DNA from: a virus
IMG/VR virus record: IMGVR_UViG_3300023292_000219
Coordinates: 1-31,912 of that record
DNA: 31,912 nt
Direction: 5' to 3' (one strand)
Below, one piece after another: positions 1-31,912 of this stretch. Position 1 is the stretch's first letter. Each line of letters opens with the position of its first letter. The notes beneath the pieces were generated by a model, which saw only the letters and a program-made list of their open reading frames with translations, was not told where the DNA came from and searched no databases. Both the position numbers and the translations under genes were made by a program.

Positions 1-1
1 C

Positions 2-76
2 GCATCGGCTCAGGCTGGCGGGGATTGCTGGGCCAACGGTAACGCCACGATCAATAGACGAGGAGGGGTACAATGA
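2..76 (+). other. Window edge: possible C-terminal tail of an upstream gene, with a short hairpin
   Basis: Frame 2 is open from the window edge to a TGA at 74-76 that overlaps the ATG at 73 as ATGA, the junction style used elsewhere here. Frame 1 closes at 40-42, so the true upstream frame cannot be decided from 72 bases. The stretch also holds a 5-bp inverted repeat, TGGCG (16-20) with CGCCA (43-47), just upstream of the AGGAGG ribosome site of the next gene. It could be non-coding leader instead of coding tail. Confidence 0.25.
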
Positions 77-1218
77 ACATCAGGTGTAGCGCATTACCGA
101 GAATCATGGCCTGCCCCGAATCGCTGGCGGCGCCAGTCGTCGAGGTCGAGGGCGACAAGCGCATGGCCCGCTTGGGCAGCGCGATTCACGGGGCGATTGC
201 CACCAAGATTCGGGGCATCGAGCCAGACCTGGAAACCCTGGCCCACTTGTACAACGTGGACGCCGAGGATGAGGGCGACCTAAAATGGCTGACATTCGCT
301 GGGCAGAAAATATGGAACCTGTATTCTGGGGAAGTTTGCGACGTGCGGGTAGAAGATCCGCTGAAGATGGGCATATTCGGAGAAACGGAAACAGCCTCGC
401 TGACCGGGTCTCCTGACGTTCTGGCATTCCGCGCCTCAGACCCAAAGACGGCCATCGTGATTGATTGGAAGAGCAACTATGTTGAGCGAAACTACCGCGA
501 TCAAGTCATGGGATACGCAGCGCTGGCATTTGACAACAACAACATCGAGCGCGTTGTCGTAATCGTGGCCTGGTTGCGTGAGGGCATGACAGACGTTGAA
601 ACAATCGGGGCCGCAGAGATGGAGGCCTGGCTTGACAACCTAAACAAAGCGGTCGGCTCTCATCAATCCGGTAAGGCCGTCTATACCGACGACCCGACGC
701 ATTGCCAGTTCTGCCCCATGGCTGCGACCTGCCCAGGCCGAGCCGCTCTGGTCCGCAAAGCTGCTAATATGTTCTTGGCGCCCAAGGAAAACGTCACCCC
801 AGCCCCGGCTGACCTTGCCAAGTTGTATCCCCAGGCCAAGGCGCTCAAGGCCGCGCTGGATGGGTATTATGCGGAATTGCGTTCCGCTATTGCCACGGCT
901 GGCCATTTGCCCATTGGCGACGGGATGGAGCTTTTCCAACGCGAGAGCAAGCGCAACACGCTATCTATCGGCGAGGCTTGGGAAACCTTGCAGATTGCGC
1001 TTGACATTCCAGAGCCGGACCGGACGCCAAAGCCCGCGCTTATTGAGGCGTTGGGCGGCGCTATCAAGATCAGCAAAAGCGGGGTCTTGAAGGTTGCCGC
1101 CGAACTGGCCCCTCCGCGTGGTGAGGGCAAGGCAAAGAAAGAACTCATGGAGGCGCTGGCCGAAGCTGGCGCGGTACAAACTTCAGTCGTGCAAACCCTA
1201 GCAACGAGGAAGGCATAA
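73..1218 (+). CDS. Cas4/RecB-like PD-(D/E)XK nuclease (DUF2800-type phage exonuclease)
   Basis: This is a predicted DNA exonuclease of the phage recombination type. The nuclease core is visible as D115 followed by D131-W-K133 in an IVIDWKS strand, the PD-(D/E)XK pattern. A cysteine at residue 14 and a C-terminal C211-x2-C214-x5-C220 set match the arrangement that holds a 4Fe-4S cluster in Cas4 and AddB-like nucleases. The length of 381 aa suits the family. An AGGAGG ribosome site lies 7-10 bases before the ATG. The next gene overlaps it by one base (TAATG), so the two are translationally coupled, as expected for an exonuclease and annealing-protein pair. The fold is well supported; the role in recombination is inferred from family and context. 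Confidence 0.85.
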   Translation: MNIRCSALPRIMACPESLAAPVVEVEGDKRMARLGSAIHGAIATKIRGIEPDLETLAHLYNVDAEDEGDLKWLTFAGQKIWNLYSGEVCDVRVEDPLKMGIFGETETASLTGSPDVLAFRASDPKTAIVIDWKSNYVERNYRDQVMGYAALAFDNNNIERVVVIVAWLREGMTDVETIGAAEMEAWLDNLNKAVGSHQSGKAVYTDDPTHCQFCPMAATCPGRAALVRKAANMFLAPKENVTPAPADLAKLYPQAKALKAALDGYYAELRSAIATAGHLPIGDGMELFQRESKRNTLSIGEAWETLQIALDIPEPDRTPKPALIEALGGAIKISKSGVLKVAAELAPPRGEGKAKKELMEALAEAGAVQTSVVQTLATRKA

Positions 1219-2240
1219 TGGACAATCAAGACATGGGCGCCGCAGTCGAGTTGGTACAGTCTGACATGGTGCAACGTTTGGAAAAGGCCCAGGTGGACAT
1301 GCAGGTTGAGACGGCCAAGAGGTACCCGCGTGACATCGCCAAGTTTATCAAGAGCGTTGAGACGCTGGCAACGCGGGACCAGGAGACCGCTGAGGCTTGC
1401 TTCTACGCCCTGCCCAGGGATGGCAAGGTTATCTCAGGGCCATCAACCCGCTTGGCCGAGATTGTCGCGGCGACCTATGGCAACCTTCGGGCGCAGGCTG
1501 TCATTCTTGGCGCAGACGAGAAGCACGTTACCGCCCGTGGCATGGTGTGGGATCTGGAAAACAATGTTGCAGTGTCCATCGACTCCAAGCGGCGCATTAC
1601 CAACAAGTTTGGCCAGCGCTACAAAGACGATATGGTCATGACCACGAGCAACGCCGCCGCCGCCATTGCATTCAGGAACGCCATATTTAAGGTGGTGCCT
1701 ACCGCGCTTTTGCGTGAGACATTTGACAAAATCAAGAAAGTTGCCATGGGCGACGAGCGAACCTTGCGCGAGCGCTGCAAGGCGATGTTTGCATGGTTTG
1801 ATGGCCAGGGCGCCAAGAAGCCGGAAGTCTTGGGCCTGGTCGGGTGTAGCGACGTTGAAAGCGTTACGCTGTCAGACCTTCAGCTATTGCGCGAAACCGC
1901 CACGTCCATCAAAGAAGGCATCTCCACGGTTGCGGAAGTATTCGCCACCAAGCCAGAAGCAAAGGCCAAGGTTGACCCATTTGCAGAGGGGCGCCAGTCC
2001 ACCCGCAAGCCCAAGGACAAGCCAGCGCCGGAGTCAGAGCCAGCAGAAGCCCCAGCCGTTGACCGGGCGCAGATGCTTGACGAGATTATCGACTGGCTGG
2101 AAAAGTGCGCGGTTGAAAGCGCCGACGTGTTTAAGAAGGCTGAGATGAAAGTACGCGTCAAAGAGGACGCCGCTGACATGGAGTCGCTATCTGATAAGGG
2201 CGTGGCGATCCTGTATTCCACAATGATTGACCTGAAATAG
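1218..2240 (+). CDS. Conserved phage protein, probable ssDNA-annealing/recombination partner
   Basis: This 340-aa protein resembles a family of phage proteins with a conserved core around FYALPRDGKVISGPSTRLAE (residues ~65-84), a W-D-LE-N segment and an NAAAAIAFRNAIFKVVP helix (~143-160). I recognise the pattern from phage recombination loci but cannot assign it to RecT, ERF or Sak with certainty. The C-terminal third (from ~250) is a charged K/P/E-rich linker followed by a small helical tail. It is directly coupled to the upstream Cas4-like nuclease, and an SSB gene lies about 4.3 kb downstream, which makes an annealing or nuclease-partner role the best inference. The coding call is secure; the function is moderate at best. 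Confidence 0.8.
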   Translation: MDNQDMGAAVELVQSDMVQRLEKAQVDMQVETAKRYPRDIAKFIKSVETLATRDQETAEACFYALPRDGKVISGPSTRLAEIVAATYGNLRAQAVILGADEKHVTARGMVWDLENNVAVSIDSKRRITNKFGQRYKDDMVMTTSNAAAAIAFRNAIFKVVPTALLRETFDKIKKVAMGDERTLRERCKAMFAWFDGQGAKKPEVLGLVGCSDVESVTLSDLQLLRETATSIKEGISTVAEVFATKPEAKAKVDPFAEGRQSTRKPKDKPAPESEPAEAPAVDRAQMLDEIIDWLEKCAVESADVFKKAEMKVRVKEDAADMESLSDKGVAILYSTMIDLK

Positions 2241-2251
2241 GAGGCTTACCC

Positions 2252-2515
2252 ATGGCACAATTCTGCCCAGACTGCGCTGAGATTTTCGACAAGCTGCCCC
2301 TTGACCTTGTGAAGCAGTTTCACCGGACTATCGAGGCGTATGATAGGACGTTTCCCAGAATCAGGAACTCGCACAGCACTGGCGAGGGCCTGATGATACG
2401 GCTTGAGGCGATGGCCGAGCGTTGCCCCAAGTGCAAGGGCGAGAAAACCATTGATGGCGTTGGCGACGAGACCATGACATGCCCCGAATGCGGCGGCAGT
2501 GGGAACGCGGAATAG
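2252..2515 (+). CDS. Small zinc-ribbon protein with DnaJ-type CxxCxG motifs
   Basis: This 87-aa protein has an N-terminal CPDC and a C-terminal pair CPKCKGEK ... CPECGGSG, the CxxCxGxG knuckle pattern of the DnaJ cysteine-rich domain. Such isolated zinc knuckles are common in phage early genes and usually act in protein or nucleic acid contacts; the substrate is unknown. The start is fixed by AGGAGG about 7 bases before the ATG and lies 11 bases after the previous stop, so it belongs to the same transcript. The 3' end is followed by a 90-base gap holding a structured element. Confidence 0.8.
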   Translation: MAQFCPDCAEIFDKLPLDLVKQFHRTIEAYDRTFPRIRNSHSTGEGLMIRLEAMAERCPKCKGEKTIDGVGDETMTCPECGGSGNAE

Positions 2516-2519
2516 ATGC

Positions 2520-2588
2520 TGGCGCGGGGATTGTACCGTGAATGGCTCCATGCCATATGAGCCGGGGAAGCATCGGCCACCCGCGCCA
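2520..2588. other. Structured intergenic element A (69 nt, 9-bp closing stem)
   Basis: TGGCGCGGG (2520-2528) is perfectly complementary to CCCGCGCCA (2580-2588). Inside it CCGTG (2536-2540) can pair with CATCGG (2571-2576) with one bulged T, and GGCTC (2544-2548) with GAGCC (2559-2563), so the whole gap can fold into one long interrupted hairpin. It ends a few bases before the ribosome site of the gene at 2606. There is no T-run, so it is not an ordinary terminator. Size and layout resemble the elements at 3325-3396 and 4004-4074. Confidence 0.6.
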
Positions 2589-2605
2589 CACTGAAAGGGA
2601 TAGAG

Positions 2606-3316
2606 ATGGGCAAGAGCATGAAGTTGAAGATGCACAGAGCCACGGACGGATACTATGTTCACTATGAGGATGATATTGGTGAGTCATGTTTGACAAAGGT
2701 GTGCCGCGACCTGGTCGAGCCCGGCGAAACCGTGTTTGCAACGCTGACCGTTGACGAGCCGGAGCAGCCCAAGCCGCACGTCAAGGCGCGGTTCATGCTG
2801 GTCGAGCCGGGCAACGCTGTGTTGTATCAGGTGCTTGAGCAGGAGGGCATTGATCCCGTTTGGAATAATAGCGCAAGCATTGCGCAAGATACGCCCATGT
2901 GCGTACGTTCTGCGGCCTTCCCAGATATATCGGAAGGCACGATATTGCTTCGCGGAGACACCACGGGCCTCGATTTGCGTGTGACGATGCGGAAGTTTGA
3001 CACCCAAGAACTTGCCAGAGAAACCGTCCAGAAGGCCATCGCCACGCTGCGGATACTCAACGGCGCCCAGGTCTACACCGTCGACAACCCCGCGCCGTGT
3101 AAGGAGTGCGGTAGGCCCATGACAGTGCTGGAAGATGACGAATATACATACAACGCCTTTCGTGGTTGGTGTTCCAACTTGAATCACACCGCCGATGTGA
3201 AATGGGTAAAGACCCGCGAGTTAGCCATCGCCGACTGGAACAAAGCCAACGCCCCGACCCCGGTGGATCATCACGATATCGAAGTACCCGCGGACGTGTG
3301 GATTGAGGAAGGGTAA
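2606..3316 (+). CDS. Hypothetical protein with C-terminal Lar-like zinc-ribbon domain
   Basis: The first ~155 residues are not recognised. The C-terminal ~65 residues carry CKEC (C165, C168), then WCSN (C189) with H194 where a second cysteine would be expected, and end in AIADWNKAN. A cysteine pair, a short beta stretch and a terminal AI..WN is the signature of Lar-like restriction-alleviation zinc ribbons. Most Lar-family phage proteins have never been tested for anti-restriction activity, so that role is only a possibility. The ATG is preceded by GAAAGGGATAGAG. The gene stands between two structured gaps. The replaced cysteine makes metal binding by the family scheme less certain. Confidence 0.75.
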   Translation: MGKSMKLKMHRATDGYYVHYEDDIGESCLTKVCRDLVEPGETVFATLTVDEPEQPKPHVKARFMLVEPGNAVLYQVLEQEGIDPVWNNSASIAQDTPMCVRSAAFPDISEGTILLRGDTTGLDLRVTMRKFDTQELARETVQKAIATLRILNGAQVYTVDNPAPCKECGRPMTVLEDDEYTYNAFRGWCSNLNHTADVKWVKTRELAIADWNKANAPTPVDHHDIEVPADVWIEEG

Positions 3317-3324
3317 TCAGATCA

Positions 3325-3396
3325 CCCCGGCCAGCAGCGCGGAACGCTTTTATGAGTAGGGCTTACGCGTAACGGGGTGGACCCGGCTGGCTGGGG
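3325..3396. other. Structured intergenic element B (72 nt, 11-bp closing stem)
   Basis: CCCCGGCCAGC (3325-3335) pairs with GCTGGCTGGGG (3386-3396) over 11 positions with one G-U wobble. Stacked directly inside are AGCG/CGCT (3336-3339 with 3345-3348) and CGGG/CCCG (3373-3376 with 3382-3385), and the centre holds the palindrome TTACGCGTAA (3363-3372). This gives a multi-branched fold filling nearly the whole gap and ending four bases before the GGAGG of the next gene. It is not followed by a T-run. Confidence 0.6.
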
Positions 3397-3411
3397 TTTG
3401 GAGGACTTGCC

Positions 3412-3666
3412 ATGATTGAGACCGAATACGCGATTGAGTTTGTGCGGAAAGATGGCACATCGTACAAGGTGCGCCAGTGGCTAGATGGATTTGGGCCGCG
3501 CGATGGGGAATACACCAAGACAGTAAGCCTACCCATAGCCAGAAGATATTACACCAAAAAGGAAGCGCTGAACATGATGCGTCAAATGTGTGGCAACAAC
3601 GCTGGCATGACCCGCTTAAAGCGCCTGGAGATCCAAACCCACATCGTAGACGAAGGGGGAATCTGA
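3412..3666 (+). CDS. Hypothetical small phage protein
   Basis: This 84-aa protein is not recognised. It begins with a beta-like segment (TEYAIEFVRKDGTSYKVRQW) followed by a charged helical part, with no membrane segment. TTGGAGG lies 8 bases before the ATG and sits immediately after structured element B, so its translation could depend on how that element folds. It overlaps the next gene by one base (TGATG), indicating coupling. Confidence 0.75.
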   Translation: MIETEYAIEFVRKDGTSYKVRQWLDGFGPRDGEYTKTVSLPIARRYYTKKEALNMMRQMCGNNAGMTRLKRLEIQTHIVDEGGI

Positions 3667-3935
3667 TGGCCAAGAGCCACTATGCCAAGCTGGCCAAGAG
3701 CCCAAGATTACAGAGGACGCTTGCCGCGTTGGCCCCAGGGCATCATCTGAGCAGCTTCCAGCTTGCCACGTTGACTAGGAGCGTGGCGATTCATTCCAAC
3801 GTCCACGAGTTGCGCCAGAATGGTTTTGACATAGCCTGCAAGCGTGGCAAGCGCAAGGACACGGGCGAGTATGTGTTTGAGTATTGGCTCGTTGGCGACT
3901 CGGTACGCCGCGCGAAGCTGGCCTGTGCGACTTGA
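3666..3935 (+). CDS. Small helix-turn-helix domain protein
   Basis: The ATG at 3666 overlaps the preceding TGA, and an AAGGGGG ribosome site lies just upstream, so this start is chosen over longer in-frame options. The 89-aa product is basic and carries a winged-helix-like segment, PGHHLSSFQLATLTRSVAIH then VHELRQNGFDIACKR, that matches the short phage helix-turn-helix family (HTH_39 type). Such proteins are DNA-binding, often of unknown target. The stop codon lies inside the -35 box of the promoter at 3932, so it ends exactly where a new transcription unit begins and might act on it. Confidence 0.8.
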   Translation: MAKSHYAKLAKSPRLQRTLAALAPGHHLSSFQLATLTRSVAIHSNVHELRQNGFDIACKRGKRKDTGEYVFEYWLVGDSVRRAKLACAT

Positions 3936-3960
3936 CAAGCTTCAAAGGATAGGGTATAAT
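3932..3960 (+). promoter_or_regulatory. Perfect-consensus sigma70 promoter
   Basis: TTGACA at 3932-3937 and TATAAT at 3955-3960 are separated by exactly 17 bases. Both hexamers match the bacterial housekeeping consensus with no mismatch. The predicted start is near A3967. It would transcribe the structured RNA at 3967-4083 and possibly the HNH endonuclease and replication genes behind it. Confidence 0.88.
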
Positions 3961-3966
3961 ATAGGC

Positions 3967-4083
3967 ATGAATAGATCAACTAACATCCTACCCGATTGCC
4001 CCCATTCCCCCAGAAGCGGTATGCCGCAAGGCGCCGGAGGCCTCTTAGTTGAGCCTATTCACTTCTGGGGGGATTTTCTTTTG
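3967..4083 (+). ncRNA. Candidate structured small RNA or leader (element C) ending in a terminator-like stem
   Basis: Downstream of a perfect promoter lies a 13-pair stem, 4004-4016 with 4062-4074 (core CCCCCAGAAG with CTTCTGGGGG), followed at once by TTTTCTTTTG. Its 45-nt interior can form GCGG/CCGC (4016-4019 with 4024-4027) and AGG-CTC/GAGCCT (4038-4044 with 4051-4056, one bulge). An intrinsic terminator would normally have a 3-8 nt loop, so the branched interior suggests a discrete RNA of about 115 nt or a regulated attenuator. A 54-codon reading frame starts exactly at the predicted transcription start (3967-4131), but it has no ribosome site and runs through the stem, so I favour RNA. 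Confidence 0.55.
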
Positions 4084-4127
4084 TGCCCGCTTGAATGGAC
4101 GAGCGCAAGCAGACACGGGAGATTAGC

Positions 4128-4700
4128 ATGAGTGTTTCACAAGGTCTAAGGTTTGCCGTTCTCGACCGCGATGGCTTTCGCTGCAAATACTGTGGCAAAA
4201 CGGCCGGAGAATCAAAGCTAGAGGTTGACCACGTTATCCCAGTGACGTTGGGCGGCGACGACACGATGGACAACCTGGCTACCTCCTGCAAAAAATGCAA
4301 TCGTGGCAAGGCCGGGCTTGCGCTAGGTGATGGGGAAACCGATAGTGAACTTGCCATGAGACTAAAGGCGCTGGATCGCAGGGTGGATATACTGACCGGT
4401 ATAGCCGAATTGCACACGGAAGTAATCAGGCTAAGAAATAAGGAGATGTGGCAAATCGTTGAGGAGTGGCACCACGCAAGAAACGAAACGCAACATAATG
4501 ACAAAGGAGAACACACCGCAACCTTTGCTTTGACATCCTGCATAAAGGGGGTGCTGGCAAGGGTGGGATTTGAAGAAACGCTTGATTGCGTCCACATTGC
4601 CCTGTCGGGCCACACTAGAACAACATCTGAAACCAACGCTATCAAATACCTTTATGGCGTAGTCCGAAACCGCCAGACGTTGCTGGAGGCGACGACATGA
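4128..4700 (+). CDS. HNH endonuclease
   Basis: The HNH motif is complete: C19-x2-C22, then D34-H35, N49 and C54-x2-C57, i.e. a beta-beta-alpha-metal fold with a structural zinc. The ATG at 4128 has GGGAG six bases upstream; the in-frame ATG at 4095 has no ribosome site, so the shorter 190-aa form is chosen. The C-terminal ~120 residues are helical and unrecognised. It could be a free-standing homing endonuclease or a packaging or replication accessory nuclease. Its place just behind an isolated promoter and stem-loop is typical of a mobile insertion between early genes. It overlaps the next gene as ATGA. Confidence 0.85.
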   Translation: MSVSQGLRFAVLDRDGFRCKYCGKTAGESKLEVDHVIPVTLGGDDTMDNLATSCKKCNRGKAGLALGDGETDSELAMRLKALDRRVDILTGIAELHTEVIRLRNKEMWQIVEEWHHARNETQHNDKGEHTATFALTSCIKGVLARVGFEETLDCVHIALSGHTRTTSETNAIKYLYGVVRNRQTLLEATT

Positions 4701-5695
4701 GATACGTCACAACGCAGACTGGATTCTATACTGACCCGGACCTGGCCGAGTGGAGCCGTGACGCCATGTGGCTCTATCGCTACTTGTATGAGAATGACCA
4801 CGCCCACGGCATATCTGGCATTGGCCGGATAGCCAAGCATGTCATTCTGGCAGAGTCGCGCATGACCACGAAGCAGATCGCCAAGGCAAAAGAGGTTATT
4901 GGAGATAGGGTGCGGTGGTATCAAGATGGTTCATATTGGGTGGTTGGCAGAATCAAGCATACATGCCTTACTAACGACGGTAGGCCATCCCCAAAACACG
5001 TCAAGGCGGTATCAAACATACTCACGACCGCACAACCACAGCTTACAAAAGACGTTATAACAAAATACCCCTTTGACATTATCATGCAAGACCATCCCGA
5101 ATACGATACCCCATTGATACCCTATCGATACCCACTAAAGGGGCAACCAAGTTTGCCTACCGAAGCCGTAGCCGTAACCGAAGCCGTAACCGAAGCCGAA
5201 GCCGAGAACAGCGCTGCGGGCGCGCGCAAGCAAGGAGCGTGCCAAGATGAAGGCAACGGAAAGGAAAACCCGCCAGCGGGCGCTAATGAGTTTGACCCGT
5301 CAGACGACGAACCCGTCACAAACCCGCCAAACGCTTCACCCTGGAAGGACGACGCAGAACGCCAGGCCATTGTAGCGAAGGCGTTTGAGGCGCTTGGTTC
5401 AATGGTGAATGCCGCCGTCCTGAACAACTGGCGCGAGGGCCACGAGGCCGAATGGATCAGGGCCGCACTGTTGACCGCAGCCGAAGCCAACGCCAGGTCG
5501 CCTAAGTACGTTACGGCCATTCTGCAAAGATGGGCCGCAGATGGATACCCGCACCCGACAGAACTATCCGGCGAGGCGGCAAAGGCAAGATCAAAGGAAT
5601 TGAACGCAAAGTGTGACGCCATGCTTGCTGAGGAAGCCGAAAAGGAAAAAGCCGCAAGGGCTGAAAGGAGACGCCATGACACGCGACCAGTTTGA
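4697..5695 (+). CDS. Replication initiator/replisome organiser with DnaD-like C-terminal domain
   Basis: The N-terminal ~110 residues look like the winged-helix part of phage replisome organisers. The C-terminal part (~235-300) has the DnaD/DnaB_2 signature, WIRAALLTAAEANARSPKYV then ILQRWAADGY. In this family the N-terminus binds the phage origin and the C-terminus helps load the host helicase. Between them lies a low-complexity linker (~155-225) rich in T-E-A-V and acidic or proline residues. The gene contains three 11-bp-phased repeats at 5105-5137 that may be the origin, as lambda places its origin inside the O gene. GGAGG precedes the ATG, which overlaps the HNH stop. Confidence 0.8.
   Translation: MRYVTTQTGFYTDPDLAEWSRDAMWLYRYLYENDHAHGISGIGRIAKHVILAESRMTTKQIAKAKEVIGDRVRWYQDGSYWVVGRIKHTCLTNDGRPSPKHVKAVSNILTTAQPQLTKDVITKYPFDIIMQDHPEYDTPLIPYRYPLKGQPSLPTEAVAVTEAVTEAEAENSAAGARKQGACQDEGNGKENPPAGANEFDPSDDEPVTNPPNASPWKDDAERQAIVAKAFEALGSMVNAAVLNNWREGHEAEWIRAALLTAAEANARSPKYVTAILQRWAADGYPHPTELSGEAAKARSKELNAKCDAMLAEEAEKEKAARAERRRHDTRPV
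5105..5137 (+). repeat. Three tandem 11-bp-phased GATACCC repeats: candidate origin iterons
   Basis: GATACCC occurs at 5105, 5116 and 5127, exactly 11 bases apart, with a partial AATACCCC at 5064-5071. Eleven is not a multiple of three, so the phasing does not come from a protein repeat; the three copies are read in different frames of the initiator gene. Spacing of about one helical turn places the copies on one face of the DNA. An A-rich stretch at 5045-5067 lies just upstream. Confidence 0.55.
5159..5206 (+). repeat. Hexamer microrepeat in the initiator linker
   Basis: Eight consecutive hexamers of the form RCCGWR (ACCGAA, GCCGTA, GCCGTA, ACCGAA, GCCGTA, ACCGAA, GCCGAA, GCCGAG) encode a linker of alternating T/A and E/V residues. 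The unit is two codons, so protein-level slippage explains it. It lies 22 bases beyond the GATACCC repeats and could also contribute to origin structure. Confidence 0.7.
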
Positions 5696-6320
5696 CCTGA
5701 TATGGGAATCAAAAATTGCTAATCGCTGGAAGTTTGCCGACGTGGATGCCGAGTTGCTTTATGGCAAAGTTCAGATTGCAGCCATAACCTGCTTGACGGC
5801 TGCGGTAGATGATATTGCGCTGGAACTTGGAACTAGGCGCCCGACGTTGCTTGACATCGCCAATACCACAAGGCGGCTGAATTCCGAAACCAAAAATATG
5901 ACGGTCCATACCACATGCCGATATTGCCACGGGACCGGGAACTTGATATTTGCGGCCAAGCGTGGCCCCCGTGGCGAGATGCTGGCACACACGGTTTGCG
6001 ATACCCTATTAATGCCCAAGGGTGGTGGCGAGACTGGATATTACACGTTTGCCATCACCTGCGACTGCGAGAATGCCCCATACGTTGATGACCACAATGG
6101 GGTACGCCGAGCTACTAAGGCCATGCCGACTGATTGTTGGGGCGACGGACCAGACGAGCCCGCGTCTGATGAATCCTGGGCGACCATGACCGCAGCCATC
6201 AAAAACCTTGGGTCATGCAAGGCCGTACCGAACACGCGGAACAATGCGAGCAACGAGCGATTACGCCAACGCCAGGACTTGGCCGCCGCAGTAGTTCACG
6301 AAGAGGAGCCAGAATTTTGA
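5676..6320 (+). CDS. Hypothetical protein with a zinc-knuckle-like cysteine cluster
   Basis: AAAGGAG lies 6 bases before the ATG at 5676, giving 214 aa and a 20-base overlap with the initiator gene. The middle contains CRYCHGTG and, some 50 residues later, CDC, resembling half of a DnaJ-type zinc knuckle. The first ~70 residues are helical and start with RDQFDLIWE. No catalytic motif was recognised. Its position behind the replication initiator suggests a replication or helicase-loading accessory, but nothing in the sequence proves this. Confidence 0.75.
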   Translation: MTRDQFDLIWESKIANRWKFADVDAELLYGKVQIAAITCLTAAVDDIALELGTRRPTLLDIANTTRRLNSETKNMTVHTTCRYCHGTGNLIFAAKRGPRGEMLAHTVCDTLLMPKGGGETGYYTFAITCDCENAPYVDDHNGVRRATKAMPTDCWGDGPDEPASDESWATMTAAIKNLGSCKAVPNTRNNASNERLRQRQDLAAAVVHEEEPEF

Positions 6321-6333
6321 CAAGGAGAACACC

Positions 6334-6525
6334 ATGAAGCCAGCAGAATTGAAGAGGCTCAGAACATCGACCGGGTTATCACAAGAGAACTTCGGCAAGG
6401 TGCTGGGCTTATGTACTGCGAGTATATCCCGGTACGAATCAGGCGAGCGCCAGATGTCTCACATCGTGGCGTGTGGCGTAGTGTCTGAAATCGCCAAGTG
6501 GAAGCAAGCCAAAGCAAAGGAGTAA
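6334..6525 (+). CDS. XRE/Cro-type helix-turn-helix regulator
   Basis: This 63-aa protein is almost entirely a Cro/CI-type helix-turn-helix: RLRTSTGLSQENFGKVLGLC followed by the recognition helix around ASISRYESGERQ. It resembles the DNA-binding domain of MqsA-like antitoxins and of phage regulators. AAGGAG lies about 7 bases before the ATG. No divergent promoter or partner repressor is present, so it is more likely an early regulator than a lysis-lysogeny switch. A toxin partner is not evident next to it. Confidence 0.85.
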   Translation: MKPAELKRLRTSTGLSQENFGKVLGLCTASISRYESGERQMSHIVACGVVSEIAKWKQAKAKE

Positions 6526-6527
6526 TC

Positions 6528-6956
6528 ATGGCAAATCTGAATAAGGTATTTCTCATGGGCAACTTGACCCGCGACCCGGAGTTGCGAAGCGTCAATGGCG
6601 GGACTTCGGTTTGTGAATTTGGCGTGGCAATAAACCGGACCTGGATCAAGCCAGATGGAACCAAGGGCGAGGAGACTTGCTTTGTGGATTGCACCATGTG
6701 GGGCAGACGCGGGGAAGTTATCGCGGAATCATTGAGCAAGGGCCAGCCGATCTTTGTTGAGGGCCACATGAAACTTGACGAGTGGGAAAACCAGCAGGGC
6801 GAGAAGCGCAGCAAGCTCAAGATCGTGGCGGATAACTTCGAGTTCTTGGGCGGCAAGGAAAGCAAGGGATATGACACTGGACGCGCCCAGGCCCGGACGC
6901 CACAGAGACCCATCTCCATCAGGAACACGCCGCCAGGTAGCGGCATTCCCTTTTGA
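6528..6956 (+). CDS. ssb: Single-stranded DNA-binding protein
   Basis: The first ~110 residues are a clear bacterial-type SSB OB fold: NKVFLMGNLTRDPELR, then FGVAINR, CTMWGRRGEVIAESLSKGQP and VEGHMKLDEW. It would coat single-stranded DNA during replication and recombination. AAAGGAG precedes the ATG, which lies two bases after the stop of the XRE gene. At 142 aa it is short for the family and ends in PPGSGIPF: the terminal IPF is kept, but the preceding acidic residues that normally recruit partner proteins are missing. Confidence 0.93.
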   Translation: MANLNKVFLMGNLTRDPELRSVNGGTSVCEFGVAINRTWIKPDGTKGEETCFVDCTMWGRRGEVIAESLSKGQPIFVEGHMKLDEWENQQGEKRSKLKIVADNFEFLGGKESKGYDTGRAQARTPQRPISIRNTPPGSGIPF

Positions 6957-6967
6957 GGAGGACCGAC

Positions 6968-7450
6968 ATGACAAGTGATATGGCGGCGCTAGTAGCCGAG
7001 AACGTCGCGCTAGTTGAACGAATCCATCGACTGCGGACGCAACTGGACAAGGAACGCATGGCTGAAGGCGGTGCGGCATGGCACAAAAAGATGGCAGACG
7101 AGATATACAAGGTCGCCCGTGGATGCCCCCTCAGCGTTGAAGATGTGCGGCAAATCCTCGCAAGCGCTGGCGAGCTCAAAATGGTGGGCGTACCTACTGC
7201 CGTAATTGTCGCGACACTGGACGCGCTTGACGAAGCAGAAGCTAAGCTCAACGCCGCGCAAGAGTCAGCCAAAAAGCAGGAGGCGCGAGAATCAGGGGAT
7301 GGTGAGTATAACGACATCCTTGGCTTTCTTTGTCTTGACTCAAAGACGGCAAATGCATTTCCCCAAGAAGAGGCGATAGAACTTCTTGCTTGCATAGCGG
7401 ACACTATGTACAGTATGCTATTAGTTTATCAAGAGTTGACCTCAAAATAG
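6968..7450 (+). CDS. Hypothetical helical/coiled-coil protein
   Basis: GAGGAGG stands 6-8 bases before the ATG at 6968. The 160-aa product opens with a heptad-like helix (residues ~5-35, LVAENVALVERIHRLRTQLD), then a second long helical stretch, DALDEAEAKLNAAQESAKKQ (~80-100). There are no membrane or metal-binding motifs. I do not recognise the family. It follows ssb by 11 bases and is probably co-transcribed with it. Confidence 0.75.
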   Translation: MTSDMAALVAENVALVERIHRLRTQLDKERMAEGGAAWHKKMADEIYKVARGCPLSVEDVRQILASAGELKMVGVPTAVIVATLDALDEAEAKLNAAQESAKKQEARESGDGEYNDILGFLCLDSKTANAFPQEEAIELLACIADTMYSMLLVYQELTSK

Positions 7451-7461
7451 GGAAACCGCTC

Positions 7462-7656
7462 ATGACAGTAAGAACTATTAGGGACGCGTCACGAGGGGAC
7501 GTTAAGGTTATTGTTGCGTCGAACGGAAGGATGTTCCATATCCGTGGATTCAGGCACGAAGCCTTAACTGAGGGAATTGTATCCAGAGAGCCGGAGTCAA
7601 CATTGGGTGAGAAGAGTGGAACCCCTAACCCTAGTAAAAAGGTCGATTGTGGCTAG
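7462..7656 (+). CDS. Small hypothetical protein
   Basis: A 64-codon frame begins at ATG 7462, eleven bases after the preceding stop, with a weak ATAGGGA ribosome site. The N-terminal half looks like a small beta fold (VRTIRD then VKVIVASNGRMFHIRGF); the C-terminus is polar and probably unstructured. Position and frame support a real gene at the end of the early block, but there is no family match. Confidence 0.55.
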   Translation: MTVRTIRDASRGDVKVIVASNGRMFHIRGFRHEALTEGIVSREPESTLGEKSGTPNPSKKVDCG

Positions 7657-7795
7657 GTTGATCGGCTGGCATATCCGCAAACGGGTTTGTCCACCTTTTT
7701 GGCAGTAGCGTTCTTTTGGGCAAGAACGGGAAGTACCCGAGCGCAAAGGGCGCTGCTCGGCTGATTTGGCCTAATATAGCTGAATGGGAGTCGCG
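7657..7795. other. Structured non-coding gap before the putative small terminase gene
   Basis: No open frame with a ribosome site lies in these 139 bases. Two good hairpins are visible: CGTTCTT/AAGAACG (7709-7715 with 7722-7728) and an 8-pair stem with one bulged T, CCGAGCGC (7737-7744) with 7751-7760. AGTAGCG (7704-7710) can alternatively pair with CGCTGCT (7751-7757), enclosing both. There is a TTTTT at 7696-7700 upstream of these. The gap separates the early genes from the packaging side, so it could be a transcript boundary or a packaging-recognition region. Confidence 0.5.
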
Positions 7796-8308
7796 ATGCC
7801 AGGCAAGCAAATCCTAAAACCAAAACACACCCCCGAAATGGTCGCTAAGATCACCGCCATTGCGCGGGACCGCATAGAGAAGGCCATGTCTTGGGAACAA
7901 TGCGCGAAGGTCCACGGGTACAAGTCTGGCAACTCTATCACCGCGTGCGTCATGTCCGCGCAATACCTTGGCTTGTGGCATGAGAAGATCACCGCAGCCC
8001 GCCAGGAGTTCAATGACCCGCTGGAATCTGAGGCGATCCTAACTCAGCGCCAATTGATGCGCCCATTCCGTGAAATCACCATGCCAAACGGGGATAAAGT
8101 AACCCAGATGATCCCCCCACAGGTCAACCAGAGCGCCGCGCATAGCGTCATGAACCATTGCAGAAGCCAGCGAGCGCACCAGGTTACGATAGACGCGACG
8201 GTAAGCGGAAAAATTGAGGTAAGCGGGCTGACATTGGCCGCCCAGATGAATGCGTATCTTGTGACGCTTGGGATTATTGACGATCCAGACAACAAGGAGG
8301 AGGGCTGA
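7796..8308 (+). CDS. Putative terminase small subunit-like DNA-binding protein
   Basis: GGGAG five bases upstream favours ATG 7796 over the in-frame ATG 7784, giving 170 aa. The N-terminal ~60 residues (HTPEMVAKITAIARD, then WEQCAKVHGYKSGNSITACV) look like a helix-turn-helix, followed by a helical and then a beta-rich part (VTIDATVSGKIEVSGLTLAA). Small terminases have this HTH-plus-oligomerisation plan and lie upstream of the large subunit. However, the large terminase starts 3.7 kb away with seven or more genes between, which weakens the call. It could be another regulator. Confidence 0.5.
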   Translation: MPGKQILKPKHTPEMVAKITAIARDRIEKAMSWEQCAKVHGYKSGNSITACVMSAQYLGLWHEKITAARQEFNDPLESEAILTQRQLMRPFREITMPNGDKVTQMIPPQVNQSAAHSVMNHCRSQRAHQVTIDATVSGKIEVSGLTLAAQMNAYLVTLGIIDDPDNKEEG

Positions 8309-8311
8309 CAA

Positions 8312-8623
8312 ATGCTGACAACGATTATTGCGTTATGCGTGGCGCTTGAGGCAGCGTTCTGGCTTGGGCATATTATGGCGCCCAGGCGCGTCCCGTTCCA
8401 GGTCGCGTTTGATATCTTCGCCGGAGCAATGGGCGGGACAATCGAGCGCTCATCGGTCATAGATTGCGTCGCCAGAATTGACGCTATCAACGTGGGCGCC
8501 GTGGACAATTATCTAGGCGAGCAAATTGACGCCGCTGTAAAAGCTATGCCGGCAGACGACAACGAAGCGGACGCCCGGCGCATTCGGCGCGTCAAGAAGA
8601 TGTTACAGGAGGCCGCACAATGA
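8312..8623 (+). CDS. Small membrane-anchored hypothetical protein
   Basis: The first ~22 residues (MLTTIIALCVALEAAFWLGH) form one hydrophobic helix, consistent with an N-terminal membrane anchor. The remaining ~80 residues are soluble and end in a basic helix, RRIRRVKKMLQEAAQ. AAGGAGGAGGG lies before the ATG. The stop overlaps the next ATG (ATGA), and its last codons are part of the 27-bp direct repeat. The function is unknown. Confidence 0.7.
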   Translation: MLTTIIALCVALEAAFWLGHIMAPRRVPFQVAFDIFAGAMGGTIERSSVIDCVARIDAINVGAVDNYLGEQIDAAVKAMPADDNEADARRIRRVKKMLQEAAQ

Positions 8624-8634
8624 TCTGGACAGAC
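8608..8634 (+). repeat. Direct repeat, copy 1 (27 bp, spans SD and start codon)
   Basis: It covers the GGAGG, the last codons of the upstream gene and the first five codons (MIWTD) of the gene at 8620. It matches 8985-9011 at 26 of 27 positions. The distance between copies is 377 bases, exactly one gene. Confidence 0.9.
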
Positions 8635-9000
8635 GCCAAGTACACAACATGCCTAGACGCGCTGGCCGAAGCTGGCTGGCTATCGTGGAGCGATGGCAGT
8701 TGGGAACACAAGATTGCTTACTCCGATACGTGGAAGCGATTTGCTCATTCGAGGCTTGAGCATAACGGCGAATGGACAACCTATCGGGCATATCACAGCG
8801 TCGAGGCTAACCACATTCTGTCCGGCGCGGCACGGTTGTGGCTGGAAGATCGGGGGGTTTACGTTGTGCCGATGGGTGACGACAGCAACTATCAGGCGTT
8901 GAGTATTAGCGCGGGGAAACGTATGCCCGGGCTTGTACACGATGGCTACACCAAGACCCAGCTTGAGGCGATGCTGGCGGTTTTGGAGGCCCCACAATGA
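8620..9000 (+). CDS. Hypothetical tryptophan-rich protein carried between direct repeats
   Basis: This 126-aa protein is unrecognised; it is rich in aromatic residues (WLSWSDGSWEH, then DTWKRFAHSRLEH). Its first five residues and its last four (EAPQ) repeat those at the junctions on either side, because it is bounded by two 27-bp direct repeats. Recombination between them would remove the gene cleanly and leave the neighbours with intact start and stop signals. CAGGAGG precedes the ATG. Confidence 0.7.
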   Translation: MIWTDAKYTTCLDALAEAGWLSWSDGSWEHKIAYSDTWKRFAHSRLEHNGEWTTYRAYHSVEANHILSGAARLWLEDRGVYVVPMGDDSNYQALSISAGKRMPGLVHDGYTKTQLEAMLAVLEAPQ

Positions 9001-9011
9001 TCTGGACAGAC
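8985..9011 (+). repeat. Direct repeat, copy 2 (27 bp, spans SD and start codon)
   Basis: It is the second copy of the sequence at 8608-8634, with one substitution (C for G at 8992). It supplies the GGAGG and the first five codons, MIWTD, of the RuvC-like gene. A second ATG at 9015, just outside the repeat, gives the N-terminus more usual for RuvC proteins. Confidence 0.9.
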
Positions 9012-9515
9012 CCGATGAAAACATTACGCATCATGGGCGTTGACCCTGGCATGGGGCATACGGGATGGGCGGTTATCGAGGGGCGCGGCAATGACTGGAA
9101 GATTATAGATATTGACACATTCCGCAATCGTTCCGCGATGCACGACCAAGAGATAGACCGCAGTCTGATAAGGGATTGCGTTGTCAGCGTGGCGCATAAC
9201 TATAAGATAATCTTGGCTGCAACCCAAGTGCTTACGGGCAATGGCAAGTTTGCGTTTTTCACAAAAGGCGCAGCGGCCAAGGTGCGTAACGCGGAACTAT
9301 CTCAGACAATTCACGGCGCCCTGTGTGTTACGGGTCAGCGGCTTGGCTTTGGGGTTATCCCGATACCGTCCCAGGATTGCAAGGGCAAGGGCTTCAAGAT
9401 GGACAAGACAATGTGGCAACGCTATTGGGATTACGACGGCAACACTTCTGAGGATGCGAGAGACGCAACGCAGATTGCCCGGATGGGCGCGGATATCTTA
9501 GCAAGGGAGAAGTGA
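8997..9515 (+). CDS. RuvC-like Holliday-junction resolvase (RNase H fold)
   Basis: The start RIMGVDPGMGHTGWAVIE is the first RuvC motif with the metal-binding D16. The C-terminal motif SEDARDATQIA supplies D153 and D156. Phage enzymes of this type cut branched DNA before packaging. In the second motif the usual I-E-Q reads A-T-Q (T76), so one of the four expected acidic ligands appears to be replaced. ATG 8997 lies inside the 27-bp repeat and overlaps the previous stop; ATG 9015 is a credible alternative that removes the MIWTDP extension. The fold call is good; full catalytic competence is uncertain. Confidence 0.8.
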   Translation: MIWTDPMKTLRIMGVDPGMGHTGWAVIEGRGNDWKIIDIDTFRNRSAMHDQEIDRSLIRDCVVSVAHNYKIILAATQVLTGNGKFAFFTKGAAAKVRNAELSQTIHGALCVTGQRLGFGVIPIPSQDCKGKGFKMDKTMWQRYWDYDGNTSEDARDATQIARMGADILAREK

Positions 9516-9718
9516 TGAAAAATAAGGATTGGGCTTGGCTTATAGTGGTTATTTTGGGCGTTATGCTTAGTTGTATTGAGGTCGGTATGATTGTAAGCCA
9601 AGCGAATAAACGCGCTGCCATCAGGGCTGGCGTGGCTAGATGGGTTGCGACTGGGACTGGTGCGCCAGAGTTTCAGTGGATTGTGCCGAAGAAGGTCGCT
9701 GAGAACAAACACCCCTGA
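9515..9718 (+). CDS. Small single-pass membrane protein
   Basis: The 67-aa product has a short basic start (MKNKDWAW) and one transmembrane helix (LIVVILGVMLSCIEVGMIVS, residues ~8-28), followed by a polar tail. The ATG overlaps the TGA of the resolvase gene and has AGGGAG upstream. It could be a holin-like or other envelope protein, but a single helix gives no specific identity. It starts a short run of very small membrane-type reading frames. Confidence 0.65.
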   Translation: MKNKDWAWLIVVILGVMLSCIEVGMIVSQANKRAAIRAGVARWVATGTGAPEFQWIVPKKVAENKHP

Positions 9719-9768
9719 CTTTTGGTACACCAGGGGGCAAATGACCCCCGCATTCTGGAAAGGACGCC

Positions 9769-9837
9769 ATGCAGATAGACTTTGACTACATGATATTGGC
9801 GGGCGGCTTGCTGATTCTCTTGGCGTTTATGTGCTAG
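9769..9837 (+). CDS. Candidate 22-aa membrane micropeptide
   Basis: ATG 9769 has a GGAAAGGA ribosome site with good spacing. The peptide MQIDFDYMILAGGLLILLAF plus MC is a short acidic start followed by a hydrophobic helix long enough to reach across a membrane. Upstream is a GC hairpin, GGGGG (9733-9737) with CCCCC (9745-9749), that is not followed by a T-run. Too short for family assignment; the ribosome site and composition are the only support. Confidence 0.45.
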   Translation: MQIDFDYMILAGGLLILLAFMC

Positions 9838-9951
9838 ACCCAGGCAAGGATGCCCCAAGGCGGGCCCGGAGCGCTGGCGACCCCTTAGATTGATTTTCAG
9901 ACACGGTTTCTGAGATGCGGACACCCATACAAAACCTAGCGACTAAAAAAC

Positions 9952-10023
9952 ATGGACACCCAAAAGATACGGGACGTAATCGCGAGATTGGCCAAATGGG
10001 TCAAGGAAATTGTGGGCTGGTAG
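9952..10023 (+). CDS. Candidate 23-aa amphipathic helical peptide
   Basis: The frame encodes MDTQKIRDVIARLAKWVKEI followed by VGW. Hydrophobic residues at 6, 9, 10, 13, 16, 17, 20 and 21 alternate with charged ones in a helical repeat, a pattern seen in short membrane-active peptides such as staphylococcal delta-toxin. No convincing ribosome site precedes the ATG (CGACTAAAAAAC), and its 3' end overlaps the -35 region of the promoter at 10010. It may therefore be a chance frame. The 114 bases before it (9838-9951) hold only weak hairpins and no gene. Confidence 0.33.
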   Translation: MDTQKIRDVIARLAKWVKEIVGW

Positions 10024-10038
10024 CAGATGTGATATAAT
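10010..10038 (+). promoter_or_regulatory. Probable sigma70 promoter with extended -10
   Basis: TATAAT at 10033-10038 is preceded by TG one base away (10030-10031), an extended -10. TTGTGG at 10010-10015 gives a partial -35 with 17-base spacing. Transcription would start near 10045, only about 10 bases before the ATG at 10056, leaving the AAGGAG site at the very 5' end of the message. Confidence 0.6.
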
Positions 10039-10055
10039 TGGGAAAAGGAGATGCA

Positions 10056-10670
10056 ATGAGCAATAACCCCACGAGCATAGACGACTTGAAGGACGACCCG
10101 GTAAACCCAAGGCAGATTGCCTTCGGCGCACTGGACGGGCTGACTAATAGCCTATCCGAGTTTGGCGACCTGAGCGGCATAGTCTGGTCTGCTGATAGGG
10201 GGCATCTGATAGCGGGCCACCAGAGACTTTCGGCGCTCAAGGCCAAGCATGGTGACGCGCTCAAGATCGAGGGCGGGGCAATCATTACGCCAGATGGTGA
10301 GGCGTTCCCGATCCGCGTTGTGTCAGGCTGGTCCGAAGCAAAGGAGAAGGCGGCAAACCTGTCAGCCAATAACCCAGCCATAAGCGGCACGTTTACGCCC
10401 GGCGTTCTGCCAGTTCTTGCCGATATCAAGGCCGAATTGCCAGAGTTGATTGCCCCGCTGATGCTAGATATTGTGGTGTCAGACTTTGAGCCAGGCGCGA
10501 TCCAAAAGGTAGGAGGAGTAAGTCAGCCACTCCCAAAATTGGCATTTGTACTGATTGGATTACCCGTTGAGCGGTTTGGCGAGCTTGCCGGGGTTATGGA
10601 AAAGTATTCTGGCGACGACCACGCTGTCGTTGAAACCAGCCTCAGTGGAGGTGAAAGGGATGGCAATTGA
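10056..10670 (+). CDS. ParB-like N-terminal domain protein
   Basis: VNPRQIAFGALDGLTNSLSE then GIVWSADRGHLIAGHQRLSA is the ParB/Srx-type N-terminal domain, with the conserved GHQRLSALK segment. In phages such stand-alone ParB domains, which may bind CTP or ATP, sit next to DNA methyltransferases and terminases and are thought to act in DNA modification or packaging rather than plasmid partition. AAAAGGAG fixes the ATG at 10056, giving 204 aa. There is no helix-turn-helix like that of true ParB. It overlaps the methyltransferase gene by 11 bases. Confidence 0.82.
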   Translation: MSNNPTSIDDLKDDPVNPRQIAFGALDGLTNSLSEFGDLSGIVWSADRGHLIAGHQRLSALKAKHGDALKIEGGAIITPDGEAFPIRVVSGWSEAKEKAANLSANNPAISGTFTPGVLPVLADIKAELPELIAPLMLDIVVSDFEPGAIQKVGGVSQPLPKLAFVLIGLPVERFGELAGVMEKYSGDDHAVVETSLSGGERDGN

Positions 10671-11265
10671 TAATTCCTCATTAACCACGAAGCTGGCAAT
10701 CCGGAAGTATATGTTAGACAAGTGGAGTCAAGAGCCTATACGTGTTCTTGACTGCTGCGCTGGGAAGCGGGAGATATGGACCGCCCTGCAAAAAGATTAT
10801 GATGTCAAGGAGTATCTAGCCGCAGATGTTAAGGCCACTCGCGGCAACCTTCGCGTTGACAGCCGTCGGCTGGTTGCTGACAAGGACGTTTGCTCTCGGT
10901 TTGACGTGATAGACGTTGACACGTATGGATCTCCGTGGACTCATTGGGAAAGCATCATCAAAAACTGCGGGCAAGACGTTACTGTGTTTCTGACCATGGG
11001 GCGCAGTGGGGGCCAGAAGGCAGTAGACGGAGCTGCCCTGGAAATGCTAGGGCTGAATGGCCTTGATGTACCAAATGGCATTAGGTGGAGGTTGGCTGAT
11101 CTGTGCGTAAGTTATTGTTTGACAAAGTGTTACGATTACGGTATAATACTAAAAGAAGCCGTAGAGACAAGATCACCGGGTAGCGGTGGCGCAAACTACT
11201 ACGGCATACGCTTGAGGAGGCGGAAAAATGGGAGTAATCTACCAACCAAAGGGAGCGGCCCTTGA
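10660..11265 (+). CDS. SAM-dependent methyltransferase-like protein
   Basis: Motif I is seen as VLDCCAGKREIW (D31, A34, G35) and an acidic strand FDVIDVDTYGSPW (~81-93) resembles the D-x-D-x-(F/Y)-G-(S/T)-P motif of Trm1-type RNA N2-guanine methyltransferases. This suggests a Rossmann methyltransferase acting on an exocyclic amine of a nucleic acid base, but the target, DNA or RNA, is not determined. The ATG at 10660 has GGAGGTGAAAGGG upstream and lies within the end of the ParB gene. A perfect promoter is embedded in its 3' end. At 201 aa it lacks any added recognition domain. Confidence 0.72.
   Translation: MAIDNSSLTTKLAIRKYMLDKWSQEPIRVLDCCAGKREIWTALQKDYDVKEYLAADVKATRGNLRVDSRRLVADKDVCSRFDVIDVDTYGSPWTHWESIIKNCGQDVTVFLTMGRSGGQKAVDGAALEMLGLNGLDVPNGIRWRLADLCVSYCLTKCYDYGIILKEAVETRSPGSGGANYYGIRLRRRKNGSNLPTKGSGP
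11119..11147 (+). promoter_or_regulatory. Second perfect-consensus sigma70 promoter, inside the methyltransferase gene
   Basis: TTGACA (11119-11124), 17 bases, TATAAT (11142-11147): both hexamers match the consensus exactly. The predicted start near 11154 leaves a leader of about 74 bases to the radical SAM gene at 11228. The terminase and head genes follow without a recognisable terminator, so this is a good candidate for the promoter of the late operon. It lies wholly within coding sequence. Confidence 0.85.
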
Positions 11266-11992
11266 GTATGGAGACTGGGCATGCAATCTGTTCCGTGGGT
11301 GTTCGCACGGTTGCAAATACTGCTATGCGCCGAGTGTTCTTAGGCTAAAGCGTGACGCTTTTTTGATGTCGGAGCCGAGGGCAAACATACTAGATAACCT
11401 CCAGAAGGAGTTGGGCAAGGGCGTTGGTGGCGACGCTCCAGTCTTCTTTTGCTTCACGTCTGACCCATATCAACCAAGGGAGGAGCAAGATCGAATCACG
11501 AGAAGGGCGCTTGACATGGTAACTGCTGGGAACATGGTCACGCCTGGGCGTGGAGTGATAGTCCTCACCAAAAACGGGAACTTGGCCGCTCGCGATTTTG
11601 ATTTGATTTCCAGAAACCCAGAAAGCGCATTTGGCGTTTCGTTGTGCTGGATGGACGATGGCAAGCGGGAAGAATGGGAACCATTTGCCGGGTCGGTAGC
11701 GGATCGGATTAAATCGCTGGAATTGGCCAGATCAATGGGAATCAAAACGTGGGTCAGTGTAGAGCCTGTAATCGATGCCAGTGAGGGGCTGTCTGTAGTT
11801 ACAGCCCTATGTGGGAAGGTAGACACAATCAAAATAGGAAAGCTAAACCACAACCGCGCAATTGAGGATATAACAGATTGGCCAGACTTCCGGGAAAAAT
11901 GTGTCAGCCTTTGCAAATCTTTCGGGCAGGCGTACTATATCAAGCACGATTTGCGGGTTGCGGAGAGCAAGGCAACCCTTGAATCAGGATAG
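11228..11992 (+). CDS. Radical SAM protein, spore-photoproduct-lyase-like (SplB/COG1533 type)
   Basis: FRGCSHGCKYCYAP contains the C25-x3-C29-x2-C32 set that binds the radical-generating 4Fe-4S cluster. The surrounding residues are those of the SPL-like radical SAM group, whose known member repairs a thymine dimer. At 254 aa it has the partial barrel expected, with TSDPYQPREE and TWVSVEPVID further on. The reaction here is unknown: DNA repair or a base modification are both possible. GAGGAGG lies before the ATG, which overlaps the methyltransferase gene by 38 bases. It is the first gene after the 11119 promoter and directly precedes the large terminase. Confidence 0.85.
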   Translation: MGVIYQPKGAALEYGDWACNLFRGCSHGCKYCYAPSVLRLKRDAFLMSEPRANILDNLQKELGKGVGGDAPVFFCFTSDPYQPREEQDRITRRALDMVTAGNMVTPGRGVIVLTKNGNLAARDFDLISRNPESAFGVSLCWMDDGKREEWEPFAGSVADRIKSLELARSMGIKTWVSVEPVIDASEGLSVVTALCGKVDTIKIGKLNHNRAIEDITDWPDFREKCVSLCKSFGQAYYIKHDLRVAESKATLESG

Positions 11993-11993
11993 C

Positions 11994-13283
11994 GTGACCC
12001 CAGACCAAAGCGCCAAAATCAAAGCAACGGTTGTGGCACTGGCCCCATTTGCAGAGGCTAGACGCCTTGGCTATATCCCGCAAGAGCCAACACGCAAGCA
12101 GCTAGAGTTTTTGGCGCTGAATGGAATCGAGGCGTTCTATGGCGGAGCGGCCGGCGGAGGCAAATCGAGCGCCCTGCTCATGGCTGCCCTGATGTACGTC
12201 CATGTGCCGGGTTACTCCGCTCTGTTGCTCAGGAGAACATACCCGGACCTGAACCAAGCGGGCGCCCTAATCCCACGGTCTCAAGAGTGGCTTGGCCCCA
12301 CGAATGCGAGATGGAACGGGTCTGACAAGCGCTGGACGTTCCCCAGCGGCGCCACTTTAGCCTTTGGGCACATGGCAAACGCCAACGATATGTACAACTA
12401 TCAGGGGTCAGAGCTTCAATTCGTGGGGTTTGACGAGCTAACCCAGTTCCCGGAAGAATGTTACAGGTACTTATTCTCACGAACCAGGCGACTTGAGGGC
12501 GTAAATGTACCCATCCGGATACGATCCGCCAGCAACCCGGGCGGCATTGGACATAAGTGGGTAAGGGCGGCTATGGTTGACAATCAGGATACGCCATTTG
12601 TGGTGGCCAAGATCGCAGATAACCCGTACCTTGACCAGGCCGAATACCTCGAATCGCTCAGTAGGCTTGACCATATCACCCGGGCCCAGCTTCAAGACGG
12701 GGATTGGAGCGTCCACGGTACGGGGGGCATGTTCAACCGCACATGGTTTGAGATTGTCGAGGACATACCCCGCGAAGCCAAGGTTGTCAGGTATTGGGAC
12801 TTGGCCGCAACGCCAGAGAAAAACGGGAATGACCCCGACTGGACCGCTGGCGCTTTGGTTGGATTGCTCGACGGGGTATGGTACATTGCCGACATGCGCC
12901 ACGTTAGAGAAACCCCGCTCGGCGTAGAAAAATTAGTAAAAGCTACCGCCACTCTTGACACGAGAGCCGTTAGCGTGTATATTGAACAGGAGCCTGGTAG
13001 TGCGGGCGCACATGCAATTGATCTTTACAGGCGCCGCATACTGCCAGGCTACGCGGTAAAAAGCGATAGACCAACAGGCCCGAAGGACGTTAGGGCCAAA
13101 CCAGTTAGCGCGGCCGCCGAGGCTGGAAACGTCAAGCTGATTCGCGGCCCGTGGATACCGGACTTCTTAGACGAGGCGGAGAGTTTTGGATTACCGGGGA
13201 TGCACGACGATCAAATTGACGCGGTTTCTGGCGCGTTCAAATCCCTATCCGAGCCGCCCAAAAAGTGTTTTGTTGTCACGTAG
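11994..13283 (+). CDS. terL: Terminase large subunit
   Basis: This is the packaging motor. The ATPase half has a Walker A, GGAAGGGKSSAL (~residues 50-61), and a Walker B ending in D147-E148 (LQFVGFDELTQF). The C-terminal RNase H-like nuclease has D269 in YWDLAAT, E331 in IEQEPGS and D405-D406...D409 in HDDQIDAVSGAF. GTG 11994 is chosen because it follows the previous stop by one base with AGGA upstream and gives 429 aa, a typical length; a longer in-frame ATG at 11901 would bury it in the radical SAM gene. Small and large subunits are not adjacent, which is unusual. Confidence 0.93.
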   Translation: MTPDQSAKIKATVVALAPFAEARRLGYIPQEPTRKQLEFLALNGIEAFYGGAAGGGKSSALLMAALMYVHVPGYSALLLRRTYPDLNQAGALIPRSQEWLGPTNARWNGSDKRWTFPSGATLAFGHMANANDMYNYQGSELQFVGFDELTQFPEECYRYLFSRTRRLEGVNVPIRIRSASNPGGIGHKWVRAAMVDNQDTPFVVAKIADNPYLDQAEYLESLSRLDHITRAQLQDGDWSVHGTGGMFNRTWFEIVEDIPREAKVVRYWDLAATPEKNGNDPDWTAGALVGLLDGVWYIADMRHVRETPLGVEKLVKATATLDTRAVSVYIEQEPGSAGAHAIDLYRRRILPGYAVKSDRPTGPKDVRAKPVSAAAEAGNVKLIRGPWIPDFLDEAESFGLPGMHDDQIDAVSGAFKSLSEPPKKCFVVT

Positions 13284-13302
13284 TTTCTTTGGATGACAAT
13301 TT

Positions 13303-15408
13303 ATGTTTGATCGCCTCTGGGGCCTGATTACAGGCCGGGAGGGGCGAGAAGCCGCAATCAAGGACGCAACAAATAACGCAGTACAAGCCGCCCTGGGCAG
13401 GGTGGTTCAAAGTTTAGACGCTGGCCAACTGAATATATTCGGCGCTGGCCACAGCTACAAGACCATTCCCGCTGGCAAGGTCGCGTCATACTTCAACCGA
13501 TGGCCCTATGCCGCATCCACAGCTATCGCCGACGCGGTAAGCGCCCTTGACTTTAGCGTACAAACTAAGTCGGGCGACGTGTGGGCAGATGCCCCAGACC
13601 ATCCACTAGCGACTGTCCTTGCCAGACCAAACCCCCATATGTCAACCCGCATGATGCTCCGGTACCTTGCCCTTGATTGGTATTTCTTGGGCGAGCATTA
13701 CTGGCATGTGCGATTCAACGGAATGCAGGAACCCGCTGAACTCTGGCCGTTGTTCGGCTCGGTAGAACCTATACCAGACCCGGAGCTATTTATCCGAGGT
13801 TACAAACAGGTATCGCAGACCGAGCGCGGCCAGAAGATTACCTATTACGAGCCCGACGAAGTTGTCCGCTTTGTCATGCCCACGTTTCACGACGCTATCA
13901 ATGGGGCGTCTGACCTTGAAGCCGCCGCCTCGTCTGTCCAGGTTGACGATAAGATTGTTGAAGCCCAGTGGCGAGCGTTCCGGCAAGGCATCTTTTCCAG
14001 TGGCGTGTTATCCATGGGCGAGGAAGACCCCCAGCTTCGCAAGGAATTGTTGGGTGAGTTCAACTCAGCGCACCGTGGCGCCCGCGAAGCAGGCAACGCC
14101 ATTGGCATTGGTACTGACATGAGTTGGACCCCGACAAGCAAGACGCCGCGCGAGATGGACTTTTCAGCTTCGGCCACGCACGTTAGGGACGAGATAACAG
14201 GCGTGTCCCGTGTACCCGATATCGCTATGGGCATTACCCGCGATGTCCAGAACAGGGCAACCGCCGAAGCGTCCGAGTATGTCTTTGCCAAGTGGAACAT
14301 CCTACCCAAAGCAAAGATGATCGAGGACCAGTTACGCAATGACATGGCCCGGAGATACTACGGTGATGATGTCCGCGTTGTAGTGGCGTCACCCGTTCCT
14401 GCTGATGCTGAATCACAACGCGCAGATGACAAGCTGGCCCTTGAGCAACGTATCCAAAGCGTCAACGAGATTAGGGCACAGCGCGGCCTTGATGATGTGC
14501 CTTGGGGCGACGAGCCGCTTGTCCAGGCTAACCTTATCCCGATATCAGACGCGGGTAAAGCCGCCGCTGGCGCTGGCAGTCAAGCACTCGCCATAAACCA
14601 GGAAGTAACCCCAAGCGGCTATAGCGCAGCCGAGCGCCGCGAGATCATGGCGAAGTACGAAAGCGCCCAGGTGCCGTTCTTGAAACAGTACACAAAGACT
14701 TGGGTGCGCATCTTTAGGTCCATTGAAGAACAGTTCATGCCGGAGTTTGACAAGAGCCAGGACCGCCAGGACATGCCCGATGGCATTGTCACACAGGACG
14801 CCGATGACGCGGTAGTGAGTGTCCTAAATGAGAACACGCTTGCAAACCACATGGCCCGCGAAACCAAAGGCGACAACGTGCGTGGCTTGGTTATCGGTGG
14901 TCAGACTGATGGCGAGATTGCCGGGATACCAGGGCGCGGATCGTGGAGTTCAAAGTCGAGTGAACTTATGGCCGCAGCCGCCGAGTTCGGCCCCGCACAC
15001 TATGCCGGAATAGCCAGCACAACGCGCAAGCAGGTTGAGGAAGTCATAGCCAGGGCAATCGCCAAGCGTAAGACGTGGGGCGAAATGCGGGACATGGTAG
15101 AGGATTCATTCTCAAATATGACCGCTGGCCGGGCTGGAAACATTGCCACAACCGAGACCACAAAGCTATTCAACGCGGGCGCCCAGGCGTTCCGCAGCGA
15201 GTTTGATGTACCGTTCAAACAATGGATCGCGTCATACGTCAACACGCGCCCAACACACGCCGCCGCTGATGGCCAGGTCAGACGCAATGGCGACCCATAC
15301 CGCGTTGGCCAAGACAGTATGCAATATCCAGGCGGCGGGATGCTGGCCGAAGAGAACTGCAATTGCAACTGCTATTCTGTTGGCGTACCGACAAAGGCAG
15401 GAACCTAA
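13303..15408 (+). CDS. Portal protein fused to a C-terminal MuF-like minor head domain
   Basis: Residues ~1-420 are an HK97-type portal: the N-terminal helical region, DWYFLGEHYWHVRF, the EPDEVVRFVMPTF stretch, and the stem/crown part around SRVPDIAMGI and ASEYVFAKW. Residues ~560-695 carry a Mu gpF-like head-morphogenesis domain, with ATTETTKLFNAGAQAF, the W-x-x-x-x-D/N-R-T-H-like NTRPTHAAADGQV and a final cysteine-rich NCNCNC. At 701 aa it is nearly twice a usual portal. Separate portal and MuF genes are the norm, so this is a genuine fusion with no stop between them. The ribosome site is weak (TTTGGATGA). It follows terL by 19 bases. Confidence 0.9.
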   Translation: MFDRLWGLITGREGREAAIKDATNNAVQAALGRVVQSLDAGQLNIFGAGHSYKTIPAGKVASYFNRWPYAASTAIADAVSALDFSVQTKSGDVWADAPDHPLATVLARPNPHMSTRMMLRYLALDWYFLGEHYWHVRFNGMQEPAELWPLFGSVEPIPDPELFIRGYKQVSQTERGQKITYYEPDEVVRFVMPTFHDAINGASDLEAAASSVQVDDKIVEAQWRAFRQGIFSSGVLSMGEEDPQLRKELLGEFNSAHRGAREAGNAIGIGTDMSWTPTSKTPREMDFSASATHVRDEITGVSRVPDIAMGITRDVQNRATAEASEYVFAKWNILPKAKMIEDQLRNDMARRYYGDDVRVVVASPVPADAESQRADDKLALEQRIQSVNEIRAQRGLDDVPWGDEPLVQANLIPISDAGKAAAGAGSQALAINQEVTPSGYSAAERREIMAKYESAQVPFLKQYTKTWVRIFRSIEEQFMPEFDKSQDRQDMPDGIVTQDADDAVVSVLNENTLANHMARETKGDNVRGLVIGGQTDGEIAGIPGRGSWSSKSSELMAAAAEFGPAHYAGIASTTRKQVEEVIARAIAKRKTWGEMRDMVEDSFSNMTAGRAGNIATTETTKLFNAGAQAFRSEFDVPFKQWIASYVNTRPTHAAADGQVRRNGDPYRVGQDSMQYPGGGMLAEENCNCNCYSVGVPTKAGT

Positions 15409-15422
15409 CGGAGAATTGTAAC

Positions 15423-16490
15423 ATGGAAACTAACGAACTTGTAAAACTTGAGTCAACCTTTGAGCTTGCCGCCCCGCCAACGGAAGATGCAAACGGCGAT
15501 GTTACGTTCTGGGCGATTGGTTTGGACAAGAGCAAGACTCCAAACAGGCGCGGCTTGGTGTTTGATTGGAAGTCGCCAGCGGATATTGACATCACGGCCT
15601 TCCTCAAGAATCCCGTCATGCCATATGCGCACGACAGCGGTTCGGTTCCCATTGGCCGTTGGGAAAAGGTGCAAGTCACAAAGAGCCAGGTCAAACTGTT
15701 TGGCAGAATCCCAGGTGGCGACGATTACCCCGACCTGGCGCCCATTCGCGCCCGTGTTCGGGATGGATACCTCAAGGCAGTGTCAATAGGCTTCTACATC
15801 CGCGAGGCCGAAGAGGTCGCTATCAAGGGCGCTGATTATGCCCTGAAGGTGTTGGCGCTTGAACTTCTCGAATGCTCAGTTTGCACCATTGGCGCACATG
15901 CCGGGGCTGTGATTCAGTCTGACGCGATAGGCAATGGCGACCCCAAGCGGTTTGATGCCCCCGAAGATATCAAGTGGAATACTCAGACCTTTGCCGACGT
16001 CAAGCAGGGCGGCACAAAGGAGATGGTCTATTCGCTTGACGGTATTGCGCTTGACCCGGAGACGCCCGCAACTGTTGCCAAAAGCGCAACGGTTCAAGTG
16101 GACACGCCAGAAGAACCAGCCCCAGACACACAGGCCGCCGCAATTGATAGCCTCAAGGACTCCATATCAGCCCTTACGGATACTGTCAAGGCGCTGTCAG
16201 ATAAGATTGATGCAGAACCAGAGCCCGAAGCGCAAGCAGTGATTGAACCCGACGGCCAAACGCCCGACCCGGAAGATACCGAGCCCGCGAAGCCAGACGG
16301 TGAACTTGCTGCGCCCCCGGTAGTTCCTACGGAGGCAGAGCTAAAGGCCACGGCTGAAAAGGTGTATCAGGACTGGGCCATACAAAACCCGGACCGGATC
16401 GCCGAGTTTGACGCACTCGCAAAGCGTCTAGCACAAGCGCGAGTTGATTCACAAATCGAAGCAAACCTCAGACGAAGAAAGAGCAGGTAA
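15423..16490 (+). CDS. Prohead protease with C-terminal scaffold-like extension
   Basis: The first ~165 residues are an HK97 gp4-type (S78) serine protease: H70 in MPYAHDSGSVPIGRW, the probable nucleophile S121 in LKAVSIGF, and E150 in the following ELLECSV strand. It matures the capsid by removing the capsid N-terminus. The remaining ~190 residues are acidic and proline-rich with a short coiled coil (IDSLKDSISALTDTVKALSD), suggesting a built-in scaffold. CGGAGA precedes ATG 15423, which gives 355 aa; the longer in-frame start at 15363 lies inside the portal gene. The capsid gene follows after two bases. Confidence 0.88.
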   Translation: METNELVKLESTFELAAPPTEDANGDVTFWAIGLDKSKTPNRRGLVFDWKSPADIDITAFLKNPVMPYAHDSGSVPIGRWEKVQVTKSQVKLFGRIPGGDDYPDLAPIRARVRDGYLKAVSIGFYIREAEEVAIKGADYALKVLALELLECSVCTIGAHAGAVIQSDAIGNGDPKRFDAPEDIKWNTQTFADVKQGGTKEMVYSLDGIALDPETPATVAKSATVQVDTPEEPAPDTQAAAIDSLKDSISALTDTVKALSDKIDAEPEPEAQAVIEPDGQTPDPEDTEPAKPDGELAAPPVVPTEAELKATAEKVYQDWAIQNPDRIAEFDALAKRLAQARVDSQIEANLRRRKSR

Positions 16491-16492
16491 TC

Positions 16493-17668
16493 ATGGAAAA
16501 GACCAAAGAAGAATTGGCCTTGGAGAAGGAAGCCGAGGCGAATACCGCCGCGTTGATCGCAAACCCCAAGACCGCAGAGTTCTTGGCGCAGTTTGCATCA
16601 GCCGAACTTATGACCCGTCTTGATGCACACGCCGCGACCATCGTCGCCAACGCCCGCGAGGCGCTTGACACGCGGGAAGCCGCAGCCGCATCACTCGCCG
16701 GGTCCGCCGACACTGGCAAGCGCGAACTGACGCACCCGGAACTGAATGAGTACCTCAGATGTTCGTTCTTGGCCCAGAACAAGCGGCCCTATAAGATTAG
16801 GGACGACTTCGCCAAAGAAGGCGTTGTAGAGCAGACCTTGACCGAAACCGTGGGGTCCGCCGGTGGCGTTGCTGTGCCTGACGCCTTTGACGCCATGGTC
16901 ACCAAGCGCAACGTGGAACCCAGCGTTATCTGGCCCATGTTGACCGTCCGCCCGACATCTTCTGACGCTGTGAAGAGTTGGGAAGTCTTGACTTATGTCA
17001 CCGCCAACACCGGAACAGATGCTAAGTCACAGTCCGCAACAAGCTCAGACGAGGTGGCCGTCACGGAGCCGACGTTTGGCGAAATCAGTTGGTCACTCCA
17101 TCCCCAAGACGCGAGAGTTCCGATCCACCTCAACCTGCTTGACGACGCCGAGACTGACGTTGTTCAGCTTTGCGTTGACCTGGTTGCGGAATCATTCCTG
17201 CACAACCGCGAAACCTACCCGCTGACTGGTAACGGCGCCACCCGACCCTTGGGTTTGCTGAATGCCGCCACGGGTCTGACAAGTTCCGCCGTAACCTCAA
17301 TCACTACAGCCAACGTGATTGACTTTGTGGCCACGTTGCCGCAGAGATGGCGTGCTGGTTATCAGCCCGCGTTGGTGTCTGGTAGCGAGTTGCACTTCAA
17401 GATTGGCTTGGCGTTCGCCAAGGATATCAGGTCCGCCCAATACTTGATGAACATGATGCCCGTATTCAAAGAAGCCGGGAACATGCCCGTTGGTAAACTT
17501 TTGATTGGCGACTTCTCAAAGTACATCGTCTATCAAAACCGTTTGATGCGTATGGTTCAGGGTGTTGCCCCCGAGCGTTGGTGCCTGGAGCTTGTCTTCC
17601 AGGAACGCTGGGACGGCCAGGCCCCGCTGACTGATGCTTTCCGCATCGGCCTCGTGACCACGTACTAA
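16493..17668 (+). CDS. Major capsid protein, HK97 fold
   Basis: The protein has the layout of HK97-type capsids. An N-terminal charged helical delta domain (residues ~1-105) is expected to be cut off by the upstream protease. The shell part starts at TLTETVGSAGGVAVPDAFDA, then PVI-type WPMLTVRPTSSDAVKSWEVL, the P-domain strand EISWSLHPQDARVPIHLN, and NGATRPLGLLNAA. At 391 aa the length fits. The cleavage position is not certain. The gene lies two bases after the protease stop with a weak CAGG ribosome site. It is the last gene of the canonical head order before the foreign cassette. Confidence 0.95.
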   Translation: MEKTKEELALEKEAEANTAALIANPKTAEFLAQFASAELMTRLDAHAATIVANAREALDTREAAAASLAGSADTGKRELTHPELNEYLRCSFLAQNKRPYKIRDDFAKEGVVEQTLTETVGSAGGVAVPDAFDAMVTKRNVEPSVIWPMLTVRPTSSDAVKSWEVLTYVTANTGTDAKSQSATSSDEVAVTEPTFGEISWSLHPQDARVPIHLNLLDDAETDVVQLCVDLVAESFLHNRETYPLTGNGATRPLGLLNAATGLTSSAVTSITTANVIDFVATLPQRWRAGYQPALVSGSELHFKIGLAFAKDIRSAQYLMNMMPVFKEAGNMPVGKLLIGDFSKYIVYQNRLMRMVQGVAPERWCLELVFQERWDGQAPLTDAFRIGLVTTY

Positions 17669-17679
17669 GCTGTTTTCAT

Positions 17680-17704
17680 GGGGGGCGTCCTCGTGGCGCT
17701 CCCC
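17680..17704 (+). other. Hairpin just after the capsid gene
   Basis: GGGGGGCG (17680-17687) pairs with CGCTCCCC (17697-17704), eight pairs with one G-U, around a 9-base loop. No T-run follows. It may stabilise the capsid message end or reduce read-through into the next gene, giving more capsid than downstream product. Confidence 0.5.
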
Positions 17705-17717
17705 TCAAGGAGTTGAG

Positions 17718-17930
17718 ATGCCCTTTGTAAGATTCGTCAAGCGTGAAACCGTGAGGCATACCCCATACGGAGTCGGGACTATTGTTGACATAGACGAGTC
17801 AATGGTTAAGCAGCTTGAGTTGCTTGGTTATCAGCGCAACGACCCGATCATTGAGCGGGTAGAGAAGCCAGCCGTAAACAACATGATTCCCGATATGTTG
17901 GGCGGACAAACAGTATTGATTAGGAACTAG
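17718..17930 (+). CDS. Small hypothetical protein, possible head accessory
   Basis: This 70-aa protein follows the capsid gene and has AAGGAG before its ATG. It is beta-rich at the start (FVRFVKRETVRHTPYGVGTI) and resembles short proteins found beside capsid genes, but I do not recognise a family. Its place between the capsid and the glycosyltransferase cassette makes a capsid accessory role possible. It ends three bases before the next start. Confidence 0.65.
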   Translation: MPFVRFVKRETVRHTPYGVGTIVDIDESMVKQLELLGYQRNDPIIERVEKPAVNNMIPDMLGGQTVLIRN

Positions 17931-17933
17931 CTG

Positions 17934-20696
17934 ATGGTTCGGATATACCCAGTCATAGCCAGCCGTGGACGACAGAACGAGTTAGATAAACAACTCCGAC
18001 TGCTTACCCCACAATTGGCAGACGACGAACTAATCACCGTTGTAATTGACGGTGACAATGCCGGGTATGCCCTTGGCCAACCCAAGCGCGTAAAGTTTGT
18101 TGAGTTGCGCGAGTCCGTGGGCGTGGATTCAGCGCGGCGCATTGGGAATAGCCTCGTGCCGGAAGACGGGATTGTACTTGAAATAGACGACCACGATTAT
18201 GCGGAACAGACCTTGCTGGCAGAGGTTCGCGCCGCCTTTGAGGATGAGTCAACCAACGTCGTCTATTGCGATATCACATTGACTGACCCGGAGAACATCG
18301 TCAACCGCCCCAAGCATAAGACACCCGGGCCATCAATGGAGCGTGGCCATCAGGGTTACGGCATGCGAGCGTATCGCAAGTGGCTTTATGAGGCCGTGGG
18401 CGGATACCCGGACGAGTTCTACCCCGCGAATGATATGGCCCTGATGTGCAAGATCGAGCAGCTTTGTGGCCACAGTGGAATCGTCTTGATACAGAAGCCG
18501 CTTGTCAAGGTCACGGTTGATGGGCAGGGCATCAGCGTCAAGAACAAGGACGCCCAAGAGAAGGCCGCCAGCCGCGTGTTGGACATCGCTTGTAATGCTG
18601 GCTTTGACTTGCCCTGGGAGTTGCGGCAAAAGGATAGCGCATCGAGCAAGCCGCGAACCATCGAGCCCGTTAGTGCGATTGCGGCGCCCACTGTTGCAAA
18701 TGCCAAGGCCCCCAGGAAGCCCCACGTCCTGCTTGTGACTGAAATAGTAGGCCATGGCAGGGGTGGTGGCGAGATGTCAATGTTGGGGTACCTCAGAGGA
18801 GCAGCCAAGCGCGGGTATCGTGTTAGCGCCCTGTACGCCAAGGACGCCGGGGATAAACCGCTTGCGGAGGACTGGCTTGAGCTTCACAAACTTGACACCG
18901 CCAGCCTCAGGGACAAGCGCGTATCTGCAAACGCGGAAGTCAATTCCGCAATTTGCGCCATCAACCCCGATATCATTGTGACAGAGGTCCGCACGTCCGC
19001 CAACATCGCCACGCTATGCGAAGCGCTGAATATCCCACTGATTACGATGGTCCAGTTCTGGCACAATATTATCAAGACCGATAGCGGCGGCTGGGATGCT
19101 CTTCATAAGCGCCCGATAGCCAAAGAAGCCCAAGACACATGGGGCGTTGCGCGACTCAGTAAAAGCGCGGCCCTGCTGGCCAATAGCGACTTTACCGCAA
19201 GCGTCATTGAGGATGTGTTCGGGCGCAAGGCAGCCGCTGTTGTCTATCCGCCCATTGATGCCGCAAGCGTGAAGGTGGACAAGCGCGAGGCTAGGTATGT
19301 TGTGTGTCCAAGTGTCCAAGCTGGCAAGGGTAGCATGATATTCTTGTCACTGGCCGAGCGACACCCCGAGATAGACTTTCTGTTGCTGGCTGGCGACAAC
19401 AAGCATTCCCGGGAATCGGATGTCATTGATAGGGCTGGATCGCTGGCAAATGTTACCGTCAATAACGAGTGGGTTTCCGACATGCGAACCGTCTACGCTG
19501 AGACGGCTTGTTTGTTCATTGGAACACAGACTTGCGAATCATTCAGTCGCGCATCAGCAGAAGCCAGGGCCAACGGTATCCCGCTACTGGTCTCTGACGC
19601 CGGGAACCTTGTCAACATGGCAGCAGACGGCGCGGGCGTTGTGGTACCCAGGAACGCGCCGATAGAAGCGTGGGATGCAGGGCTTGTCAAGGCGCTTGCT
19701 TTGACCCCAGAGGCTACCAGTGCGTTTTGTGTGGACCATTCGGGTAGATTTGCCAAGGCCCTTGACAATAACCGCAACCTAAGCGATGTGGTGTTTATCA
19801 AGCCCGACGCGCCCGGCGTATCTGAGGGAGTTGCGCAGTTCGGCCAGACTTGCGGGACATCTGAAATTGAGTGGCTTCCGAATGCCGCAGACGTGGTGCA
19901 ATACTCGCTTACCATTCTGCCCGGCCACTATAGCGCGAACTTCTCCGAGCAAGTCAATAACAAGTTGGCTTATTGGTGGTGTTCACATACTGCGCAGATG
20001 GATACGAGCCGCCACGAGATGGACAACCTACTCATGGCGCTTGGCGATGTAGTTCAACATGGCAACCGCTTCATGTGCCTAACCTCGAAACCGGACGCGG
20101 ACGCTTGGGCCAAGGCGCTAGGCACTGACCGGATCAAGTGGCTTCCCAATGTAATGACCATTCCCAAGGCGCCCAAGAAAGCCAAATACAAAGAATGCGG
20201 CGTCTTTATCCCCGGCCCGTTCGGAGTTCGCAAGAATATCTATACCGCAATGCTGGCCTGCTCGATGGCCAAGGCAGAGGCGCACGTCACATCAATAAAC
20301 ATAGCCAAGTGTCCGAACCTAGAGACCATGGCGAAGCGGCTTGGCGTTCGGCTGCATGTCCACGACTGCCCCACGGTTGCGGATGTAAGAGCAGTCGCCA
20401 GCCGTTGCCACGCGGGGATTATGGTTTCAACCGCTGAGACGTATTGCTTCGCGGCGGCTGAGATTGTCGCGTCCGGTACGCCATGCGTTTATTGGGATGG
20501 CATACCGATTCTGCGCGGCGGGCCTAAAGAGTTATGCGTTATCAACCCAACCGACATAGACGATATCGTGCCGTCACTCTCAGCGGCTATAGTGGGCGGT
20601 AGCTTGGCCAAACAACAGCTTGCACAGATGCGAACCCTTACCGACAAATGGAACGCAGCAGCCCGGGCAACCCTGGAGGATATTCTTGATGCGTGA
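17934..20696 (+). CDS. Triple-domain glycosyltransferase (GT-A plus two GT-B modules)
   Basis: Three modules can be read. Residues ~1-215 are GT2-like: VIASRGRQNELDKQL at the start, the acidic metal-site candidate LEIDDHDY, and a later GGYPDEFYPANDMAL segment. Residues ~260-590 are GT4-like: GHGRGGGEMSML near the nucleotide-sugar cleft and E535-x7-E543 (ESFSRASAE). Residues ~620-920 are a second GT-B half with IPGPFGVRKNI and E835-x7-E843 (ETYCFAAAE). So one cytoplasmic polypeptide could add up to three sugars. The AGGA site is 10 bases upstream. Such genes are unusual between capsid and connector genes; the natural acceptor may be a virion protein, which is inference. No sugar-nucleotide synthesis gene accompanies it. 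Confidence 0.88.
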   Translation: MVRIYPVIASRGRQNELDKQLRLLTPQLADDELITVVIDGDNAGYALGQPKRVKFVELRESVGVDSARRIGNSLVPEDGIVLEIDDHDYAEQTLLAEVRAAFEDESTNVVYCDITLTDPENIVNRPKHKTPGPSMERGHQGYGMRAYRKWLYEAVGGYPDEFYPANDMALMCKIEQLCGHSGIVLIQKPLVKVTVDGQGISVKNKDAQEKAASRVLDIACNAGFDLPWELRQKDSASSKPRTIEPVSAIAAPTVANAKAPRKPHVLLVTEIVGHGRGGGEMSMLGYLRGAAKRGYRVSALYAKDAGDKPLAEDWLELHKLDTASLRDKRVSANAEVNSAICAINPDIIVTEVRTSANIATLCEALNIPLITMVQFWHNIIKTDSGGWDALHKRPIAKEAQDTWGVARLSKSAALLANSDFTASVIEDVFGRKAAAVVYPPIDAASVKVDKREARYVVCPSVQAGKGSMIFLSLAERHPEIDFLLLAGDNKHSRESDVIDRAGSLANVTVNNEWVSDMRTVYAETACLFIGTQTCESFSRASAEARANGIPLLVSDAGNLVNMAADGAGVVVPRNAPIEAWDAGLVKALALTPEATSAFCVDHSGRFAKALDNNRNLSDVVFIKPDAPGVSEGVAQFGQTCGTSEIEWLPNAADVVQYSLTILPGHYSANFSEQVNNKLAYWWCSHTAQMDTSRHEMDNLLMALGDVVQHGNRFMCLTSKPDADAWAKALGTDRIKWLPNVMTIPKAPKKAKYKECGVFIPGPFGVRKNIYTAMLACSMAKAEAHVTSINIAKCPNLETMAKRLGVRLHVHDCPTVADVRAVASRCHAGIMVSTAETYCFAAAEIVASGTPCVYWDGIPILRGGPKELCVINPTDIDDIVPSLSAAIVGGSLAKQQLAQMRTLTDKWNAAARATLEDILDA

Positions 20697-20895
20697 CACG
20701 CTTGACATTGTAATGCCAGCGGTGCGGCGCCCGGAGATATTAGACAAGGCGCTCGAATCCTGGAAGCCATTTTTCGCGGGCTACGATTGCCGCCTGATAG
20801 TCAACCTTGACGCGCTGATAAGCCCTGAATGGCTGGCGAAGCGCAATTACATGGTGGTCGCAAGTGACCGAGATTGGGAGGGAAGCGATGAGTGA
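20689..20895 (+). pseudogene. Truncated GT-A glycosyltransferase fragment
   Basis: The 68-codon frame starts like a GT2 glycosyltransferase (LDIVMPAVRRPEILDKALES, then YDCRLIVNLD) but ends before any D-x-D metal site, so it cannot be a complete enzyme. GGAGGA precedes the ATG, which overlaps the large glycosyltransferase by 8 bases. Its end overlaps the next methyltransferase start. It is best read as the remnant of a deleted third glycosyltransferase, though it may still be translated. Confidence 0.6.
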
Positions 20896-21481
20896 CTTTG
20901 ACGTAAAGGATGTGTGCTATCCGAAGATTGGGAGCCTGATAACTGAGGCAGACGCCTTGCTTCTGCAGAAGTGTTGCGGGATTGCGGACGCCAAGACCAT
21001 CCTTGAGATTGGAACCAAGCGCGGGGGAAGCGCCATTGTCTTGGCCAAAGAAGTTGAGAAGCGCAAGGGTCGCTTGTACTGCATGGACCCGAACTTCAAC
21101 GCGAACCTTGCGGGGGACCTGGAAGACTTTGAGGTAGACCATCTGATAGAACTTATCTGCGGTTACTCGCCATGGGCTGGCCGTGGGATAGTGCCAGATG
21201 AACTTGACATGCTATGGATCGACGGCGACCACAGCATCCTTGGCGCGTTGGCGGACTTCATCTATTGGGAACCGCGTGTGCGCGTTGGTGGCGTTGTGGC
21301 GTTCCATGATTACTCTAGGCGCGGAGTTGTACCCAAGACAGCCAGCGTAGAGACCGCCGTTGACTTGATCCTACATGAGCGCAAAGACCTTGAAGAGATT
21401 GGCTTTGTTGGCAAGCCCGATGGCGGCACGATTGCATTCCAAAAGACCGCGCTACCCGAACTGGATGACAGCAATGTCTAA
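20888..21481 (+). CDS. Class I SAM methyltransferase (Methyltransf_24/rhamnosyl O-methyltransferase-like)
   Basis: The motif ILEIGTKRGGSAIVLAKEVE (residues ~38-57) is a SAM-binding loop. DMLWIDGDHS and GGVVAFHDYSR (~115-150) are the H/D metal-associated strands of the TylF/CmcI-like Methyltransf_24 group, which often O-methylates sugars. GGGAGGG lies six bases before ATG 20888. The product of 197 aa is complete. It belongs to a run of overlapping glycan-type genes, so an O-methylated sugar is the likely substrate, but none is demonstrated. Confidence 0.82.
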   Translation: MSDFDVKDVCYPKIGSLITEADALLLQKCCGIADAKTILEIGTKRGGSAIVLAKEVEKRKGRLYCMDPNFNANLAGDLEDFEVDHLIELICGYSPWAGRGIVPDELDMLWIDGDHSILGALADFIYWEPRVRVGGVVAFHDYSRRGVVPKTASVETAVDLILHERKDLEEIGFVGKPDGGTIAFQKTALPELDDSNV

Positions 21482-22238
21482 TCACCTTGACATAGACCTA
21501 TACGGGCAGCCAGTCAAGATTGTTGACGAATACATCAATGAGTACGTTTACCGCGAATGCAACAAGGGCCATTGGAAGCCCGAGCTATTCGGCGTGTTTG
21601 ACAAGTTCCTGAAACCGGGTGACGTGTACTTTGATATCGGAGCCTACGTTGGCGCCACGACGCTATACCCCGCCGCGCTTGGGTGTGATGTCTACGCCTA
21701 CGAACCGGACCCGTCTGCATTTGACGCGCTGTTGGCTAATGTCAAGCTGAATCCGGCACTTGAAAGCCGCATCAAGCTATCGGCAGATGCTATCGGAACC
21801 GAAGTCGGGTGGACTGCGATTGGACCACGCGGCGACATGGGGAGCAGCAAGTCTGGGCTTCTCTTCGCCCAAGACAACCCGGACGCCATCGACATCTTTG
21901 GCCTCACGCTATCAGCCGCGATGGATCAGAACAAACTTGACCGCCTGGACTTCCTAAAAGTCAACGTGCAGGGGTCAGAAGCGTCGCTATTGACCGCCGC
22001 AGAGGGCGTTCTAAAGCTCCACAAGCCCGTTGTCCACGTCTATATCAGGCCGTTCAACTGTGCGGACCTTTGGAAAGACATGGCAAAACTTGTACGCGCA
22101 ATGGACAGCTACCCGCACTGTTATTCAGAACTTGGCGAACCGTTGACCGCAACCGATGTCATGATGTTAGCAAAAGCCAAGAAAGATAAGGGAGACTTCA
22201 AGTTGATATTTTGTCATGAGGAATGGCCGAATGGCTGA
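21474..22238 (+). CDS. FkbM-family methyltransferase
   Basis: The protein has the FkbM layout: FLKPGDVYFDIGAYVGATTL (SAM loop), DVYAYEPDPSAFDALLANVK, and later LDFLKVNVQGSEASLLTAAE, the conserved K-x-D/N-x-E/Q-G strand of the family. In that last motif the usual D reads N and the usual E reads Q, which is worth noting. FkbM enzymes O-methylate sugars and polyketides. No good ribosome site precedes ATG 21474; it overlaps the previous gene by 8 bases and probably relies on coupling. Length 254 aa. Confidence 0.82.
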   Translation: MSNHLDIDLYGQPVKIVDEYINEYVYRECNKGHWKPELFGVFDKFLKPGDVYFDIGAYVGATTLYPAALGCDVYAYEPDPSAFDALLANVKLNPALESRIKLSADAIGTEVGWTAIGPRGDMGSSKSGLLFAQDNPDAIDIFGLTLSAAMDQNKLDRLDFLKVNVQGSEASLLTAAEGVLKLHKPVVHVYIRPFNCADLWKDMAKLVRAMDSYPHCYSELGEPLTATDVMMLAKAKKDKGDFKLIFCHEEWPNG

Positions 22239-22896
22239 CGCGTCTGGATATATCAAGCCGTATCTGCAAACGCGCCCCGATGTCACAGAAGGCATCCCGG
22301 AGCGTGTCGAGGCAGATCCCGAATGTGCCAAGGCGAAGCGTGAAGTTATCGCGCTTCTGCCAGACGACATTGACGGCTATATCCTCAGCATTGGCCCGGC
22401 TGCCGGATGGGAACTTGACGAGCTTCGCAAGCGTTGCGAGAAGTCAACTAACATTCTTGGCGTGACCCCATTTGAGGAAGAGGCCGAACTTTGCCGAGCG
22501 CTTGGCCATACTTGCGTGATAGGCGATATGCACAAGCTGGCTTGCTTATGGTCTGGAATGTTTAGCCTGGTGTTTGCGTCACACGTTCTTGAGCATAGCC
22601 CGGCGCCATACGTAGCCCTGCGCGAGTTCTATCGAATGCTGCGCCCCGGTGGTTATGTCCAAATCGTAACGCCGGAGCCGTATGGAGTGATTCACCTTGG
22701 CGACATTGAACGAGCAAAGCGCCACGTTGATATCCCGGAGCATATCTTTTTGCCCTCGGCGGAGACGCTTATTGTGATGTTACGAAAGGCCGGCTTCAAC
22801 TTTTTGCGATATAGCGAAGTCGCGCAGACATGCCAGGGCAAGCTGAACTATTGGCATAGGGTATGGTTGGCTCAAAAGCCATCGGAGGTCACATGA
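22231..22896 (+). CDS. SAM methyltransferase (Methyltransf_11-like)
   Basis: The SAM-binding strand is ILSIGPAAGWELDEL, followed by ILGVTPFEEEAELC and then VFASHVLEHSPAPYVALREF and MLRPGGYVQIVTPEP, which is the standard order of motifs I to VI for a type-11 methyltransferase. HVLEH is the motif common in glycan-pathway methyltransferases. GAGGAA precedes ATG 22231, giving 221 aa, with an 8-base overlap on the FkbM gene and a 4-base overlap with the next one. Confidence 0.8.
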   Translation: MADASGYIKPYLQTRPDVTEGIPERVEADPECAKAKREVIALLPDDIDGYILSIGPAAGWELDELRKRCEKSTNILGVTPFEEEAELCRALGHTCVIGDMHKLACLWSGMFSLVFASHVLEHSPAPYVALREFYRMLRPGGYVQIVTPEPYGVIHLGDIERAKRHVDIPEHIFLPSAETLIVMLRKAGFNFLRYSEVAQTCQGKLNYWHRVWLAQKPSEVT

Positions 22897-23903
22897 ATAC
22901 CAGAGTTTTAATTCTCGGCGGTAGGCGATGGGACCAGGCGATTATCACCATCGGGCGCGGCTTCCTGAAGATAGGTTGCGCGGTTCGGTATCTGCCCACA
23001 CGTCGCCCCGGTACGCACTCAGAGCCGCTTGAAAACGTCCATGATGTTATAGGGCAGATTGTCAAGGAGTTTGAGCCTGATATTCTGTTCTGGGTTATGT
23101 GCAAAGAAGATTGCCCCGTTGGGCTTATGGATCACCTCAAGCAGCTACGCCCCGAGATGGCTACTGTGTTCCATAGCTTCGACGATCCCCACATGGTAGA
23201 CAATAATCCCCCAGAGTGCATCCCGGGCTTTGACTTTGCCGTGACTTGTTGCGCTGGCTCTATTCCATGGTACGCGGATCGCGGCGTCAAGGCCATCAGG
23301 TTCTGGCCCCCGCCAGGCTTCGACCTTCACGGCAAGGCGAGCGCTAACCCCGCTGAGAAGTGTGACATCTCATTTGTAGGCACTAACGTATATCCCAGGG
23401 ATAAGTACCCGGAAGTCATAGCCACACGCGCCGAGATACTCCGGGCCGTTGCGGGTCTTGGAACCATCAATATTTATGGCCCGTGGGGCGAGCGCCGCTT
23501 TGATTGGGGCGGAGAGTTTGGCGTCCCGGAAATGAAAAAGAGTTGGCGCGGATTCAGGAAGTATGAAGAGTTGCCGGGCGTGTATGCCGCGTCCAAGATC
23601 AATTTGAGTTCACACGTTAGACCGGATGGGTTTCAGTATCTCAACGAGCGAACCATAAACGCCATGGGGGCTGGCGGCTTTATGCTAGTCGATAAGGTCG
23701 CCGGGATGGAAGAGATATTTACTGATGGCGTCCACTGGGCAACGTGGGAAAGCCTAGACGAGTTATCAAGCAAGGCCAAGTTTTATCTGGCAAACCCAGA
23801 CAAGCGCAAGGCCATAGCCGCAAAGGGCCGCGAGAAGGCGCTCAAAGAGTTTAGCAATAAATGTCATGCACACGCTGTATTGAAATTGTGCGGAAAGGAT
23901 TAG
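22893..23903 (+). CDS. CgeB-like GT-B glycosyltransferase
   Basis: The N-terminal Rossmann half reads VLILGGRRWDQAIITIGRGF then FEPDILFWVMCKEDC. The C-terminal half has CDISFVGTNVYPRDKYPEVI and SSHVRPDGFQYLNERTINAM with AGGFMLVDKVAGMEEIF, the signature of the CgeB/Glyco_trans_1_2 group. CgeB proteins are linked to spore-coat glycosylation, i.e. to decoration of a protein shell. GGAGG lies upstream of ATG 22893. The 336-aa length fits. It closes the sugar-modifying cassette just before the fibre-like genes. Confidence 0.85.
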   Translation: MNTRVLILGGRRWDQAIITIGRGFLKIGCAVRYLPTRRPGTHSEPLENVHDVIGQIVKEFEPDILFWVMCKEDCPVGLMDHLKQLRPEMATVFHSFDDPHMVDNNPPECIPGFDFAVTCCAGSIPWYADRGVKAIRFWPPPGFDLHGKASANPAEKCDISFVGTNVYPRDKYPEVIATRAEILRAVAGLGTINIYGPWGERRFDWGGEFGVPEMKKSWRGFRKYEELPGVYAASKINLSSHVRPDGFQYLNERTINAMGAGGFMLVDKVAGMEEIFTDGVHWATWESLDELSSKAKFYLANPDKRKAIAAKGREKALKEFSNKCHAHAVLKLCGKD

Positions 23904-23905
23904 CC

Positions 23906-24235
23906 ATGCCACAAGACCCAACAGACTCAGGAGTACCGTCCGTCCAGGCGCCCAGAGTGAACTACTCGAAGCCCGTTACCGTAGACGTTTATCCGAGCAT
24001 ACAGAATACCCTTGCTGCCGCCGACGATGACCGGGTATGGGTTACCGTTACGAACCTGACTACCACGCCAGTCTATATCGGCGTTGGCGATCACGGCGCC
24101 ATAGTTGGGCGCGGCATTCCTTTGATGACAACTGGCTCTAGCGTTGAAATTGACGACAGCACCGGAGCAGTTTACGCGATCCACGAAAGCACTGGCGCCA
24201 AGGCGGTTGCGGTACAGTCGGCCACCAAGGCCTAG
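23906..24235 (+). CDS. Beta-rich hypothetical virion-type protein
   Basis: AAGGA precedes ATG 23906; the 109-aa product is rich in V, T and G with short strands (RVWVTVTNLTTTPVYIGVGD). This resembles small beta-sandwich proteins found near phage head or fibre genes. No catalytic residues or membrane segment are seen. It follows the CgeB-like gene by two bases and precedes the fibre gene, so a head-surface role is possible. Confidence 0.65.
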   Translation: MPQDPTDSGVPSVQAPRVNYSKPVTVDVYPSIQNTLAAADDDRVWVTVTNLTTTPVYIGVGDHGAIVGRGIPLMTTGSSVEIDDSTGAVYAIHESTGAKAVAVQSATKA

Positions 24236-24248
24236 GAGATACAGCAAG

Positions 24249-25553
24249 ATGAAACTAAACAACGTAGCCCCAACAACTGGCGCACGACGCGACGCAGTAG
24301 CCACCACGGTTGCACTTGCGGCTATCGTTGGCGATCCAGATGGCGTTATGCGCCGAGTAACCGCTGATACGTTTGATTATCAGTATGCTGTCAACGCGAC
24401 AAGTGGCGGCGATGTTACCCCAGATAGCGGGATTGGTCAGTGGTTCAGGCTGAGTGCTGCGGCCGCGGTTAGCTATGGCACCACATCCGGGACAAGCGCC
24501 CAAGGTAACGATGGACGACTGAGCGATAAGCGCGATCCGAATGACCATACCCACGCGAGCGTTGGGACTGGCGCTAAACTTAGCCAGGCCAATACCCACG
24601 AAAGCCCAGATACCGATTCGGCGTCTGGTTCGTTACATCACACAATCGGAACTGGCGCGAATCAAGCGGCGGGCGGTGCGGATGGCAGGCTTGCCGATAA
24701 GCGAGATCCAAACGATCACACCCATGCGTCCGTTGGGACCGGGGCCAAACTCTCGCAAGCGAACACGCACGAAAGCCCAGACACGGACGCTAGCGCGGCC
24801 GCCCTGCATCATACGATAGGCACAGGAGCGAATGAATCCTGCGGCGGTGCTGACGCCAGGCTAACAGACGCGAGGACACCAAGCGCCCACGCGGCATCAC
24901 ACGCTAGCGGCGGCACGGACGCGCTGACGTGGGAACGGTGGCACCTGATCGCAACGTCAAAGTATACCGCCACGCCATCAAGCACATCAGTTATCACCAT
25001 GTCAGATACTGCGCTGATGGCGGTTGGCTTGCCCGTCAAGTTCACCATTTCCAGCACAACGTATTACGCCCAGATCACAGCGCTATCAGCAGACACGAGC
25101 ATTACCATTGCTGGCGCCACAATGGGCGGCGACCTTACCGCGCTCTTTGTCGGGACCGCCGAGATGGTCCAGGTTGTATCCCTCTTTGTGGGGTCAACAT
25201 ACGCAGATGGAACGGAAGCAAACCTTCTGGCCGTGGATATGTTTTCGCCCATGAAGTGGTCCGGGCCAAAGGCTTACCTTGTGGCATTCTCCGGCGTACA
25301 AATGACAGTGGACACAGGGACCGAGCCCAAGATAAATATTCAGATCAACAACGCCGCAGTATCAACTGCCGATAGCAATAACGGTATCCAGCTTTCAACG
25401 TCTGGAACGTGGGTTGATAACTCGGCTATCGCAATCAGCACAACGAATTATGACATCAACCGTGGCGAAGAACTTGAAGTGGATTGTACTGCTGCGGGCG
25501 GAACTGGCGACGCTGAAAACCTGACAGTTCAATGCGTCTTCGTGTTGGAGTAA
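24249..25553 (+). CDS. Fibre-like protein with two 57-residue repeats, possible head fibre
   Basis: Residues ~1-90 are a small N-terminal domain. Residues 93-149 and 150-206 are tandem repeats, each with DKRDPNDHTHASVGTGAKLS and LHHTIGTGAN. The H-T-H and G-N-D-G-R-L-S-D patterns are typical of trimeric phage fibres, in which histidines bind metal on the axis. Residues ~225-434 are a Thr/Ser-rich beta domain ending in VQCVFVLE. Tail fibres normally follow the tape measure; here the gene lies upstream of the connector genes, which points to a head-attached fibre. AGGAGAT precedes ATG 24249. Confidence 0.75.
   Translation: MKLNNVAPTTGARRDAVATTVALAAIVGDPDGVMRRVTADTFDYQYAVNATSGGDVTPDSGIGQWFRLSAAAAVSYGTTSGTSAQGNDGRLSDKRDPNDHTHASVGTGAKLSQANTHESPDTDSASGSLHHTIGTGANQAAGGADGRLADKRDPNDHTHASVGTGAKLSQANTHESPDTDASAAALHHTIGTGANESCGGADARLTDARTPSAHAASHASGGTDALTWERWHLIATSKYTATPSSTSVITMSDTALMAVGLPVKFTISSTTYYAQITALSADTSITIAGATMGGDLTALFVGTAEMVQVVSLFVGSTYADGTEANLLAVDMFSPMKWSGPKAYLVAFSGVQMTVDTGTEPKINIQINNAAVSTADSNNGIQLSTSGTWVDNSAIAISTTNYDINRGEELEVDCTAAGGTGDAENLTVQCVFVLE
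24525..24866 (+). repeat. Two tandem 171-bp coding repeats in the fibre gene
   Basis: Copy 1 is 24525-24695 and copy 2 is 24696-24866, each 57 codons. Their first 31 residues are identical in protein although the DNA differs at many third positions and even uses AGC versus TCC for one serine. A degenerate further copy may begin at 24867. Confidence 0.85.
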
Positions 25554-25556
25554 GCA

Positions 25557-26045
25557 ATGATAATTAGGCACCCAAGAGCAAGGGCGATAGCGTCTGGCGC
25601 CCCGGCGCTAATTGACGATTATGACACATCGTCTGACGATGATGCTCCACTGACCGCAACAATGGGCTTTGAGTTGGCCGCCGCCTCTGACTCCGTTTTC
25701 AAGGCGGTGATCAAGATCAAGAACTCAAGCACCGCCGGCAACGTGACCCTGCGAATAGAAACAGATTCCGGCACAGAGCCAAGCGGAACGCTGGCAGACG
25801 CTAATGCCACAAAACTTGTGTATGTGGACGAGGCTAACTTCGCTTGGATTGAGTTTGAGTTCCCGGCGCAGTTTTCGCTGGCTGGCAGCACGCAATATTG
25901 GCTCGTTGCAAGTACCGCAGGAGCGCACAGGTGGGACGGCCACCGCAACGCGATATCGCCGAATGACCTTGGCGCAGAGTGGGGTGGTTCATGGCAATTC
26001 TATGGCAGCGGATTCTTTTTCCGCGTGTACGATATGAGCGGATAA
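25557..26045 (+). CDS. Beta-sandwich virion decoration-like protein
   Basis: This 162-aa protein reads as a jelly-roll or carbohydrate-binding-like fold: FKAVIKIKNSSTAGNVTLRI, ETDSGTEPSGTLADAN, then TQYWLVAS and FFFRVYDMSG at the end. The pattern of a T-G-x-P-S-G-x-L loop and a final Y-D strand is common in surface modules of phage fibres and bacterial adhesins. GGAG precedes the ATG. It lies directly after the fibre gene and before the connector, so capsid or fibre decoration is the best guess. Confidence 0.65.
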   Translation: MIIRHPRARAIASGAPALIDDYDTSSDDDAPLTATMGFELAAASDSVFKAVIKIKNSSTAGNVTLRIETDSGTEPSGTLADANATKLVYVDEANFAWIEFEFPAQFSLAGSTQYWLVASTAGAHRWDGHRNAISPNDLGAEWGGSWQFYGSGFFFRVYDMSG

Positions 26046-26049
26046 CCCT

Positions 26050-26634
26050 ATGGCGCTAACAATACTCAGCCTGGCAGACGCGAAGACTTTTCTAGGCGTC
26101 ACGGTGTCAACAGAAGATACAACCATCGAGGCCCTGTTGTATTCCAACGAGGCCGGGATGGAAAGCTACTGTAGGCGATACCTGATAGACACAACAGTAA
26201 CGGAATATCTTGATGGCTGCGGCAAGGTTTACATCTTCCTGCGCGAGCCCGCCAGAGCAATAACCAGTATTTACGAGGACGGTACTAGAGCGTGGGCAGT
26301 ATCATCTCTTGTGGCATCTTCGGACTATCAGCTTGTGACGCTCCGCAATGGAACCGGAAAGCGTGTCCAATATTACGATAGCGCGTGGTCTGCGGGCCAG
26401 GCAAACATTCGGGTTATCTATTCCGCCGGATTCGCGAGCATCCCGACTGACGTTGTGCAGGCCGCCCGTATACAGATTGGCAGAGCATACGCCGAGTGGA
26501 AACGTACCGAAGCTGGCAAGGATGCGCTGGCAGAGAACGACGTGGTCGGATGGTCTCAGACATGGCTTGCCAAAGAAGGGCTTGACCCGGCTTGTAAACA
26601 GCTTCTGGGCCCATATAGGAACTACGGGATATAG
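26050..26634 (+). CDS. Head-tail connector, HK97 gp6-like
   Basis: The opening LSLADAKTFLGVTVSTEDTT and the early helical segment IEALLYSNEAGMESYCRRYL are typical of the gp6-like connector that docks under the portal. A beta region (YQLVTLRNGTGKRVQYY) and a helical end (VVQAARIQIGRAYAEWKR) follow. The length, 194 aa, is a little long for the family. This gene resumes the canonical head-to-tail order broken after the capsid gene at 17668. The ribosome site is weak (GCGGAT). Confidence 0.85.
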   Translation: MALTILSLADAKTFLGVTVSTEDTTIEALLYSNEAGMESYCRRYLIDTTVTEYLDGCGKVYIFLREPARAITSIYEDGTRAWAVSSLVASSDYQLVTLRNGTGKRVQYYDSAWSAGQANIRVIYSAGFASIPTDVVQAARIQIGRAYAEWKRTEAGKDALAENDVVGWSQTWLAKEGLDPACKQLLGPYRNYGI

Positions 26635-26635
26635 C

Positions 26636-27013
26636 ATGTACGATAAGCGCCAATATCCAGATACATACGACCTTTACCGCCCGACGATTGCGAAAAGCAC
26701 AACGGGCGAGAGGACCAGAGCGGTTAGCAATGCTACGGCCAGCGACCAGCCTTGCTTGTATGTCTCTGATAGGACCGCATCGGGCCGAGGCGGAATGCTA
26801 AAGGACGGTGAAGGCATTGCTTTTGAGCATGGCGCAGAGTTGCGCATACCCCAGGGTGTTGACGTGAGAGCCGACAAACGCGGCGAGCGTCCAGACAAGG
26901 TAATTGTGACGAGCGCTGGCGGAACAACTGTATCTATCCCGTTTACCGTTGTGTGGGTAGCGTCTGAGTTTGGCGAGTACCAAAAGGTTTATTTGCAGGA
27001 GGCCCCGGCATAA
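26636..27013 (+). CDS. Head-closure/head-tail adaptor-like protein
   Basis: The 125-aa frame starts at ATG 26636, one base after the previous stop, with GGGAT upstream. It has a short polar start (YDKRQYPDTYDLYRP) and a beta-barrel-like remainder ending in FGEYQKVYLQEAP. Position between the gp6-like connector and the gp10-like protein, together with size, fits the stopper protein of siphophages. The sequence itself is not diagnostic. It overlaps the next gene by one base. Confidence 0.65.
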   Translation: MYDKRQYPDTYDLYRPTIAKSTTGERTRAVSNATASDQPCLYVSDRTASGRGGMLKDGEGIAFEHGAELRIPQGVDVRADKRGERPDKVIVTSAGGTTVSIPFTVVWVASEFGEYQKVYLQEAPA

Positions 27014-27531
27014 TGGCTAATGCAAGAACAAGAGCCTTTGGCCAGCTTGGCAAAATGGTGGACGTGTCAGAAGTCTTAGGGTTTTTTGATCGAATGATAG
27101 CCAAGACGCCAGAGAAGACCAGGCGCAACATGGGCAGGGCCGTCACGTATTGGAAAGCCCAAAGCGTCAAGCATTCCCCGGTTAGTGGAACCAAGTATGG
27201 ACAAAAGCAATCTGCCAAGGGGCCGTCAAGAAGTGGCCACCGTGGCGGCATCCTTAGGAAGTCTATGACGGGATTTGTGCAAGCCCAGGGCGGTAACATT
27301 GTTGGCGGAATTGAGAACGCAACGGACTATGCAATCTGGCTACTGGCTGGAACGCGGTACATAGCGAAGGGTAAGGTAATGGCCTGGCGTGAAGGTGACG
27401 AGCCCATCAACACTTGGCCCGCGAAGGCGAGAGGCAACCCAAGAGCAAAGTTACCCATCATCATACCGTATCGCGCGTTGGCGCTTGAGATGTTCATAGA
27501 TGGCTTGTCGTCTGACTTGACCAAGGGATAG
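27013..27531 (+). CDS. HK97 gp10-like tail-completion protein
   Basis: AQSVKHSPVSGTKYGQKQ, then GGILRKSMTGFV and DYAIWLLAGTRYI follow the HK97 gp10 pattern, in which an S-P-V-x-T-G-x-L-x-x-S element is followed by a Y-A-x-x-x-E-x-G-T element. Here the two halves are separated by a basic insertion. The 172-aa protein is expected at the head-tail junction. It overlaps the previous stop and ends one base before the next start. Confidence 0.82.
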   Translation: MANARTRAFGQLGKMVDVSEVLGFFDRMIAKTPEKTRRNMGRAVTYWKAQSVKHSPVSGTKYGQKQSAKGPSRSGHRGGILRKSMTGFVQAQGGNIVGGIENATDYAIWLLAGTRYIAKGKVMAWREGDEPINTWPAKARGNPRAKLPIIIPYRALALEMFIDGLSSDLTKG

Positions 27532-27532
27532 C

Positions 27533-27988
27533 ATGGCAACCGAGATCAAAAAACTTAGGCAGCTTTTATACGAGTGGCTAAAGGATGATGTCACGGCCCT
27601 AACCACCCTGATAAGTGACAGGGTGTACCCGCTATGGCCACCTGATAACGCCGTCTATCCATGCGCGGCATATAACATCAGGTCCAGAGAAACGACAAAC
27701 GACTTCGGCGCTCCTACGTGGGGCGGCTTTGTAGAGGTTTATCTGTTCAGCCCATCACAAGACACCCTAGACGACATGGAGGATGCGATAGTTGAATACG
27801 TGTCAAACAACCCGGAGACCATCAACACGACGCTATCCGATACATCTACGGTACTGACAAGTAACTTCAAGCTGATGGGGGTTGAGCAAGACCCCCGCGA
27901 CGCTTGGCAGGAAGATACATTTTTAGTGATTACCCGTGTACTCAGATTTGAACTTTTCTGCGTCAAGCGCATTGGTGCTTGGGCATAA
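27533..27988 (+). CDS. Tail terminator protein (DUF3168-like)
   Basis: The N-terminus, LRQLLYEWLKDDVTALTTLI then DRVYPLWPPDNAVYPCAAYN, is that of siphophage tail terminators, which cap the tail tube. The middle FVEVYLFSPSQDTLDDMEDA matches the conserved strand and helix. At 151 aa the length is right, and the gene lies just before the tail tube gene. The start follows the previous stop by one base (TAGCATG). Confidence 0.8.
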   Translation: MATEIKKLRQLLYEWLKDDVTALTTLISDRVYPLWPPDNAVYPCAAYNIRSRETTNDFGAPTWGGFVEVYLFSPSQDTLDDMEDAIVEYVSNNPETINTTLSDTSTVLTSNFKLMGVEQDPRDAWQEDTFLVITRVLRFELFCVKRIGAWA

Positions 27989-28008
27989 CTTAGAACAGGA
28001 GCATTATC

Positions 28009-28548
28009 ATGGCGAATTTCCCGTCAGCCGCAAAGTCTGCCCTTGAAACAATGAAGGCTGGCCCCGTATCTTTGGTGTTTGACCCCGACGGCGCAAGCGA
28101 AGTTGAAATCTTCGTGCGCAATGGAATCAGCTTCACGTTTGCCCGCGCACAGGAAACCATCGAAACTGACCTTGTTGGCGTCTATGACCTGTACAGCGCT
28201 GGTGATGCCGTCACGTTTGAGATTCGCACAGACGAGTTTTCAAGCGAAGCGTGCGCCGTTCTGTTTATGGATCAGGAAACGCATAACAGTGTGTATCAAC
28301 CGTTTGGCCAAGCCGCAGGCGAATCTGGCAGGACATCGGCTCTTGCAGTTCGTGTGCGCCCATGGCAAACCAGAACGGCCAGCACATTGCAGCTTGAATT
28401 GTGGATTGTGATTCCCGAAGGCGATCAAGTAAGTGCCTGGGCCACTGGCGAACAGTGGAACAACACTCAATCATTTAGAGCCCTGCCCGACCTCGCTAAG
28501 CCGAACGGCGGATTGATCGGAAACTTGACAGTCGCAGCCCGTAGCTAA
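28009..28548 (+). CDS. Major tail tube protein
   Basis: This 179-aa protein has the composition of a tail tube subunit: alternating beta strands, an ETIETDLVGVYDLYSAGDAV loop, and the aromatic SAWATGEQWNNTQSFRAL towards the end. An AGGAG site lies before the ATG, the expected strong signal. It stands between the terminator and the G/GT chaperones, the standard siphophage slot. CTCC-AAAT-GGAG just after it (28550-28561) can form a small hairpin that includes part of the next ribosome site. Confidence 0.82.
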   Translation: MANFPSAAKSALETMKAGPVSLVFDPDGASEVEIFVRNGISFTFARAQETIETDLVGVYDLYSAGDAVTFEIRTDEFSSEACAVLFMDQETHNSVYQPFGQAAGESGRTSALAVRVRPWQTRTASTLQLELWIVIPEGDQVSAWATGEQWNNTQSFRALPDLAKPNGGLIGNLTVAARS

Positions 28549-28571
28549 CTCCAAATGGAGGAATAGAGAGA

Positions 28572-29051
28572 ATGATTACCGTACAAAACGAGAACCTGCC
28601 TTGTGGCAAGTGTTGTGATATCGGAGAACCGACCCTGGGAGGCTGGGGTCGGCTCTTCGAGCAGTTCACAGAACAGCAGGAAGGAGCCATCATTCAACTC
28701 GTGACGTCGTTCTACAACGTGGACGAAACAAACGAAGACGAAATGGCCGACGCAATCTCCAAGTCATGTAACATGCTTGGCCCGCTCATTCGGACCGCGC
28801 CATATTTAGTTGGTGCATTCGTGCGTGAAACAACCTATTCGCCAAAGTCCAGAAGCCCGATATTCGCCAGCAGTTCAGAATGCGCGGACTCAATTTCAAT
28901 TGAAGATGCCGAGTTTGTGTTTCAGAAGTTGAGGGACTCGGGATCGTTTGCCGCCATAGTGAAACGAGTGGGAAACTGGCTGAGGGGTTCGGTGCAGAAG
29001 ATGCGGGACATGAAGCAAGTTCCCCCGGCATCCGAAAGCCAGACCCCATAA
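28572..29051 (+). CDS. Tail assembly chaperone, short form (G-like)
   Basis: This 159-aa protein is in the chaperone slot between the tail tube and the tape measure and is mainly helical. It starts with a small cysteine cluster, CGKCC, followed by LFEQFTEQQEGAIIQLVTS. It would hold the tape measure during tail assembly. The frame contains GGGAAAC at 28970-28976, correctly phased for -1 slippage, about 75 bases before its stop. Ribosomes that do not slip make this short form. No strong sequence match is claimed; the call rests on position, size and the frameshift. Confidence 0.85.
   Translation: MITVQNENLPCGKCCDIGEPTLGGWGRLFEQFTEQQEGAIIQLVTSFYNVDETNEDEMADAISKSCNMLGPLIRTAPYLVGAFVRETTYSPKSRSPIFASSSECADSISIEDAEFVFQKLRDSGSFAAIVKRVGNWLRGSVQKMRDMKQVPPASESQTP
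28970..28976 (+). other. Programmed -1 frameshift site GGGAAAC
   Basis: The heptamer is phased G-GGA-AAC in the short chaperone frame, the X-XXY-YYZ rule. It resembles the GGGAAAG site of lambda G/GT. The -1 frame is open from here to 29365. No strong downstream hairpin was found; only GGGG (28984-28987) with CCCC (29022-29025) is obvious. Confidence 0.82.
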
Positions 29052-29365
29052 TTAACACAATTCGCAGATTGCATATTCAGATTACCGTTGGGATGAGGTG
29101 GCACGTTGATAGCGTCTGGGAACTTGGACTTAGCGAAGCAATGGATGTCTATAAAGAAATGATCGTCCAAGAAATCTCAACAGCGTTGCTTACCACGTCT
29201 GCATTGTTCGGCGCGGAAGAGTTGGCAAAGCGATTAGATCACATCATGCACACGCCTAAAACGCTGGCAGACGAGTTTGGAGAAGATGTTGCTCAGGAAG
29301 TAGCGGCAGTTCGGGAACGAACACGCCTCGCATTGCTCGCAAGGAACCATCATGGCCAAGCCTAA
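28976..29365 (+). CDS. Tail assembly chaperone, -1 frameshift extension (T part of GT)
   Basis: After slippage the product would be 135 residues of the short form plus 129 more, 264 in all. The extension reads through RWHVDSVWELGLSEAMDVYK, which continues the helical chaperone. There is no credible independent start: the only in-frame starts are a TTG at 29069 and ATG at 29093, without a ribosome site. The end overlaps the tape measure gene by 14 bases. In known phages the G:GT ratio is set by the slippage rate. Confidence 0.8.
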   Translation: MAEGFGAEDAGHEASSPGIRKPDPIINTIRRLHIQITVGMRWHVDSVWELGLSEAMDVYKEMIVQEISTALLTTSALFGAEELAKRLDHIMHTPKTLADEFGEDVAQEVAAVRERTRLALLARNHHGQA

Positions 29366-31895
29366 AGAAGTACGCGTTGAACTGATTGCGGGCACTAAGC
29401 GCTTTATCTCCGGCCTGAAGGCTGGCCAGCGGGCTTTGTCTGGCTTTGCTAGGCGCGCGAAGTCTGCAATCAAGGGTATGGTGGTAGCAGCAACGGCAGG
29501 CGTAGCCCTGATAACTCTCGGCATCAGTAAGAGCTTGAACGAGTTTTCAGACTTCGAAACTGGCCTAACTGAAATTGGAACACTTCTGCAAAAGTGGGGG
29601 CCGGAAGTTTTTGGGAAGTTGAAGACGGAAGCGCAAGAACTAGCCATCCTGTTTGGCCAAACAACAAAGGCGATGACCGGAGCCAAGTATGATATCGTTT
29701 CCGCTGGCTTTACCAAGGCAGCCGAATCCGCCACGGTGTTACGCGCCTCAGTCAAGGCTGCCACGGCGGGCCTTGTGGACGCAAAGACTGCAGCGGGGCT
29801 TATAATAACTGGCTTACGTGGCTATCAGCGTGAAGCCAGAGACGCGACGGACGTATCAGACACACTCTTTACAACGATTCGCTTGGGGCGCACCACATTC
29901 ACCGAACTAGCGCAAAGCCTCCCGGTTGTCATACCGACCGCCAAGGCCGCTGGCGTGAGCTTCAAGGAATTGAATGCAGCAATGGCCGCAATAACCCTGG
30001 GCGGTATTGATACGCGCATGGCTGCGGTTAGCCTGAACCGTTTATTCCTGAGCATGTCTGCCCCAGCCTCAGAAGCCGCAAAGGCCATGAAGAAGATGGG
30101 GATTGTCGTTGCTGATACTACCGGGAAGATGCTCCCGCTTATTGACATCATCAAACAGTTCCAGGGGAAGGGCCTGGCAGACGTCAAGGAGATTGCAGGC
30201 GATGTTAGATCGGCCAGAGCTATCCTTGCACTGGCACAGAACTTTGGCAAGTTCAAGGATATGTTGGGAGAGTACAAAGACACCACTGGCGCACTCGGAA
30301 CCGCGTTCACCAAAATGACTGATACGCTTGCATTCAAACTTCGCCAACTGCGGGCGGCGTGGATTGCAGTTTTCCAGAACATGGGCGACGCGTTCAGCAA
30401 ACCGTACAAGCAGGCCATCGACAACCTCCGCAAAATCTTCCACGCCATCACAAAGTTCCTTCGTGAGAACAAAGCCGTCTATGAAAAGTGGGCGCAGGGC
30501 ATCGTTGATTCGCTGACCGCAAAGGTGAAGGCGTTTTGGGGCTTTCTGAAGAAGCCAGCTTCGGCGCGTTGGGTAGACATTATCGTTAACCGAATTCAAA
30601 TCGGCCTCCACTTTGTAACGATCGCGTTACCTAAGATACTTTGGAACTTTGCCCAGATTGCGTTCCGCGCTGGCAAATGGTTATTCTTGACGATAGGGAA
30701 GTTCGTGGCAGACCTTGGGTACAAGATCAGACTTGAGATTATCAAAATTCGCGGTAGCTTGCCATCCACAATGGGCGGCATTGGCGACGCAGAATCTGCT
30801 GACCTAGCCGCCGCTGCCCATCGAAAACACTTTGACGCGACAGACCCAAAGAACAAGGGCATCGAGCAAGCAAAGAAAGACATCATCGGCGACATCAAGG
30901 ATTTAGGGGGCATCCTAGACGACGAACTTGATTCGGCTCGGGAAACCATACTCAAGCAACGGGTTGGTTGGACCATAGCTACTTTGGCATTCAAGATGGA
31001 GCAAATGTTCGCCACCGCGAAGAAGGGCATAAAGGGGGTCGCCAAGGACGGGAAAGAGGTTGGCGTTGACGCCGCGAAGGAAGCGCAGAAGGCGGCAGAC
31101 GCCTTACGCAAGGCGACAGTGGCCAGAACTAAAACGGGGATTAAAGAACTTGGCAAGGAACTAAAGGAATCGGTATCAGACGAACTAAGCAAACTGGAAG
31201 AGCAAGCGAATGGCTTACTAGGCAAGCAAAAGGAATTCACTGACGAAGCGAAGCGACTCCGCAAGGAAGCGGCAGAAATCGTTACAGACCCAGCCGAACT
31301 GGCGAAGCGTGGTGAATTGGGCGCCCAGAGGCAGATCAAGAAGAAGGGCGCGTTTGGGTTTGGGAGGTTTGAGTTTGAAGGCGTTACCAAAGCCAAGGCA
31401 GAACAGAAGCGCTTGATAACCGAGGCAACCGAACAGGAGCGCAGGGCCAAGATCATTCAAGGTCAGCTAGACGTCACGCGGGAAAAGACAACAGCTGCGA
31501 AGAATGCCGCGAACATGCTGGCGGCTGCATTCAAGCAGGTTGGCATAAGCGCGGGCGAAACAAAGAAGACGATTAGCAGCATGACAAAAAAACTTGGCGA
31601 AATGATAAAGACATACCAGAAAGCGGCAACGGCCTTGAAGGGTGCGACGGCCCAGAAGGTGAAGCCGAAGAAGAAGCGCGGCGATGGCAAGGTTCCATTC
31701 ATGCGGCTATCTGACGACCCGAACGACCCAGGCGAAAGTGGCATCTCTTCAAGAAACCAGGACGACGAAATAGCCTCCGTCGTGGTGAATGTGGCGGGCT
31801 CTGTTGTGAGTGAAGAAAACCTAATTACAAACATAGCCAAGGGGCTAGAACGCAGGGCGCAGCAAGGTTCATTCAATCCAAAGGCGAGATCATAA
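29352..31895 (+). CDS. Tail tape measure protein
   Basis: The N-terminal ~330 residues are the TP901-type tape measure core: the basic helix RALSGFARRAKSAIKG, a hydrophobic MVVAATAGVALITLGI, FSDFETGLTEIGTLL, and AAGVSFKELNAAMAAITLGG. The middle has hydrophobic helices around HFVTIALPKILWNFAQIAF. The C-terminal third (residues ~540-780) is charged coiled coil rich in K/E/A. At 847 aa, using 0.15 nm per residue, the tail would be about 125 nm, a siphovirus of ordinary length. AAGGA precedes the ATG. The next gene starts at its last base. Confidence 0.92.
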   Translation: MAKPKEVRVELIAGTKRFISGLKAGQRALSGFARRAKSAIKGMVVAATAGVALITLGISKSLNEFSDFETGLTEIGTLLQKWGPEVFGKLKTEAQELAILFGQTTKAMTGAKYDIVSAGFTKAAESATVLRASVKAATAGLVDAKTAAGLIITGLRGYQREARDATDVSDTLFTTIRLGRTTFTELAQSLPVVIPTAKAAGVSFKELNAAMAAITLGGIDTRMAAVSLNRLFLSMSAPASEAAKAMKKMGIVVADTTGKMLPLIDIIKQFQGKGLADVKEIAGDVRSARAILALAQNFGKFKDMLGEYKDTTGALGTAFTKMTDTLAFKLRQLRAAWIAVFQNMGDAFSKPYKQAIDNLRKIFHAITKFLRENKAVYEKWAQGIVDSLTAKVKAFWGFLKKPASARWVDIIVNRIQIGLHFVTIALPKILWNFAQIAFRAGKWLFLTIGKFVADLGYKIRLEIIKIRGSLPSTMGGIGDAESADLAAAAHRKHFDATDPKNKGIEQAKKDIIGDIKDLGGILDDELDSARETILKQRVGWTIATLAFKMEQMFATAKKGIKGVAKDGKEVGVDAAKEAQKAADALRKATVARTKTGIKELGKELKESVSDELSKLEEQANGLLGKQKEFTDEAKRLRKEAAEIVTDPAELAKRGELGAQRQIKKKGAFGFGRFEFEGVTKAKAEQKRLITEATEQERRAKIIQGQLDVTREKTTAAKNAANMLAAAFKQVGISAGETKKTISSMTKKLGEMIKTYQKAATALKGATAQKVKPKKKRGDGKVPFMRLSDDPNDPGESGISSRNQDDEIASVVVNVAGSVVSEENLITNIAKGLERRAQQGSFNPKARS

Positions 31896-31912
31896 TGACC
31901 AAACCAAACGCC
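31895..31912 (+). CDS. Start of the next tail gene (partial)
   Basis: ATG 31895 overlaps the tape measure stop (TAATG), and six codons (MTKPNA) are visible before the window ends. By order it should be a distal tail or tail-tip protein, but the sequence shown cannot support a name. Confidence 0.5.

Follow-up and report, generated by a model that had tools for sequence, protein, structure and literature searches.

To our knowledge, virion glycosylation by phage-encoded enzymes has been shown for few phages, chiefly mycobacterial. The enzymes of cluster O mycobacteriophages modify the capsid and the tail tube, according to PMC11600133, and the glycosyltransferases of cluster F1 (Maravista, a Che8 relative) are linked to capsid glycans in PMC11256854. 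For the chlorovirus PBCV-1, PMC7826918 describes, in connection with capsid glycans, an 860-aa protein with three glycosyltransferases (A111/114R) as well as a second protein (A064R) in which two glycosyltransferases are fused to a sugar O-methyltransferase.

We compared these systems with a 31,912-nucleotide stretch of DNA from an uncultured tailed phage (IMG/VR record IMGVR_UViG_3300023292_000219; the whole stretch is referred to here as the window) in which six consecutive frames on the + strand, spanning positions 17934-23903, are flanked by an HK97-type capsid gene and a gp6-like adaptor (Table 1). In the cluster O phage FoulBall, genes 33-36 likewise encode an O-methyltransferase and three glycosyltransferases in a row inside the head module, and the methyltransferase (gene 33) matches PF13578, the same Pfam family as the Methyltransf_24 protein of the window. 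The likeness between these two proteins is at the family level only (BLASTP E 0.68); moreover, the FoulBall cassette sits between portal and protease whereas that of the window sits between capsid and adaptor, and no FkbM or CgeB-like gene was annotated or recognised among genes 33-36, unlike in the window. Since the window glycosyltransferases showed no significant BLASTP similarity to those of FoulBall or Maravista, we do not assign the window to the cluster O or F1 lineage; only the way of working is likely to be the same. In Maravista the phage glycosyltransferases lie towards the far end of the genome and not amid the head genes as in the window, and no sugar methyltransferase is annotated among the neighbours shown. 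That glycosyltransferase genes thought to act on the capsid can sit so far from the head genes was counted against the virion-glycosylation reading given below. PBCV-1 is a eukaryotic giant-virus system, and its likeness to the window is one of architecture and logic only. While virion decoration is known from mycobacteriophages, the enzyme set of the window looks new.

A six-frame cassette between capsid and connector had been proposed in an earlier sequence-only reading, and its ORFs, the capsid gene and the adaptor at 26050 were all confirmed. The capsid genes do end at 17668 as stated there, with a further 70-aa gene preceding the cassette. The annotated frames overlap, as had been described; judging from the translations, the true starts are probably ~21465 for the FkbM gene and 22893 for the CgeB-like gene, so that both frames would be annotated too early and the apparent overlaps shrink. 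The claim that genes for sugar nucleotides are lacking was upheld as well: of 30 window proteins scanned with Pfam or PHROGs, none matched such a family, the record being linear and possibly a fragment. The decoration-like protein gave no usable family match in either collection.

Table 1. Features between the capsid gene and the head-tail adaptor of the window (G001 is one of four sibling contigs described below)
Feature	Position	Strand	Matches and remarks
Major capsid protein, HK97 type	16493..17668	+	phrog_10 1.2e-20; TIGR01554 9.2e-29; upstream border, foremost candidate acceptor
70-aa protein, function not assigned	17718..17930	+	between capsid and cassette; matches below cut-off only
Three-region glycosyltransferase, 920 aa	17934..20696	+	PF13692 (two stretches), PF13439, PF00535 just below cut-off
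68-aa stub, possible GT2-type glycosyltransferase remnant	20689..20895	+	sub-threshold RGP match E 0.028
Methyltransf_24 (O-methyltransferase-like) protein	20888..21481	+	PF13578 4.5e-19; PF01596 3e-5
FkbM-family methyltransferase	21375..22238	+	PF05050 5.9e-11; TIGR01444 3.6e-17
Class I methyltransferase, Methyltransf_23/11	22216..22896	+	PF13489 2.2e-14; PF08241 1e-12
CgeB-like glycosyltransferase	22863..23903	+	PF13524 5.7e-25
Small fibre/decoration-like protein	23906..24235	+	weak PHROG matches only; within exchanged segment
Repetitive fibre-like protein	24249..25553	+	tail-protein matches phrog_1197, phrog_21962; missing in G001
Decoration-like protein	25557..26045	+	named from the earlier reading and position; missing in G001
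gp6-like head-tail adaptor	26050..26634	+	phrog_442 2.2e-21; downstream border

The assignment of the first frame as a triple-domain glycosyltransferase was borne out: the 920-aa protein consists of an N-terminal GT2-like region followed by two GT4-like regions, with PF13692 matching in two stretches (6.4e-12), PF13439 at 1e-6 and PF00535 in the N-terminal part at 2.2e-4 (21.6 bits vs a Pfam cut-off of 23.3). The EX7E motif, catalytic in GT4 glycosyltransferases, is present in both GT4-like regions (residues 535 and 835), and a DHD lies at residue 86. The three methyltransferases and the CgeB-like glycosyltransferase were likewise recovered by their families; the FkbM protein passed the cut-offs of PF05050 (43.2 bits, cut-off 22.7) and TIGR01444 (63.2, cut-off 37.7), and the CgeB-like protein reached 88.4 bits with PF13524 (curated cut-off 25). 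What had been called a broken glycosyltransferase comes down to the 68-aa stub and its sub-threshold match, its frame from 20689 sitting within a longer mechanical ORF (20620-20895). In a simple scan the highest 19-residue mean hydropathy among the six proteins was 1.41, with no strongly hydrophobic segment, and from their sequences the cassette enzymes look soluble.

Among 50,697 annotated phage records, the 920-aa protein had no match in a protein search, the CgeB-like protein had one partial match, the Methyltransf_24 protein matched in two records, FkbM matched in two records (both of phage Trina) and the capsid gave two distant matches. In a sequence search of solved structures, Methyltransf_24 had no hit up to E 0.001, FkbM and the 920-aa protein had none up to E 0.01 and the decoration-like protein had none up to E 1; the fibre had one weak match (E 0.078). 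For the CgeB-like protein the search returned six lectin sequences aligned over short stretches, which were taken as chance likeness. Single-sequence structure prediction yielded a mean pLDDT of 41.5 for the 162-aa decoration-like protein and 33.3 for the CgeB-like protein, and the models were set aside.

Four sibling contigs (G001-G004) showed 99.89-100% identity to the window in blocks covering the cassette; of two DNA pattern scans, one matched all four and the other G001 only, and neither found further siblings. G002 carries an intact cassette. In G001 and G003 a 569-bp segment (21556..22124, FkbM residues 61-250) is missing with an identical junction, which removes nearly the whole FkbM domain, so the set of three methyltransferases seen in the window is not fixed in the population. 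The G004 record stops at 21555, exactly the deletion junction. An insertion of 569 bp instead of a deletion was rejected, as the alignment of FkbM with the Trina methyltransferase spans both junction flanks. G001 is also devoid of the fibre/decoration genes from 23940 on; their place directly after the cassette, correctly described for the window, is therefore no constant feature. The other five cassette frames of G001 are open, and the non-FkbM frames are open in all siblings, as far as each record extends. Several family matches above curated cut-offs, together with these open frames (FkbM excepted in two siblings), place the cassette beyond chance. Among the siblings, five of the six substitution sites in the cassette alter an amino acid and thus give no sign of strong purifying selection, six sites being few. 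Parts of the cassette are dispensable, as the stub and the loss of the FkbM domain show, and a population variant minus one methylase looks new.

To place the locus among other phages, we looked at related loci in phage records, a neighbourhood search that the sequence-only reading had proposed. FkbM-containing cassettes occupy the same capsid-gp6 slot in two uncharacterised IMG/VR records, L293 and L222, whose FkbM proteins share only 26-29% identity with that of the window. The order in L293 is capsid-like protein, collagen/F5-8C fibre, CgeB-like, FkbM, GT2 and gp6-like adaptor, so that it additionally shares CgeB-like and GT2 genes and a fibre gene with the window, although neither its CgeB-like nor its GT2 protein matched the window counterparts in BLASTP at E 0.01; in L222 the capsid is followed by two genes of sialyltransferase-related phage families, FkbM and gp6. 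Other head-module cassettes lie after the terminase (L150/G054) or between terminase and portal (L241). Of 170 relative loci, 8 had a recognised capsid homologue, 9 a gp6 homologue and six both; in these six the capsid-to-gp6 gap measures 0.7-4.0 kb, vs 8.4 kb in the window. Terminase relatives seldom carry the cassette, with PF05050 in 0/49 and PF13692 over cut-off in 0/49 non-self records. GT2 co-occurs in 19 of 49 non-self FkbM-bearing phage records (17 of these over cut-off) vs 2 of 49 non-self terminase relatives, a comparison between hand-picked sets of unequal record lengths. Pooled proximity did not support the neighbourhood argument: over seven non-self records with a portal hit (in G092 a hit below cut-off), FkbM was no closer to the portal than under uniform placement (within 12 kb, 4/7 observed vs 3.24 expected; within 8 kb, 2/7 vs 2.32).

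From the sequence and by analogy with the described systems, we think it fairly probable that the cassette attaches an O-methylated glycan to proteins of the phage's own virion. Virion glycosylation is the best-supported reading on account of the missing strongly hydrophobic segments, the position in the head operon, the two same-slot parallels and the mycobacteriophage precedent. The wide capsid-gp6 gap, the other head-module cassettes and the co-occurrence of GT2 with FkbM speak for it too. Against it count the dissimilarity to the mycobacteriophage glycosyltransferases, the rarity among terminase relatives, the pooled FkbM-portal distances, the dispensable parts and the residue changes among the siblings, the last of which lowered our confidence slightly. 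Judging from gene order and strand, the cassette would be expressed together with the head genes; the two glycosyltransferases (the 920-aa protein and the CgeB-like one) would then take nucleotide sugars, presumably supplied by the host, and attach the sugars to an abundant virion protein, while O-methylation of the sugars would fall to the methyltransferases. The acceptor would most likely be the capsid or tail tube protein, a candidate gene for the latter being placed at 28009-28548 by its position. Capsid, fibre and decoration proteins had all been named as carriers; the fibre and decoration proteins cannot be the sole acceptors, because G001 does without their genes and yet keeps five of six cassette frames open. 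The glycan would differ within the population, as the lineage without FkbM would make it with one methylation fewer. Immune recognition is an observation from mycobacteriophage therapy (PMC11600133, PMC11256854); by analogy, the counterpart of immune evasion in an aquatic phage would be shielding from binding or proteolysis, or tuning of receptor use. The source may be Ace Lake, Antarctica: PMC9716671 assigns IMG numbers 3300023227, 3300023237 and 3300023253 to that lake, and two siblings bear nearby numbers (3300023244 and 3300023256), although the main text of two Ace Lake papers contained none of the four sibling numbers.

In bacteria, the CgeB-like, GT4 and FkbM families act mostly on cell-surface or secreted glycans, which favours an alternative in which the target during infection is a polysaccharide of the host surface (O-antigen, capsule or S-layer glycan), altered by the cassette to block competing phages or aid release. 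A gtr-type cluster for host serotype conversion comprises a membrane glycosyltransferase and a flippase, and neither was seen among the six proteins in the simple hydropathy scan (maximum 1.41 over 19 residues); the cassette moreover lies within head genes and has head-module parallels elsewhere. Serotype change driven by phages is known, as PMC12619734 reports, and still we consider this alternative unlikely. The stub, the loss of the FkbM domain from two of four siblings and the residue changes at five of six substitution sites could also be those of a decaying moron, formerly useful, now shedding genes and left with little function. Against such decay, neither the window nor any sibling, over the length that each record covers, shows an interruption in the remaining frames, and EX7E is retained in both GT4-like regions; we hold it to be quite unlikely.

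A last alternative, that hypermodified phage DNA is what these enzymes glycosylate and methylate, seems to us very improbable. Enzymes of the Methyltransf_24 and FkbM families are known to act on sugars and small molecules, and no base-hypermodification gene was recognised among the 30 scanned proteins of the window, whose record may be a fragment. This alternative draws on one terminase relative (L025), in which a gene annotated as glucosyl transferase adjoins one annotated as pyrimidine hmase, and on the DNA glycosylation known in some phages (PMC12619734).

Returning to virion glycosylation, the window and its same-slot parallels suggest that it may be wider than the mycobacterial examples, with other enzyme sets, and that such cassettes may be repeatedly assembled in the capsid-adaptor gap. 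The population might further keep a variable particle coat, with a polymorphic FkbM step, fibre genes swapped with an allele that has none, and a near-invariant glycosyltransferase core and capsid; we put this forward tentatively and with considerable doubt. If true, the capsid-gp6 slot would be a site of diversification at which several phages tune glycan and fibre jointly. The FkbM deletion allele provides a naturally occurring contrast between presence and absence of one methylation step. Three records cover both loci: the window and G002 have FkbM as well as the fibres, and G001 has lost both.

The reading frames and the family scans agree that a glycosyltransferase/methyltransferase cassette (17934-23903) lies between the capsid and connector genes, and the sequence-only reading had described this region correctly. 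The same frames and scans confirm a tailed-phage head module in the window, which IMG/VR lists as a linear virus record of 31,912 bases and which may be a fragment. In a Pfam scan, the 920-aa protein at the start of the cassette showed a GT2-like N-terminus (a match just under the cut-off) followed by two GT4-like regions, both of which contain the EX7E motif. Next come a 68-aa stub, a Methyltransf_24 protein, an FkbM protein, a Methyltransf_23 protein and a CgeB-like glycosyltransferase. The proposed enzyme set was thus upheld for the three-region protein, the three methyltransferases and the CgeB-like enzyme, but the supposed broken glycosyltransferase is the 68-aa stub, which has a sub-threshold family match only. 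None of the cassette enzymes contains a strongly hydrophobic segment and, as had been claimed, scans of 30 window proteins against Pfam or PHROGs recognised no sugar-nucleotide synthesis gene. The G+C content of the cassette (0.53-0.57 in 1-kb windows) falls inside the range of the remaining window. Just upstream of the terminase, the genes in 10038-11992 include one for a radical-SAM protein (PF04055) and one that was judged ParB-like by eye but matches nothing in Pfam. Of the annotated phages listed, Methanothermobacter phages psiM2/psiM100 have the nearest terminases (48-49%), followed by Gordonia phages.

Head module and neighbouring genes of the window
Feature	Position	Family
Terminase	~11955-13283	phrog_979
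Portal with head-morphogenesis C-terminal part	13303-15408	
Protease	15423-16490	
Capsid	16493-17668	
70-aa gene	between capsid and cassette	
Cassette	17934-23903	
Three fibre/decoration-like genes	between cassette and adaptor	
Adaptor	starts 26050	gp6-like
Tape measure	at 29352	

We consider virion glycosylation the most likely function of the cassette, with somewhat better than even confidence. It probably works like that of the cluster O mycobacteriophages; we do not claim a common lineage. According to two papers that draw on Freeman et al. 2023, the cluster O enzymes modify the capsid and tail tube (PMC11600133), with glycans at the C-termini of their subunits (PMC12619734). Cluster O phage FoulBall carries an O-methyltransferase and three glycosyltransferases between portal and protease, whereas the window cassette sits between capsid and adaptor. 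The FoulBall methyltransferase matches TylF and PF13578, and the window also has a Methyltransf_24 protein, but BLASTP found no significant match between the two (E 0.68), nor any homology of the window glycosyltransferases to those of FoulBall or of the cluster F1 phage Maravista. For its capsid glycans, chlorovirus PBCV-1 has a protein of 860 aa with three glycosyltransferases and a fusion of a glycosyltransferase with a methyltransferase (PMC7826918); this resembles the window cassette in design only.

The locus also occurs in four sibling IMG/VR records, G001 (3300005918), G002 (3300023244), G003 (3300023256) and G004 (3300025669), whose blocks over the cassette match the window at 99.89-100% identity. 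Window 21556-22124, which encodes FkbM residues 61-250, is missing from G001 and G003; both have one and the same junction, without microhomology, and the resulting frameshift leads to a stop at codon 82. Three substitutions common to the two records (16674, 19951 and 21116) suggest a single lineage. We regard the short allele as derived, since the alignment of FkbM with a phage Trina methyltransferase spans both flanks of the junction. G002 is full length, and G004, with no substitutions over 16400-21555, ends exactly at 21555, as an assembly fork between the alleles would produce. The remaining cassette frames are open in every sibling over the stretch covered; G001 and G002 span all six genes, while G003 ends within the CgeB-like gene and G004 within FkbM. 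Five of the six cassette substitution sites among the siblings alter an amino acid, a pattern that gives no support to strong purifying selection. This counts against virion glycosylation and made us very slightly less confident in it; by about as little it raised the probability that the cassette is a decaying moron losing genes with little function, which we still regard as unlikely.

The fibre/decoration genes said to follow the cassette directly do so in the window, but in G001 positions 23940-26049 are replaced by 73 bp. Over 26050-31912, G001 has 126 differences, 124 of them before 27500; with near identity on either side of this divergent stretch and the fibre genes lost, it looks like a recent exchange of one segment. 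Because G001 retains the cassette directly before the adaptor without fibre genes, fibre proteins cannot be the sole acceptors, and under virion glycosylation the capsid or tail tube are likelier ones. One fibre-like gene of the window contains a tandem duplication (24524-24691 and 24695-24862, ~72% identity). Non-exhaustive literature searches found no publication on this locus. Its apparently new features are the enzyme set, the slot, for which there are two parallels, and the FkbM deletion and fibre exchange that segregate among the records.

Terminase-based searches gave at least 80 viral and at least 80 genome loci. Across an ORF set from 170 loci, eight had a recognisable capsid homologue and nine a recognisable gp6 homologue; the six loci with both (L025, L057, L109, L126, L135 and L179) have capsid-gp6 gaps of 0.7-4.0 kb. 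We surveyed 50 records, 49 relatives and one sibling, among the matches listed. PF05050 was found in 0/49 relatives and PF13692 above cut-off in none (one weak match, G011), while PF00535 and PF13578 each occurred in two, one of the latter under cut-off. The same searches of control genomes detected PF13692 and PF00535 in 14/14, PF13578 in 10/14 and PF05050 in 3/14. This rarity suggests that the cassette is a sporadic acquisition. Relative G035 has a TylF/Methyltransf_24 protein adjoining a GT2 protein on the opposite strand, ~20 kb from the terminase, and a local iterated search seeded with the cassette proteins placed a gene related to a Maravista GT25-like protein behind the terminase of locus L068. 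In another relative, locus L150 (record G054), the genes between the terminase and the portal-like gene form a GT11/FkbM/GT2/GT47/Methyltransf_24 block, the portal being called by size and order only; the MAG holding it is labelled Thermoplasmata. On a virus-like contig of a MAG with that label, a doubtful host assignment, L203 7063-16059 (G054:C66) is a large block of GT11, FkbM, GT2, GT47, Methyltransf_24 and LicD-like genes.

The FkbM-based search returned at least 80 loci. Among the matches listed, the 49 non-self records (of 50 counted) included two with PF05065, seven with PF04860 (one under cut-off) and 19 with PF00535 (two under cut-off). Pooled over the seven records with a portal match, FkbM lay no closer to the portal than chance (4/7 within 12 kb versus 3.24 expected; 2/7 within 8 kb versus 2.32), so the same-slot parallels serve as examples, not as a statistic. 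Two listed records have FkbM in the capsid-adaptor slot. L222 runs terminase (phrog_9), capsid (phrog_10), phrog_4603 (sialyltransferase) and phrog_2111 genes, FkbM and gp6 (PF05135); L293 runs capsid-like protein (called from its position plus a weak match to SU10_MCP), collagen/F5-8C fibre, PF13524, FkbM, GT2 and adaptor (phrog_442). Between terminase and portal, L241 3658-12358 encodes an epimerase, RmlD, a C-methyltransferase, GT2, Methyltransf_24, FkbM and a pyruvyl-transferase, and this phage apparently produces the sugar donor itself. L278 has CgeB-like, FkbM and GT4-like genes upstream of a terminase-like gene called by eye. The phrog_4603 and phrog_2111 genes of L222 stand side by side at 4987-6301, between capsid and FkbM.
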